From Pseudomonadota bacterium (GTDB lineage Bacteria > Pseudomonadota > Gammaproteobacteria > Acidiferrobacterales > Acidiferrobacteraceae), in the NCBI GenBank assembly GCA_021827145.1, contig JAKAXK010000004.1:1-53971 (forward strand): a DNA stretch of 53,971 nucleotides, given 5' to 3'. Position 1 is the stretch's first letter. Each line of letters begins with the position of its first letter. The notes beneath the pieces are model-generated. The model saw only the letters and a list, made by a program, of their open reading frames with translations. It ran no database searches and was not told the origin of the DNA. The position numbers and the translations under genes were made by a program. Positions 1-53,971 of the stretch are shown here, piece by piece.

Positions 1-1
1 A

Positions 2-199
2 ACGAATAGGCTGGAGCGCTTAAACGAGGAGATCAAGCGCCGCACCCGGGTGGTGCGGATCTTCCCTCACACCGAGTCCTGTTTGTGCCTGGTGCGGGCT
101 CTCTGTGTCGAGACCCATGAAGCCTCTTTTTACGACAGCCGCTACCTCAACATGGATCTCTTGAAAGAACAGCGCCGCGAACGGCTGCGGGCGGCCTAA
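2..199 (+). mobile_element. IS256-family transposase, C-terminal fragment (cut by window edge)
   Basis: An open frame runs from the window edge to TAA at 197-199 and encodes the last 65 residues of a mutator-type (IS256) DDE transposase. The signature is the stretch RLNEEIKRRTRVVRIFP followed by a short arginine-rich tail, which is the typical C-terminal helix of this family. The catalytic DDE residues would lie upstream, outside the window, so activity cannot be judged. The terminal inverted repeat follows 30 bases after the stop. Confidence 0.85.
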
Positions 200-225
200 T
201 GAAACCCTCCCTCATACCAGGAAGG

Positions 226-250
226 AATTTGCACAACTTGACGGACACAA
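226..250 (+). repeat. Probable right terminal inverted repeat of the IS256-family element
   Basis: The sequence AATTTGCACAACTTGACGG and the next few bases resemble IS256-type ends, which carry a TTTACACAAA/TTGGACAC-like core just after the transposase stop. The left end is outside the window, so the repeat cannot be matched to its partner and the 8-9 bp target duplication cannot be checked. Confidence 0.5.
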
Positions 251-323
251 CCTGGTGGATGCGAGGGAGCGCGCTCCGGTAGGCCGTGGAGGAGGCCGAG
301 GGGATGGGCTCGGGACCACCGCG

Positions 324-2810
324 CTACAGGAAGTTTGCGAGCCTATGGAGGAAGTTCTTGATGACCCCGAGGCCTGATCCGCCGTTTTCCGGCAGGTAGC
401 CTTTGAGGAAATAGGTCTTGTGATGGCCCGAGTAGGCGAGGCCACCGGTCTTGGGGTCATAGTGTCGGCGCACGACTGTCGGGGGGATGGTAAAGCGCAG
501 TCCTCGCTGGCCTTGCAGGGCGGTCTTCATGAAATGGATCCAGACCGGCAGGGCCTCGCGCGCGCCCGCGGCCCAATGCCCGAGACTGTGATTGTCGTCG
601 TAGCCCACCCACACGGTCGTCACCACCCGCGGGTTGTAGCCTGTAAACCAGGCATTGCTCTCGTCGTTGGTGGTGCCGGTCTTGCCGGCGAGCGCCCGGC
701 GATGGAGTATCTGGGCCGCGACCCCTGTGCCCTGGCGTATGACGCTTTCCATCATGCGTGTCATGAGGAAGGCGACCCCGGGCGGGATGGCGGTCTGGGT
801 GTCGGCTGGGGCCTTGTAGCCGAGCGCGCAGCCATGTAGGGGGATATGCTGGCCGCTCGCCGTCTGGATGCGTGCGATGAGGTAGGGCCGGGGCAGGGTG
901 CCGCCGTTTGCGAATACCGCATAGCCACGCGCGATCTGCGTGGGTGTGTAATCACCGGAGCCGAGCACCATGGAAGGGACCTGCGGGATCTGCTGGGTCG
1001 GGAAGCCGAAGCGGTGGACATAGGCGGCGGCAAAGGGGATACCGATATGAAGCAGCAGACGCACGCTCGGGACGTTATGGGACTCCGCGAGGTCCCGCCA
1101 TACGGCGATCGGGGTGCGCGAAAAGGTATTACTGTAATTCGTCGGCCGGTAGTCGGTGCCATCCGCGAGCCGCACGGATAAAGGCGTGTCCTTGATGAGT
1201 GAGACGGGCGTGAGGTAGTGGCGGATGCCCGCAGCCTTGAGGGCCGGCCCGTCCATGGCGGCGGCGTAGACAAAGGGCTTGAAGCCCGACCCCGGCTGCC
1301 GATAGGCATAGAGCGCGCGATCGAAGTGACTCAGTTCATAGCTGTAGCCCCCGTTTAAGGCCAGGATCGCCCCGGTCTTCGCGTCGAGGGAGATGAGTGC
1401 CCCTTGGGCCTTGGGTACCACCGTAAGCTGCCAGCCCGCATTCGGGACGCGTTGCCAGACGGCGGTCCCTGCCCATTGGGTGTTGCCACTGCCAGCGCCC
1501 GTGTTCGCGACATAGTGGCGCAGCCATACTAGGTCGCCCGGTTTCAGGACCTGATCGACCGCGGAGGCCTGCAGGCCCCGTGGTGCAAGCCGCACCCAGG
1601 CGATGTCCTGCCCATCGAGGATCACGGTCCGCTGTCCCTCGAGGCGCACGCGCGCCTCCCGGGCGTTGCTTGCCAGCACTACGCCCCAGCGCAGATTCGC
1701 CGGGTCGCGATCGGGGAGCACGGAGGGGCGCTCGCCCGCCAGCGCCGATTTGAGGGCCTTGCCTGTCAAGTGCGCCACCGGTCCCGCCCAGTTCTTCGGG
1801 TCGAGGCTGTCTAGCCCCATGGCGTAGTTCTCGAGCCCCACGGCGAGACTTCGGTCCGCGGCCCGCTGATCCTTGCGGGAGATCGTGGTGTAGACGCGTA
1901 GCCCGCGCCGGTAGGTGAAATTCGCCCCGAAGCGCTTGACGAGCCATTTGCGGATCCACGCGGTGGCGTAGGGCGCGACATTGTTCGTGGGCGCGTGGTA
2001 GCGCGTGCGCACGGATTGGGCCTCGGCCTCGATCATGGCGCGGTGGCTGATGTCATGGTCGGCATACATCTGGCCCAGGACGTAATCGCGGCGCTTGCGC
2101 GCAAGCTGCGGGCTCTTCACCGGATTGAAGTACGAGGGCGCGGCGGGAAGTCCGGCCAAGGTCGCTTTTTGCGCGAGCGTCAGTTGCGAGACGTCCTTGC
2201 CGTAGTAGGTGCGGGCCGCGGCCTCGACCCCGTAGGCACCCTGCCCGAGATAGATCTTGTTCAGATAGAGGTCGAGGATCTGTGCGCGCGTGAGCCGGTC
2301 GGCCAATTTGTAGGCGAGCAGGATCTCCGCCACCTTGCGCGCGATCGTTTTTTTGGGCGAGAGATAGAAATTCCGTGCGACCTGCTCGGTGATGGTGCTC
2401 GCCCCCTGCACGGGCGCCATGTGTAGGATGTCGACGAAGGCGGCGCGCAGGATGCCTGGGTAGCTCACTGGATAATACAGGGGGTTGTGACTATAAAACT
2501 TGCCGTTCTCGGCGGCGACGAAGGCCTCCTGGAGGTCCTTCGGAATCTTTTGGAGCGGCAGCGCAAAACGGATCTGCGGGCCTATGGCCTGCAGCAGTTC
2601 GCCGTTGGCCGCATAGATGCGTAGCGGTTGCTCGGGATGCCAGTTCTCGAGGGCACGCACACGCGGAAGATGATCCCAGGTCCACCACGTCCAGGCACCG
2701 ATCGCGAGCAGGCCGTTGACCGCCACGATGGCGAGCACTAACCGCACCCAGAAGCGCCGTCCCGGACGGGGCGACGATGAGGACGAGGGCGTGGGCGTTG
2801 ATAGAGGCAT
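324..2810 (-). CDS. mrcA: Class A penicillin-binding protein 1A (bifunctional peptidoglycan synthase)
   Basis: Polymerises lipid II into glycan strands and cross-links stem peptides in the periplasm while anchored in the inner membrane. The 828-residue product has a Ser/Pro-rich cytoplasmic tail, one membrane helix at about 21-45, and a GT51 glycosyltransferase domain with the catalytic Glu at 101 (AENGKFYSHN, where most family members read ED). A second GT51 motif, GASTITEQVARNFYL, follows. An OB-like insert precedes the transpeptidase domain, which carries SxxK (S508-G-F-K), SxN (S577-H-N) and KTG (710-712). The order and the insert fit PBP1A rather than PBP1B or PBP1C. The frame is open to 2933, but the inner ATG at 2810 places the tail and helix at normal distance; there is no strong ribosome site at either start. 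It stands alone, transcribed toward the IS256 remnant. Confidence 0.9.
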   Translation of the reverse strand: MPLSTPTPSSSSSPRPGRRFWVRLVLAIVAVNGLLAIGAWTWWTWDHLPRVRALENWHPEQPLRIYAANGELLQAIGPQIRFALPLQKIPKDLQEAFVAAENGKFYSHNPLYYPVSYPGILRAAFVDILHMAPVQGASTITEQVARNFYLSPKKTIARKVAEILLAYKLADRLTRAQILDLYLNKIYLGQGAYGVEAAARTYYGKDVSQLTLAQKATLAGLPAAPSYFNPVKSPQLARKRRDYVLGQMYADHDISHRAMIEAEAQSVRTRYHAPTNNVAPYATAWIRKWLVKRFGANFTYRRGLRVYTTISRKDQRAADRSLAVGLENYAMGLDSLDPKNWAGPVAHLTGKALKSALAGERPSVLPDRDPANLRWGVVLASNAREARVRLEGQRTVILDGQDIAWVRLAPRGLQASAVDQVLKPGDLVWLRHYVANTGAGSGNTQWAGTAVWQRVPNAGWQLTVVPKAQGALISLDAKTGAILALNGGYSYELSHFDRALYAYRQPGSGFKPFVYAAAMDGPALKAAGIRHYLTPVSLIKDTPLSVRLADGTDYRPTNYSNTFSRTPIAVWRDLAESHNVPSVRLLLHIGIPFAAAYVHRFGFPTQQIPQVPSMVLGSGDYTPTQIARGYAVFANGGTLPRPYLIARIQTASGQHIPLHGCALGYKAPADTQTAIPPGVAFLMTRMMESVIRQGTGVAAQILHRRALAGKTGTTNDESNAWFTGYNPRVVTTVWVGYDDNHSLGHWAAGAREALPVWIHFMKTALQGQRGLRFTIPPTVVRRHYDPKTGGLAYSGHHKTYFLKGYLPENGGSGLGVIKNFLHRLANFL

Positions 2811-3036
2811 GCGGTTTCGGGGGCCGACTAACGGCGGCCCAGGCCCTGCGTGGCACGGGTGGCCGGCAGCGGGTCGGTGGGGGTCGGAATGGTCATAGGC
2901 CTCAGGATATGACGAGAGGCCGACGGGACGCAAAGGTCGGCCGACACGAGGCGCAGCGGGCGGGAACCGCGGTCGGTGGTGTCGGGGATGAAAAGCCTCC
3001 CGCTGGTGGTCATGCGGGATGTGGGCGGATCGTCAT

Positions 3037-3498
3037 CTACAGGCGTCGCGGGGGCGGATTGAGACGCTCGAACACATTGTCCATGCGGTGACCCTGGGTG
3101 TCATAGGCGCGCACATGGAGGCGGCGCAGGCCGGGGACTATGACCACGAGACAGTCGCGGCGCGGCATCGTATGAGACGGCGCGAGGACGAAGGCGGGTC
3201 CCGGCCCGCAGGGGTTGTGTGTGAAGGTGCTGTCGAGGCGCGCCACGAAGGCTTGGGCAGCCGCGCGCGATGCCCCCATGGACGCAAAGGGTCCGGCGGG
3301 CCGCGCGCGCAGCGCGCTATCCAAGTGCCGGCGCACGACCTGCTGCTCGACGACGATGTGGAAACTGAGGAGCGCGGCGACCACGCCGTAGAGGGTGGCG
3401 AACCCGATCACGAGGCGCGCGAAGCGGCGCGTGGCGGGACTCTCCGCCCCGCTGCGGGTATTCAGCCGTGCACTGGCCTCTCCGGGCTGCGTGGTCAT
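3037..3498 (-). CDS. Small single-pass membrane protein of unknown function, coupled to lgt
   Basis: The 153-residue product has a polar N-terminus, one membrane helix at about 28-47 (FARLVIGFATLYGVVAALLSF) and a periplasmic domain of about 100 residues with two cysteines (in HNPCGPG and RRDCLVV) that could form a disulfide. I do not recognise the family. Its ATG overlaps the lgt stop in an ATGA arrangement (3495-3498), so the two are translationally coupled. This makes an envelope role plausible but is inference only. Confidence 0.7.
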   Translation of the reverse strand: MTTQPGEASARLNTRSGAESPATRRFARLVIGFATLYGVVAALLSFHIVVEQQVVRRHLDSALRARPAGPFASMGASRAAAQAFVARLDSTFTHNPCGPGPAFVLAPSHTMPRRDCLVVIVPGLRRLHVRAYDTQGHRMDNVFERLNPPPRRL

Positions 3499-4313
3499 GT
3501 GGACGCGCCCGTGGCGCCCTCGCGCGGTCGCGTCTCGAAGCCGCCGCGGTAGGCCCAGTAGAGGAGCGCGATCCCGATCGGGATCATGGGGGCCGACAGG
3601 ATTTGGCCCATATCGAGTCGCCCGAGTACGAAGCCGAGTTGAATGTCGGGCTGGCGCGTGTATTCGACCAGGAAGCGGAAGACCCCGTAGAAGAGGACGA
3701 AGAGGGCGCCGACCGCGCCTGTGGGTCGGCGCTTACGGCCGTAGACCGCGAGGATCACGAGCAGCACCACCCCCTCCAGTAGAAACTCATAGATCTGTGA
3801 GGGCTGGCGTGGCTCGGGGCCGCCGGCGGGAAAGATCACCGCCCATGGCAGGTGGCTCACGCGCCCAAACAGCTGGTCGTTGATGAAGTTCGCAAGCCGC
3901 CCGAGACCGAGCCCAATGGGCGCCGCTGGCGCGACGAAGTCGAGCACTGCCATGGTCGAGCGCTGGTGTTTACGACCGTAGACCCAGCAACCGAGGATGA
4001 CGCCGATGAGGCCGCCATGGAAGGACATGCCCCCTTCCCAGACCTTCAGTATCTCGATGGGATGGCCGAGGTAGTAGGGCAGGTCGTACCAGAGGATGTA
4101 GCCGAGACGCCCCCCGGCGATGGCCCCCACCGAAAGATAGTATTCCAGATCGAGGACCTGCTCCTTGGTCCACTGCCACTCGCTACGACGCCCGCGCCGG
4201 ATCAGCCAGATCGTGCCGATGACGAAGCTTATGATTTCCAGGAGGCCGTACCAGTGGATCGGTATGGGGCCTATATGAAATCCAACGGGATTTATGTGGG
4301 GATAGGCGAGCAT
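3495..4313 (-). CDS. lgt: Prolipoprotein diacylglyceryl transferase
   Basis: Transfers diacylglycerol from phosphatidylglycerol to the lipobox cysteine of prolipoproteins, the first step of lipoprotein maturation in the inner membrane. The 272-residue polytopic protein carries the Lgt signature GRLANFINDQLFGR (usually GRIGNFINGELWGR), the conserved MSFHGGL segment with the essential His, and a late R-x-x-x-E pair in RFLVEYTRQPD. Length is normal. It is the first gene of a pair with the small membrane protein at 3037. Substrates visible in this window are the CyoA-like subunit and the MlaA-like lipoprotein. Confidence 0.95.
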   Translation of the reverse strand: MLAYPHINPVGFHIGPIPIHWYGLLEIISFVIGTIWLIRRGRRSEWQWTKEQVLDLEYYLSVGAIAGGRLGYILWYDLPYYLGHPIEILKVWEGGMSFHGGLIGVILGCWVYGRKHQRSTMAVLDFVAPAAPIGLGLGRLANFINDQLFGRVSHLPWAVIFPAGGPEPRQPSQIYEFLLEGVVLLVILAVYGRKRRPTGAVGALFVLFYGVFRFLVEYTRQPDIQLGFVLGRLDMGQILSAPMIPIGIALLYWAYRGGFETRPREGATGAST

Positions 4314-4400
4314 GCGCTTCCATTCACGATCGGCCGAGGATGGCGAAAGCCGGCGTATGTGTCAAGGACGATCGGGCCTTGATCGGCGAGTCCTGTGCCA

Positions 4401-5345
4401 TCACGCCCCGTCGCGCGGATCGGGCGTGGTCTTCAGGCCTTCCGTGATGCGAAACGCCGTACCCACCATTTTCGACAGGTCGCCCATGTCGGCGGGTACA
4501 ATCATGACGTTCGACTCTTTGGCGATCGCGCCCCACTGGCTGATGAACGACTCGGCCACGCGCATAGCCATCGCCTGACGCGCACTTTCGTCTTTCAGGC
4601 TGTCGCCCACGAGCTTGAGGGACTCGGCGGTGGCCTTGGCGACGAGCAGGATCGCCTGGGCCTCGCCCTGGGCGCGCAGGACCTGGGCCTGGCGTGCACC
4701 CTCGGCACGGTTGATGGCCTGCTGCCGCTCTCCCTCCGAGACGTTGATGGCCTGCTGCTTGGCGCCCTCCGATGTGGCGATGGTGGCGCGCTTCTCGCGT
4801 TCGGCCGTGATCTGGAGCTCCATGGCGCGCACCACGTCCGCAGGCGGGGTGATGTCGCGGATCTCGTAGCGCAAGACCTTGAGGCCCCAGGTGACCGCCG
4901 CGCGGTCGAGTTCCTGGACGACGGTCGTATTCAACTCGGCGCGCTGCGACAAGACTTCGTCTAAGGCGCGTTTGCCGACGTCGGCGCGCAGGATCGTCTG
5001 CGCGAGCTGGATCATGGCCGCGGTCGGATTGGTGGTCCCGTAGGCTGCGGCCTTGGGATCCGTGATCTGGAGGTACAAGACCCCGTCGATCGCGATCTGG
5101 GTGTTGTCTTTGGTGATACAGACCTGTTTTTGGACATCGATCGGCGTCTCGCGCAGATCGAAGCGATACGCGACCCGATCGATCAAAGGGAAAATGATAT
5201 TGAGTCCGGGCTGTAAGATGTCGTGGAAACGCCCCAGTCGCTCGAGCACGAAGGCGCGCTGCTGGGGGACCACCCGTATCCCTTTGATCACGATGAATAG
5301 CGCGACGAACGCCAGAATCACCAGAATGACAATGCCTGCTCCCAT
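4401..5345 (-). CDS. qmcA: SPFH/band-7 (stomatin-like) membrane protein, QmcA type
   Basis: The 314-residue product has an N-terminal membrane helix (residues 4-22), a band-7 domain to about residue 190 (typical VPQQRAFVLERLGRFHDIL and RADVGKRALDEVLSQR segments) and an Ala/Glu/Arg-rich helical region that usually drives oligomerisation. Proteins of this type form large membrane rings and partner with membrane proteases or NfeD proteins. A very strong ribosome site (AGGGAGGAG) lies just before the ATG. The nfeD-like gene is 24 bases upstream on the same strand, giving the common nfeD-qmcA pair. Confidence 0.9.
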   Translation of the reverse strand: MGAGIVILVILAFVALFIVIKGIRVVPQQRAFVLERLGRFHDILQPGLNIIFPLIDRVAYRFDLRETPIDVQKQVCITKDNTQIAIDGVLYLQITDPKAAAYGTTNPTAAMIQLAQTILRADVGKRALDEVLSQRAELNTTVVQELDRAAVTWGLKVLRYEIRDITPPADVVRAMELQITAEREKRATIATSEGAKQQAINVSEGERQQAINRAEGARQAQVLRAQGEAQAILLVAKATAESLKLVGDSLKDESARQAMAMRVAESFISQWGAIAKESNVMIVPADMGDLSKMVGTAFRITEGLKTTPDPRDGA

Positions 5346-5369
5346 GGCTCCTCCCTTAAGGTTGCCTTG

Positions 5370-5825
5370 TTATTGTCGTATCGAGGCCCGTGCCGTAGGC
5401 GGCGCGAGCAGGAGATCATTGCCATCGCGGTGGACAATGGTCAGAAGGTCGCCGGGCGAGACCGCCACATCGCCATAACCCTCGGCAAGGCGTGCGCTCC
5501 AGGAGCTGTTGCGGTAGCTGACGCGCAGACCCTCGGGGGCAACGGATTCCACCCGTACGAGGTGTCCGGCATCCGGGTCGTTCAACGCCTTGGATGCACG
5601 TGTCGGTCGCGACAGGCGTTTGCGCGCGACATGGGCCGCCGGCAGCCCCGCGGCCGCGCCCAGGGCGACCGTGGCGAATGCCCACGAAGGGCTCGCGCCC
5701 GCGAGCGCCACGGCACTTCCCGCGGCCAAAGCCAGCGCCACGGCGATCAGATAAAAGGTCATGGACGAGAGTTCGATGGCCAGGGCCATCGCCGCCAAGA
5801 TTGCCAGTGCGATTCCCGTCTTCAC
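5370..5825 (-). CDS. NfeD-like membrane protein (short form, OB-fold domain)
   Basis: The 151-residue product has about three membrane helices in residues 3-70 and a C-terminal OB-fold domain of about 75 residues, without the N-terminal ClpP-like protease of long NfeD proteins. The start is the GTG at 5825, because GGAGG sits exactly five bases upstream; an upstream ATG at 5864 has no such site. It precedes the QmcA-like gene by 24 bases, and the two very probably form a membrane complex, as known for NfeD/stomatin pairs. Confidence 0.8.
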   Translation of the reverse strand: MKTGIALAILAAMALAIELSSMTFYLIAVALALAAGSAVALAGASPSWAFATVALGAAAGLPAAHVARKRLSRPTRASKALNDPDAGHLVRVESVAPEGLRVSYRNSSWSARLAEGYGDVAVSPGDLLTIVHRDGNDLLLAPPTARASIRQ

Positions 5826-6147
5826 GGTGTCCTCCGAGTGGCTGCCCTTAGCGTAGGCGCTCATGGCGATCGGCGCCAGTATGCGGCTCGAAGCGTAAGA
5901 CCGCGACCCGGGGAATCGTCGGGCTTGTGAGGACCTTCAAGGTCTGCCTGGCGTTCAGGACCTCTGCCAAAGGTCTTGTAGATCGTGGCGCTCAGGTTGC
6001 ATCATGGGTCGCTTGGGGCGTCCGCGCCAAGTTCTGGGGCGGCCTTGTCGATCTTAAGCCGCCGGGGCCGGTGCGGGCTTTCGCTCGGCTTGGATATCCT
6101 GAGCGGGGCCCCCATCTAATTCGTTTGTCTCGTAAGGAGCAGATGCC
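5826..6147. other. Divergent intergenic region between nfeD-like and nemA-like genes
   Basis: The 322 bases separate genes transcribed away from each other and must hold both promoters. No open frame here looks like a gene. A GGGGCCCC palindrome lies near 6104, upstream of the reductase, and a good ribosome site (TAAGGAG) precedes the ATG at 6148. I could not assign clear -35/-10 pairs. Confidence 0.4.
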
Positions 6148-7296
6148 ATGAATCATGATTCGACCAAACCTACTCAAGGCCGCGGTTCCGCCACCGATAT
6201 GGGGCAGGCACCCTCCTTGTTCTCGCCGCTGACCGTAGGAGAGCTGCATCTGTCCAACCGCCTTGTCATGGCGCCCCTCACGCGCAATCGCGCGGGATCG
6301 GGCTTCGTGCCGCAGGACTTGAACGCCGAGTATTACCGCCAGCGTGCCAGCGCCGGCCTCATTATCAGCGAGGCCACCCAGATCTCACCCGAAGGGCTGG
6401 GCTATCCGGACACTCCCGGCATCTACAGCGCCGAACAGATTGCGGGTTGGCGGCGCGTGACCGACGCTGTGCATGCCGAGGCCGGGAAGATGTTTCTGCA
6501 ATTATGGCATGTAGGCCGTATCTCGCACCCCTCGATGCAGCCCGGGGGTCAGCTGCCGGTTGCCCCGAGCGCGATCAAGCCGGCCGGTCAGGCGGCGACT
6601 TATGAAGGACCACAGGACTTTGTAAGCCCTCGCGCCTTGCGCCTGGACGAACTCGCGCGCCTCCGCGATCAATATCGTCTCGCGGCCCAGAACGCGCTGG
6701 CGGCGGGCTTCGACGGCGTCGAGATTCATGGCGCCAATGGCTATCTCCTGGATCAATTTCTGCGCGACGGAACCAACCGTCGCACGGATGCCTATGGAGG
6801 TTCGATTGAGAACCGTTTGCGTTTCCCGCTTGAGGTCGTGGAGAGCGTGCTCGAGGTCTGGCCGCCCGGACGGGTCGGAATCCGGCTCTCGCCCAGCGGG
6901 ACCATGAACGACATGCACGATTCGGATCCTCGTGCGACCTTTGGCGCGATGGTGAAGGCCCTTGAGCACTACGGGCTCGCCTATATTCATGTCATGGAGG
7001 CCCTGGAGGCCGATACGCGTCATGGCGGGACCGTGATCCCGGTCAGCTATTTTCGAGCGATCTACAAGGGCACTATCATGGTCAACGGCGAATATGACGG
7101 GCCCAAGGCTCAGAAGGTCGTGGCCTCGGGTGATGCCGATCTCGTGTCGTTCGGACGACTGTTCCTAGCAAATCCCGATCTGGCCGAACGTCTGCGTACA
7201 GGCGCGCCCCTGAATGTCCCGGATCCGAAGTCCTTTTATGGCGGGGGAGCCAAGGGTTACACCGATTACCCGACCCTGGCGCAACAGCAGGTGTGA
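6148..7296 (+). CDS. nemA: Old yellow enzyme family FMN-dependent alkene/nitro reductase (NemA-like)
   Basis: Reduces activated C=C bonds, nitro compounds or N-ethylmaleimide with NAD(P)H in the cytoplasm. The 382-residue TIM barrel shows the family's FMN-binding start (LSNRLVMAPLTRNRA), the substrate-binding HGANGYLLDQFL motif with His, Asn and catalytic Tyr, and the phosphate-binding end DADLVSFGRLFLANPDLAERL. Length is normal, with an N-terminal extension of about 20 residues. TAAGGAG is eight bases before the ATG. No TetR-type NemR regulator is next to it. The following genes (glutathione peroxidase, GloA) point the other way but also handle electrophile and oxidant stress. Confidence 0.88.
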   Translation: MNHDSTKPTQGRGSATDMGQAPSLFSPLTVGELHLSNRLVMAPLTRNRAGSGFVPQDLNAEYYRQRASAGLIISEATQISPEGLGYPDTPGIYSAEQIAGWRRVTDAVHAEAGKMFLQLWHVGRISHPSMQPGGQLPVAPSAIKPAGQAATYEGPQDFVSPRALRLDELARLRDQYRLAAQNALAAGFDGVEIHGANGYLLDQFLRDGTNRRTDAYGGSIENRLRFPLEVVESVLEVWPPGRVGIRLSPSGTMNDMHDSDPRATFGAMVKALEHYGLAYIHVMEALEADTRHGGTVIPVSYFRAIYKGTIMVNGEYDGPKAQKVVASGDADLVSFGRLFLANPDLAERLRTGAPLNVPDPKSFYGGGAKGYTDYPTLAQQQV

Positions 7297-7315
7297 CAGC
7301 CGGCCCGCTGAGGCG

Positions 7316-7345
7316 CGCCACGCGCGCCCTTCCTAGGGCGTGGCG
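7316..7345. terminator. Possible shared terminator hairpin between convergent genes
   Basis: Two alternative stems can form: CGCCACG (7316-7322) with CGTGGCG (7339-7345), or the shorter CGCCC (7325-7329) with GGGCG (7336-7340). It lies between the ends of two convergent genes and overlaps the stop of the minus-strand peroxidase. There is no clear T-run, so function is uncertain. Confidence 0.3.
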
Positions 7346-7848
7346 AGCGCGCGTTCCACGGGATACGCCAGGGCCTCGGGGCGTACGCGTGGCGCATAGC
7401 GGCGTACCGTACGGCCGCTGCGGTCGACCAGGAATTTCGTGAAATTCCATTTGATGGCGCGTGTGCCGAAAAGGCCGGTCGCGCGCGCGGTCAGCCAGCG
7501 GAAGAGGGGATCGGCGGCCGGCCCCTTGACATCGATCTTGGCGAACATCGGGAACGTGACATCGTAGCGCTCCCGACAGAAGGCCTGGATGTCGGCGGCC
7601 GTGCCGGGCTCCTGGGCACCAAACTGGTTGCACGGAAAGCCCAGAACCACGAGGCCCTGGTCCCGGTAGCGCTGGTAGAGGTGTTCCAGACCTTCGTACT
7701 GGGGCGTGAAGCCGCAGCGGCTTGCGACATTGACGATGAGTAAGGCCTGTCCCCGATAGGCGCTCAAGTCCTGTTCGGCGCCTGCCAGCGTGCGCACCCG
7801 GAAACCATACAGCGCGTCGGGCGTTTCGCGGCCGCCCTCCACCGTCAT
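7333..7848 (-). CDS. Glutathione peroxidase family protein (Cys type)
   Basis: Reduces hydrogen peroxide and organic hydroperoxides. The 171-residue thioredoxin-fold protein has peroxidatic Cys45 in NVASRCGFTPQY, the catalytic Gln in FPCNQFGAQEPG, and the Trp/Asn pair in KWNFTKF. A further cysteine at 91 sits where the resolving Cys of thioredoxin-dependent members lies, so thioredoxin rather than glutathione may be the reductant. The active residue is an ordinary Cys codon. Its ATG overlaps the stop of gloA (ATGA at 7845-7848), so both are made together as a methylglyoxal/peroxide defence pair. Confidence 0.9.
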   Translation of the reverse strand: MTVEGGRETPDALYGFRVRTLAGAEQDLSAYRGQALLIVNVASRCGFTPQYEGLEHLYQRYRDQGLVVLGFPCNQFGAQEPGTAADIQAFCRERYDVTFPMFAKIDVKGPAADPLFRWLTARATGLFGTRAIKWNFTKFLVDRSGRTVRRYAPRVRPEALAYPVERALATP

Positions 7849-8237
7849 GGGGCCGCGTGTCTTTCGACGAATTCGATCTTGTAACCGTCGGGATCCTCGA
7901 CGAAGGCGATCACCGTGGTTCCGTGTTTCATGGGACCCGCGGGTCGCGTCACGCGCCCACCGGCGGCCGCGACCCGCTCGCAGGCACCCGCGGCGTCATC
8001 GACCTCGATGGCGACATGGCCGAAGGCGCTGCCCTGATCGTAATGCTTGATATCCCAGTTATGGGTGAGCTCGAGGACCGCGGAGTCCCGTTCCTCGCCG
8101 TAGCCCACGAAGGCCAGGGTGAAGCGCCCTTCCGGATAGTCCATGCGCCGCAGGGCGCGCATTCCGAGGGCTTGTTCATAAAAGCGCAGAGATCGTTCGA
8201 GATCGACGACCCGTATCATGGTGTGGGCTATTCGCAT
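7845..8237 (-). CDS. gloA: Lactoylglutathione lyase (glyoxalase I)
   Basis: Isomerises the hemithioacetal of methylglyoxal and glutathione to S-lactoylglutathione. The 130-residue protein keeps all four metal ligands at the E. coli positions: His5, Glu56, His74 and Glu122. The length matches the short, Ni-preferring bacterial class. GGGAG precedes the ATG. It is the first gene of a coupled pair with the glutathione peroxidase. Glyoxalase II is not in the window. Confidence 0.93.
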   Translation of the reverse strand: MRIAHTMIRVVDLERSLRFYEQALGMRALRRMDYPEGRFTLAFVGYGEERDSAVLELTHNWDIKHYDQGSAFGHVAIEVDDAAGACERVAAAGGRVTRPAGPMKHGTTVIAFVEDPDGYKIEFVERHAAP

Positions 8238-8470
8238 ACGGCTCCCTCAGAGATCTGTTCCGGGTTTGGGGTCACGGACGACTGGTGCCCGCGCAGGAGG
8301 CGGGCATCGTGGTCCGGCGCGGCTTTGAGCCTACCGGTGCGCATGGGGGAGCGCAAGGCGGTTCCTCGGGCTTGCGCCCGCAGGGACCCTGGTGGCACCG
8401 GGATTTGGTTTCGTCAAGGATTGCGCGGGCAGATCTCAGCGGCCGGACGTACGGAAGCGCACGGCGGTTA

Positions 8471-9358
8471 TCAGAAACGGGCGCCGGCGCCCGCCAGAAC
8501 CAGGACCTGTGTCGTGCGGCTGTTCGGTTCATAATAGCCGTTTTGGCCCGTGCCGTTCGAGGCGAAGATCGGCGTGCTTGCCGAGGCGCCGTAGGCGAAG
8601 TGGATGACGTCGACGGCCAAGAAGGTCCGCCATACGCGATTGATGAGGTAGCTTGCCCGTACCCCACCGCTTTCATAGGCGCGGTCGCCGAGCGTCTTGG
8701 TCTCGCGCGCGTAGTAGACCGTGTTGGTGCTGGAATCGATAAAGACGGGGTCGGTGGCGGTGATTTGGGCCCCGAAGGTAAAGCCGCCCATGGCATGAAC
8801 CGCGAGCACGACGCGCGGGGCGAGCGCCATTTCCCACAACAGGCCGCCCCCCAAGTTGGCGTTCGTATAGTCCTCGATACCCCCGGCACCCTGGCCGTTG
8901 CCCACGTTTCTCTGCCAGCGGTGTATGCCGATCGAGAAGTAGGGGATGAGGGCCATGCGCTGATACAAGCCGTAGCCAAAGCCCACGCGGCCGTTGATGT
9001 CCACGATGGTGTTGGCGGTGGTTGTCTGCGCGGGCGCGCCATTCAAGTAGTGTCCGTTGTAGTTTGTGTCGCCGCGCGCGTAACGTCCCTCTACGCGCCA
9101 ATAGGTCCCGCCCTGAGGGTTGCTGCTCAAGGAGGAGGCGGCGAGAGATAGGACGGGTACGGCCCCGGTCTCCTGGTCCAGGATCGTGCCGCCCGCAGTC
9201 TCGGTATAGTCTTGGTTGAGGTAGCCTGTGCCGACCGAGAAGCCGCTCTCGGCGCGTTGGATCGGATAGGGGAGAGGGCCCGCAATCGCCGCTAACGGGG
9301 CCAGCGCCCCCATCACCCCGAATAGGCACGCGACTGCGCACCTCATACATCTCGCCAT
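8471..9358 (-). CDS. Outer-membrane beta-barrel protein of unknown specificity
   Basis: The 295-residue product starts with a clear signal peptide (Arg/Cys n-region, hydrophobic core, cleavage near AIAG at about 26) and continues as alternating aromatic/small-residue strands with Asn/Gly-rich loops. It ends in GAGARF, whose terminal Phe is the usual Bam recognition residue. The strand pattern suggests an OmpW/MipA-type barrel or a transport-test channel, but I cannot name a family. GAGG precedes the first ATG; a second start four codons later is possible. It is divergent from the NRAMP-like gene, with which it shares a 165-base promoter region. Confidence 0.75.
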   Translation of the reverse strand: MARCMRCAVACLFGVMGALAPLAAIAGPLPYPIQRAESGFSVGTGYLNQDYTETAGGTILDQETGAVPVLSLAASSLSSNPQGGTYWRVEGRYARGDTNYNGHYLNGAPAQTTTANTIVDINGRVGFGYGLYQRMALIPYFSIGIHRWQRNVGNGQGAGGIEDYTNANLGGGLLWEMALAPRVVLAVHAMGGFTFGAQITATDPVFIDSSTNTVYYARETKTLGDRAYESGGVRASYLINRVWRTFLAVDVIHFAYGASASTPIFASNGTGQNGYYEPNSRTTQVLVLAGAGARF

Positions 9359-9523
9359 GACTCAGCCTCTTTTCCGTGATCGCTTATGGGCCCGGATGGC
9401 CGGGGTTTTGGGGTTGCGGGCCCCTTATGGTCGGTATCGGTCGGATACGGGCGTGCCCCCTCGCGCAAATGTAGCCGACGGGCGTGATGATACAATGAAG
9501 ACGGCGGTTTCGGGGGCGCAAGC

Positions 9524-10882
9524 GTGGCAAACGATCCGACCGGCGATCCTGCCCTATGGCCGCTGGCGGGCCTAAACGCCGGTCTTTACCCTATGGTGAT
9601 GACGGACAAGCGAGCGGTACGCGGCGGGGCCAAGCAAGGCATCGGTCTGCGCGACCTGGGGCCCGGCCTCTTGACGGGGGTGGCGGACGACGATCCGAGC
9701 AATATTGCCACCTACTCTCAGGTCGGCGCCCGTTTTGGTTATCAGATGGTCTGGACGCTCTGGGTATTCTATCCCTTGGTGGTCGCAGTCCAGCAAGTGA
9801 GTGCCCAGATGGCGCGGGCGACCGGCAAAGGGCTGGCCGAGAATCTACGTGAACACTATCCGCCGTGGATCTGTTACTCGCTGGTGGCGGCCTTGCTCAT
9901 CGCGAACGTCATCAACATCGGTGCGGATCTTATGGCCATGGGCGGGGCCGCGCGCCTCTTGTGGGGCGGTCCGCGTCTGGCCTATGCCCTAGGCTTCCTG
10001 GTCATCATTGTGGGTCTCGAGGTCTGGATCCGTTATGAGCGCTATGCACGCGCCCTTGAGGTGTTGTCGCTGTCCTTGCTTGCCTATGTCGTTACGGCCT
10101 TCTCGGTGCGTGCCGACTGGCATCAGGCGCTCGTGAGTCTCGTGCCTACGGTCATGCCGGGGCACCACTACGCCACTGCCCTGGTGGCCATTGCCGGGAC
10201 CACCATCAGCCCCTATCTCTTGTTTTGGCAGGCGGGCCAAGAGGCTGAGATCGCCGCGCGCGATCCCACCAAACAGCCTCTTGTCGTGAGGCCCGCGCAG
10301 GCCCCCCGGGAATTGCGTCGGATCCGTTTCGACACCTACATCGGTATGGCGCTCTCGCAATTGGTGGCCTTTTTTATTGTCGTGACCGCGGCGGCGACCC
10401 TCGGGGCGCATGGCATCACGCGCGTCGATACGGCGAGCGCGGCGGCCAGCGCCCTGGCACCCCTGGCGGGGCCCTGGACCTCAGCGCTATTCGCGATGGG
10501 TCTCGTGGGCACGGGCCTTCTGGCGATTCCGGCGATGGCGGGGGCTTGCGCCTATGCGCTGGCCGGCGTGTTCCGCTGGCCGCGGGGTCTGGAGGCGCGC
10601 GTGCACGCGGCCCCGCGTTTTTATCTCGTCCTGGTCGCGGTGTGTGTGGCAGGTCTTGGTGTCGCGCTCTTGCCCATGAACTCCATGCGCGCCCTTTACC
10701 TGAGCGCCGCCTTGAACGGTGTTGTCGCCGTGCCGCTGCTCGTATTCATGATGATCCTGGCCCGGCGTCGAAGCGTAATGGGGCGTTTCGTCGTGTCGGC
10801 CACGCCGTTGGTCGTCGGTTGGTTGGCAACCCTCGTCATGGCCGCGGCGGCGCTTATGCTTCTGAAGAGCTGGATCATGTGA
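9524..10882 (+). CDS. NRAMP-family metal transporter with altered metal-site motifs
   Basis: The polytopic protein (about 11 helices, 452 residues) belongs to the NRAMP superfamily. Helix 1 reads DPSN where MntH has DPGN. The helix 6 site, normally MPHNLYLH, reads GTTISPYLLFWQ, so the metal-coordinating Met and the following His are Ser and Tyr. Family knowledge says the Met sets the preference for Mn/Fe over Ca/Mg, so another cation or a relaxed specificity is likely. The frame opens at GTG 9524; ATGs at 9593 and 9599 are alternatives that give a shorter cytoplasmic tail. There is no MntR-type regulator nearby. Confidence 0.82.
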   Translation: MANDPTGDPALWPLAGLNAGLYPMVMTDKRAVRGGAKQGIGLRDLGPGLLTGVADDDPSNIATYSQVGARFGYQMVWTLWVFYPLVVAVQQVSAQMARATGKGLAENLREHYPPWICYSLVAALLIANVINIGADLMAMGGAARLLWGGPRLAYALGFLVIIVGLEVWIRYERYARALEVLSLSLLAYVVTAFSVRADWHQALVSLVPTVMPGHHYATALVAIAGTTISPYLLFWQAGQEAEIAARDPTKQPLVVRPAQAPRELRRIRFDTYIGMALSQLVAFFIVVTAAATLGAHGITRVDTASAAASALAPLAGPWTSALFAMGLVGTGLLAIPAMAGACAYALAGVFRWPRGLEARVHAAPRFYLVLVAVCVAGLGVALLPMNSMRALYLSAALNGVVAVPLLVFMMILARRRSVMGRFVVSATPLVVGWLATLVMAAAALMLLKSWIM

Positions 10883-11016
10883 GCCCGATGTTCAGCGGGC
10901 GCGACTTAAGGCACTGGGGCCCTGGCTTCGCTATTCGGTAGCATGCTAAGGTATTGGATCACGATGGCCCACGCGGCCAGTGAGCCTCAGATGCAATCGG
11001 GAGAAAACTGCGGGAT

Positions 11017-11976
11017 ATGGAATCGAGACCCGAAATGGATGTCGTGCTTGCCCAGCCGCGTGGTTTCTGCGCCGGTGTCGTACGCGCGATCGAGATCGTG
11101 GAACGGGCCTTGGAGGTCTACGGGCCGCCTGTGTTTGTGCTGCATGAGATCGTCCATAACCAGCATGTCGTCGAGGATCTCAAGTCACGCGGCGCGGTAT
11201 TCGTCGAGCGCCTGGCAGAGGTCCCCGAGGGGGCGCCCACCATCTTCAGTGCTCATGGGGTGGCCACGGCCCTGGTCGACGAAGCCGCCGAGCGGCGCCT
11301 GGGCGTGCTCGATGCCACCTGTCCTTTGGTCACCAAGGTGCATTACCAGGCGCAGCGCTACAGTCTGCAGAATTATGCCGTAATCATTATCGGTCACCCC
11401 GGACATCCGGAGGTGGAGGGCACGCGCGGACGTATCCCGGGACCCGTCTATGTCGTCTCGGATGTCGAGGATGTGGCGCGTCTTGCGGTGGCCGACGAGA
11501 CCCGACTCGCCTATGTCACTCAGACGACACTGAGCGTGGACGATACCAAGGACGTCATCGTCGCCTTGCGGGCCCGATTTCCGGCCATCCAAGGACCGGA
11601 CCTGAGTGGGATCTGTTATGCCACGCAGAATCGACAGAACGCGGTGCGCAAACTGGCAGGGCGGGTCGATGTGCTGCTCGTAGTCGGCGCGCGCAACAGC
11701 TCGAACTCGAATCGCTTGCGTGAAGTGGGTGAGCAGCCCGGCACGCGCGCCTACCTCGTGCAGGACGCGACCGAGCTCGATGCGGCATGGTTTCAGGGGT
11801 CGGTGCGGGTCGGTATCACGGCCGGCGCCTCGACCCCCGAGATCCTGGTTCGGGGTGTCCTGAAGAAGCTCGAGGATTTCGGGGTTGTGCACGTCACGGA
11901 GATGGCCGCCGAGCCCGAGACCACTACGTTTCGTCTGCCGGTCGCTTTACTGAAAAAGGTGGGGAGCTCCCTCTAA
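11017..11976 (+). CDS. ispH: 4-hydroxy-3-methylbut-2-enyl diphosphate reductase
   Basis: The last enzyme of the MEP pathway; it makes IPP and DMAPP using a [4Fe-4S] cluster. The three cluster cysteines are at 18 (PRGFCAGV), 102 (DATCPLVTKVH) and 200 (GICYATQNR), and the proton-donor Glu is in HPGHPEVEGT. The product is 319 residues with normal length. The start may instead be the ATG at 11035 (MDVVLAQPRG), which is closer to most family starts. It lies 29 bases before hpnH and opens the hopanoid locus, placing isoprenoid supply under the same transcription as its use. Confidence 0.95.
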   Translation: MESRPEMDVVLAQPRGFCAGVVRAIEIVERALEVYGPPVFVLHEIVHNQHVVEDLKSRGAVFVERLAEVPEGAPTIFSAHGVATALVDEAAERRLGVLDATCPLVTKVHYQAQRYSLQNYAVIIIGHPGHPEVEGTRGRIPGPVYVVSDVEDVARLAVADETRLAYVTQTTLSVDDTKDVIVALRARFPAIQGPDLSGICYATQNRQNAVRKLAGRVDVLLVVGARNSSNSNRLREVGEQPGTRAYLVQDATELDAAWFQGSVRVGITAGASTPEILVRGVLKKLEDFGVVHVTEMAAEPETTTFRLPVALLKKVGSSL

Positions 11977-12005
11977 AAGGGGAGCCCAAGGAGTAGGAGA
12001 TTGCT

Positions 12006-13115
12006 ATGCAAGTGCCCATACGACAACAGTGGCGGGTCGGACGCTATATCCTCGGGCAGAAGTTGCGGGGCAATGACCGCTACCCGCTGGTGTTGATGCT
12101 CGAGCCCTTGTTCCGCTGCAATCTGGAGTGCGCTGGTTGCGGCAAGATCGAATATCCGGATGACATACTGGACAAACGGCTGAGCGTCGACGAATGTCTG
12201 CAGGCGGTGGACGAGTGCGGCGCGCCCATTGTCTCGATCCCTGGGGGCGAGCCCCTGATCCATAAGGACATGCCGGCGATCGTCGCCGGTATCGTGGCGC
12301 GCAAGAAGTTTGTCTATCTCTGCACGAACGCGCTTTTGCTGCCACGCAAGATCGACGACTACACGCCATCACCCTATCTCACGTTCTCCATACATCTCGA
12401 TGGTCTGCGTGAGCGTCATGACCGATCGGTGTGCCGCGAGGGGGTGTTCGACAAGGCCGTCGAGGCGATCAAGATCGCGCGCGATCGGGGCTTCCGCGTC
12501 ACCGTGAACTGCACCCTGTTTCAAGACGAGGACCCCGCCGAGGTCGCCGATTTCTTTGATTTCGTCAACGATCTGGGTGTGGAAGGTGTGACCGTATCAC
12601 CCGGATACAGCTATGAGCGTGCCCCGCGCCAGGACGTGTTCCTGCGGCGCGCCCAGAGCAAAACCCTGTTTCGCAAGGTGTTCGGGGCGGGGCGCGAGCG
12701 GGGCGCCCGGTGGCGGTTCAATCAGTCGAGCCTGTTTCTGGACTTCCTGGCCGGCAATCAGACGTATCAGTGCACCCCTTGGAGCAACCCGACGCGTAAT
12801 GTGTTCGGTTGGCAGAAGCCATGCTATCTGTTAAGCGACGAGGGCTACGCCGCCAGTTTTGCCGAATTGATTGAGACGACGCCATGGGAGCGCTATGGAA
12901 CCGGACGTCACCCCAAGTGTGACAATTGTATGGTCCATTGCGGTTACGAGGGGACGGCGGTCAATGATACCTTTGCCCACCCGCTGAAGGCCTTGAAGGT
13001 CTTCCTGCGTGGCCCGCGCGTGACGGGTCCCATGGCTCCCGATCCGGAGCCTACTCATGAGGACCAAGGTGTGGCCGTGACGGTACGCAGGGCCTCGCCG
13101 AAGAGCGCGGGCTAG
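12006..13115 (+). CDS. hpnH: Adenosyl-hopene transferase, radical SAM
   Basis: Adds the 5'-deoxyadenosyl group to diploptene, the first step in making C35 hopanoids. The 369-residue protein has the radical SAM triad C38-x3-C42-x2-C45 (RCNLECAGC), the SAM-binding GGEPL motif, and a C-terminal cysteine cluster (CDNCMVHCGYEG) typical of HpnH. AAGGAGTAGGAG precedes the ATG. The last 25 residues are a loose, poorly conserved tail. It lies in tight order between ispH and hpnB. Confidence 0.95.
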   Translation: MQVPIRQQWRVGRYILGQKLRGNDRYPLVLMLEPLFRCNLECAGCGKIEYPDDILDKRLSVDECLQAVDECGAPIVSIPGGEPLIHKDMPAIVAGIVARKKFVYLCTNALLLPRKIDDYTPSPYLTFSIHLDGLRERHDRSVCREGVFDKAVEAIKIARDRGFRVTVNCTLFQDEDPAEVADFFDFVNDLGVEGVTVSPGYSYERAPRQDVFLRRAQSKTLFRKVFGAGRERGARWRFNQSSLFLDFLAGNQTYQCTPWSNPTRNVFGWQKPCYLLSDEGYAASFAELIETTPWERYGTGRHPKCDNCMVHCGYEGTAVNDTFAHPLKALKVFLRGPRVTGPMAPDPEPTHEDQGVAVTVRRASPKSAG

Positions 13116-13131
13116 GCGGCTGCCATACGCC

Positions 13132-14259
13132 ATGGCGTGGGCGGACCTGGCGGCGGTCTCGGCGTCCGCGTGGCTTGCCTTGCTGCTCGTGCCCTGGCGT
13201 CCGTGGCGCACCGCGGAGCGGCTCGAAGCCGATCCGACGGCGATCGCGCGCTTGGACCCGGGGGACGTTACGGTGCTGATGCCGGCGCGCAACGAAGCGG
13301 CCGTCATCGGGCACTCGCTCGCCGCGCTCGCGCGTCAAGGGTCGCCCATGGCCGTCATCGTGATCGACGACGGCTCAAGCGATGAGACCGCCGGGATCGC
13401 CACGCGCGCCGGGCTTGTGTCGCTGAGGGTGATTCAAGCGCCTCCGCTGCCGGCCGGCTGGACCGGCAAACTCTGGGCCCTGGAACAAGGGCGTCAGGCC
13501 GTGACGAGCCCTTATGTGTTGCTCCTGGATGCCGACATCGCCTTGGCGGCCGGGCTCGTGGCGACGCTCGTGGACAAGGCGCGGCGCGAGCGTTTGGCCC
13601 TCGTCTCGCTCATGGCGGCGCCGGCGATGAGCGGCTTCTGGGATCGCTGGTGGATGCCGGTCTTCATCTACTTCTTCAAGCTTCTCTACCCTTTCCGTTT
13701 GGCCAACAAGCCTGAGGCTTCGACCGCCGCCGCTGCGGGCGGCTGCCTGCTCGTCGCCACCGAGGCCCTGGCCGCGATCGGGGGCTTCGGGGCCTTGCGG
13801 GATGCGGTGATAGACGACTGCACCTTGGCGGCCTTGATCAAGGCGCGCGGCGCGCGCGGGACATGGCTCGGACTCACCCGCTCGGCGGTCATGTTACGCG
13901 CCACAGGCTTGGCCGGATTCTGGCGCATGGTGGCGCGGACCGCCTTTACCCAATTGCGCTACTCCTACGCCTTGCTTGCCGTGTGTGTGGCGGTCCTGCT
14001 GGTGGTATTCGTGGCGCCGATTCTGGCCATGATCGCGGGCGACGGGACCGCCCAAATCTTGGGTGCCGCGGCGTTCCTATTCATGGGCGTAAGCTATGCG
14101 CCGACCGCGCGTTTCTATGGCCAGTCGTCGCTGGCGATCCCCGCCTTGCCGGTCGCCGGGTTCGCCTTTCTGCTTATGACCCTCACATCGGCGCTGTGGT
14201 ATGCTCGCGGGCTCCGGTCCCGATGGAAAGGTCGCGATTATCGTCGCGGGCCGGCTTGA
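13132..14259 (+). CDS. hpnB: Hopanoid-associated glycosyltransferase HpnB
   Basis: A family 2-type glycosyltransferase regularly found in hopanoid loci; its exact acceptor is not settled. The 375-residue protein has an N-terminal hydrophobic segment, the nucleotide-sugar fold (VLMPARNEAAVIGHSL, VIDDGSSDET), a DxD motif in LLLDADIAL, and three or four C-terminal membrane helices from about residue 275 on. It follows hpnH by 16 bases and precedes hpnM by 41. Confidence 0.9.
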   Translation: MAWADLAAVSASAWLALLLVPWRPWRTAERLEADPTAIARLDPGDVTVLMPARNEAAVIGHSLAALARQGSPMAVIVIDDGSSDETAGIATRAGLVSLRVIQAPPLPAGWTGKLWALEQGRQAVTSPYVLLLDADIALAAGLVATLVDKARRERLALVSLMAAPAMSGFWDRWWMPVFIYFFKLLYPFRLANKPEASTAAAAGGCLLVATEALAAIGGFGALRDAVIDDCTLAALIKARGARGTWLGLTRSAVMLRATGLAGFWRMVARTAFTQLRYSYALLAVCVAVLLVVFVAPILAMIAGDGTAQILGAAAFLFMGVSYAPTARFYGQSSLAIPALPVAGFAFLLMTLTSALWYARGLRSRWKGRDYRRGPA

Positions 14260-14300
14260 GCGGCCGGGCGGGATGTGTCGCAATGGCAAAAGGAGAGGCG

Positions 14301-14942
14301 ATGGGACGACAACAGACAAGACAGCGACAAACAGTCTCGTGGGCGATAGCGTTGCTGTGGGTTGTGATGGTCGGCGCGCCCGCGTGGGCGGCGCACACGG
14401 GGCCCGCGGTGGCGGTGGTGCGGCAATTCCAGGATACCCTGCTCGCCGTTATGAAGGCAGGTCAGTCGCTCGGGTTCGAGGGGCGCTACCGGAGGCTCAT
14501 GCCGGCCGTGCGCGCGAGCCACGATCTTCCCTATATCGCGGAGGTGACCCTGGGTCCCTACTGGGACAAGCTCTCGCTGGCCGAGCGCCGGGCCTTCGTG
14601 GCCGCATTCGCGCGGCTGACCGTGGCGACCTACGCGGCGCAGTTTCGACGCGATTCGGGGCAGGCCTTTCACCGGACCGCCTCGCAGGCGGTGGCGCAGG
14701 GCGACGTCTTGGTCGAGACCGAGCTTAGTACCGACGGACACAAGGAGGCGACCATCGACTACCTCGTGGCCCCAAGCGCCGGACGATGGCGGATTGTCAA
14801 TATCGTGGCCAACGGCGTGAGTGATCTCGCGTTGAAGCGTGCTCAGTATACGGCCATCATCCGCAAGAAAGGATTTCCGGTTTTACTGTCGATTTTACGC
14901 GCCAAGGTCACAGAGCTGAGCCACGGCGCGCCGAAGAGGTAG
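14301..14942 (+). CDS. hpnM: Hopanoid-associated MlaC-like periplasmic lipid carrier HpnM
   Basis: A 213-residue protein of the Ttg2D/MlaC family with a signal peptide ending near PAWAAHT (about residue 33). The core resembles MlaC (LGPYWDKLSLAERRAFVAAFARL, then DYLVAPSAGRWRIVNI), a fold with a lipid-binding pocket. The start at 14301 is chosen because GGAG sits five bases upstream and gives the signal peptide; the frame is open far into hpnB, but that part is a shadow. The next gene encodes the matching outer-membrane MlaA-type lipoprotein, suggesting a dedicated hopanoid or phospholipid shuttle. Confidence 0.9.
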   Translation: MGRQQTRQRQTVSWAIALLWVVMVGAPAWAAHTGPAVAVVRQFQDTLLAVMKAGQSLGFEGRYRRLMPAVRASHDLPYIAEVTLGPYWDKLSLAERRAFVAAFARLTVATYAAQFRRDSGQAFHRTASQAVAQGDVLVETELSTDGHKEATIDYLVAPSAGRWRIVNIVANGVSDLALKRAQYTAIIRKKGFPVLLSILRAKVTELSHGAPKR

Positions 14943-14972
14943 GCGTGGAGGCGGTCACAGCTGCGCGGTCTC

Positions 14973-15827
14973 ATGGTGGGTGAGGCCTGTCAACGAACGA
15001 GGCGGATCATCGGGCGGACCCTCGGTCTTGGCTGTCTCTTGTTTGTGGTGGGGTGCGCGACCACAAGCGGCCCCGATCCTTGGCAGCCCGTGAACCGGCG
15101 GTTCTATGCCTTCAATAGCGACACCGACCGCCTGCTCATGAGCCCCGTGGCGCGCATGTACACGACCGTGACCCCCAAACCCTTGCGGGCCTCGCTCACC
15201 AACTTTTTTCGCAATGTCGCGTACCCGGACGTTATCGTGAACGATTTTCTGCAGGGGCGGATCGGTCAAGGCGCTGGCGATATCGGTCGCCTGGTCGTGA
15301 ATAGCACCCTGGGTCTTTTGGGTCTTTTCGATGTCGCGACCCCGCTGGGGCTGAAGGCTCATGTGGAGGATGCGGGCCTGACGCTTGGGCGCTGGGGCGT
15401 GGGGCGCGGCCCCTATCTGGTGTTACCCTTCGTTGGCCCCGATACCCTGCGTAACACCCCGAGCCTCCTCATGGGGATATTCACGAATGTGCTCTACTAT
15501 GTGGGCAACTCGGCCTTGACGGTGCCCCTCACGGTGTTCGATGTCATCAATGCGCGCGCAAACGCCAGCGGTTCCCTGCGTTATATGCGCGAGAACGCGG
15601 TCGATCCGTATGTCTTCGCGCGCGATGCCTATCTCCAGCATAGGAGTTATCTCCAGGATGGCGGCCATCTCCCCTTGAAGGCGATCGAGCAGATGATGTT
15701 GCCACCGAGCCCCGCGCCGGTGTCCGACCCCCCGCCGCTTGCGGATCCCGCGCCCGCGGCCCGGCCGGTGGTCACGGTGCCAGGACGGGCCGCGGTGGCC
15801 ATCAGGCCGCCGGCGGCCGCGGGCTAG
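14973..15827 (+). CDS. mlaA: MlaA/VacJ-family lipoprotein of the hopanoid locus
   Basis: An outer-membrane lipoprotein that in the Mla system removes mislocalised phospholipid from the outer leaflet. The 284-residue product has a signal peptide with lipobox VVGC (Cys at about 28), the MlaA core (DPWQPVNRRFYAFN, VNSTLGLLGLFDVAT, GPYLVLPFVGPDTLRN) and a Pro/Ala-rich tail of about 45 residues that most MlaA proteins lack. The ribosome site at the 14973 ATG is weak. Its place between hpnM and hpnA suggests it works with HpnM on hopanoid-bearing membranes; a role as ordinary MlaA remains possible. Confidence 0.88.
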   Translation: MVGEACQRTRRIIGRTLGLGCLLFVVGCATTSGPDPWQPVNRRFYAFNSDTDRLLMSPVARMYTTVTPKPLRASLTNFFRNVAYPDVIVNDFLQGRIGQGAGDIGRLVVNSTLGLLGLFDVATPLGLKAHVEDAGLTLGRWGVGRGPYLVLPFVGPDTLRNTPSLLMGIFTNVLYYVGNSALTVPLTVFDVINARANASGSLRYMRENAVDPYVFARDAYLQHRSYLQDGGHLPLKAIEQMMLPPSPAPVSDPPPLADPAPAARPVVTVPGRAAVAIRPPAAAG

Positions 15828-15842
15828 GCCCTTGGAGGGGCG

Positions 15843-16841
15843 ATGAAGGCCTTGGTGACGGGGGCCTCCGGGTTCGTGGGTTCGGCGGTGGCCCGTATCT
15901 TGCTGGCGCACGGACATGGCGTACGCGTGCTCGTGCGCAAGACGAGCGCGCTTGGCAATATCGCCGGCCTGCCGGTCGAGCGTATCGAGGGGGATTTGCT
16001 GGACCCGGCGTCCCTGCGGGGGATCATGAGCGACTGCGACGCCTTGTTTCATGTGGCGGCCGACTACAGGCTGTGGGCACCCGATCACGAGGCCCTGTTC
16101 CGCGCCAATGTTGAAGGGACGCGCGCGCTCATGGAGGAAGCCTTGACGGCGGGCGTACGGCGCGTCGTCTATACGAGCAGTGTCGCCACTTTGGGTCTGA
16201 TCCCGGGAGGCGTGGCCGACGAGGAGACACCCGTCGCGTGGGCCGACATGATCGGGCCCTATAAGCGATCGAAGTTCCGTGCCGAGGAGGAGGTTCGGCG
16301 CTTGATCCGACTGGGCCTTCCGGCTGTGATCGTCAATCCCTCCACGCCCGTGGGGCCGCGTGACATCAAACCGACTCCGACCGGACGATTGGTGCGTGAC
16401 GCCGCGCGCGGGCGCATACCGGCGTATGTCGACACCGGCCTGAACATCGTCCATGTCGATGATGTGGCGCACGGGCATCTGCTCGCCCATGCGCAGGGGC
16501 GGGTGGGCGAACGTTATATTCTGGGTGGGGAAAACCTGACACTGGAGAGGATCTTGACGATCATCGCGCGCGAGGCCGGCCGCAAGCCGCCCTCGTTACG
16601 CCTGTCGCGTCACCTGCTCTGGCCGGTGGCCTTGGCGTCCGAGGCCTACGCACGCGTGCGCCGATCGGCCACACCGCTTGTGACCCTGGACGAGCTGCGC
16701 ATGGCCTCGAAGCTCATGTTCTTCGATTCGGCCAAGGCCCGGCGCGAGCTTGGCTATGCGCCGCGTCCCGCGCAGGAGGCGCTGGCGGATGCCGTCGCCT
16801 GGTTCTTGGGCCCGGACGCACGCGGTGCGGGTCTGCGCTGA
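15843..16841 (+). CDS. hpnA: Hopanoid-associated sugar epimerase/dehydratase HpnA
   Basis: An extended short-chain dehydrogenase/reductase of 332 residues with the NAD(P)-binding GASGFVG at residues 7-13, the active-site YTSS and YKRSK segments (the YxxxK pair), and the VNPSTPVGPRDIKPTPTGR stretch characteristic of HpnA. It is predicted to act on the sugar part of composite hopanoids or its nucleotide-sugar precursor; the reaction is not established. GGAGG is placed well before the ATG. Its TGA overlaps the hpnI ATG by one base. Confidence 0.92.
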   Translation: MKALVTGASGFVGSAVARILLAHGHGVRVLVRKTSALGNIAGLPVERIEGDLLDPASLRGIMSDCDALFHVAADYRLWAPDHEALFRANVEGTRALMEEALTAGVRRVVYTSSVATLGLIPGGVADEETPVAWADMIGPYKRSKFRAEEEVRRLIRLGLPAVIVNPSTPVGPRDIKPTPTGRLVRDAARGRIPAYVDTGLNIVHVDDVAHGHLLAHAQGRVGERYILGGENLTLERILTIIAREAGRKPPSLRLSRHLLWPVALASEAYARVRRSATPLVTLDELRMASKLMFFDSAKARRELGYAPRPAQEALADAVAWFLGPDARGAGLR

Positions 16842-17968
16842 TGGATGCGTGGTTCTTGGTCGCGGTCCACGTCGTGGCGGTCGTAGGCGTCGTCATGCTC
16901 GCGGTCCAGATCCTTGCGTGGCGATCCTGGCCACGGCGCGATCCCCCCGTGGCGAGTCTGCCGCCGATCTCAATCCTGAAGCCCCTGTTTCGCGACGGGC
17001 CGCGTCTCTATGAGTGTTTGCGGTCGTTCTGCCAGCAAGACTATCCAGTCTATGAGGTTGTGTTTGGTGTGCAGGACCCCGCGGATCCAGCCATCGAGGT
17101 CGTGCGTAGGCTGCAGGCGGAGTTCCCGGATCGCGCCCTCACGCTCGTCATCGATCCCACGCGCCATGGCGGCAACGCCAAGGTCAGCAATCTCGCAAAT
17201 CTCATGAGCCGTGTCCGCCACGATATCTTGGTGTTGGCCGACGCCGACATCCTCGTGGGCGAGGACTATCTACGGTGTCTGGCTGGCCCCGTGCAGGACC
17301 CCGAGGTCGGGATCGTGACCTGCCTTTATCGGGGGGCGCCGCTTGGGCGGCTGTGGGACCGGCTCGGGGCGCTTTTCATACAGGACTGGTTCGTGCCCCA
17401 GGTGCTTGTGGCCAAGATGCTCGGGTCTACGGATTTCGCGTTCGGGGCGACCATTGCCTTGCGGCGCTCCACCTTGGCCGCGGTGGGGGGATTCGATGCC
17501 TTGGCCTCGCAATTGGCGGACGACTATCAACTCGGCGCGCGCGCCCGGGCCCTTGGTCTGCGCACCGTGCTGTCGCCCTACCGGGTCGAGACGGTGGTCG
17601 ATGAGCCGCGGTTCGTTGATCTTGCGGCCCACCAGCTGCGATGGTTGCGCACCATCCGTCTCATCAACCCCTGGGGCTACGTCTTCTCCGGTATCACCTT
17701 CGGCGTGCCGATCACCCTTGGCGCAGCCTTGATCGCCGAGCAGGATTCTCTATGGGGCTTCGCGATTCTGGCGATGGTCTTGCGGCTCGTGTTACATTTT
17801 GAGGCTTGCCGGCACCAAGGCGTGCGCCGGCACTTCGGGCTCGTTCCTCTGGCAGACGCCTTGCTCTGGGGTCTCTGGGTGGCCGGACTGAGTGGCCGCA
17901 CTGTGCGGTGGCGCGCAGCGGTCCTCGCCGTAGGCGACGATGGGACTATCAAGGCTAATCGGGAGTAA
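16841..17968 (+). CDS. hpnI: Hopanoid glycosyltransferase HpnI (ceramide glucosyltransferase-like)
   Basis: Transfers an N-acetylhexosamine to bacteriohopanetetrol, the first step toward the cyclitol ether. The 375-residue protein has an N-terminal membrane helix, a GT21-type catalytic domain (ISILKPLFRDGP, DxD in VLADADILV, QLADDY and a late HQLRWLRTIR motif of the Q/RxxRW type) and C-terminal membrane helices. It is translationally coupled to hpnA and is followed after five bases by hpnJ, then hpnK, which carry out the later head-group steps. Confidence 0.93.
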   Translation: MDAWFLVAVHVVAVVGVVMLAVQILAWRSWPRRDPPVASLPPISILKPLFRDGPRLYECLRSFCQQDYPVYEVVFGVQDPADPAIEVVRRLQAEFPDRALTLVIDPTRHGGNAKVSNLANLMSRVRHDILVLADADILVGEDYLRCLAGPVQDPEVGIVTCLYRGAPLGRLWDRLGALFIQDWFVPQVLVAKMLGSTDFAFGATIALRRSTLAAVGGFDALASQLADDYQLGARARALGLRTVLSPYRVETVVDEPRFVDLAAHQLRWLRTIRLINPWGYVFSGITFGVPITLGAALIAEQDSLWGFAILAMVLRLVLHFEACRHQGVRRHFGLVPLADALLWGLWVAGLSGRTVRWRAAVLAVGDDGTIKANRE

Positions 17969-17973
17969 GTTTT

Positions 17974-19392
17974 ATGATGAAGACGCTTTTTCTGCATCCC
18001 CCGTCCTATGAGGGTTTTGATGGCGGCGCCGGATCGCGCTATCAGGCCAAACGCGAGGTGCGCTCCTTCTGGTACCCGACATGGCTTGCGCAACCGGCCG
18101 CCCTGGTGCCCGGCAGCAAGCTCATTGACGCCCCGGCGGCGGGATTCGATCTCGACACCGTTTTGCCGATGGCGCAGGGCTACGAACTTGCGATCCTGCA
18201 CACGAGTTCGCCCTCGTTTGCCTATGACGTCAAGGTCGCCGAGGCCTTGAAGCGGGCCTACCCCGATCTCAAGATCGGCCTTGTTGGCGCCAAGGTGGCG
18301 GTGGCCCCCGACGAGTCGCTCACTGCGTCGCCGGCCATCGACTTCGTGGCGCGCGAGGACTTCGACTTCACGATCAAGGAGGTCGCCGAGGGTCGTCCCT
18401 ACGGGGAGATCGACGGGCTGACCTTTCGTGACGAGCAGGGCCGGGTGGTGCACACGCCCCATCGTGCGCCCATCGAGGACATGGATCAGCTGCCCTTCGT
18501 CACCGAGGTGTATAAGCGCGATCTGCGTGTCGAGGATTATTTCATAGGGTATCTGAAGCACCCCTACGTCTCCTTCTATACCGGGCGCGGGTGTAAGTCG
18601 CACTGCACCTTTTGTCTCTGGCCGCAGACCGTCGGCGGTCATCGCTATCTGGTGCGCAGCGCCGAGCATGTCGTGGAGGAGGTGAAGCTGATCCAGCGCT
18701 ACTTCCCCCAGGTGGCCGAGGTGTTCTTCGACGATGACACCTTCACGGATAACGCCCCGCGCGCCGAGGAGATTGCGCGCCGACTGGGACGGCTCGGCGT
18801 GACCTGGTCGTGCAACGCCAAGGCCAATGTCCGCTACGAGACGCTCAAGGTCATGCGCGACAACGGCCTGCGTTTACTGCTCGTGGGTTATGAATCCGGC
18901 AACCAGAAGATCCTGAACAACGTCAAAAAGGGCGTGCGTCTCGATATCGCGCGGCAGTTCTCCCGCGACTGCCACAAGCTTGGGATCACGGTCCACGGGA
19001 CATTCATCCTCGGACTGCCGGGCGAGACGCGCGAGACCATCGAGGAGACCATACGGTTTGCCAAGGAGATCAACCCCCACACGATCCAGGTATCGCTGGC
19101 CGCGCCTTACCCCGGGACCTTTTTGTATAAGCAGGCCTTGGAAAACGGCTGGCTGCAGGAGGAAAACAGTCAGCATCTCGTCAATGATCGTGGTGTGCAG
19201 ATGAGCGCCTTGAGCTACCCGCACCTGAACCATACCGAGATCTACGATTCCGTAGAGTCGTTTTACAAGCAGTTTTATTTCCGCTCCGGGAAGGTCGCGG
19301 AGATGTTGGGCGAGATGGTCAAGAGCCCGCAGATGATGGGGCGGCGTTTGCGCGAAGGGGTTGAGTTCCTTCGATTCTTCAGGCAGCGCTAG
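17974..19392 (+). CDS. hpnJ: B12-type radical SAM enzyme HpnJ (hopanoid cyclitol ether formation)
   Basis: The 472-residue protein has an N-terminal cobalamin-binding-like domain (about 1-150), the radical SAM cysteines C207-x3-C211-x2-C214 (GCKSHCTFC), and the family's FDDDTFTDN and GTFILGLPGET motifs. In Burkholderia, HpnJ is needed to convert the glucosamine head group of bacteriohopanetetrol into the cyclitol ether, a ring contraction. Two adjacent ATGs (17974 and 17977) follow a GGGAG site. The hpnK start touches its stop codon. Confidence 0.93.
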   Translation: MMKTLFLHPPSYEGFDGGAGSRYQAKREVRSFWYPTWLAQPAALVPGSKLIDAPAAGFDLDTVLPMAQGYELAILHTSSPSFAYDVKVAEALKRAYPDLKIGLVGAKVAVAPDESLTASPAIDFVAREDFDFTIKEVAEGRPYGEIDGLTFRDEQGRVVHTPHRAPIEDMDQLPFVTEVYKRDLRVEDYFIGYLKHPYVSFYTGRGCKSHCTFCLWPQTVGGHRYLVRSAEHVVEEVKLIQRYFPQVAEVFFDDDTFTDNAPRAEEIARRLGRLGVTWSCNAKANVRYETLKVMRDNGLRLLLVGYESGNQKILNNVKKGVRLDIARQFSRDCHKLGITVHGTFILGLPGETRETIEETIRFAKEINPHTIQVSLAAPYPGTFLYKQALENGWLQEENSQHLVNDRGVQMSALSYPHLNHTEIYDSVESFYKQFYFRSGKVAEMLGEMVKSPQMMGRRLREGVEFLRFFRQR

Positions 19393-20247
19393 GTGTCGCA
19401 GGCGCCACGCCGACTGATCGTTACGGCGGACGATTTTGGACTCTCGTGGGCCGTGAACGAGGCGGTTGAGCGCGCCTCGCGTGATGGTGTATTGACCTGT
19501 GCGAGTCTGATGGTGGGCGAAGAGGCGGCCGCGGACGCGGTGGCGCGTGCGCGCAGGCTGCCGGCGCTGCGCGTGGGGCTGCATGTCGTGGTGGCTGACG
19601 GTCGGCCGGTGTTGGCGCCGGCGCGTATCCCGGCCTTGTGCGACGCGCATGGGCGGCTCGACGGCAGGTTGGTGCGTGCCGGGTTCCGGTTCTTTTTCAG
19701 GCCTCGGGCGCGACGGCAACTGGAAGACGAGATCGAGGCGCAGTTCGCGGCCTTTGCGCGCACTGGCCTTCCTTTGGATCACGTCAATGCCCATAAGCAC
19801 ATGCATCTCCATCCGACCGTCCTCGGCTTGATCCTGCGCATTGGCCGCCGCTATGGGATGCGCGCCGTGCGCCTGCCCTATGAGCCGTCCCTGGTTGCGG
19901 TGTCGCCGCGGGCTTGGCGGCGGTATTGGCGGGCGGTGAGCGTGATGGGTCTCTGGACCTGGCTCATGCGCCAGAGGCTCGAGCGGGCCGGGGTCGCGCA
20001 TAACGATGCGGTGCTGGGGCTTCTGCAGTCGGGGGCGCTGGATGAGTCCTCGGTGCTTGCGCTCCTAAAGAGGCTCCCATCCGGCGTGACTGAACTCTAT
20101 TGTCATCCGGCGATAGACGATGATGCGCAGGCGCTGACCTTGGGCTATAGGAAGAGGGCCGAGTTTGAGGCCTTGGTGAGCCCCAAGGTCGCCGCCGCCC
20201 TCCAGGAGGGCGATGTCGTGCGTGTGGGTTTCGGTGATCTCGGTTAA
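19393..20247 (+). CDS. hpnK: Hopanoid amino-sugar deacetylase HpnK (YdjC/ChbG-like)
   Basis: Removes the acetyl group from the N-acetylhexosamine on bacteriohopanetetrol before HpnJ acts. The 284-residue YdjC-fold protein has the metal-site Asp pair in VTADDFGLSWAVNEAV and the His-rich metal/catalytic segment VNAHKHMHLHP, plus a late YCHPA motif. The only sensible start is the GTG directly after the hpnJ stop, with the ribosome site inside the end of hpnJ. It is followed by hpnN after 17 bases. Confidence 0.92.
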   Translation: MSQAPRRLIVTADDFGLSWAVNEAVERASRDGVLTCASLMVGEEAAADAVARARRLPALRVGLHVVVADGRPVLAPARIPALCDAHGRLDGRLVRAGFRFFFRPRARRQLEDEIEAQFAAFARTGLPLDHVNAHKHMHLHPTVLGLILRIGRRYGMRAVRLPYEPSLVAVSPRAWRRYWRAVSVMGLWTWLMRQRLERAGVAHNDAVLGLLQSGALDESSVLALLKRLPSGVTELYCHPAIDDDAQALTLGYRKRAEFEALVSPKVAAALQEGDVVRVGFGDLG

Positions 20248-20264
20248 GGAGTAGAGGGGCGTTC

Positions 20265-22922
20265 ATGCGTGACAAGCGCCAGTCAGGGAGTGTCGATCGG
20301 CTCGACCGCCTGTACTATGGGATATTGATCGGGCTTGCCGATTTTTCCCGCCGCCATGCCTGGCCTGTGTTGCTCGCCGCCACCTTGTTGAGCGCGCTAT
20401 CGCTCGCCTATACCGTCACGCATTTTGCCATAAGCACCAATATGGGCAAGATGCTTTCGCAGGATCTGCCCTTCGAGCGCGCCCAGGAGCGCTTCGACCG
20501 TGCCTTTCCAGGATTGAACAAGACCTTGCTTGTCGTTCTGCACAGCGACTCGCCTTCACTCGCTCGGGAGGATGCGGCGCGTCTCACGCATTGGTTGCGC
20601 GGCCATGGGCGGGGCATTACCTTCGTGAACCAGCCGGACGGCGGACGTTTCTTTGCGCGCGAGGGTCTGCTCTATCTGCCGCGGAAGGCCCTCTGGCGGC
20701 TCTCCGACCGGCTGTCTCAGGCGCAACCTTTCATGGCGACGCTAGCCGCCCACCCGACCTTGCCGCGCTTTACGGGACTGCTCGAGGCGGCTTTGGCGCG
20801 CGCCAAGGTTCCGGGCGCCTCGCTTCCGGGGCTTGCCACGGTGCTGAAGGGATTTCGGACCACTTTGCAGGGCCAGATGCAGGGACGCTACGCGCAGATG
20901 CCGTGGGGGAGCCTCATGGGGATGGCGGCCCCCGGCGGGGGGGCCGCCGGTGACAGCTTCGTCGTGGTCAAGCCCCGCTATAACTATAGGGGAGGGGCGC
21001 CTATACGGACCGCCCTGCGCAGCGTGCGGGCCGGTGCGCAAGCGCTTGGGCTTGATGCGGCGCACGGGGTAACGGTACGCGTGACGGGGTCCGCCGCGCT
21101 CGACAACGAGCAGGTGAAGACCGTGTCACAAAGCGCGGGTCTCGCCACGGGTCTCTCGCTCGCTCTGGTGCTCATCATGTTGGTGCTCGGTCTGCACAAG
21201 CCGGGCTATGTCGCGATCATTCTGGTCACGTTGTTTATGGGTTTGACGTGGACCGCAGCCTTCGCCTTGCTTGCGACCGGCCCCTTGAACCTCATCTCGG
21301 TTGCGTTCGCGGTGTTGTTCGTGGGCTTGGGCGTCGATTTCGGGATCCAGTTTTGCATCCGCTATCAGGAGGAGGGCGCGCACGGCGACAATGCCGAGGC
21401 CATCCGCGCAACCGCGCGGGGCGCGGGCAGCGCTCTGAGTCTCGCGGCAGTGGCGGCCGCCATCAGCTTCTTTTCCTTCGTGCCGACGAGTTACGCCGGT
21501 ATCGTCGATCTCGGCATCATTTCCGGTACGGGGATGTTCTTGGCGCTCTTCGCCAATCTGACCGTGACCCCGGCCTTGCTCACGATCCTGATCAAGGGCC
21601 ATCCGCGCGGCCGGCCGCGGGGGCGCCTGCGGGCGCTCTTGGCGCGTATCCCGGTGGCGCGCCATCCCGGTCGCATCGTGGTGGGCGCGCTCGTGGTCGC
21701 TCTGGGCCTCATCCCCATGATCCTTGCGAGCCGTTTCGATTTCGACCCCATGCACCTGCAGAACCCGCATAGCGAGGCGGTAGCGACATTCGAGTCGCTG
21801 CTCAAGGATAGTCGTATCTCGCCGTATCCCATCGACATCCTAGAGCCGAATCTGGCAGCCGCCCGCGGCATGGCCGCGCGTCTCGCGGGACAGCCGACCG
21901 TGGGTCGAGTCCTGACCGCCGACAGTTTCGTGCCGGCGCACCAGGGTGCGAAACTTGCCGTTATCTCGCAGATGGCCCTCCTGGTGCCACCCTTTTCGAT
22001 CGATCCGCGCACCACGAACCCTCCGAGCGCCTCCGATGTACGTGCGGCGCTCGAGAGTTTATCGAAGAGTCTGAGGACCTTTATCGCGGCCGACGGCACC
22101 GGGACGACAGTGTCGGCCGCGCGGCATTTGGAGGCAGCCCTCGGTCCCTATCTCGCGAAGTTCGGCCATGACCGCGCCGCGCTTTCGATGCTGCAGCAGC
22201 GCGTGATCGCGACCTTGCCTTGGCAACTCGCGCAACTGCAGGCGGCCCTGAACGCGCGGCGGCTGACGCTCGCGACCTTGCCCAAGTCGCTGCGACGGCA
22301 ATTCGTGAGTGCCGACGGGCAGGCTCGTGTCGAGGTCTTTTCCTCGCTCGACCTGAATCGCAATAGCAACATCCGTCGTTTCGCGCTCGCGGTCGAACGG
22401 ATCGCGCCGGACGCCGTGGGGCCACCCGTGCTGCTCGTGCAAGGGGGCCACGCCGTGGTCGATGCCTTCCAGGAGGCGACAGCGCTCTCGTTCGTGCTGA
22501 TCACGGCAGTCTTGCTGCTTACGCTAAGAAGTGTGGCGGACGCGCTCACCATCCTTGCTCCCCTGATTCTGGCGGCCATGACCGCTGTGGCCGTGATGTG
22601 GGTAGTCGGGATATCATTCAATCTCGCCAACATTATCGTGCTTCCCTTGCTTATCGGTTTGAGTGTCGCGTTTAGCATCTATCTCGTCGTGCGTTGGCGA
22701 TGCGGCGTGGGCACGGCGCTCTTACTCGACACCAGTACCTCGGAGGCGGTAGTGTTCAGTGCCCTGACGACTATGTGTTCGTTCGGAAGTCTCGCCGTCT
22801 CCTCGAACCCAGGCATGGCGGTGTTGGGAGAGACTCTGTTCATAGCGATGGGGGCTGCGCTCATCACGATTCTTCTGGTATTGCCGGCGATCCTGAGCCT
22901 GCGGCAGGCGGCGAATGGATAG
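20265..22922 (+). CDS. hpnN: RND-family hopanoid transporter HpnN
   Basis: An 885-residue inner-membrane protein of the MMPL/RND type with two halves, each with one lead helix, a periplasmic domain of about 200 residues and a bundle of five or six helices (for instance the segments from 21130 to 21590 and from 22480 to 22900). HpnN proteins move hopanoids to the outer membrane in Rhodopseudomonas and support stress tolerance in Burkholderia. It overlaps hpnL by eight bases (ATGGATAG), so the two are coupled. Confidence 0.93.
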   Translation: MRDKRQSGSVDRLDRLYYGILIGLADFSRRHAWPVLLAATLLSALSLAYTVTHFAISTNMGKMLSQDLPFERAQERFDRAFPGLNKTLLVVLHSDSPSLAREDAARLTHWLRGHGRGITFVNQPDGGRFFAREGLLYLPRKALWRLSDRLSQAQPFMATLAAHPTLPRFTGLLEAALARAKVPGASLPGLATVLKGFRTTLQGQMQGRYAQMPWGSLMGMAAPGGGAAGDSFVVVKPRYNYRGGAPIRTALRSVRAGAQALGLDAAHGVTVRVTGSAALDNEQVKTVSQSAGLATGLSLALVLIMLVLGLHKPGYVAIILVTLFMGLTWTAAFALLATGPLNLISVAFAVLFVGLGVDFGIQFCIRYQEEGAHGDNAEAIRATARGAGSALSLAAVAAAISFFSFVPTSYAGIVDLGIISGTGMFLALFANLTVTPALLTILIKGHPRGRPRGRLRALLARIPVARHPGRIVVGALVVALGLIPMILASRFDFDPMHLQNPHSEAVATFESLLKDSRISPYPIDILEPNLAAARGMAARLAGQPTVGRVLTADSFVPAHQGAKLAVISQMALLVPPFSIDPRTTNPPSASDVRAALESLSKSLRTFIAADGTGTTVSAARHLEAALGPYLAKFGHDRAALSMLQQRVIATLPWQLAQLQAALNARRLTLATLPKSLRRQFVSADGQARVEVFSSLDLNRNSNIRRFALAVERIAPDAVGPPVLLVQGGHAVVDAFQEATALSFVLITAVLLLTLRSVADALTILAPLILAAMTAVAVMWVVGISFNLANIIVLPLLIGLSVAFSIYLVVRWRCGVGTALLLDTSTSEAVVFSALTTMCSFGSLAVSSNPGMAVLGETLFIAMGAALITILLVLPAILSLRQAANG

Positions 22923-23988
22923 AGGGCCTACGGACCGCCGCGGTCACGGAGCACCCCCCTGCGGGACGCCCACGGCAGGCGCGCGGCCGTGGAGCGCCAT
23001 CCTCATGGGCGCCTCGGCGGCCGTAGGGCTCGGGCTCACCGCATGGCTACTCGAGCGCCTTGGATGGCGGCCTGTGGCGGGGCTCTTGATGCGCGCGGGT
23101 GTCGGGCTGTTATGGCTCGTTCCCCTGCGTTTTCTGGTTGTGGCCTGCGAAGTGCGCGGGTGGAAAGTCTTGCTTGGGCCCCGGCGGGGCGTCTCCTGGC
23201 TGCTACTCATCTGGCTTGGCATGGTGCGCGATGCCGTGAATACCTTTCTGCCCGTGGCGCGCGTGGGCGGCGAATTCGTGGCTATTCGACTCCTGCGTCT
23301 AAAGGGCGTGAGCGGCGCCAGCGCCTCGGCAAGCGTGATCGTGGAGACCAGTGTCACACTGGTCCTGCAGGTCGTGACGACCCTCGGCGGTATCGCGCTT
23401 ATGCTCCCCGTAATGGGCGCGGGCCGGGCCCTGCCCGGACTAGGGGTCGGTGTCGTCGGGGCCCTGATCGTGGTGGTGGCCTTCGTCGTAGTCCAAGTGC
23501 GTGTCGGACTCGGCACTTTCGTTGATCGCACCCTCGGGCGCATTCTGCGGATGATGGGTCGCGAAGATCTTCCGCTGCTTCCGGGGCTCGATCGTCGCGT
23601 GTCGGACCTCTATCGACGCCCCGCGCTGCTGTTGCGCTGCGCGTTTTGGCAGCTGACCGGCTTCCTGGGAGGCGCGGCCGAGGTTGCGGTGTTGGCGGCC
23701 TTGATGCATGTTCCGCTCACGGTCGCGCAGGTCCTTATCTTTGAGGCCTTGATCCAGGCCATCCATAGCGTATCGTTCATCGTACCGGGCGCGCTCGGTA
23801 TCCAGGAAGGCGGATTTGTCGGCCTTGCCCTGTTGCTTGGGGTGCCGCCGGACGCGGCCTTCGGGATCGCGCTTGGGCGCAGGCTGCGGCAACTCGCCAT
23901 CGGGCTACCCGTGCTCATTTCATGGCAGTGGCGAGAGTGGCGTTGGCGGCGCCTTTCGTCTGCGCAAGCAGCCCCGACGGGCGGTTAG
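22915..23988 (+). CDS. hpnL: Hopanoid-associated membrane protein HpnL, copy 1
   Basis: A 357-residue polytopic protein of the lysylphosphatidylglycerol-synthase transmembrane (flippase-like) family. The first 30 residues are polar and Pro/Gly-rich; about eight helices follow. Landmarks are the VRDAVNTFLPVARVGGEFVA loop and the late IVPGALGIQEGGFVGLAL segment, both shared with the second copy at 27881. The function in hopanoid metabolism is not established; transport or flipping of intermediates is the usual suggestion. A 117-base gap follows before squalene synthase, the largest in the locus. Confidence 0.88.
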   Translation: MDRGPTDRRGHGAPPCGTPTAGARPWSAILMGASAAVGLGLTAWLLERLGWRPVAGLLMRAGVGLLWLVPLRFLVVACEVRGWKVLLGPRRGVSWLLLIWLGMVRDAVNTFLPVARVGGEFVAIRLLRLKGVSGASASASVIVETSVTLVLQVVTTLGGIALMLPVMGAGRALPGLGVGVVGALIVVVAFVVVQVRVGLGTFVDRTLGRILRMMGREDLPLLPGLDRRVSDLYRRPALLLRCAFWQLTGFLGGAAEVAVLAALMHVPLTVAQVLIFEALIQAIHSVSFIVPGALGIQEGGFVGLALLLGVPPDAAFGIALGRRLRQLAIGLPVLISWQWREWRWRRLSSAQAAPTGG

Positions 23989-24105
23989 TAGGGCGAGCAA
24001 GTTCAAGAAGAAGGGACTTTATGGTAAGGTGCCGGCCTCCATGGCAGAGTGTGTGCGCCACGGCTCAGGGAACCGCACCACCGATGGCGCATCAGGAAGA
24101 GGTAC

Positions 24106-25164
24106 ATGTCCGTATCGGTACAAGACTCAATGGTGAACAGGGACGGCCGTGATGATGAGCGGTTCCAGGCTGCCATGTTGCAGGACGTATCACGCACCTT
24201 CGCCTTGACGATCCCCGAGCTTCCCGCGGCGTTGCGGGAGGTCGTTGGAAACGGCTATTTGCTCTGCCGTATCGTCGATACCATCGAAGATGACCCAGGC
24301 TTGAGCAGTGTGCAAAAGCGCCACTTCTGCACCTTCTTCGCCGAGGTTGTGGCGCGACGGGCCGATGCCGTCCAGTTCGCGCACAGTCTCGACCTCGTTC
24401 TAGCCTCTACGGTGCCCAAGGCCGAGCGGCTTTTGGTGCGCGAGACCGCGCGCGTGATCGCCATCGGGGACGGTTTCACGACGACCCAGCGCCAGGCGCT
24501 CGAGACCTGCGTGGCTATCATGGCGGACGGCATGGCCGAGTTTCAGGAACGCAAAGACCCGGCGGGCCTGCCCACACTGGCCGATATGGACCGCTACTGT
24601 TATTGCGTGGCAGGTGTAGTGGGGGAACTGCTCACAAGACTCTTTTGCGAGTACTCGCCGCAGATAAGGCGCCACGAGGATCGGCTTATGGCGCTCGCGG
24701 TTTCGTTTGGGCAGACTCTTCAGATGACCAACATCCTGAAGGATATCTGGGAGGATCGGCGGCGGGGGGCCTGCTGGCTACCGCGGGACGTATTCGCCCG
24801 CCATGGTTTCGATCTCGCGGGTCTGGAGCAGGGTCCGGATGATCCGCGGTTTCACGAAGGATTGGGCGAACTCATCGACGTGGCGCGTACCCATGCCTGT
24901 CGAGCCTTGGATTATGTGTTGTTGCTCCCGCGCGCGGAGGCGGGGCTCAGGAACTTTTGTCTCTGGGCCCTTGGGATGGCGGTTCTGACCTTGCGCAAGA
25001 TCGACAAGAGACGGGATTTCCGTAGCGGACAGGATGTGAAGATCACACGGCGTAGCGTCAAGGCGACGGTGGCAGTGAGCCGCGTGTCGGCTGGTCACAA
25101 TGCGCTTTTGCGGATTTTGTTCACGCTTTCGGGAGGCGCGCCGCGCGTATCGCGTGGTGCCTGA
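24106..25164 (+). CDS. sqs: Squalene synthase (single-enzyme, eukaryote-type)
   Basis: Condenses two farnesyl diphosphates and reduces presqualene diphosphate to squalene with NADPH. The 352-residue all-helical protein has both Asp-rich motifs, D58-T-I-E-D62 and D213-I-W-E-D217, with the surrounding SRTFALTIPELP and MTNILKDIWEDRRRG characteristic of farnesyl-diphosphate farnesyltransferases rather than HpnC or HpnD. The start at 24106 follows AGGAAGAGG; the frame is open for 19 more codons but these look non-coding. No hpnC, hpnD or hpnE is present, so this one gene is the squalene source for Shc, 34 bases downstream. Confidence 0.9.
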   Translation: MSVSVQDSMVNRDGRDDERFQAAMLQDVSRTFALTIPELPAALREVVGNGYLLCRIVDTIEDDPGLSSVQKRHFCTFFAEVVARRADAVQFAHSLDLVLASTVPKAERLLVRETARVIAIGDGFTTTQRQALETCVAIMADGMAEFQERKDPAGLPTLADMDRYCYCVAGVVGELLTRLFCEYSPQIRRHEDRLMALAVSFGQTLQMTNILKDIWEDRRRGACWLPRDVFARHGFDLAGLEQGPDDPRFHEGLGELIDVARTHACRALDYVLLLPRAEAGLRNFCLWALGMAVLTLRKIDKRRDFRSGQDVKITRRSVKATVAVSRVSAGHNALLRILFTLSGGAPRVSRGA

Positions 25165-25198
25165 CCGGACGGCATCAGTGCTCGAGGCGGCGGATGGC

Positions 25199-27142
25199 AT
25201 GAAGAGTCAGGGTATTCCGGCCAAGAACCGGGAGAGTCGCGAGTCTTTGGCGCAAGACGCGGAAGTCGCTTTTCTCGATGCGGCTTTGGCGCAGGCGCGC
25301 GATCGCCTGCTCGCCGAGCAGGCCCCGGAAGGCCATTGGTGCTGGCCGCTCGAGGCCGATTGCACGATTCCGTCCGAGTATATCCTCATGATGCATTTCA
25401 TGGACGAGATCGATGCCGATCTCGAGGCTAAGCTCGCGCGCTACATCCGTCGTCGGCAGATGGAGGAGGGCGGGTGGCCCTTGTACTACGATGGGCACTT
25501 CGATATGAGTGCCTCGGTCAAGGCGTACTATGCGCTGAAGCTTGCCGGTGACGACGTCAATGCCTCGCACATGGCCCGCGCCCGCGCGCTCATCTTGGAG
25601 CACGGCGGGGCCGCGCGTTGCAATGTCTTTACACGCATCGCGCTCGCGCAGTTCGGCCAGGTCCCGTGGCGCGCCATCCCCTTCATGCCCGTGGAGCTGC
25701 TGTTGGTCCCACGGTGGTTCCCCATCACTCTCGCCAAGGTTTCGTATTGGTCACGGGCGGTGATGGTGCCGCTGCTTGGGCTCTGCAGCCTGAAGGTGCG
25801 CGCGCGCAATCCGCGCGGCATTGGCATAGCCGAGCTCTTCGTGCGGCCGCCCGATGAAGAGCGTGACTACTTCCCGGTCCGCTCGTTCATGAACTTCGCC
25901 TTGTGCAAGCTCGAGCGCATCGGATTCCGTCTCGAGAGCACCATCCCCCGGCGCCTGCGGGCGCGGGCCTTGGCGCGGGCCGAGGCCTGGATCGTCGAAC
26001 GGCGAAACGGGACCGGGGGTTTGGGCGCGATCTTTCCGGCGATGGTGAACGCTTACGAGTTTCTGGCCGCGCGCGGCTATGCGCCCGATCACCCCTACCG
26101 ACGTGAAGCCTTGATCGCGATCCAAAAGCTTCTGCTCGTGGAGGGCGACGAGGCCTATTGTCAGCCGTGCGTCTCGCCCATATGGGATACGGGGCTTGTG
26201 TGCCTCGTGTTGCTGGCGGTCGACCGCGAGGGTACGAAAGATGCGGTGAGACGCGGACTCTCCTGGATGCGCGAGCGCCAGCTTCTCGATGCCCCGGGCG
26301 ACTGGCGTGAGAGCCGCCCGAACCTTGCCGGCGGCGGCTGGCCTTTCCAGTTCGAGAACAGCCACTATCCGGATCTGGATGATACGAGTGTCGTGGCCTG
26401 GGCGATGGAGGAGTCGCGCGACGAGGCGTTTGCCGTATCGATCCGGCGCGCCGCCGATTGGGTGGCGGGCATGCAGTCGCGCAATGGCGGCTTCGGGTCG
26501 TTCGATGTCGACAATACCCATTATTACCTGAACGAGATCCCGTTTGCTGATCATGGGGCCCTGCTCGATCCGCCGACGAGCGATGTCACGGCGCGCTGCG
26601 TCACTTTGCTGGCGCGCGCCGCGGCCGATGACCGCTATCGCCCGGCGATAGAGCGGGCGATCGCCTATCTGCGCTCCGAGCAGGAGCCGCATGGGGCATG
26701 GTTTGGCCGCTGGGGAACGAACTACATCTACGGAACCTGGTCGGTGCTGGTGGGCCTGCGCGCCGCCGGGCTCGACCGCGATGATCCCGCCATCCGTGCC
26801 GCGGTCCGCTGGCTCAACACGGTTCAACGGGCGGATGGGGGTTGGGGTGAGAGCAACGACTCCTATCATGACCCGGCAGGCGCCGGCATGAGTACGCGCA
26901 GCACCGCGTTCCAGACCGCATGGGCGCTGCTCGCCTTGCTTGCCGCAGGTGAGGCGGACAGCGAGCCGGTGCGTCGAGGCGTGCGTTATCTGCTCGCGCA
27001 TCGCGAGCCCGGGGGGCTGTGGGAGGATGTCGAGTTCACGGCGCCTGGCTTCCCGCGCGTCTTTTACCTCAAATACCATGGTTACGCGCGCTACTTCCCG
27101 CTCTGGGCCTTGGCGTGTTATCGCGAGCAGGCGGCGCGCTAG
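25199..27142 (+). CDS. shc: Squalene-hopene cyclase
   Basis: Cyclises squalene to hopene/diplopterol at the cytoplasmic membrane. The 647-residue protein carries the protonating motif DLDDTS with Asp392, Asp394 and Asp395, and repeated QW-type motifs (GGWPLYYDG, GGWPFQFEN, GGFGSFDVDN, GAWFGRWG, GGWGESND, GGLWEDVEF). The normal ending YFPLWALACYR is intact. The start is uncertain: ATG 25199 gives a typical length, while GTG codons at 25154 and 25178 would add 15 or 7 residues and the first would overlap the synthase. It is also called hpnF. Confidence 0.95.
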   Translation: MKSQGIPAKNRESRESLAQDAEVAFLDAALAQARDRLLAEQAPEGHWCWPLEADCTIPSEYILMMHFMDEIDADLEAKLARYIRRRQMEEGGWPLYYDGHFDMSASVKAYYALKLAGDDVNASHMARARALILEHGGAARCNVFTRIALAQFGQVPWRAIPFMPVELLLVPRWFPITLAKVSYWSRAVMVPLLGLCSLKVRARNPRGIGIAELFVRPPDEERDYFPVRSFMNFALCKLERIGFRLESTIPRRLRARALARAEAWIVERRNGTGGLGAIFPAMVNAYEFLAARGYAPDHPYRREALIAIQKLLLVEGDEAYCQPCVSPIWDTGLVCLVLLAVDREGTKDAVRRGLSWMRERQLLDAPGDWRESRPNLAGGGWPFQFENSHYPDLDDTSVVAWAMEESRDEAFAVSIRRAADWVAGMQSRNGGFGSFDVDNTHYYLNEIPFADHGALLDPPTSDVTARCVTLLARAAADDRYRPAIERAIAYLRSEQEPHGAWFGRWGTNYIYGTWSVLVGLRAAGLDRDDPAIRAAVRWLNTVQRADGGWGESNDSYHDPAGAGMSTRSTAFQTAWALLALLAAGEADSEPVRRGVRYLLAHREPGGLWEDVEFTAPGFPRVFYLKYHGYARYFPLWALACYREQAAR

Positions 27143-27159
27143 GCCCCCCCTACGGGTTT

Positions 27160-27831
27160 GTGGTGGCGCTTGCTGCCGAGGCGCGCGCCTTCGGGCGACC
27201 GCCTCGTGGTCGCGCCGTGGCCTTGCCTGGCGGCCATTGGCTGGGGGTGTGCGGAATGGGTGCTACGCGCGCGCAGGGCATGGGTCTCGACTTGGCGGCG
27301 CAGGGCGTGCGCACCTTGGTGAGCTTTGGGACTTGCGGCGGATTGGCACCGGGCCTGCGGCCCGGCACTTTGCTTTGCCCGCGCGCGGTGTGTGACGAGC
27401 GGGGGGCCCATTACCCGACCGACGTGCCCGCGGATCTCCTCGAAGCCCTGCCCATGGCGCGGGTCGTCGACGTCCTGCTGTCGGTTGCGGCCCCTGTCTA
27501 TGAGGTCGCAGGCAAAGAGGTGCTCTTCCGGCGCTACGGGGCCGCGGGCGTCGATATGGAGAGCGCGGCGCTTGCGCGCGTGGCCTTCGAACGGGGACTG
27601 CGTTTCTTGGTCCTGCGCGCGGTCGTCGACCCCTATGACGAGCCGCTTCCGGAGCGCCTGCTGGCGGCGGTCGACGCATGGGGGCGACCGCGCCCGATGG
27701 CCACCGTGAGGGCGCTGGTCACTGGTCCGGCGGCGTGGGTCGCGGCGGCGCGTCTGGGTCGCCATTTTGGGAGGGCGCAGAGGACCTTGGCCGCCGCCGC
27801 GGCCGCCGCCATGCGTGCGAGGCCGCGCTAA
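27160..27831 (+). CDS. hpnG: Hopanoid nucleosidase/phosphorylase HpnG
   Basis: Removes adenine from adenosylhopane, giving ribosylhopane, the step after HpnH. The 223-residue protein has the nucleoside-phosphorylase fold with LVSFGTCGGLAPGLRPGTLLCP and the GVDMESAAL motif that holds the ribose. The start is one of two adjacent GTGs (27160, 27163); in-frame upstream ATGs lie inside shc and give an implausible extension. The C-terminus is alanine-rich. Confidence 0.88.
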   Translation: MVALAAEARAFGRPPRGRAVALPGGHWLGVCGMGATRAQGMGLDLAAQGVRTLVSFGTCGGLAPGLRPGTLLCPRAVCDERGAHYPTDVPADLLEALPMARVVDVLLSVAAPVYEVAGKEVLFRRYGAAGVDMESAALARVAFERGLRFLVLRAVVDPYDEPLPERLLAAVDAWGRPRPMATVRALVTGPAAWVAAARLGRHFGRAQRTLAAAAAAAMRARPR

Positions 27832-27880
27832 GGCACTTGAATACAGGGGACGAGAGGGTGCTCATGGTCACGGAGAACTC

Positions 27881-28897
27881 TTGTTGACGGAGGCGCGCGG
27901 CCCGCGCGCATGGGCGCGGTTTGTGCCGATGGGGGCGGGCCTGCTGGGTCTCGCGGGTGCGGTTTTGCTGTTCGCGCGCCATGACCCGGCGCGCATCCTG
28001 CATCTCGTCGCCTTGGCGGGCCTAGGCATACTGTGGCTTGTGCCGGTGCGGCTTGCAGCTATGGCGGCGAGCGCTGAGGGTTGGCGCGCGCTCTTCCCTA
28101 AGCCCGCCACCGTCTCTCTCCGGTTTCTCACCTGGATGGCCTTTGTACGCAACGCCATCAATACCTTGCTGCCGGTCGCGCATGTCGGTGGCGAGCTGGC
28201 CGCGGTGCGGTCTTTGACAGGGCGCGGCGTGCCCGCGTCCATCGCCATCGCGGGCATCATAGTCGAGATCACCGTGAACCTCTTTGCGCAGATGGGCTTC
28301 ACCTTGCTTGGGATCGATCTCCTTCTGTCCTATGTGGGGACTGCGCCACTCATTCAGCGCCTCTGGTGGGGGCTTGTCGTGGCTTTGCCGGTCGTTCTGG
28401 CCTTCGTGTTCCTGCAGCGCCGATCGCGACCCTTTAGCCGCTTATATCGCGCCCTATCCCGCTTGAGTAACACAAGCGGTATGACCGCCGCCCACGCGCA
28501 GGCCGTGGACGACAGGCTCGTCGCCCTGTACGGGCGCCTCGGGGCGCTTGCGCGCTGCGCCTTCTGGCAGGTCGTGAGCCTTGTGGGCGGCGCTGGCGAA
28601 TTCTGGCTCATACTACGGCTCTTGCATGAACCGGGTGGCCCCAGGCTCGCATTATTGCTTGAATCTCTGACGCAGGCCTTGCAAAGCGCGGCCTTCATGG
28701 TGCCAGCCGCGCTTGGGGTGCAGGAGGGCGGCTTGATTCTGATCGGGGCCGTGGCCGGTCTGTCGGCGAATACGGCGCTTGCCGTCTCGGCTGTGCGGCG
28801 CGTGCGCCAAGTCGGTCTCGCGCTGCCCGTGCTGTGGCTCTGGGTGCATGGCGAGCGCAAAAGGCGTTTGGCACCGATTGATCCCGAATGTCGCTAA
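27881..28897 (+). CDS. hpnL2: HpnL-type membrane protein, copy 2
   Basis: The 338-residue protein is a paralogue of the protein at 22915. It shares the FVRNAINTLLPVAHVGGELAAVR loop, the LARCAFWQVVSLVGGAGEF segment and the MVPAALGVQEGGLIL end, with about eight helices. The start is probably TTG 27881, because GGAG lies five bases upstream and no ATG or GTG in frame gives the correct N-terminus. A seven-codon open frame (ATG 27864) overlaps this start and might couple translation. It is the nearest neighbour of the sulfotransferase, 93 bases downstream. The symbol only marks it as the second copy. Confidence 0.83.
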   Translation: MLTEARGPRAWARFVPMGAGLLGLAGAVLLFARHDPARILHLVALAGLGILWLVPVRLAAMAASAEGWRALFPKPATVSLRFLTWMAFVRNAINTLLPVAHVGGELAAVRSLTGRGVPASIAIAGIIVEITVNLFAQMGFTLLGIDLLLSYVGTAPLIQRLWWGLVVALPVVLAFVFLQRRSRPFSRLYRALSRLSNTSGMTAAHAQAVDDRLVALYGRLGALARCAFWQVVSLVGGAGEFWLILRLLHEPGGPRLALLLESLTQALQSAAFMVPAALGVQEGGLILIGAVAGLSANTALAVSAVRRVRQVGLALPVLWLWVHGERKRRLAPIDPECR

Positions 28898-28990
28898 GGG
28901 GCCGGATGCGCGGGAAAGTGTGGTTCTGCTAGCATCACACCGATGGGGCGTTATGGTGTTTGCGAGGCGCGAAACAAAGGAGGAGACGCG

Positions 28991-30004
28991 ATGACAGCGG
29001 TGCAGTGGCCCAACCTTTTCATTGTCGGGGCGGTCAAGAGTGGCACGACCTCCCTCTATGCCTACCTGAAGCAGCATCCGGATATTTTTTTCCCGGAGAT
29101 GAAAGAACCCCATTTTTTTACAAAACCCACGCCATCGGAGGCGCAAAAACATCTCATCACCTTCGTGGGTGACGAGGCAAGCTACCTGCGCCTCTATGAG
29201 CGCGCCGAGGGCAGGCGCTTGCGTGGTGACGCGAGCCCCTCGTACTTATGGTCTGCGCAGGCGGCCACCGACATCGCCGCAGTTTCCCCGCGGGCGCACA
29301 TCATCATCATTCTGCGTGACCCCATCGAGCGGGCCTACGCACACTATCTGATGGACTATTCGGAGGGCGTCATCGACCGGCCGTTTCTCGAGGCCCTGGA
29401 GCGTGATTGGTGTCGGCCCGATAAGGGTTGGGGGGTCTCCCAGCTCTATGTCGAGCTCGGGCTCTATACAGAGCCGATCAGGCGCTACCGGGCCCTGTTT
29501 GGGCACGAGCGGGTGTTGATCCTCTTGCTTGAGGATTTAAAGCGGGATGCGCAGGCGGTGCTTGCACGCATCGCACACTTTCTCGAGATACCGGCGGAAC
29601 CCATGACGTCCATCGATACCGGAAAGGTCCATAACTCCTACAAAGAACCCAAGGGATCCTGGGCGAGGCGTCTGGCCGGGCACCCCGTGAGCCGATTTCT
29701 GGGGGAGCGGGTCATGCCACGGCGACTCGGCGAATATATATGGAATCGTTGGATGCAGAGGGAGGCGCCTAAGCCACCGATCGATCCCCGCGCCGCGGCC
29801 TTCCTTCAGAACATCTATACCCCCGAGATCCTGGCGCTCGAGGCGGAGCTCGGCCGACCCTTGGCCGAGCTCCGGCGCAGCTGGGTGCATACCACAAGCC
29901 CCGCCGCGCCCCGCGGGCCCCTGCTGTCTGCCTCTCCTCAGGCGGTCTATGCGGGCCAGGGCGCGAGACCGGTCCTCGGGTCGAATCGGCACGTGCCCTC
30001 CTGA
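28991..30004 (+). CDS. PAPS-dependent sulfotransferase at the end of the hopanoid locus
   Basis: The 337-residue cytosolic protein has the 5'-phosphosulfate loop FIVGAVKSGTTSLY (Lys16, Ser17) and the 3'-phosphate motif RDPIERAYAHY (Arg109). In most relatives the second motif has Ser in place of Ala117, so cofactor binding may be slightly changed. A catalytic His candidate lies in EPHFFTK. The closest general type is the heparan/lipid sulfotransferase group. The start follows a strong AAGGAGGA. It is on the same strand as, and 93 bases after, the second hpnL, and the next gene is convergent. Its substrate is unknown; a hydroxylated or amino-sugar hopanoid is the contextual guess. The C-terminal 40 residues are Pro/Ala-rich. 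Confidence 0.85.
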   Translation: MTAVQWPNLFIVGAVKSGTTSLYAYLKQHPDIFFPEMKEPHFFTKPTPSEAQKHLITFVGDEASYLRLYERAEGRRLRGDASPSYLWSAQAATDIAAVSPRAHIIIILRDPIERAYAHYLMDYSEGVIDRPFLEALERDWCRPDKGWGVSQLYVELGLYTEPIRRYRALFGHERVLILLLEDLKRDAQAVLARIAHFLEIPAEPMTSIDTGKVHNSYKEPKGSWARRLAGHPVSRFLGERVMPRRLGEYIWNRWMQREAPKPPIDPRAAAFLQNIYTPEILALEAELGRPLAELRRSWVHTTSPAAPRGPLLSASPQAVYAGQGARPVLGSNRHVPS

Positions 30005-30022
30005 AGTTCATCGGGGTTGGAC

Positions 30023-30916
30023 TTAAGGCGCGCGTTCGAGCAGCAGCCAATGGCCGCTCGGATCTTGGCTCAAGAGGGTATGGCCGACACGCTGTGGCGC
30101 TCCGCAGCGGCTGCGGCGGAGTGCGCGCTCTGCGGCCTGCAGGTCTTCCACGGTGAAGACGGTACGCGTGGCGGCAATGTCCCGAGGGGCCCGGCGAGCA
30201 CCCCGGCCGCGTGGCGCCTCATAGCCGAGCAACTCGAGTCGCGGTCCGGGGGGCGCCGTCTCCAGGCCCACGACCCGCACTCGGACGCCTGTGAGTCCGT
30301 CCAGGCGGTCTTGCTCGATACCCTCATTGATGTGGTCAGTGCCGACTTCGAGGCCCAGGACGTCCTGATAGAAGGCGATGGCGTGGTTCATGTCAGCGAC
30401 ACTCAAGGCCGTGTGGTCCAGGGTCGCGGTGGCACTTGTTCGCGAGCCCTGCGCACTGCCGTCTTCCCCGTTACCAGCGGGCCGCAGCAGCTCCAAGGGA
30501 TGGCCGTCAGGGTCGCGCCCTTTGTAGGCGGTGACGCCCCCGCTGGTCGCCGGCAGGCGCTGGGGCGGACCCTGGGTGATGGGCTCGCCGCCGCGGTGTG
30601 CCACGGTGCGGGCGAGCGCCGCAATATCGTGGCTGCGTATCGCAAAGTGCTGAAACCACAGATCATTGGCGTGGCTGTGCGCCGGGTAGGGGGCGGAGCC
30701 CTCGAAAAAGCGTGTGAGCTCAAGGCGCGCGACCCCAAGAGATAGGGTCAGCGACTCGTATCGGCCACCCAGAAGGCTCGCCTGCTCACGTGGGCCTTCT
30801 CGGCTCACCCCCGGAGCTTGGAAGCCTAGGACCTCCATATAGAAAGCCGCGCTGCGCGCTATGTCTGCGACATTCAGGGCGATGCGCGCCACTTGTCCGC
30901 GCGCGGTCCCGCTCAT
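30023..30916 (-). CDS. Two-domain VOC (glyoxalase/extradiol dioxygenase-like) protein
   Basis: The 297-residue product has two vicinal-oxygen-chelate modules, about residues 8-150 and 165-297. Metal-ligand-like residues are visible in FQHFAIRSHD, PDGHPLELLR and LDHTALSVADM, but the first strand of module one has Ala where His is usual (VARIALNVADI). The reaction cannot be named; ring-cleaving dioxygenase or isomerase are options. The start is ATG 30916, which overlaps the SMP-30 stop (ATGA). It is the last gene of the GMC-DoxX-cupin-SMP-30-VOC operon. Confidence 0.8.
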   Translation of the reverse strand: MSGTARGQVARIALNVADIARSAAFYMEVLGFQAPGVSREGPREQASLLGGRYESLTLSLGVARLELTRFFEGSAPYPAHSHANDLWFQHFAIRSHDIAALARTVAHRGGEPITQGPPQRLPATSGGVTAYKGRDPDGHPLELLRPAGNGEDGSAQGSRTSATATLDHTALSVADMNHAIAFYQDVLGLEVGTDHINEGIEQDRLDGLTGVRVRVVGLETAPPGPRLELLGYEAPRGRGARRAPRDIAATRTVFTVEDLQAAERALRRSRCGAPQRVGHTLLSQDPSGHWLLLERAP

Positions 30917-31818
30917 AGCGTGAGTGCCCCGCGGCGGTTCACGAAGATACTGAGAAGGGTTTGACCCGCACACAGGAAAAGTTGGCTGCGGTGACGGCCG
31001 CCGAAGGCCAGATTCGCGATCGGAGCGTGAGTGTAAATCTTACCGAGCAGTTGGCCTGCGGGGTTGATGCAGTGGACGCCGTCACCGGCACTGGCCCAGA
31101 TGTTACCCTCTTCGTCACACCGAATCCCGTCGGCGCCGTGCGGCGTTATGGTATGGAAGATTTGCTCGTCTGACAGCTTGGTCCCGTCGTCACTCAATGT
31201 CGCCCGGCGAATATGGCGCGTGGGATTGGCCGCGAATTGCTGACCGGTCTCCACGATATAGAGCAGGCGTTCGTCCGGCGAGAAGCACAGGCCGTTGGGC
31301 CCCTCGAAGTCGCAGGCGACGATATCGAGTTGCCCGCGGCGCGGATCGAGCCGGTAGACTGCGGGCGCCAGCTCAGCGGTCTGTTTGCCGCCCTCGTAGT
31401 CGGTGTTGATGCCATAGAGGGGGTCCGAGAACCAGATCGAACCATCGCTCTTGACCACCACGTCGTTGGGCGCATTGAGTCGCCGCCCCCGATAATGCGA
31501 GGCGAGTACCGTGATGCGCCCATCCCACTCCGTGCGACGCACGCAGCGGTCCTGATGGGAGCAGCTGATAAGTCGGCCCTCGCGATCACGCGCATGGCCG
31601 TTTTCGAAGCCGCAGGGGGATCGAAACACGCTGATGCCGTCATGGGCGGACCAACGCATGACGCGATCGTTGGGGATGTCGCTGAAGAGCAGACAGTCGT
31701 GGTCACCGAACCATACGGGGCCTTCGAGCCACCGAAAGCCGCTGCCGAGGGTTTCGAGCGCGGCGTTGGGCAGCACAAAGGATCGAAACGCCGGGTCGAC
31801 GAAGTCGTAGAGCTCCAT
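30913..31818 (-). CDS. SMP-30/gluconolactonase family lactone hydrolase
   Basis: A six-bladed beta-propeller of 301 residues. Metal-site segments are EGPVWFG (Glu), NAPNDVVVKSDGSIWFSDP (Asn, Asp) and GADGIRCDEEGNIWAS (Asp), the standard SMP-30 set. It should hydrolyse a sugar lactone or similar ester. It sits four bases after the cupin gene and is coupled to the VOC gene. With a GMC oxidoreductase at the head of the operon, the logic of oxidation to a lactone followed by ring opening is plausible. Confidence 0.87.
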   Translation of the reverse strand: MELYDFVDPAFRSFVLPNAALETLGSGFRWLEGPVWFGDHDCLLFSDIPNDRVMRWSAHDGISVFRSPCGFENGHARDREGRLISCSHQDRCVRRTEWDGRITVLASHYRGRRLNAPNDVVVKSDGSIWFSDPLYGINTDYEGGKQTAELAPAVYRLDPRRGQLDIVACDFEGPNGLCFSPDERLLYIVETGQQFAANPTRHIRRATLSDDGTKLSDEQIFHTITPHGADGIRCDEEGNIWASAGDGVHCINPAGQLLGKIYTHAPIANLAFGGRHRSQLFLCAGQTLLSIFVNRRGALTL

Positions 31819-31822
31819 GGCG

Positions 31823-32311
31823 CTAACGCTTATGGCAGGGGCGGTGTGGCGCCACGTGCGATAGGCGCACGGTCATAAGGACCGCGGGCTCGGACCCTAT
31901 GGTGCCGGATCGATGGCCTTTGCGCCCTTGGGCATCGGCCACGCAGTGCTGGTCTTCGCCGAGCGAGAGCTCCCCGGGTCCCATCTCCACGCGCGTGCCG
32001 TCCATGGATTCGACCCACCAGCGCCCGGCGAGTGGGACGATCCACTGCGGTGCCGGGTTTTCATGCCACTCTCCGACCCACCCGACCGGTTGCACGGTAA
32101 AGACGACCGAGGCGCGTTCTTCGGGCTGCGCATCATTCCACTGCGCCGCCGCGCCGCCGATCCCCTTGAGAAAGAAATGCTCCAGCGCACAGCGACTTTG
32201 TCGGCTCACGCCCTGGTCATCAGTCCATAGGTGCCAGTAGCCAATCCGTGGCGGGGTCTCGGCATCCGCCCTGCATTCCTCTGGTCTTTGATCTGCGGCC
32301 GATGTCTCCAT
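31823..32311 (-). CDS. Cupin-domain protein of unknown function
   Basis: The 162-residue product has a double-stranded beta-helix core at about 60-150 (WIVPLAGRWWVESMDGTRVEMGPGELSLGED), with His residues in WHENPAPQW and EDQHCVAD that might bind a metal. GGAGG lies five bases before the ATG. It is between doxX-like and SMP-30 genes with gaps of 12 and 4 bases. The specific reaction is unknown. Confidence 0.75.
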   Translation of the reverse strand: METSAADQRPEECRADAETPPRIGYWHLWTDDQGVSRQSRCALEHFFLKGIGGAAAQWNDAQPEERASVVFTVQPVGWVGEWHENPAPQWIVPLAGRWWVESMDGTRVEMGPGELSLGEDQHCVADAQGRKGHRSGTIGSEPAVLMTVRLSHVAPHRPCHKR

Positions 32312-32323
32312 GAGGTCCTCCGT

Positions 32324-32794
32324 TCAAGGGGTGCGATGCATGATCCATTTAGTTGTGACGGTCGTTTGCGATAGGGAGGCTGTGGCGTGCGGGGCCTCAC
32401 TACGGGGCGCGGCACTCGCGCTCATCACGACCACGAGCAGAAGGCCGCCCGCGAGGCCGATGTTCTTGAGAAAGTCCCAGAAGTGCGCTGTTCCTTCCGG
32501 GTTGGCGCCGGACCAAAACCCGGGGAAGTGCCAGAAGGGATGAAATAGTAGGGCCGTGACGAGACAGAAGGCGGCCAAAAGGAGCGCAGCGATCACCGCG
32601 TGCCAGCCCACGACAATGCAGACCGGGGTCGAGAGTTCGACGACAATGGCCGCGATCAGCATGAAGCGCGCCCCGCCGATCGGGGCGGACGCGGCCTGTT
32701 TCATGGCCGTTCCCCAGTGGACTATCTTGTCGATGCCGCTTAGGGGAAACAAGACCACAAGGCACACGCGGGCAACGAGCGCGACCGCTGTCAT
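32324..32794 (-). CDS. DoxX-family membrane protein
   Basis: The 156-residue product has four membrane helices and the DoxX-type motifs LFPLSGIDKIVHW at the start and FWDFLKNIGLAGGLL near the end. DoxX proteins are linked to thiol/quinone redox chemistry, and one is the quinone-reducing partner in archaeal thiosulfate oxidation. Here it could pass electrons from the GMC flavoprotein 51 bases upstream to the quinone pool, which is inference. The C-terminus is a 30-residue polar tail. Confidence 0.82.
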   Translation of the reverse strand: MTAVALVARVCLVVLFPLSGIDKIVHWGTAMKQAASAPIGGARFMLIAAIVVELSTPVCIVVGWHAVIAALLLAAFCLVTALLFHPFWHFPGFWSGANPEGTAHFWDFLKNIGLAGGLLLVVVMSASAAPRSEAPHATASLSQTTVTTKWIMHRTP

Positions 32795-32845
32795 GGTCGG
32801 AAAGGCCGGGCAGGAAGTGCAGGGCGCGCGCGGGATCTCATACCC

Positions 32846-34417
32846 TTACACCAAGCGCTCGACGACACGATCGGCAACCCGCAGCGCATTGGCGACGATG
32901 GTCAGTGTTGGATTCACGGCCCCGATGGAGGGGAAGAAGCTGGCATCGGCGACGTAGAGGTTATCGATGTCGTGTGCCTTGCAGTCGAGATCGAGCACCG
33001 AGGTCGCCGGGTCTTCCCCGAAACGCAGCGTTCCCGCCTGATGCGCGGTCCCTCCTAAGGGGATGTCCTTTCCCAGATAGAGTCCACGTTCCATGAGCGC
33101 CGGGTGGACATCGGCGTACTCCAAGAGCCGCTTGAGTTGGGTACGCAATCCACGATGCGCGTCCCTATTGGTCTCCTGGAGGTCCAAAACGACCCGTTCG
33201 CCATCGTAGAAGACGCGATTCTCGGTTCGTGGCAGGTCCTCGCTCGACAGCCAGAAGCTCAAGGTGCGCTCGGCGAGCTTGGCGAAGGGCGCGGATGGGA
33301 GCCACTTGAGCCATTCGGGGAGCACCTCCCCTTGGATCTGCGCGGGATGGGTCTTTGCGAGCAGCTGGATGAGCCCGAGCGGGTAATCGTGGTCCGGTCC
33401 GCCAAAATAGTAATCGGAGACACCCAAAGTCTTCTGAAATATGGTGGGATTGGGGTGGCGCAGGAGCGCCATGAGCACGGATTGGTTGTGGCGCATGTAG
33501 TTGCGCCCGACCTGACCTGAGCTGTTGGCAAGACCCTGCGGGTGACGGTCGTTGGCCGAACGCAACAACAAAAGGGCGCTCGACAGGGCGCCGCAAGCGA
33601 CGACCACGATATCGGCGCTATAGGTCTCGTCGCGGCCGCCGCGGCGTACGCGGACGGCCTTGACTGTGCGCCCCGCGGCATCGGTCTCAAGGCGCTCCAC
33701 ATAGGCACCGGTCAAAAGCGTCAGATGATCTGAGTAGGCCGCCAGGGCCGGATCGACGCATACGACCTGGGCGTCGGCTTTGCCATTGGTGGGGCAGGGG
33801 AAGCCATCGAAGGCCTCGCAGCGTATGCAGGGACTCGTGGGGGTCGCGATCGCATCCTTTTCGTCGAGCAGGATGCCGAGGGGGAGATGGAAGGGGCGCA
33901 CGCCCGCGCGTCGCAGACCCGCGTCCAGGGCCGCGATTTCGGGTTCGTGCGCGACCGGCGGGAAAGGGTAGGGCCCGCTCGCCGGCGGTTCGGTCGGATC
34001 CTCGCCGCGCGCGCCATGCACATGGAACAGGCGCTCCGCCCGCGTGTAGTAGGGTTCGAAAGCGGCATAAGCCAGGGGCCATGCCGGCGACCGCCCGTCC
34101 GGATACGCGATCTCCTCGAAATCGCGCTCCCTGAGCCGAAAAAGCGCCGCACCGTAGACCTTGGAGTTTCCACCCACGAAATAGTGGAGGCCCGGGTGAA
34201 ATGGTCGCCCCTCAGCGGTATACCACGTCTCCTGGGCCTGGTATCGGGCATCGACGAAGACGGCCTTGGCGTCCCAATTTTCCGGTGAGCGCTTGAGATA
34301 GGCGCCGCGCTCGAGGAGCAGCACCCGTACGCCGCGCGCCGCCGCCGCCTGTGCGACCGAGGCGCCTCCTGGGCCGCTGCCTATGACGATAAGGTCGTAG
34401 TGGTCATCTGTTGCCAT
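32846..34417 (-). CDS. GMC-family FAD oxidoreductase
   Basis: The 523-residue flavoprotein has the Rossmann start DLIVIGSGPGGASVAQAAA, the GMC signature around HYFVGGNSKVYGAALFR, a cysteine-rich insert (SPCIRCEAFDGFPCP) found in a bacterial subgroup, and the C-terminal NLYVADASFFPSIGAVNP with GGTAHQAG, where the catalytic His lies. It probably oxidises an alcohol or sugar and reduces a quinone or cytochrome. There is no Tat or Sec signal, so it is cytoplasmic or membrane-associated. It heads the five-gene operon. One Cys of the usual insert is Ala in EAF. Confidence 0.85.
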   Translation of the reverse strand: MATDDHYDLIVIGSGPGGASVAQAAAARGVRVLLLERGAYLKRSPENWDAKAVFVDARYQAQETWYTAEGRPFHPGLHYFVGGNSKVYGAALFRLRERDFEEIAYPDGRSPAWPLAYAAFEPYYTRAERLFHVHGARGEDPTEPPASGPYPFPPVAHEPEIAALDAGLRRAGVRPFHLPLGILLDEKDAIATPTSPCIRCEAFDGFPCPTNGKADAQVVCVDPALAAYSDHLTLLTGAYVERLETDAAGRTVKAVRVRRGGRDETYSADIVVVACGALSSALLLLRSANDRHPQGLANSSGQVGRNYMRHNQSVLMALLRHPNPTIFQKTLGVSDYYFGGPDHDYPLGLIQLLAKTHPAQIQGEVLPEWLKWLPSAPFAKLAERTLSFWLSSEDLPRTENRVFYDGERVVLDLQETNRDAHRGLRTQLKRLLEYADVHPALMERGLYLGKDIPLGGTAHQAGTLRFGEDPATSVLDLDCKAHDIDNLYVADASFFPSIGAVNPTLTIVANALRVADRVVERLV

Positions 34418-34858
34418 CCGTGGCCGGTCCTCTGAAGCGCAACGGTTTTATGGTAACACAGAAGGCAAGGAGGCGAGATCGGTCTTGCATCGCCCAAGAT
34501 GCCCGGCCGCTTTCATCGGGCCATCACCCCGCCACGTCGGCCCCCGCGCGGCTTTGGGTGATGTCACGCGGGATGTCGCGGCAAGCTATGAGATGAGCGA
34601 TCTCGAAGGATGCGGGCGGGTGTCCGCTGTATGCGGTGTGCGCCATTCATTCCATGGGCCATGGCAGAGGTGCCGTGTGCACGCGCGGCCAGGGATTGTG
34701 CGGCAGTGGTGGCTTCCTGTACCAGCCTGTCATCATGCCTGGGCGTGCGGTCCCGATGGCGCGACCTTGTCGGAAAGAGCCATGGCATCATGCGAAGGGC
34801 CGATCAGGCCACGCTTTAGCCGCTATACAATGGGCGCGCTTTTCGACGGGGAATGACT
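34418..34858. other. Divergent intergenic region, GMC operon and cyo operon
   Basis: The 441 bases contain no convincing gene; open frames here are short and of unlikely composition. They must carry the promoters of both divergent operons. A -10-like TATACAAT lies near 34824, and the cyoA ribosome site is GGGGA before ATG 34859. Confidence 0.5.
34824..34831 (+). promoter_or_regulatory. Possible -10 element for cyoABCD
   Basis: TATACAAT contains a good -10 match about 28 bases before the cyoA ATG, which would give a leader of about 20 bases. No convincing -35 hexamer is visible at 16-18 bases upstream, so an activator may be needed, or the match is chance. Confidence 0.3.
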
Positions 34859-35878
34859 ATGGCATGGCGCAACGGGCACGCGGTGCGGGTCCTCAGGTTC
34901 GCGTGGCTTCCGCTTCTGGATGGTTGCTCCCAAAAGGGATACTGGCTTCTGCATCCCAAGGGGGTGATTGCTCGAACCGAGTGGCACACGACCGTCCTCG
35001 ATGTCGTGGTCATGGGAGTTGTGGTGCTCGTGGCCGGAGGGCTCGTGGTGGCCTTCTTGTGGCGCTATAGGGCGGGCAATACGTTGCGCCGCTACGACCC
35101 CACGTTCACAGCCTCGCTGGTCCTGGAGATCCTGGTGTGGGGCGTGCCGCTTTTGGTCGTGGGCTACCTATCATACTTCTCTGTAAAAAGTGTTTTTGCG
35201 ACCAATCCCTATGACCCGCTTTCCCTGCGTCACGCACTCGTGCGCCCCCATCAAGCGGACCAAGGCTTGGCGCACCGCGCATCGCCTGCAAGGGCCAGAA
35301 CCACCGTACCCGGCGCGCAGGAGGCGCAGCCGCTGCATGTGGAAGTCGTCACTACCGACTGGCAGTGGGTATTCATTTATCCGCAACAGGGGATCGCGAC
35401 CGTGGATGATTTGGTGGTCCCCGTGGGCGCGCGTGTGAAGTTCGACTTGACGTCGGCCACGGTCGTGAACGACTTCTTCATACCCGAGCTTGTGGGGGAG
35501 ATCGACATCATGCCAGGGATGCGCACGAAGCAAGCCATGATCGCCAATGACACCGGGGTCTACCACGGGTATTCGGACGATTTTAGTGGCGGCGGTTTCT
35601 CCTGGATGGGGTTTGATGTGCGCGTGACCGATCACGCCGAGTTCCGGAAGTGGGTGCGGCGCGTACGGGCCGCACCTGATGTCTTGAGTTATGCGAGGTT
35701 TGGGCAGATCGCGCGGCCCACAATCAATGTGGCGCAAAGGGTGAGCTATTTTTCGCAGGTCCAGAAGGGCTTGTTCGACCATGTCATAGAGCGCGTCATG
35801 GCCGGCAAGGTGTATCGGACACCGCTTGCCATGACAGAAAATATGACCAAGCCCATGAAGGTGCGGCTGATCCCATGA
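34859..35878 (+). CDS. cyoA: Cytochrome bo-type ubiquinol oxidase subunit II
   Basis: The 339-residue protein has two membrane helices (about 50-70 and 90-110) and a periplasmic cupredoxin domain. The CuA ligands of cytochrome c oxidases are absent: the region reads HGYSDDFSGGGFSWMGF with no cysteine, matching quinol oxidases. FFIPELVGEIDIMPGMRTK and DWQWVFIYPQQGIATVD align with E. coli CyoA. A cysteine in LLDGC sits where the CyoA lipobox lies, though Asp at -2 is unusual. About 25 extra residues separate the second helix from the cupredoxin domain. An ATG two codons earlier (34853) is possible. Confidence 0.92.
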   Translation: MAWRNGHAVRVLRFAWLPLLDGCSQKGYWLLHPKGVIARTEWHTTVLDVVVMGVVVLVAGGLVVAFLWRYRAGNTLRRYDPTFTASLVLEILVWGVPLLVVGYLSYFSVKSVFATNPYDPLSLRHALVRPHQADQGLAHRASPARARTTVPGAQEAQPLHVEVVTTDWQWVFIYPQQGIATVDDLVVPVGARVKFDLTSATVVNDFFIPELVGEIDIMPGMRTKQAMIANDTGVYHGYSDDFSGGGFSWMGFDVRVTDHAEFRKWVRRVRAAPDVLSYARFGQIARPTINVAQRVSYFSQVQKGLFDHVIERVMAGKVYRTPLAMTENMTKPMKVRLIP

Positions 35879-35894
35879 GACCAAGGAGCGCTGG

Positions 35895-38012
35895 ATGTTG
35901 GTGAGTTACCCCGGGCCCTGGACCCCGTTTTTCGGGAGGCTCGATGCCCAACAGATCCCTTTGCAGAATCCCATCCTATTCTGGACCTTCGTGCTCGTCA
36001 GCCTGGGTGGCGTGGCGGTCCTCGCTGCCATCACGTATTTGCGCGCCTGGGGCAGCTTGTGGCGCGAGTGGTTGACCTCTGTGGATCACAAGAAGATCGG
36101 TGTCATGTACTGCCTGCTTGGGATCGTGATGCTTTTTCGGGGCTTCATAGATGGCGTCATGATGCGCACCCAGCAGGCCATGGCGGTGGGTCCTCGGTCG
36201 CCGGGCTATATGGGTGCGCTTCACGGTTATCTCCCGCCCTATCATTTCGGGCAGATCTACAGTGCGCACGGCACGATCATGATCCTTTTTGCGATCACGC
36301 CCATTCTGGTGGGGCTCATGAACATCATCGTCCCCTTACAGATCGGCGCGCGCGACATGGCCTATCCCTATCTGAACGCCGTGTCCTTTTGGCTTACGGC
36401 CGCCGCCACCGGCCTTGTCATGATCTCGCTCTTCGTGGGCGATTTCTCCCATGCCGGCTGGGTGGGCTTGAGCCCGCTCACAGAACTTGCTTATAGCCCC
36501 GGTGTGGGCGTGGATTATTGGAGTTGGGCCGTACAGATCGGCAGCATTGCCACAACACTGGCCTCGATTAATATCATCGTGACCATCATCAAGATGCGCG
36601 CCCCCGGCATGACCTGGACCAAGATGCCGATATTCTGCTGGACTGCGCTTAGCACGAGCGTCGTGGGTTTGAGTTCATTTCCGGTGTTCACCGCGGCGGT
36701 AGCGCTGCTGAGTCTGGACCGCTACGCGGGGACGCACTTCTTCACCCCAGGCCTTGGGGGCAACCTCATGCTGTATACGGACCTTTTCTGGATATGGGGA
36801 CATCCCGAGGTCTACTACGTAATCCTGCCGGCGTTTGGCATCCTATCCGAGATCATACCGACCTTCTCGGAGAAGCCGCTTTTTGGCTATATCACCATGG
36901 CGGTGGCCAGTATCGCCATAGGGGGGGTCTCATGGTCTGTCTGGTTGCACCACTTTTTCACCATGGGTGCGGGACCTGGGGTAAACGCGTTTTTTAGTAT
37001 TGCCAGCATGCTGGTAGGCATCCCGACGGGGGTCAAGGTCTTCAACTGGGCCTTTACGCTCTATCGTGGGCGCGTACGATTCGATGTTCCCATGCTGTGG
37101 GCCCTGGCTGCGCTCGTGTTGCTTTTGATCGGCGGTCTCACCGGTATGATGCTGGCGATGCCCGCTATCAACTACACCGTGCACAATAGCGTTTTCGTGG
37201 TCGCCCACTTTCATACCATGTTGAATGTGGTGGGTTTTGCGTGTTTTGGGGCGATCAACTACTGGTTCCCGAAGGTCTTCGGTTTCAGGCTGGACGAACG
37301 CACGGGTAAGCGGGCTTTTTGGTTTTTCAGCGCCGGCACGTTCGTACTCTTTGGGTCTATGTATGCCCTGGGATTCATGGGTATGCCTCGGCGCATCGAC
37401 TATATTCCCTTCCCCTCGTGGCGCCCCCTCCTGATAGCGGAGGAGGTGGGTATCGTCCTGTTTGTGATCGCGAGCTACTACATGATCAAGCAGCTTGTCG
37501 TAAGCATCCGCGACCGCGTCCAGAATCGTGTGACGAGCTCGGACGTCTGGGGCACTGCGCGCAGCCTGGAATGGCTTACCCATTCGCCGGTGCCGTTTTA
37601 CAACTTCGCGGTGCAGCCGCATATCAATGCCCGGGACGAGTGGGCGTGGCGGCGCGAGCACGGTCGGGGCGCGGAGTCCCCTGAGCATTACGAGGACATT
37701 CACCTGCCAATCAACACGCCCTTGCCGCTCATCTTGGGGGCATGGACTTTCGCGCTTGGCTTCAGCCTTGTGTGGCGTATGTATTGGCTGGCGGCCTTGA
37801 GTTTGATTGCGATCGTCGTACTCGTGATTGCGCGGTCTTTTCAGGACGATCCCGGACATACGGTGCCAGGCGCGCGGATTCGCGAAATCGAGGCGTCCTA
37901 CCGAAACGGCCTGGAGCCGGCGGGCGCTGCCGGGGATGGGGCAGGCGGGCCGGTCGCATATCCAGGGGCCGTGGCGTCGCGTCCGCAGGATAACGTGCCC
38001 GCGCGGCCTTAA
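35895..38012 (+). CDS. cyoB: Cytochrome bo-type ubiquinol oxidase subunit I
   Basis: The 705-residue catalytic subunit reduces oxygen and pumps protons. It shows the heme ligand His125 (IYSAHGTIMI), the CuB/Tyr motif WGHPEVYYVILP, WLHHFFTMGAG, the K-channel Lys in IPTGVKVFNW, and VVAHFHTML. Quinone-site residues of E. coli CyoB are kept: Arg82 and Asp86 (RGFIDG), His117 and Gln120 (YHFGQ). There is an insertion of about eight residues before LPPYH and a Gly/Pro-rich C-terminal tail of about 35 residues. It lies 16 bases after cyoA. Confidence 0.95.
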   Translation: MLVSYPGPWTPFFGRLDAQQIPLQNPILFWTFVLVSLGGVAVLAAITYLRAWGSLWREWLTSVDHKKIGVMYCLLGIVMLFRGFIDGVMMRTQQAMAVGPRSPGYMGALHGYLPPYHFGQIYSAHGTIMILFAITPILVGLMNIIVPLQIGARDMAYPYLNAVSFWLTAAATGLVMISLFVGDFSHAGWVGLSPLTELAYSPGVGVDYWSWAVQIGSIATTLASINIIVTIIKMRAPGMTWTKMPIFCWTALSTSVVGLSSFPVFTAAVALLSLDRYAGTHFFTPGLGGNLMLYTDLFWIWGHPEVYYVILPAFGILSEIIPTFSEKPLFGYITMAVASIAIGGVSWSVWLHHFFTMGAGPGVNAFFSIASMLVGIPTGVKVFNWAFTLYRGRVRFDVPMLWALAALVLLLIGGLTGMMLAMPAINYTVHNSVFVVAHFHTMLNVVGFACFGAINYWFPKVFGFRLDERTGKRAFWFFSAGTFVLFGSMYALGFMGMPRRIDYIPFPSWRPLLIAEEVGIVLFVIASYYMIKQLVVSIRDRVQNRVTSSDVWGTARSLEWLTHSPVPFYNFAVQPHINARDEWAWRREHGRGAESPEHYEDIHLPINTPLPLILGAWTFALGFSLVWRMYWLAALSLIAIVVLVIARSFQDDPGHTVPGARIREIEASYRNGLEPAGAAGDGAGGPVAYPGAVASRPQDNVPARP

Positions 38013-38050
38013 GGGGGCGCCAGGGCGAGCATGGTGGAGAAGGAGGCAAG

Positions 38051-38689
38051 GTGAGCCAAGAAGTGTCTGTGAATCCGGCAACGGCGGTGCTCTGGGATCC
38101 TAGCCACAGCGAGCACGACATGATCACGACCCGAACCCTGGGGTTCTGGTTGTACCTTTTGAGTGACGCCATGATCGTGTCGAGTCTTTTTGCGAGCTAT
38201 CTCGTCTTGGATCACAGGATCAATACAGCGGGCGGCCCTGGGCCGAGGGATGTGATTCACCCGGTGACGGCCTTTTGGGGCACCGTGCTGCTTTTTTCGG
38301 CGATACTTGCCTATGGTGCGGCGATGGTCGGTCTGAAGCGTGGGGATCGGCGCATCGTGCTCGCCGGGCTCGGTGGCGCCTTGCTGTTGGGAGGCGGTTT
38401 TTTGCTCGTCGAAGGGCGCGACTTCGCGCAGCTCGCCTTGCAGGGCATGGTTCCGGAACGCAGCGGCTATTTGTCGGCCTTTTATGCGCTCGTGCTCTAC
38501 CATGGCGCGCACCTCGTGTTCGGACTCTTATGGATCGTCGTCATGATGGTGCAGGTGGTCCACATCGGATTGACACCGCATGTCGTTTACCGGCTCTTGA
38601 ATCTCAAGCTCTTCTGGTTCTTCCAGGGCTTCATCTGGATCTATGTCTTCAGTTTCGTGTATCTGGCGGGGGCCGTCCATGGTCACTAA
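38051..38689 (+). CDS. cyoC: Cytochrome bo-type ubiquinol oxidase subunit III
   Basis: The 212-residue protein has five membrane helices and the subunit III features LGFWLYLLSDAMIVSSLFASY and LNLKLFWFFQGFIWIYVFSFVYL. The start is GTG 38051, supported by GGAGAAGGAGG just upstream. Its end overlaps the start of cyoD by 11 bases. Confidence 0.93.
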   Translation: MSQEVSVNPATAVLWDPSHSEHDMITTRTLGFWLYLLSDAMIVSSLFASYLVLDHRINTAGGPGPRDVIHPVTAFWGTVLLFSAILAYGAAMVGLKRGDRRIVLAGLGGALLLGGGFLLVEGRDFAQLALQGMVPERSGYLSAFYALVLYHGAHLVFGLLWIVVMMVQVVHIGLTPHVVYRLLNLKLFWFFQGFIWIYVFSFVYLAGAVHGH

Positions 38690-39050
38690 GGGGCGGGATG
38701 CCTGGCAGCATCCGCAGGTCCAGTTGGCACGAGGCGGCCAGTATGTGGGCGCCTACATCGTCTCCCTGCTCCTGACCGGCGGCCCCTTGTGGTTGGTGGT
38801 CCGTCATGGGGGGACGCCATGGCGTCTCATGATTATCATAGTTGCCTGTGCCGCCGCCCTCACGCTGGTCCAAGCCTACTTCTGGCCGCGTCTCGACCTC
38901 TCGCGGACGCAGCGCTGGATGACCGCGGCCTTGGTGCTTTTCATACCCCTTGTGGTGATGACCGTAGGTTTGACGGCGTGGATGTTTGCGACGCTCTATG
39001 CGCGCACGATGATCCCGGTGTTACTGCACGCCCCGGCCTTTGGGTATTAG
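38679..39050 (+). CDS. cyoD: Cytochrome bo-type ubiquinol oxidase subunit IV
   Basis: The 123-residue protein has three membrane helices and the charged N-terminal cap usual for CyoD; this subunit assists assembly of the binuclear centre. The ATG at 38679 lies inside cyoC. No heme O synthase gene (cyoE/ctaB) follows, so that function must be elsewhere in the genome. Confidence 0.88.
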   Translation: MVTKGRDAWQHPQVQLARGGQYVGAYIVSLLLTGGPLWLVVRHGGTPWRLMIIIVACAAALTLVQAYFWPRLDLSRTQRWMTAALVLFIPLVVMTVGLTAWMFATLYARTMIPVLLHAPAFGY

Positions 39051-39733
39051 TCGGCGCGCCGGCCTCCCGGTTGATCGAGGATCGTGCGTGCGAGGTGTCG
39101 ATGGCCGCGCGCCAAGACTGGGTTCGGTGCTTGTCGCCGTTTGGGGGGGTTGGGCGTGCGGGTCTTTGGTCTAGACGTGGCGCGCCCCGAAGGAGCGCGT
39201 CAGGCGAGCGTCCACCAATCAAGCCGTCATTAGCCCATACGTCTGCGGCCGCGACCCCCTTGCAGAGGACCCGCGCCCAAGACCTCCGACAAGGCGTGAG
39301 GTGGCGCATCGCCAAGTGCGAGAGTGAGGCCTATATCGGGATAGCGTGTACAGACCGGACGTCTTGCGTTGGGCGCTGTGAAGGACGTCATGGATGAGCG
39401 GAGGCGATCCGTCGATTGAGGATGCATGCAATTTCCCTAAGTCATTGCCAATGGGTGCGCCTAGCATAGCAACTGTCGTTATCGTAGGTAGCGGCCGAAC
39501 GACGGATGGAAAGTCTTTTAGAAGTGGGGGCGCCATGCGCCGGCATTCCCGATGTGGCGGTGTGTCGGGAAGCGTGAAAACGCGCCATGACGCATGCGTG
39601 CGTTGTCAGCAGGCCGGTATGGGGCGCTTGTGTCTCGACAGTAGGTCCACGAAAGCGTCTCACAAGGCCTGCGCGCGCGCTGGTCGGCCTGGGTGGCGTT
39701 GCGGGGTCATCCGGGGTCGATCAGGCGGCCTCT
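39051..39733. other. Gene-poor region after cyoD
   Basis: The 683 bases hold several short open frames on both strands, but none has a plausible protein composition or ribosome site. I see no RNA gene or repeat. The region may be decayed coding sequence or regulatory. Confidence 0.4.
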
Positions 39734-39877
39734 TTAGGAATCAGAGTGATCATGGGTATCGGTGTCCGTTTGCCCGCGTGCGCGGGCGACACGGCGGGCG
39801 AGCAGGCGTATCCAGAAAGTCGGAAAGGTGGCGATGACCGTGATTATGATGAGCGCGATCAAGAAGGTAAGGAGCAT
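39734..39877 (-). CDS. Putative 47-residue single-pass membrane microprotein
   Basis: The open frame encodes an N-terminal hydrophobic helix (MLLTFLIALIIITVIATF, residues 1-18), a basic stretch with six Arg (about 24-34), and an acidic His/Asp/Ser/Thr tail ending THDHSDS. The clean helix-basic-acidic layout follows the positive-inside rule and is unlike the random frames around it. A weak AAGGCGG lies about nine bases upstream. It is not recognised. It could be an accessory subunit of the nearby oxidase, though it is on the opposite strand. Confidence 0.45.
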   Translation of the reverse strand: MLLTFLIALIIITVIATFPTFWIRLLARRVARARGQTDTDTHDHSDS

Positions 39878-40330
39878 GACTGAGACCGCCTTGGTGTCCG
39901 TGAGACCAATGGGATGTGCCCGAGCCGCTATTGTCCTTCAGGCATCCGATGCGCGCCAGTCCAAGGGCGTGTCCGGACACCCGCCTGCCGGGGGGGCGGG
40001 TGGAGGCATCACGGCGCCCCGTGATCGGCCCGTGTGTCGGCGGCGCCTATACGGTGGCCGGCGCCCCCGGCTTAACCCTGCCGGTGAGCGCCTGCACACG
40101 CTGTCCGAAGGGCAAAGGGGTTTAGGTGGGGGCCTGCGGGCATCGCTTGGGCACCGGGTAGGCGGCTGTCCGGTGCTTATTCGGCGATGGGTCGTCGGAC
40201 GGCCAGCCCGACCGAAGCGCAGCGGGCCTGCCCCGGCTTCGGCGGTCGGTCACGATCCACCGCCTGTGGATCGCGGCTGACGAGTCCTGACAGCATGTTC
40301 GGCGCGGCCCCTCAGAGGTCCGCGCAAGGA
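39878..40330. other. Gene-poor region with one GC hairpin
   Basis: No convincing gene is visible in 453 bases. A hairpin with arms CACCCGCC (39978-39985) and GGCGGGTG (39995-40002) might be structural or terminate transcription, but it has no T-run. Confidence 0.35.
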
Positions 40331-41562
40331 TCAGGCCATGCTCCCGTCCTCGGTGAGGCCGGCTGTGCGCAAGGCTTGCAGTTGTAGGACTCTCTGGACG
40401 GCGGGATGGGCGGCAAGCCCTTGTTTACGCCGATCGCTGAAGTAGAACATGCTGATGAGATTGCCGTAATCGAGGTCCTTGCGCGTAAGGCGCAGCCTGC
40501 TGTCCTCGCTCTGGAGGTAGCCCATGTCGATCAGGTCCGCCGTCAGGGTCGCGAAGCGCGCATCGAGGGGGCCGCCGTGGCGCTGCTCGAAGTCCGCCAG
40601 ATGCAGACTCGAAAATCGGAGCCGGCACACCGCTTCGCGGTAGAACTCTTCGCCCTCATGAAGCCAGACGGCGCGCTCGACCGCGCTCGTATCCTCCTCG
40701 AGCGCGTCAGTATACTGATCGATGGACCCGTAATTTTGATAGGCGACGCCGGGCGCGTAGCATTGCGCGCTCGCGCCAAGGCCGATCAAGGGGAGGTTTT
40801 CCCAGCGGCGGTTTTGGTGCCGGTAGGTATCAGGATCGCGGGCGAAGATGTTGCGATTGATCATGGTGTAGCCCCCGGCCTGCAGCCGATCCAGCGCCTC
40901 CCGGTACATCTGGATCTGAACGGCCGTCGGGGCCAGTGCCAGCTCGTCGCGCTTGCGGAAGAATTGCGTGTTTTCGTGGAGATCCAGGGAATAGAGGGTG
41001 CATCCGTTGATCTCCATGTCGAACATGCGATCAAGACCCGCGTGCCAATTCTCTAGTGTCTGGTCTGGCAAACCGTACATGAGGTCGATATTGATCGTGG
41101 CGACACCTTGCGCGCGGGCCCGGCGCACCACGCGCTCGATATCCTTGCGCTCAAACGATCGATTGAGCCTTTTCAGTATACGATCATCGAAGCTCTGTAT
41201 GCCCATGCTGAGCCTTGTGAGGCCGATGCGGCGCAGGGTTGAGAGCTTGGTCTCATCGAGCATGGTGGGTGTCGACTCGATGGTGAATTCCCGGCATCCG
41301 GTGAGATTGAAGTGCTTGTGGAGGGATTCCATGAGGCGTTCGATTTGCGCGACCGTGAGGTAGGTCGGCGTGCCGCCGCCCCAGTAAAGACTCTCGATGA
41401 AACGGTCGCGTACAAAGCGCGCAGGCGGTTTGGGAGCGTTACGCGCTCGCGGGCCAGCGGCTCCGTTTCGGGCACTGGTGCATCCGTCTCCGTGCCCGCC
41501 ACCTTGTTGAGGTATTGGTGCGGGAGATTGGGATGCCATGTTGGTTCGTCGCTCGATGTGAT
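40331..41562 (-). pseudogene. HemN/HemW-like radical SAM gene lacking its Fe-S cysteine motif, probably broken
   Basis: From about 41410 down to 40331 the frame encodes a normal coproporphyrinogen oxidase-like protein: SLYWGGGTPTYL, the TIESTPTML and LSMGIQSFDD motifs, INIDLMYGLP, and a HemN C-terminal domain. The N-terminal Cx3Cx2C segment that must precede SLYWGGG is absent in every frame. Upstream, another frame (41562 to about 41410) reads a plausible N-terminus (TSSDEPTWHPNLPHQYLNKV... then LPNRLRALY), beginning at ATC 41562 after AAGGGGG, with no normal start. A deletion of roughly 150 bases joining the two frames near 41410 explains this. The in-frame ATG at 41539 gives 402 residues without the cluster, so the canonical reaction looks impossible. 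Confidence 0.7.
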
Positions 41563-41660
41563 TGTAGAAAACCCCCTTGTGACGAGCGGCCTACCTTGAC
41601 CGCTTCGCTTCCTTGCGGCGTCAAGCGCCGGGTGTGTTGCCTCATGGGGCCGGGCGCGCC

Positions 41661-43484
41661 TCAGGACAGCGCCATGGCGCTGTCCGCCCTCTGGGGCTTG
41701 CCGAAGAGATAGCCTTGGCCCCACTGAACGCCCATGTCGCGCAATATCGTCCGGGACAGTTCATTCTCGACATACTCCGCGACCGTGACGAGCCCCAAGT
41801 CATGGGCGAGTCTTTGCATACTCTGCACGACGGTTCGCGCCTTGCGGTCGCTTGCGATCTTGCGCACGAGCTCACCGTCAAGCTTCACGAAGTCCACGGG
41901 AAGATCCACCAGATAGCGGAACGAGGAGTAGCCGCTACCGAAGTCATCTATCGCAATACGCAGACCGAAATCGAGCAAAGGCTGCAGAACGGCAAGTGCG
42001 GTGGCGGTATCCTGCAGGAACTCACGTTCCGTGATCTCGATGACCAAGGGCTTGGGCGCTGCGGCGTTATGACCGCACGCTTGGCATTGTTTCTGGATCA
42101 GAACAAAGATCTCATCGACCAGCTCAGGGTGGCGTAAAAAGGCCGCTGACATGTTCACAAAATGAAGGCGTGAGTCGCCGGCAAGAACCTGCGCTGCGCA
42201 GTGCCCGAGCGTCGCGCGCACGACGGCCGCATCGATCTCGTGGACGAGGTCAAAGCGCGTGACGATCTCTATGAACCGAGCGGCGGGAATATCGGTCTTG
42301 CCGTCCTGGGACACCAGGCGCGCCAAGGCCTCTTCGGCGACGACACGGCCTGTGGCGAGGTCGACTATGGGCTGGTAGGCCGCCCGGATGCGGCCGCCCG
42401 TAAGCGCCGCGCGGACCTGCGCCATGAGGTGCAGATCGCCGTCGGTCGGCGCCGGGAGGTGGATGCGACGCCAAATGAGCCCGTCGTTTGCGGCCTGCCC
42501 GAGCTGAGTGGTGGCCGCCGCTATCGTGGCGGTAACAGAGGGATGGCCCGGGAAGCTCGCCACCCCCGCGCTGATACCGACCGAGCCCGCAGACAGCGTA
42601 AGGAAACTTTCTTCGTGAATCACGTTCTGCACATGTTCGGCCATCAGCGCCGCTTCGGACTCGCGTACGCCTGGAAGCAGCCCAACGAACTCCTCGCCGC
42701 TCCAGCGGGCGAGGACGCCCTGCGGGGGTAGGAGCTGCCCGAAACGCGTGCCGAGTACCTTCAGAAGCTCATCGCCCGTCTTATAGCCATGTTCATTATT
42801 GATCCGTTTGAGGTGATCGACGTCGAACAGCGCAATACTGTAGGCGCCACCCGTCTCCAGGGCTTGTGCGTGCGCGCGTTCGGCGATTTCGAGGAAGCCC
42901 TGACGGTTAAGCAGCTTTGTCAGGGGATCCCGATTGCGGGCGTCGCCCAATTGTGTGTCGGACTGCTCGTAGTCCATGTGCGCCTCGGCAAGGCGCGCAA
43001 AGGCGAGCAGTGAGACCAAGCCACCCTCTGTGAGGAATCTTGCCTTGCCGAGGCCGAGCGCCAGGAGTCCGCCTGTGTGGCCCGCGCGCCCGGCAAGCTC
43101 GATGATCACGACATGAGAGATGCGCGCGTTCCGACCATTGGTCCGCCAGTGAGCGAGCTCCGGCGCGTCGACGCCGAAGGCGCGTGCTTGCGCGGGGGAT
43201 GCAGAGGCGGAGGGAAGCCGCAGGCCCGCGACCTCAAGCGCACGTCCAGCGTTCGCCGCCGATCCTGTTGCGTAGACGGGAAGGGCCGGGGTCTCTTGGG
43301 GATACCAGGAGGCGAAGCGTGCGTCCGGTACACAGCGAACGAGGCCGTCGCAGCAGCGGAACGGTATCGTTTCCGCACTGGTTTTGGCGAACTTGCGGGC
43401 CTCTTCCAGAAGTTGCTCCAAGACCGTTTCGCGCATAATCCTCTGGTCTTCGACTGCATCGGACAGGCTGTGTTTAAGAGACAT
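41661..43484 (-). CDS. GGDEF-EAL protein for cyclic di-GMP turnover
   Basis: The 607-residue cytosolic protein has an N-terminal GAF-like sensory region (about 1-170), a GGDEF domain (about 180-345) and an EAL domain (about 355-600). The cyclase signature is SGEEF (262-266) instead of GGEEF, and no upstream RxxD inhibitory site is seen. The phosphodiesterase half looks intact: EEALARL, NMSAAFL, EITERE and DDFGSGYSSF. Net phosphodiesterase activity is likely, with cyclase activity possible because some SGDEF/SGEEF proteins work. It lies about 100 bases upstream of the broken radical SAM gene on the same strand. Confidence 0.9.
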   Translation of the reverse strand: MSLKHSLSDAVEDQRIMRETVLEQLLEEARKFAKTSAETIPFRCCDGLVRCVPDARFASWYPQETPALPVYATGSAANAGRALEVAGLRLPSASASPAQARAFGVDAPELAHWRTNGRNARISHVVIIELAGRAGHTGGLLALGLGKARFLTEGGLVSLLAFARLAEAHMDYEQSDTQLGDARNRDPLTKLLNRQGFLEIAERAHAQALETGGAYSIALFDVDHLKRINNEHGYKTGDELLKVLGTRFGQLLPPQGVLARWSGEEFVGLLPGVRESEAALMAEHVQNVIHEESFLTLSAGSVGISAGVASFPGHPSVTATIAAATTQLGQAANDGLIWRRIHLPAPTDGDLHLMAQVRAALTGGRIRAAYQPIVDLATGRVVAEEALARLVSQDGKTDIPAARFIEIVTRFDLVHEIDAAVVRATLGHCAAQVLAGDSRLHFVNMSAAFLRHPELVDEIFVLIQKQCQACGHNAAAPKPLVIEITEREFLQDTATALAVLQPLLDFGLRIAIDDFGSGYSSFRYLVDLPVDFVKLDGELVRKIASDRKARTVVQSMQRLAHDLGLVTVAEYVENELSRTILRDMGVQWGQGYLFGKPQRADSAMALS

Positions 43485-43990
43485 CTAATAAAAATCCCGC
43501 CACCTGAAACCATGAACTGTGACATCTTTGATGCAGTATATATCACCAAGGAGTTTGGGAAAGTGGTCGCATGAAAAAATCCTAAGTACTGGAGCGGAAT
43601 ACGAGCCTCGCGCCAGGATCATTGCAAAATGTGGGTAAATAACTGTAGACGCTCAGAAGTCTGTTGCGAGTTTTGACGACGATAGGTAGAAACGCGCGGC
43701 CGGACGGACATGTGTCCTTGATATGCGGTATGTGTGCGGCGTGCGTCGCCTGCGGATGAAAGCGATGGGCGGCGCCGCGCGCTTGTGTGACGTTTTGTAC
43801 AGGAGGGTCACGCGGGACAGCGCCCTTCGCGGCGTGGCATGTCCGACGAAGTTTCGATAGCGGCTGCTACAAATATGACCATGGACAGTGTCGTGTGCGC
43901 CCGTGTGGGGATCTGCGGCGCGGCATGATCCCGTTGCGAGGTTTGCGTGGGATGCGGGCAGGTGACGTCATGACAATCGTGGGCGCGACG
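43485..43990. other. Intergenic region upstream of the GGDEF-EAL gene
   Basis: These 506 bases between two minus-strand genes contain no plausible coding frame. They carry the promoter of the GGDEF-EAL gene; a TATACT -10-like hexamer (minus strand, 43535-43540) lies about 50 bases before its ATG. Composition is less GC-rich than the flanking genes. Confidence 0.4.
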
Positions 43991-45073
43991 TTAGGAGTCG
44001 GTGCCGTTGGAGTGACGGTGACGGTGGTGGAGGTCGGGGAAATGGGGATGACTGTGCGCAAGCGGCGCATGGGTGTGGCTATGCGTGTGAGGTTCTCCGC
44101 CATCCCATGGGAAGTCATGGTCGTGCTGATGATGGGCGTCGTGCGTGTGGCGGTGCGTGTGGGTCTGCGGCTCATGCCGGTGGAGGTGGGAATGGGATTC
44201 GGTGAGATGGAGATAGACGCCGAGGGCCATGAGGCCTGCCGCGGGTCCGAACAGGGGTGCCAGGGGTTCGTGCAAGAGCAGAAGCGAGACCCCCGCGCCA
44301 AGGAAGGGGGCTGTGGAAAAGTAGGCCCCGGTGCGGGCGGTGCCCAAGTGCTGTAGGGCCACCATGAATAGCACGAGGCTCAGTCCGTAACCGAGTGCCC
44401 CCACAGTGCCCGCAGCAGCGGCGATGGCGAGGTGCGGGAATTGGGCCCCGAGCGCTAAGGCCACTGCGGTGTTGGTGAGGCCCGCGACCAAACCTTTGAG
44501 CCCTGCGATGTGGACGGGGTTGCGCGCTGACAATCCCCGCGTCAGGTTGTTGTCGATGGCCCAGGCGAGGCATGCGCCCGCGATCAATAGGGAGCCCGAG
44601 CCGAAGGCGAAGGCGCCGCCCTTCCAGGAGACCAGCGCGCCGCCCGCGACGATGAGGGCCATGCCCGTGGCGATGCGGCGGTCGACATTCTCGCGGAATA
44701 CGACCCACGCCAGCAGGGCGGTGAGCACGCCTTCGAGGTTCAGCAGCAGTGAGGCGCTGGCGGCGGCAGTGCGCGCAAGGCCTTCCATCAAGAGCACAGG
44801 CCCGATCACTCCGCCTGTTGCGATGGCCCCGGCGAGATTGCGCAAATCGGCGCGCGTAAACGGCCCGTGAGCCGCGGCTTCCGGACCCTGGCGCATTCTG
44901 CGCCACCCATACCACGCAAGGAGGCAGAGGCCTGCGCCGAGATACAGCAGCCCGGCCAAAAGCACTGGGGCTACATTGCCGACAAGGAGCTTGGCGAGGG
45001 GTGTGCTGATACCGAAAAGGGCGGCGGCGGCAAGTACGCTCGCGATGCCGGGGTGGGTGCTACGCGTCGTCAT
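43991..45073 (-). CDS. DMT/EamA-family exporter with long histidine-rich tail
   Basis: The 360-residue protein has ten membrane helices in two EamA repeats (starting FGISTPLAKLLVG; second repeat from about 150), then a cytoplasmic tail of about 70 residues from 290 onward with roughly 25 histidines in HxH and HHxHxH patterns mixed with Asp and Glu. The His-rich tail suggests binding of Ni, Co, Zn or Cu, and a role in metal or metal-complex export. The tail is coded by repetitive CAC/CAT tracts visible at 43991-44220. There is no metal regulator next to it. The GST gene ends 96 bases upstream. Confidence 0.87.
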   Translation of the reverse strand: MTTRSTHPGIASVLAAAALFGISTPLAKLLVGNVAPVLLAGLLYLGAGLCLLAWYGWRRMRQGPEAAAHGPFTRADLRNLAGAIATGGVIGPVLLMEGLARTAAASASLLLNLEGVLTALLAWVVFRENVDRRIATGMALIVAGGALVSWKGGAFAFGSGSLLIAGACLAWAIDNNLTRGLSARNPVHIAGLKGLVAGLTNTAVALALGAQFPHLAIAAAAGTVGALGYGLSLVLFMVALQHLGTARTGAYFSTAPFLGAGVSLLLLHEPLAPLFGPAAGLMALGVYLHLTESHSHLHRHEPQTHTHRHTHDAHHQHDHDFPWDGGEPHTHSHTHAPLAHSHPHFPDLHHRHRHSNGTDS

Positions 45074-45169
45074 GGTTGCATGGGATTATAGCGCATCCGG
45101 CGCCGCCGCGCCCTTGGGGATGGTCGCCACGCGCGAGCCAGGGCCTGCGCGTGGCGTCTCTTGGGCCGT

Positions 45170-45826
45170 TCAGGGGCCGGGATTGGAAGGAGCCAATACA
45201 ACCCTCGTTTGCTGCCAAGCGTCGAGCGTCCCCATGCGGGCGAGCCATCGCTGCACGTGGGTAAACCCGCCGATGGGGAGCTTCCCGGGCGCGGCGGCGA
45301 CAAGCAGCCCCGTAAAGGGTGTGACGATCGCCAAGTCGGCAAGCGCCCGTTTGTCTTGGCAGATCCATCCACGACAGGCGAGGTGTGCGTCGAGGACGCC
45401 TGTGAATTCGCAGACCAGGTCCTCGCCACGTTTGACTTCGGCGCTATCGGCCTCCCCGGGCCCCATGAGGTGTCTGAGGACGTGCTCCCGGGTCAGGATT
45501 CCGATGGCGGGCCCCAGATGCTGGGCACATAAGAAGAGCCAGCGATTGACGTCGGCGCGGGCGCGGATGTCCTTGGAGTAGAGGGTCTGCCCGGGTGTCT
45601 TGTCAGTCAGATACTGCATGATGGCGTGCGATTCCCAGAGGATGAATTCGTCGTCCACGAGTACGGGTACGCGATGGTTGGGATTGAGTTTCAGAAATTC
45701 GGGCTCGTGTTGCTGGCCTGCGCGCAGATCGACGGCCGCGAGTTCGACGGGCGCATGGAGCGACGGCGCCGCCATGACCGCACGGCGCGCATTGTCGGAG
45801 TAGGGGTGGTAGTAGAGACGCATCAT
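45170..45826 (-). CDS. Glutathione S-transferase family protein
   Basis: The 218-residue protein has a thioredoxin-like N-terminal domain (RLYYHPYSDNARRAVMAA; cis-Pro in HRVPVLVDD; ESHAIMQYL contacting glutathione) and an all-helical C-terminal domain. Ser9-Asp-Asn is the likely catalytic corner. Substrates are unknown. AAGGAA precedes the first of two ATGs. The frameshifted WYL regulator lies 54 bases upstream on the same strand and may once have controlled it. Confidence 0.87.
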   Translation of the reverse strand: MMRLYYHPYSDNARRAVMAAPSLHAPVELAAVDLRAGQQHEPEFLKLNPNHRVPVLVDDEFILWESHAIMQYLTDKTPGQTLYSKDIRARADVNRWLFLCAQHLGPAIGILTREHVLRHLMGPGEADSAEVKRGEDLVCEFTGVLDAHLACRGWICQDKRALADLAIVTPFTGLLVAAAPGKLPIGGFTHVQRWLARMGTLDAWQQTRVVLAPSNPGP

Positions 45827-45880
45827 GGGGTTTTCCTTGCTGTCGTAGGACTGATACGCACATGATAGGCGGGGATTGCG

Positions 45881-46589
45881 TCAGCTTCTGTCAGCAGGGT
45901 CTTTCTTATCCGGGCGTGCGCGTTCGGACGCGAGCGTCTGTTTCCATAGCCTCGCCAGCTCCCTGCGTGTCCGGGGGTAGCTTATCCCGAGGGCCTCCAT
46001 GCTCGTTATGTGGTCCACGCGAAAGTGTCGGAAGTCCTTCCTCAGTTCGCACCACGCGGCAATGAGCTGCACGCCTTCAAAGAATCCGAGCGCCACGGGC
46101 CAGACCACGCGTTCCGTTTCGGACCCGGCCACGCTCGTGTAGCGGATCGTGAGTTTGTGTTCACGCCGGATCGCCTCGCGAATCTTGTGAAGGGTAGCCG
46201 TGTGTCTTGCGGGTTCGCCGAAACGCCGTGCCCAGAGCCCGATTTCGGCGATCTCCTGGCGGAGATCCTTGGGTGAGGCTGCGCCAATTTTTGCCAAGGC
46301 CGTGTCCGCGGCTTGGGCGAGCACTGTATCTCCCTGGCCCTTGACCCAGCGCGCGCCGAGCGTCAACGCCTCAAGTTCCTCGACGTTGAACATGAGCGGT
46401 GGCAGGAAGAAGCCGGGCCGCAGGAGATAGCCGACCCCGGCCGCCCCGTCGATCGGCGCACCAAGCGCGATCAACGTTTGCATGTCCTGGTAGACGGTGC
46501 GCAAAGACACACGGAGCTCGCGGGCCAAATGCGCGGCGATGGCCGCGCAGAATATCCATGAGCTTGAAGAGGCGTATCGTCTTACTCAT
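45881..46589 (-). pseudogene. YafY-type HTH-WYL transcription regulator, frameshifted in the DNA-binding domain
   Basis: ATG 46589 begins a normal YafY N-terminus (MSKTIRLFKLMDILRGHRR), but after about 20 codons that frame leaves the family. The rest continues in another frame as AAIAAHLARELRVSLRTVYQDM, followed by an intact linker (GVGYLLRPGFFLPPLMF) and WYL ligand domain to 45881. The two parts meet at about 46535-46550 with a few residues of the recognition helix region missing, which fits a small deletion not divisible by three, near the repeated GCGGCCATCGCCGCG. A TTG at 46528 could still start a 215-residue protein lacking the first helix. Loss of DNA binding is likely unless this is a sequencing error. 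Confidence 0.75.
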
Positions 46590-46651
46590 CGCCGAGCCAC
46601 GTTCTTGTTATGTGCCGACGCGCGACAGCGACTCGGGCCCCCATGCCCCGT

Positions 46652-47410
46652 TCAGTCCTTGTGCCCGACCAGAACGTTGAGGGGCCAGACCACCAGGCGC
46701 GGACGCTCCGGGTCACCCCACAGGCGAAGGAGGGTCCGGTGAAGCTGATCCACCGGGTCAATCCCCTGGGCCTTTATGAAGGCGGCCGTGGCCGACCAGC
46801 TCCTGAGATAGTTCAGGAGCTCCGGTAGGGTCCACGCGGCCGCCATCGTGAACGCCGGGGGTTCAAGCCGGGCAAAGGGGAAGGGAATCGAACGGTAGCC
46901 GTCCTCGATGTGACGTCTCTCGGGTGGCCAGTACGGTCCGACGTCATTTTCATAAAAAGATTGTACCGCAGCGTCGATCTCGGCCTCTTCGATGTGCAGC
47001 TTCCCGTAGCTCCAGGCAGCCAGGATGCCGTCGGCTTTCAGGACGCGCACGGCTTCGGCAAAAAAGCGCGGCGTATCGAACCAATGCAGGGCCTGTGCCA
47101 CCGTAACGATGTCTGCGCAGGCGTCGGCAAGGCCGCTTTCCTCGGCAAGAGCGACGCGGTATTCCACGCCACGAGCCGTCCTTGCCGCCTGGGCGATCTG
47201 CGCCGTGCTTGCGTCGGTGGCGATGACGCGTTCGAAATGCTCTGCCAAGAGGACCGAAGCTTGACCATTGCCGGCGCCACAGTCCCAGGCGAGTCCTCGC
47301 ACACGGCACTGCCCGGCGAGCCAGCGAACCAGTTCGGGTGGGTAGCTTGGGCGACTCCCCGCGTAATACGTCGCCACGCCGCTGAAGTGGTCGGCGAAGG
47401 GTTTATGCAT
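46652..47410 (-). CDS. Class I SAM-dependent methyltransferase
   Basis: The 252-residue protein has the Rossmann methyltransferase motifs AWDCGAGNGQASVLLAEHF (SAM loop), VIATDAS and ADIVTVAQALHWFD, as in the UbiE/trans-aconitate methyltransferase group. The C-terminal half (PERRHIEDGYRSIPFPF, AAWTLPELLNYLRSWSA) resembles small-molecule methyltransferases. The substrate is unknown. The frame is open to 47587, but ATG 47410 (MHKPFADHFSG) fits the family start. Confidence 0.82.
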   Translation of the reverse strand: MHKPFADHFSGVATYYAGSRPSYPPELVRWLAGQCRVRGLAWDCGAGNGQASVLLAEHFERVIATDASTAQIAQAARTARGVEYRVALAEESGLADACADIVTVAQALHWFDTPRFFAEAVRVLKADGILAAWSYGKLHIEEAEIDAAVQSFYENDVGPYWPPERRHIEDGYRSIPFPFARLEPPAFTMAAAWTLPELLNYLRSWSATAAFIKAQGIDPVDQLHRTLLRLWGDPERPRLVVWPLNVLVGHKD

Positions 47411-48159
47411 AGGAGCGCGCTCCGGTGACCCAAGAGATGAGAAGTGATCGACTATATCACTCAGGTATTGCTCCCGGAAAATGAGGGGCGCGATAGGGCA
47501 AGGCTCGCGTACTGGTCCTGAAGATGCGCCCGAAGATCGGTCATGTTTGACAAAGGCCCCGGTGGTTCGTGTGCCCAGGTTCAGCACCTGTGGAATCCCA
47601 TACGCCGACTCGGATGTCGGGTCTGGAAGTCCTGCCGCCCTACCACGATCCGGCCGAGGGCCCAGCCAAAGCCACGAGCTGCGATGCCAGCGTCTCGTGA
47701 AAGCCTGCCGTTGCGTGATTCACGGCGCAGGCAGCGGGAAGAGCGACAGCCAGAGGTGTCTCTTGCGATCAATACAAGCCCGTGAATTGGGCCATCCATC
47801 CCAATCAGTCTATCGGCAAACGCACCCGGACGGTGTTTCCAGTCTCCCGCTGTTATGGCGCAAGTAAATATGTGAACAAGTATGGGACTGCAGGCCTGTT
47901 CCCAGGCCCATCCGACGTCGAAGTGTTATGTTAAAGTGGCTCACATAGACCCGAGGCGACAGGCCCTGCAGATACCGGCCAGGAAAACGCTAAGACCACC
48001 CGGACTGGCCGCATTGTATGTCCCTAGAGTAGGTGGCCGTCCGGGTGCGAGGCGGGAGTATCGTGTGGATAGTGAACGGTCACGGCGCCTGTGCGCGATT
48101 CCGCCAAGAGCGATGGTCTCCACGACAATGTCAGATCTCAGAGGCGAAGAGGAGGCCCA
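47411..48159. other. Non-coding or unrecognised region between divergent genes
   Basis: About 750 bases with no gene I can support. Small open frames on both strands have Arg/Ser-rich, shadow-like compositions. A hairpin GGCCTG-TTCC-CAGGCC (47893-47908) is the only clear local structure. GC is somewhat lower and patchier than in the neighbouring genes, which may mark an old insertion. Confidence 0.35.
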
Positions 48160-48606
48160 ATGTCTCAGGTAACCCTTAAAGGTCGCTGTTTATGCGGTAC
48201 CGTAAAATACGAAGTGACCGGTGATCCGCAGCGTTTCTATCATTGTCACTGTTCACGATGTCGGAAGTCTTCGGGAACCGGACATGCTTCGAATATCATG
48301 ATGGCGAGTGCAACACTCGTATTCAGTCATGGGGAATCGCATCTCAAACAATTCAAGCTGCCAGAGGCTAAGAGGTTTTCGAGGCAGTTCTGCACTGAAT
48401 GTGGCAGTCCTGTAGCGCGCTTCGTTCCGGAATTGAACGCCGTCGTGATCCCCGCCGGCTCATTGGATGACTTGGTCTCCATCAAACCCCAAGCGCGCAT
48501 ATACTGGGATTCGCGCGCGGGTTGGACGTGTGACGGTGACGCCTTACCGAGATTCCCTGAAGGGCCGGCCGATCTGCTCGCGACGGCGCCCGCTGCGCCA
48601 CGGTAG
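48160..48606 (+). CDS. GFA/CENP-V-type zinc protein
   Basis: The 148-residue protein has the zinc-binding cysteines of the glutathione-dependent formaldehyde-activating family: RCLCGTVKY, HCHCSRCRKSSG and FCTECGSP. It may act on glutathione adducts or another small molecule; most members are uncharacterised. GAGGAGG precedes ATG 48160; the frame is open 69 bases upstream but without a ribosome site. The end (LLATAPAAPR) is complete. Confidence 0.85.
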   Translation: MSQVTLKGRCLCGTVKYEVTGDPQRFYHCHCSRCRKSSGTGHASNIMMASATLVFSHGESHLKQFKLPEAKRFSRQFCTECGSPVARFVPELNAVVIPAGSLDDLVSIKPQARIYWDSRAGWTCDGDALPRFPEGPADLLATAPAAPR

Positions 48607-49010
48607 CCATCGGAAGGCCAATAAGTGGCTTTTCTCTGGTAAGCGTCGAGTCATAGCACCTTTCGGTTAAATGGGCCCAGAGAGATAAGTCTGGCCGTCA
48701 CGCTCAAGGACGGATCCGCGCATCATAAGACACGTAAAGGCGATGGGTTGGCGGTGTCACGTCGCCGCGTTTCAAGCAAGCGGCCTTTCGGGGCGAGTCT
48801 TTGGAAGGCGCGTGCGGGTCGGGGTCTGCTCTTTTTCCGGCTTGTGGCCGGACTACTGGGGCGAGGGCGAGCCCCACACTCCTGTTATAAGAAACCGAGA
48901 TGGAGAAGAAGATAGCGTTAGTGCTCTTATGCCCCCGCCTTTCTGGCGGAGGTAAGTCAAAAGATGAAACCAGCGTGAAGGCAGGAATCTACAACCTACT
49001 TGCCAACTGT
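48607..49010. other. Region upstream of mqsRA
   Basis: No gene is recognised in 404 bases. A small hairpin CCGCC-TTTCT-GGCGG near 48935-48949 could end transcription from upstream. The right end carries the mqsRA control region, including an extra AACCT half-site at 48993-48997. Confidence 0.4.
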
Positions 49011-49023
49011 AACCTAGTAGGTT
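49011..49023. promoter_or_regulatory. MqsA operator palindrome
   Basis: AACCT-AGT-AGGTT is a perfect inverted repeat matching the AACCT-N-AGGTT type of operator bound by MqsA in E. coli. It ends 11 bases before the mqsR GTG, so bound MqsA would block expression of its own operon. A further AACCT half-site lies 18 bases to the left. Confidence 0.85.
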
Positions 49024-49034
49024 AGTATTGGTTC

Positions 49035-49331
49035 GTGGAAAAGCGCAGGCCACACTGCCCGCTCTCTGTCGTAAAAACCTTGTTGGAGGCAGGCAAGGTG
49101 CGTACCACGCACGCCGCTCGATCGGGGGCCAACGACTTGGGGCTGGATTTGGCGGGCATACTGATCGTGGTGAAGGCGCTTACGCCTGCCGATTTTTATA
49201 AGAGCATGACGACGCATGCGGATCATCGAATTTGGCAGGATGTTTATCGACCGAAGACGGCAGTGGGGGATGTGTATCTGAAGCTGACGGTTATCGATGA
49301 TGTGCTGATCGTGTCCTTTAAGGAGCTATAA
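49035..49331 (+). CDS. mqsR: MqsR toxin, GCU-specific mRNA interferase
   Basis: A RelE-fold ribonuclease that cleaves mRNA at GCU when released from MqsA. The 98-residue product aligns without gaps to E. coli MqsR. The catalytic residues Lys56, Gln68 and Tyr81 are at identical positions, in DFYKSMTT, IWQDVYRP and VYLKLTVI. The start is GTG 49035, overlapping the operator region. The antitoxin gene follows after two bases in the unusual toxin-first order typical of mqsRA. Confidence 0.95.
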   Translation: MEKRRPHCPLSVVKTLLEAGKVRTTHAARSGANDLGLDLAGILIVVKALTPADFYKSMTTHADHRIWQDVYRPKTAVGDVYLKLTVIDDVLIVSFKEL

Positions 49332-49333
49332 CG

Positions 49334-49738
49334 ATGAAATGTCCGGTATGCGGGGCCGCGGAACTGATTCACGACACGCGCGATGTCACCTACACCTATA
49401 AAGGTGAATCGACGGTCATTCCGCATGTGGCGGGCGATTTTTGCCCCGCTTGTGCGGAGTCGCTTTTGGGCGTAGCCGAATCGGAGCGTGTCATGCAGGA
49501 GATGCGCCTTTTTTCCAAGCAGGTCAACGCCGCCATTGTGGACCCGGCCTTTATTGCTGGTGTGCGCAAGAAGTTGGCGTTGGGGCAACGAGAAGCCGCG
49601 GAAATTTTTGGGGGTGGGGTCAACGCCTTTTCACGTTACGAAAATGGCAAGACCAAGCCGTCCTTGGCGCTGGTGAAGCTCTTGAAGGTCTTGGATCACC
49701 ACCCGGATCTTTTGAGTGAGGTCCGGGACGAGGCTTGA
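49334..49738 (+). CDS. mqsA: MqsA antitoxin and autorepressor
   Basis: The 134-residue protein has an N-terminal zinc-binding domain with Cys3, Cys6, Cys37 and Cys40, which covers the toxin, and a C-terminal HTH-XRE domain (GQREAAEIFGGGVNAFSRYENG) that binds the AACCT/AGGTT operator. Length and cysteine spacing match E. coli MqsA. Its stop is directly followed by the broken end of an integrase on the other strand, so this module sits at an insertion boundary. Confidence 0.95.
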   Translation: MKCPVCGAAELIHDTRDVTYTYKGESTVIPHVAGDFCPACAESLLGVAESERVMQEMRLFSKQVNAAIVDPAFIAGVRKKLALGQREAAEIFGGGVNAFSRYENGKTKPSLALVKLLKVLDHHPDLLSEVRDEA

Positions 49739-49744
49739 GGGATG

Positions 49745-50301
49745 TGTATGTGGACAGCGGGCTTGTTCATCGTCCACGAGGCGGCGGTCGCGGCCTTGCG
49801 GTAGCTTGGGGCGCCGGCTTTTTATTAAGTCCACAGGGTTTGACAGGGACTCCATACCCCACGCGGTGCGGGCCGTATTGAAGAGGTGAGACAGCAGGGC
49901 GAGGTCAAGGCGGACCGTGTTGGGGCCCGCGCCTGCCCGCCGAGTCTTTATAAAGGACATGATGTCTTTTTCTCGGATGCTCGCCAGAAAGCGCGGGGCA
50001 AGGGGACCGAGCGTATGGATGAGTCCGTTGATGCGCCGCGCTTCGCGGTCTGCATTCTTTTTTGCGGGACGATTTCAGTACGGTAGCGGTTCAGGGCCTC
50101 GGCGAGCGTTGCGTCCTCTGCCTCGGCGCGGGAGACAAACACGCCGCGCGATATCTCGGACTCTAGAGTGGACGCCCACCCCTCCGCTTCCCCTTTGGTA
50201 TCGAAGAGCGTTTGTTGGGGGTATCCTCGGCGACGTACCAGCGCCTGCCAGACCCGCTGACCATCAGACCCTCTACGTTGCACGAATGTCGGCTGCGACA
50301 C
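49745..50301 (-). pseudogene. Tyrosine-type integrase remnant, frameshifted and truncated
   Basis: ATG 50301 starts an integrase N-terminus (MSQPTFVQRRGSDGQRVWQALVRRRGY, then SRAEAEDATLAEALNRYRTEIVPQK). Near 50035 the family sequence moves to another frame (EARRINGLIHTLGPLAPRFLASIREKDIMSF) and continues through the core-binding domain (KTRRAGAGPNTVRLDLALLSHLFNTA). It ends at about 49760 after RRLVDDEQ, just before the catalytic domain, where the mqsRA end begins. No catalytic Arg, His or Tyr remains. It is a relic of an earlier element at the same tRNA site. Confidence 0.85.
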
Positions 50302-50381
50302 CTCTCGCGCTATGGTTGTCGCAGGATTGTCGCAAAATGGTGGGGTGTCTGGCTGGGACTACTGATAAGTCTTTGATTGAT

Positions 50382-50428
50382 TGGCTCCCCGGGAAGGACT
50401 TGAACCTCCGACCCGGTGATTAACAGTC
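50382..50428 (-). other. Attachment site: 3' fragment of tRNA-Asn(GTT)
   Basis: Read on the minus strand, the 47 bases give the anticodon loop ACTGTTAA, the anticodon 3' stem TCACC, the T arm (GGAGGTTCAAGTCC), the acceptor 3' strand and the encoded CCA of tRNA-Asn. The 5' half is not here: upstream bases do not pair into an anticodon stem or D arm. This is the usual scar of integration into the 3' half of a tRNA gene, with the CCA end facing the old chromosome on the left and the island on the right. Confidence 0.85.
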
Positions 50429-50506
50429 CTAATTGATAGGGCTACGGTTCGTCTTACTTCAAGTATATTTAGTTTGAAACCGCTTTAATATCCTAGCACT
50501 ATAGCC

Positions 50507-50512
50507 TATAAT
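50507..50512 (+). promoter_or_regulatory. Consensus -10 hexamer upstream of the island integrase
   Basis: A perfect TATAAT lies in an AT-rich stretch 79 bases before the integrase ATG. The best -35 candidate at normal distance (CTTTAA/TTTAAT) is poor. Confidence 0.45.
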
Positions 50513-50547
50513 CAATCCCACGTTGTTTGTACTGGTTTGCCGTCAAC

Positions 50548-50579
50548 TGCTTACATAGTGCTTACACGGTCTTACACGG
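50548..50579 (+). repeat. Three short direct repeats before the integrase gene
   Basis: The units TGCTTACATAG, TGCTTACACGG and TCTTACACGG follow each other with 10-11 base spacing, one helical turn. They lie between the -10 hexamer and the ribosome site. Such phased repeats are typical of integrase arm-type sites or an autoregulator-binding site. Confidence 0.5.
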
Positions 50580-50590
50580 AGGGATACGGC

Positions 50591-51787
50591 ATGAAGATCA
50601 CCAAGCGGACAGTCGATAGCACCCCCATACCAGCCAAGGGCTATGCCCTCGTTTGGGATGATGAACTCAAGGGCTTTGGCCTTCGTGTCACGTCGAGCGG
50701 GGTTAAGTCTTTCATCCTGCAAAAGCGTATCCACGGCAAAGATCACCGGATCACCCTGGGGCGCTATGGCGAGATCACCACTGAGCAAGCCCGAAAGGAT
50801 GCACAGATCAAGGCGGGCGTTATTGCGGGCGGCGGCGACCCGGTAGCGGATAAGAAGCGGGCAGACCTCGCCACAAAGACGCTGGGCGAAGTCCTAGCTG
50901 ACTACGGGGAAGCCCGAAACGCGATCAGGGACAGCACCCGTAAGGATATGGCAGGCGTACTCAAACGCTACTCTGCGGATTGGCTCAAGAAGCCTATCAA
51001 CACGATCACCCCGGACAAGGTACTCAAGCGCCATAAGAAGGTCGGGCAGGACGCCCCGGCAGCGGCGAATAAGTGGGCTCGTTACCTGCGGGCAGTCCTG
51101 AACTTTGCGGCTGGCCGTTACACCGACACCGAAGGCCACCCCATTCTAACCGACAACGCTGTAAAGATATTGTCTCGCGCCCGTTCCTGGTATCGGGTAG
51201 AGCGTAGGCAATCCGTTATACAACCCCACCAAATCGCGCCGTGGTGGGCGGCTGTCATGGCTCTAGGGAATGACGCCCACCGAGACTATCTACTCACCCT
51301 CATGCTCACCGGCCTACGCAAGGAAGAAGGCCGGGGGCTTGCTTGGGCGGACGTGGACTTGATCGCCAAGACCTTGACGGTACGGGACACCAAGAACCAC
51401 TCAAGCCATACCCTGCCCATGGGGCCACACCTTGCCGCAATGCTGGCCGCCCGCGAACGTCTCGGACCTCTCGTCTTTATGAGCACCCACGGACAGATCG
51501 GGAACCTTCGTTATTCGCTGGAAAGCATCGCCCGTATCAGTGGCGTCAAGTTTATGGCCCACGACCTACGGAGAACATTCGCCACCGTCGCGGAATCCCT
51601 GGACATACCGTCCTACGCACTCAAGGCCCTTCTGAATCACAAGGGCGGATCGGATGTAACGGGCGGGTATTTAATCATTACCACCGAACGCCTACGCAGT
51701 CCTATGGAACGGATCGAGGACTTTGTATTGAAGGCCGCGAAGGTAAAACCAAGCGCCGATATAGTGAGCCTGGACCGGGCGTTATGA
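50591..51787 (+). CDS. int: Tyrosine integrase of a genomic island (P4-type)
   Basis: Catalyses site-specific recombination at the tRNA-Asn site 163 bases upstream. The 398-residue protein has an N-terminal DUF4102 arm-binding domain (GYALVWDDELKGFGLRVTSSG), a core-binding domain, and a catalytic domain with Arg in TGLRKEEGRGLAW, the HxxR-like HDLRRTFAT, a His in LLNHKGG and the nucleophile Tyr in VTGGYLI. GGAGGGA precedes ATG 50591. The stop overlaps the start of the next gene (ATGA). It is complete and probably active. Confidence 0.93.
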   Translation: MKITKRTVDSTPIPAKGYALVWDDELKGFGLRVTSSGVKSFILQKRIHGKDHRITLGRYGEITTEQARKDAQIKAGVIAGGGDPVADKKRADLATKTLGEVLADYGEARNAIRDSTRKDMAGVLKRYSADWLKKPINTITPDKVLKRHKKVGQDAPAAANKWARYLRAVLNFAAGRYTDTEGHPILTDNAVKILSRARSWYRVERRQSVIQPHQIAPWWAAVMALGNDAHRDYLLTLMLTGLRKEEGRGLAWADVDLIAKTLTVRDTKNHSSHTLPMGPHLAAMLAARERLGPLVFMSTHGQIGNLRYSLESIARISGVKFMAHDLRRTFATVAESLDIPSYALKALLNHKGGSDVTGGYLIITTERLRSPMERIEDFVLKAAKVKPSADIVSLDRAL

Positions 51788-52584
51788 CACAACAGACGGT
51801 GGGCTTGGAAGATTGCCCAGACCGCGTACCGGGCGAGTGCGCCTGGCGCGATCACCTGCCCGCCGCGGACCCCGAGGGACTGGCGGCGCTCAACCGCAGC
51901 GGCAAGAACCGCGTCGATAATTTTTTGGTGCTCGCCTTTCGTGAGATCGACAAAGGCCGCAAGAGCGGCTTGGCATGGCCGGACGGCTGGAAGAATGGGG
52001 CCGGGCGTGAAGTCAGACGGTGGGCAGATACTGTAGACGCGGTGCGCCAACACACCATCGAGATAGCGCAAGGGTTACGCAGCACCCTGCCCGCCCTGCG
52101 GCGCATCATTGCGAGCCTCAAGAAAGCCGAGACGGCATTGAAGCGCGGACGCCCCGGGGAGGCACTGAAACACCTTCGCGCGGCACAAGGAAACCCGTGG
52201 ACGCCGTGGGAACTACGGACGGCATTGAGGACGCCAAACCGCGACCACCTGCCCGCCCTGCGCATCATCATCGATCGCACGCAAAAGCTTCATGCCGACA
52301 CCAAGCGCGGACCCATAGCGCGTTTCGCGGAACGCTTCCTGGCCGCCCGAAGCGCACCCCGGAGGCTATTGCGCGAGCAACGGGTAATCGCCCTGCGCCA
52401 TCTCGCGCAAGCCTACCGTCTCGACACCGGACGGGAACCGACCCTTGTAAGCGAGGACTGGCGGGCGGAACGTGCCCATCCCGAAGGGAGCTTCGACGCT
52501 TACCTCGCCGCCTTCTGCCACCTCGTCGCCACATCCGAAAGCGCCATGCGCGCGCTTTTCAAGCACCACAAGCCACAAGCCTAA
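51784..52584 (+). CDS. Island protein of unknown function with an internal repeat
   Basis: The 266-residue product is rich in Arg, Ala and Leu and is predicted mostly helical. Two segments resemble each other: TLPALRRIIASLKKAETALKRG (about 100-121) and HLPALRIIIDRTQKLHADTKRG (about 155-176). I recognise no domain. Its ATG overlaps the integrase stop, so it is made with the integrase, which hints at a role in excision, transfer or island control. The frame is open upstream within int, but that part is a shadow. Confidence 0.7.
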   Translation: MTQQTVGLEDCPDRVPGECAWRDHLPAADPEGLAALNRSGKNRVDNFLVLAFREIDKGRKSGLAWPDGWKNGAGREVRRWADTVDAVRQHTIEIAQGLRSTLPALRRIIASLKKAETALKRGRPGEALKHLRAAQGNPWTPWELRTALRTPNRDHLPALRIIIDRTQKLHADTKRGPIARFAERFLAARSAPRRLLREQRVIALRHLAQAYRLDTGREPTLVSEDWRAERAHPEGSFDAYLAAFCHLVATSESAMRALFKHHKPQA

Positions 52585-52588
52585 CCAT

Positions 52589-52639
52589 CACGGGGCATTG
52601 TCAGATTTCGGGCACTTTTTGCCGAAAAGTGGCCCCGTG
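52589..52639 (+). promoter_or_regulatory. Nested inverted repeats downstream of the integrase operon
   Basis: An outer stem pairs CACGGGGC (52589-52596) with GCCCCGTG (52632-52639). An inner, competing stem pairs GGGCACTTTT (52610-52619) with AAAAGTGGCCC (52625-52635) with one bulge. It sits between the integrase operon and the AlpA-like gene. It could be a terminator, attenuator or replication/transfer structure. Confidence 0.5.
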
Positions 52640-52697
52640 TTTGCCCCACCTTATCTCGCCATGATGGCCTCGTGTTCAAACAAACGAGGATATCGAA

Positions 52698-52925
52698 ATG
52701 CCGCAGCAAGCACTATCCGCCATTGAACCTGACGCGCTCTATACACAAAGCGAACTAGCACCGCTCCTGCGTAGGTCTCTCGCATGGTTTGAGCGAGCCA
52801 GATGGGCGGGCACCGGACCCACCTACGTCAAAGTGGGACGCCAGCCGCTCTATCGGGGGTCTGACGTGCTCGCTTGGCTGGACTCGAACACCCGCACCTC
52901 GACGGCGGATCGGGGGCGGGCATGA
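52698..52925 (+). CDS. AlpA/MerR-like small HTH protein (excisionase/activator type)
   Basis: The 75-residue product has a winged-helix pattern (YTQSELAPLLRRSLAWFERARWAGTGPTYVKVGRQPLYRGSDVLAWLDS) as in AlpA and excisionase-like proteins of islands and phages. AGGA precedes the ATG by seven bases. It probably controls integrase or island genes. The next gene overlaps its stop (ATGA). Confidence 0.8.
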   Translation: MPQQALSAIEPDALYTQSELAPLLRRSLAWFERARWAGTGPTYVKVGRQPLYRGSDVLAWLDSNTRTSTADRGRA

Positions 52926-53065
52926 CTCCCACGTTCGAAGTCAATAGCGTCGTTGTCACCGAAAGCCGCTATGTCGGCACGTTTGTTGCCCTGAACGGTA
53001 AGACAGTGCGAGTGCCAGTTATCCGGCGGACCACTGAGGTGACGATGCGTGAGGTGACGCCATGA
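52922..53065 (+). CDS. Small island protein, 47 residues, unknown
   Basis: The product begins MTPTFEVNSVVVTESRYVG and looks like a small beta-rich protein. It overlaps both neighbours by four bases (ATGA junctions at 52922 and 53062), so it sits inside a compact operon, which supports it being real. I know no function. Confidence 0.55.
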   Translation: MTPTFEVNSVVVTESRYVGTFVALNGKTVRVPVIRRTTEVTMREVTP

Positions 53066-53148
53066 ACGCCCGCACGCTTCGCCGAAAGCTGGCGGCGCTC
53101 GTTTTCAGGCTTTCCAACGCTTGGCGCGCCATAGGCTTGCCGTCGTGA
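53062..53148 (+). CDS. 28-residue basic micro-ORF linking two island genes
   Basis: The open frame encodes a basic amphipathic peptide starting MNARTLRRKLAALVFRLSN. Its ATG overlaps the previous stop and its TGA overlaps the GTG of the next gene. It may be a real peptide or a translational coupler. Confidence 0.4.
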   Translation: MNARTLRRKLAALVFRLSNAWRAIGLPS

Positions 53149-53738
53149 GCGCCGTTATCAACCGCGACCCCGCGGGCCTTGTCCTGGACCGTCTGGAAGG
53201 CGTGCGTAAGTCCGGCGCTGGCTGGACCGCCAAGTGTCCGGCCCATGAGGACAGATCCCCAAGCCTATCCATCCGTGAAGGCGAGCGCGGGGCCGTCCTT
53301 CATTGTTTTGCAGGATGCCCCACCCAAGCCGTTGTCGATGCTCTCGGCCTTCGCATGTCCGATTTATTCAATGAGCCGTTATCCCTACCACAGCGGCGGC
53401 AGCGGGCGACCAAAGCCGTCCTCAAGGGCGTCTGCACCGAGGCGCTTATCGTGGTTTGTGCGGCAAGTCCGGTAGGCCCACGAAACGATGCTGACACCTC
53501 GCGGCTCAAGACCGCGGTAGCCCGCCTTCGGGCGGCGCTCTCGCTGGATGGGCTGCAGGGGCGGCGAGAGATCGAACGGGTAGCGGCCTTTGCATCGCGG
53601 ATTCTTGCAGGTGAACTCCTGAACGACGAGGACCGCGACAACCTGACCGATAACGCGGAATGGATTAGCTGGCTGGTCACAGACGAAACAAAGCCGGGCG
53701 TGGCGGCCCGGCTCGAAGGAGTAACAAACAATGCGTAA
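53145..53738 (+). CDS. CHC2-type zinc-finger protein (primase N-terminal-like)
   Basis: The 197-residue protein has a primase-like zinc ribbon with Cys31, His34, Cys54 and Cys58 (KCPAHEDRSPSLSI then LHCFAGC), followed by a helical region with no Toprim catalytic domain. Stand-alone zinc domains of this type occur before DUF3987-type genes in islands, where the pair probably serves replication. The start is GTG 53145, overlapping the preceding micro-ORF. Confidence 0.82.
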   Translation: MSAVINRDPAGLVLDRLEGVRKSGAGWTAKCPAHEDRSPSLSIREGERGAVLHCFAGCPTQAVVDALGLRMSDLFNEPLSLPQRRQRATKAVLKGVCTEALIVVCAASPVGPRNDADTSRLKTAVARLRAALSLDGLQGRREIERVAAFASRILAGELLNDEDRDNLTDNAEWISWLVTDETKPGVAARLEGVTNNA

Positions 53739-53971
53739 CAGTGACGACATTCTACCAGAATGTGAAGCATTTTACTGCGCCTCTCTCGAACAGGCAGAGC
53801 GCGACCGTGACCGAGGAACAGCGGCGCTGGACCGGCTGGTAATCGAACACGAGCCGCCCGCACCCTTGCCGGAGGGGTTGCCGGGCGTCCCGGACTTCGC
53901 GCCTGAACTTCTGCCGGATGCCACTCGCGGATGGGTCATGGACATTGCCGACCGGGTATCGTGCCCGCCGG
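53731..53971 (+). CDS. DUF3987/YfjI-like island protein, N-terminal part (cut by window edge)
   Basis: The first 80 residues end in LPGVPDFAPELLPDATRGWVMDIADRVSCPP, which matches the start of DUF3987 proteins, large helicase-like proteins of islands and phages. GGAG precedes the ATG, which overlaps the previous gene by eight bases. The ATPase region lies beyond the window. Confidence 0.65.
   Translation, partial: MRNSDDILPECEAFYCASLEQAERDRDRGTAALDRLVIEHEPPAPLPEGLPGVPDFAPELLPDATRGWVMDIADRVSCPP

Follow-up and report, generated by a model that had tools for sequence, protein, structure and literature searches.

The window, by which we mean the whole 53,971-nucleotide stretch of DNA analyzed, carries a hopanoid (hpn) locus on its forward strand that closes with two genes, one encoding a second HpnL-family membrane protein of 338 residues (hpnL2, with a TTG start) and one encoding a 337-residue sulfotransferase with an ATG start. 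As listed, the two open frames start further upstream than these genes, at 27767 and 28943, respectively. Upstream and on the same strand lie ispH, hpnH, an hpnB-like gene, hpnM, an mlaA-like gene, hpnA, hpnI, hpnJ, and hpnK, followed by hpnN, hpnL1, sqs, shc, and hpnG, while the genes downstream of the sulfotransferase, of the glyoxalase/VOC and SMP-30 families, are on the opposite strand. The NCBIfam matches of hpnB, hpnG, mlaA, and sqs are below the curated cut-offs, and sqs is named by Pfam. The features are as follows.

11017..16841, + strand: front of the locus (ispH, hpnH, hpnB-like, hpnM, mlaA-like, hpnA), from profile matches
within 11017..16841, + strand: hpnB-like gene, 348.7 bits against a cut-off of 379.25
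within 11017..16841, + strand: mlaA-like gene, 116 bits against a cut-off of 375
16841..17968, + strand: hpnI, bacteriohopanetetrol glucosamine glycosyltransferase (TIGR03472, 432.3 bits)
17974..19392, + strand: hpnJ, radical SAM protein (TIGR03471, 816.2 bits)
19393..20247, + strand: hpnK, YdjC-type protein (TIGR03473, 378 bits)
20265..22922, + strand: hpnN, transporter (TIGR03480, 911.3 bits)
22915..23988, + strand: hpnL1 (TIGR03476, 239 bits)
24049..25164, + strand: sqs, squalene synthase (PF00494, 2.8e-57)
25100..27142, + strand: hpnF/shc, squalene-hopene cyclase (SHC) (TIGR01507, 802.7 bits)
27019..27831, + strand: hpnG, phosphorylase (TIGR03468, 142.3 bits, below the cut-off of 187.1)
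27881..28897, + strand: hpnL2, second HpnL-family membrane protein (TIGR03476, 265 bits; PF03706, 68 bits)
28898..28990, + strand: 93-base gap between hpnL2 and the sulfotransferase gene, from the sequence
28991..30004, + strand: PAPS-type sulfotransferase without membrane segment (PF13469, PF00685, 3rnl, Foldseek, hydropathy)

The frames and profile matches bear out the initial annotation, which had placed a sulfotransferase with a KSGTT loop directly after a second HpnL, on the same strand, at the end of a hopanoid locus. We found an HpnL gene directly before the sulfotransferase gene, on the same strand, in all 16 family relatives fetched, which belong to two genera (in one of them, G017, only the end of an HpnL is visible, at a contig edge). 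The adjacency is thus not confined to this genome, and the sulfotransferase keeps its place in the hpn cluster in all of the relatives fetched. Script-called gaps between the two genes are 22 to 114 bases long in these relatives, with genus g2 and G007 at 22 to 42. Past the sulfotransferase, no VOC gene was found in 6 of the 16, within the 2.5 to 11 kb available there. The sulfotransferase gene is under purifying selection, with dN/dS of 0.05 to 0.19 in the five pairs examined. Since the gene order recurs in 16/16 relatives and the sulfotransferase has been held under such selection, it is not due to chance, and a local insertion or an annotation artifact can be ruled out. The HpnL–sulfotransferase pair is old within the lineage and has been kept as a pair.

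Both HpnL copies match the same model, TIGR03476, hpnL2 with 265.3 bits and hpnL1 with 239 bits (cut-off 195.65). In a tree of HpnL sequences from this genome and 12 relatives (of the 16, G001, G010, G013, and G017 were omitted because their copies are partial or split), L1 and L2 form one group, separated from G015 and four Acidithiobacillus-type rows with support of 100/96; the tree is unrooted, and reading L1 and L2 as sisters assumes a root on the Acidithiobacillus side. G015, a sister-genus genome (genus g3), has one HpnL and is without a sulfotransferase orthologue. The duplication of HpnL and the arrival of the sulfotransferase fall on the same branch. A 2025 paper describes the function of hpnL as not established (PMC12583986).

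The sulfotransferase matches Sulfotransfer_3 (PF13469; 3.1e-16, 60.7 bits, cut-off 27) and Sulfotransfer_1 (PF00685; 50.6 bits, cut-off 22); at E 0.001 it matches none of the NCBIfam models. Its KSGTT motif spans residues 16 to 20. Such a KxGTT motif forms the 5'-phosphosulfate loop, and an arginine of the R109 type belongs to the 3'-phosphate motif, which usually has a serine eight residues past the arginine; the Pfam score does not need this serine. In our alignment, K16, T19, T20, and R109 are invariant in 17/17 family rows, with E39 and H41 also conserved, and E39 is present in all 65 aligned rows. The cofactor and catalytic residues are invariant in the 17 family rows and in 26 rows of an Acidithiobacillus-type orthologue, copy A. 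Residue 117 is Ala in 17/17 family rows and 22/26 copy-A rows, and the same position is Ser in all five rows of a further orthologue, copy B, and in all 17 outgroup rows. Eight residues (L120, M121, D122, K145, G146, W147, G148, and S150) are unchanged throughout both families but vary in the outgroup. A membrane-anchored protein was rejected, as hydropathy peaks at only 1.14 over 19 residues, and so was the basic stretch 222 to 256 as a membrane anchor, which shows no notable amphipathic peak. The genome encodes an APS kinase scoring above its cut-off, by which PAPS can be made; this is consistent with a PAPS-dependent sulfate transfer.

The structural model has a mean pLDDT of 75.3, is weak at residues 211 to 260 (55 to 66) and 141 to 150 (59), and leaves the tail (301 to 337) unordered. 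The closest known protein, both by sequence (E 7.1e-36) and by fold (TM 0.88 on target), is 3rnl, a sulfotransferase from Alicyclobacillus acidocaldarius, with 28% identity in the structural alignment. In the Foldseek search, it was followed at ranks 2 to 21 by heparan sulfate 3-O- and N-sulfotransferases, ahead of SULT enzymes. These glucosamine sulfotransferases (1t8t, 3uan, 6xkg, 1nst, and 8ccy) have the fold and the 5'-phosphosulfate loop in common with our protein, and an E-P-H-F-F segment is aligned in 3-O-sulfotransferase 3A1, whose glutamate we take to be the catalytic base, with E39 as the expected equivalent. They differ, however, in being animal enzymes with polymer substrates, at 17 to 21% identity and an rmsd of 6 to 10 Å. 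The model thus has the fold and the catalytic glutamate of the heparan-type class, and glucosamine is a candidate acceptor only. This nearness would suggest a sugar or amino-sugar acceptor, which would fit HpnI/HpnK hopanoids and equally LPS or peptidoglycan; a fold alone does not determine the substrate.

Of 57 further genomes, 28 carry the same subfamily; we call these Acidithiobacillus-type, a term that rests on two named records (L011 and L012) and extends to their presumed relatives. The copies fall into two groups with common residues at the presumed acceptor site, copy A being 55 to 62% and copy B 45 to 51% identical to our protein. In the sulfotransferase tree, which omits L122 and L123 (split matches), the family forms a clade (100/99) that groups with copy A (99/98), with copy B outside; the sole long match of G103 (51%), entered as copy A, falls with copy B. 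Among the genomes examined, the subfamily occurs in only two bacterial families. The SHC check and the locus comparison were confined to the first 30 of these 57, among which are all 28 carriers, and SHC is encoded by 27 of the 28. Unlike in the window, the orthologue lies away from the hpn cluster wherever its position can be judged (the two named records, plus seven genomes that carry both genes on a single large contig) and mostly behind an RlpA-like (DPBB/SPOR) gene. The latter precedes it in 22/28 loci; a 23rd match (L112) was dropped since it covers only the part overlapping dapE, and of the other five, L105, L121, and L123 are truncated ahead of the sulfotransferase, whereas in L106 and L113 the gene is genuinely missing. 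In L168, dapC, dapD, and dapE stand before the RlpA-like gene, and the same gene clusters occur in several other loci. A sulfotransferase from this group of organisms, AtCHST15 of A. thiooxidans ATCC 19377, is described as expressed in a chondroitin-sulfation screen (PMC11784081); it may be copy A, copy B, or another protein. The Acidithiobacillaceae hpn cluster, as published, reads sqs-hpnFGAIJKNL-hpnHM, with one hpnL and no sulfotransferase described (PMC8886135). The locus in the window resembles it in content and adds hpnL2 and the sulfotransferase. Three clusters of this type that we examined ourselves have one HpnL each and no sulfotransferase.

We found no orthologue in any of the nine other SHC genomes among the relatives, nor in the remaining 47 SHC genomes from the phylum sample (E 1e-30). 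Across these genomes, the sulfotransferase therefore does not co-occur with hopanoid producers from lineage to lineage, and a general hpn gene overlooked until now is ruled out. A broader search used PF13469 on 57 orthologue-free SHC genomes, comprising 47 of the 48 in the phylum sample (our own being omitted) and 10 more (G015, G019, G022, G027, G031, G035, G064, G067, G084, and G123). While 32 of the 57 have a match, the coordinates place it within 20 kb of SHC in G842 alone, closeness across contigs being invisible in fragmented assemblies. The G842 sulfotransferase adjoins hpnA and hpnL, is not an orthologue, and has no match among solved chains at E 0.001; we did not count it as support because chance alone would give about half a case (hand arithmetic).

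The initial annotation had also noted that the gap after hpnL2 leaves room for a separate promoter, and a conserved promoter-like element is indeed present there.

28904..28909, + strand: GGATGC block starting 26 bases before TAGCAT, conserved among gaps
28927..28935, + strand: extended -10-like element TGCTAGCAT, conserved among gaps
28978..28985, + strand: ribosome binding site AGGAGGAG, read from the sequence

Genus g1 has 14 genomes here, and we compared the gaps of all of them but G007 (gap of 22 bases), 13 in total. The pattern TGnTAnnAT is found in 11 of these 13 (single-base shuffles: mean 0.07, most 2), and GGAT[GA][CG]G in 10 (mean 0.77, most 4), where shuffling preserves nothing but base counts and the rows, being related, are not independent. 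The GGATGC block is a possible -35 region, at a spacing that exceeds the usual one. The gaps of G007 and the three g2 genomes lack the -10-like element, which emerged only from the gap comparison, a standard-consensus promoter scan having found none (0.4 expected). Relatives carry similar purine-rich stretches ahead of the sulfotransferase start. Because of the promoter-like element, co-transcription of hpnL2 and the sulfotransferase gene is unsure.

What might the enzyme sulfate? The gene product may be an envelope sulfotransferase that adds sulfate to a lipid or sugar of the cell surface. The best single candidate for the acceptor is a bacteriohopanepolyol head group, which we hold tentatively, as a prospect clearly short of an even chance. 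The sulfated hopanoid proposed in the initial annotation is partly supported. It is favored by the kept pair, the APS kinase, the glycan-type fold, and HpnI/J/K, and is weakened by the off-cluster position in Acidithiobacillus-type genomes, the absence from 9/9 other SHC genomes among the relatives and from the 47 of the phylum sample, the promoter-like element, A117, and the possibility that the adjacency reflects one historical event. A non-hopanoid envelope acceptor (LPS core/lipid A, an exopolysaccharide, or a peptidoglycan-linked amino sugar, taken together) is a strong competitor, slightly ahead when pooled in this way though likewise short of an even chance. Both families would then use the same acceptor, and the position behind hpnL2 would be an accident of landing, kept with the locus. 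The RlpA-like gene before the orthologue in 22/28 loci, with dapE, dapD, and dapC next in L168, points this way, as do the sulfotransferase's own promoter-like element and the nearest folds after 3rnl, which act on polysaccharides. The eight residues invariant in both families suggest one acceptor, which could still be a hopanoid since SHC is encoded by 27/28 Acidithiobacillus-type carriers. Against a non-hopanoid acceptor also stands the pairing with HpnL, which outlasted changes on the other flank, with gaps as short as 22 to 42 bases in G007 and g2.

Sulfation of some other small or soluble molecule outside the envelope (an osmolyte, a polyol, a xenobiotic, or a way of relieving the PAPS pool) would suit a soluble protein with neither membrane segment nor NCBIfam model, but it is improbable, as the fold is closer to glycan enzymes than to small-molecule SULT enzymes and the gene has long kept its place in a membrane-lipid locus. 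Least credible of all is a degenerate or inactive enzyme, to which A117 in place of the usual 3'-phosphate-motif serine and the unordered tail might point, in the face of the low dN/dS in all five pairs and of cofactor and catalytic residues invariant in the 17 family and 26 copy-A rows.

Under the hopanoid reading, a soluble, cytosolic, PAPS-dependent sulfotransferase with a heparan-sulfotransferase-like fold would have been received, most likely from the Acidithiobacillus line, by an ancestor of the window's family, which we take to be Acidiferrobacter-type acidophiles. The direction of this transfer is our inference. It would have occurred on the same branch as the hpnL duplication, with the gene coming to lie after the new copy of hpnL, where the hpn locus ends. 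With PAPS as donor, the enzyme would sulfate the head group (a sugar, an amino sugar, or a polyol) of an envelope molecule that has not yet left the cytoplasmic side, with E39 (together with H41) as the expected catalytic base, a role known from the heparan enzymes. HpnI, HpnJ, and HpnK imply amino-sugar or cyclitol hopanoids in this organism, as predicted from its genes, and the glucosamine that HpnI/HpnK are expected to supply would be the preferred hopanoid target. Outward passage of the product would then fall to HpnL2 and the HpnN/HpnM/MlaA-like transport genes. Our literature search found no paper on sulfated hopanoids; common hopanoid work-ups (acetylated or neutral extracts) could miss an anionic sulfate ester.

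Sulfate is ionized even near pH 1, where phosphate and carboxylate cannot keep a negative charge. It is conceivable, though rather unlikely as a whole, that extreme acidophiles of two families make hopanoids sulfated on the glucosamine or polyol head group, which would give the outer membrane a fixed negative charge, with a dedicated second HpnL helping in their placement in the window's family. Were another envelope glycan the acceptor, the subfamily would still be a conserved trait of two families. A hopanoid acceptor, if true, would represent new head-group chemistry in a lipid class that is used as a molecular fossil, and it might explain how membranes retain surface charge at very low pH.

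The hpn locus of the window runs, entirely on the + strand, in the order ispH, hpnH, hpnB-like, hpnM, mlaA-like, hpnA, hpnI, hpnJ, hpnK, hpnN, hpnL1, sqs, shc, hpnG, hpnL2, sulfotransferase. The coordinates that the initial annotation had given for its end were correct, as was its KSGTT motif:

27881-28897, + strand, second HpnL gene (hpnL2)
28898-28990, + strand, gap between hpnL2 and the sulfotransferase gene
28991-30004, + strand, sulfotransferase gene (KSGTT at residues 16-20)

Since the genes beyond it lie on the opposite strand, the sulfotransferase gene is the last of the locus. Within the locus, the listed frames of sqs and shc share 65 bases (25100-25164) and those of shc and hpnG 124 bases (27019-27142), and their listed starts may be too early. 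The listed hpnM frame (13863-14942) starts far within the hpnB-like gene, and its HpnM match begins only from residue 169.

A search of relatives revealed a close sulfotransferase orthologue in 17 of 96 genomes, own genome included, with 64-100% identity and at least 463 bits, the next best match being at 95.9 bits (34%). Besides our own genome, every other genome of its genus, g1 (13), and every genome of g2, another genus of the family (three), carries it. We compared the loci of these 16 relatives and of the single genome of a third genus, g3 (G015). In 16/16 relatives, the sulfotransferase gene is immediately preceded by a same-strand HpnL gene, with a spacing of 22-114 bases; in G017, the contig keeps just the final 70 residues of this HpnL. 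The pair closing the hpn locus, which the initial annotation had proposed to seek in other hopanoid producers, is thus kept across two genera, so that the observation is confirmed and is stronger than the sequence alone could reveal. The downstream flank is less constant than the HpnL side: a VOC gene was not found within the available 2.5-11 kb in six of the 16 relatives (G007, G012, G013, G014, G016, and G017). G015 has a single HpnL and no sulfotransferase orthologue (best matches 36%, 71.8 bits, and 39%, 37.1 bits), and its sqs-shc-hpnG contig stops within hpnG.

In a tree of 31 HpnL rows (13 HpnL1, 13 HpnL2, and five others), HpnL1 and HpnL2 each form one clade, and the two are joined, separate from G015 and four Acidithiobacillus-type rows (support 100/96). 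If the root is on the Acidithiobacillus side, hpnL would have duplicated in this family after the split from g3 and before that of g1 and g2. In a 60-row sulfotransferase tree, the family proteins form one clade (100/99), whose closest group is the Acidithiobacillus-line copy A (99/98), while a second copy of that line, B, falls outside; the root of this tree is less sure because of long outgroup branches, on which the program warned. The simplest reading of these trees is that the family acquired the gene by transfer from the Acidithiobacillus line, on the branch where hpnL was duplicated as well, the alternative being loss in other lines.

Outside the family, the subfamily is present in 28 of 57 genomes related to Acidithiobacillus record L011 (G096). 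We checked the first 30, including all 28 carriers, for squalene-hopene cyclase (SHC): 28 have a match, 27 of them above cut-off, and 27 have both genes, while G113 has only the sulfotransferase, G123 only SHC, and G125 neither. The two genes are more than 290 kb apart in the seven genomes with both on one large contig (G098, G101, G104, G111, G114, G118, and G119) and on separate contigs in the others with both, and no hpn gene lies within 10 kb of the sulfotransferase in named records L011 and L012. Its upstream neighbor in 22 of 28 Acidithiobacillus-type loci encodes an RlpA-like protein with DPBB and SPOR domains:

L168, 8073-13204, - strand, stretch with an RlpA-type gene immediately upstream of the sulfotransferase orthologue (such a gene likewise in 21 further loci)

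In L168, dapC, dapD, and dapE come before the RlpA-like gene, and PEP synthase and phosphoglycerate mutase genes after the sulfotransferase, an order largely common to the other loci compared. A second sulfotransferase copy, 45-49% identical, is found in L171, L172, L173, L174, and L175; in L175 it is close to LysR-type regulator, 2OG-Fe(II) oxygenase, and ABC transporter genes, clusters that recur in L171 and L173. A class sample yielded the orthologue in 3/369 genomes (own genome, G004, and G391, whose place is that of G096; next match 39%) and a phylum sample in 1/398, our own (next match 151.6 bits, 34%). Among the relatives, nine further genomes with SHC (G015, G019, G022, G027, G031, G035, G064, G067, and G084) had no orthologue, and none of the remaining 47 SHC genomes in the phylum sample gave a match at E 1e-30. 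From this pattern, the sulfotransferase tracks two families and not hopanoid making as such.

The g1 gaps (13 of 14 genomes compared) are divergent apart from shared elements. TAnnAT is found in 13/13 aligned rows and TGnTAnnAT in 11 (window 28927-28935). Ten rows also match the pattern of a GGATGC-like block, which in the window lies 26 bases farther upstream. TGnTAnnAT looks like an extended -10 promoter; it is absent from the 22- to 42-base gaps of G007 and the three g2 genomes, and a standard promoter scan detected none. The sulfotransferase gene may therefore be transcribed with the operon and, in addition, from a separate promoter.

All 17 family, 26 copy-A, and five copy-B rows have K16, T19, T20, E39, H41, and R109. 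Position 117, after the 3'-phosphate arginine, is alanine instead of the usual serine in 17/17 family and 22/26 copy-A rows, and serine in 5/5 copy-B and 17/17 outgroup rows. The segments K-G-W-G-x-S (145-150) and L-M-D (120-122) vary in the outgroup but do not change in either family, which makes them candidates for the acceptor site. The nearest solved structure by sequence is 3rnl from Alicyclobacillus acidocaldarius (E 7.1e-36); all 11 remaining matches are heparan sulfotransferases. A model built from 12 sequences (mean pLDDT 75.3, pTM 0.73; weak at 211-260 and 141-150) also has 3rnl as top structural match (E 1.5e-17), followed by heparan glucosamine 3-O- and N-sulfotransferases (ranks 2-21, rmsd 6-10 Å), curacin and olefin synthase domains (ranks 22 and 23), and then tyrosylprotein and SULT enzymes. 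Our genome encodes an APS kinase, scoring above cut-off, and a second sulfotransferase-like frame:

G000 contig 54, 1822-2409, second sulfotransferase-like frame (25.4 bits to PF00685)

What does the enzyme act on? The initial annotation had proposed a possible sulfated-hopanoid pathway, for which the HpnL pairing over two genera speaks, whereas the restriction of the gene to two families, regardless of hopanoid making, speaks against it. On balance, a hopanoid acceptor in g1 is a tentative reading, and sulfated hopanoids in both families are less likely; that the acceptor is any other envelope molecule, all such candidates pooled, is quite possible, falling just short of an even call. A literature phrase search returned no paper on sulfated hopanoids or bacteriohopanepolyol sulfate esters, and of 13 papers mentioning both hopanoids and sulfotransferases, none joined the two in its title or abstract opening. 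PMC8886135 likens the Acidithiobacillaceae hpn cluster to its counterpart in Acidiferrobacter sp. SPIII and does not use the word sulfotransferase in its main text. According to PMC12583986, no function is established for hpnA, hpnB, or hpnL, and that study found no further obvious candidates in the vicinity of alphaproteobacterial hpn clusters. In PMC11784081, a chondroitin screen achieved expression of four proteins, an A. thiooxidans sulfotransferase among them; the portions of PMC10512742 and PMC12542670 consulted hold nothing on the acceptor.

A second case, in a genome of another family (G842), involves a nonorthologous gene:

L218 (G842 contig 18), 3014-4183, - strand, Sulfotransfer_3 gene

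It starts 74 bases from a divergent hpnA and lies next to hpnL and hpnG; the hpn/mevalonate locus to which these genes belong also has hpnH, hpnN, hpnM, and SHC. The hpnA and hpnG matches are under cut-off, as is the weak PagL match of the next gene after it. This is the single such case in 57 genomes searched, a frequency about what chance allows. The case, independent of the one in the window, still merits a closer look.
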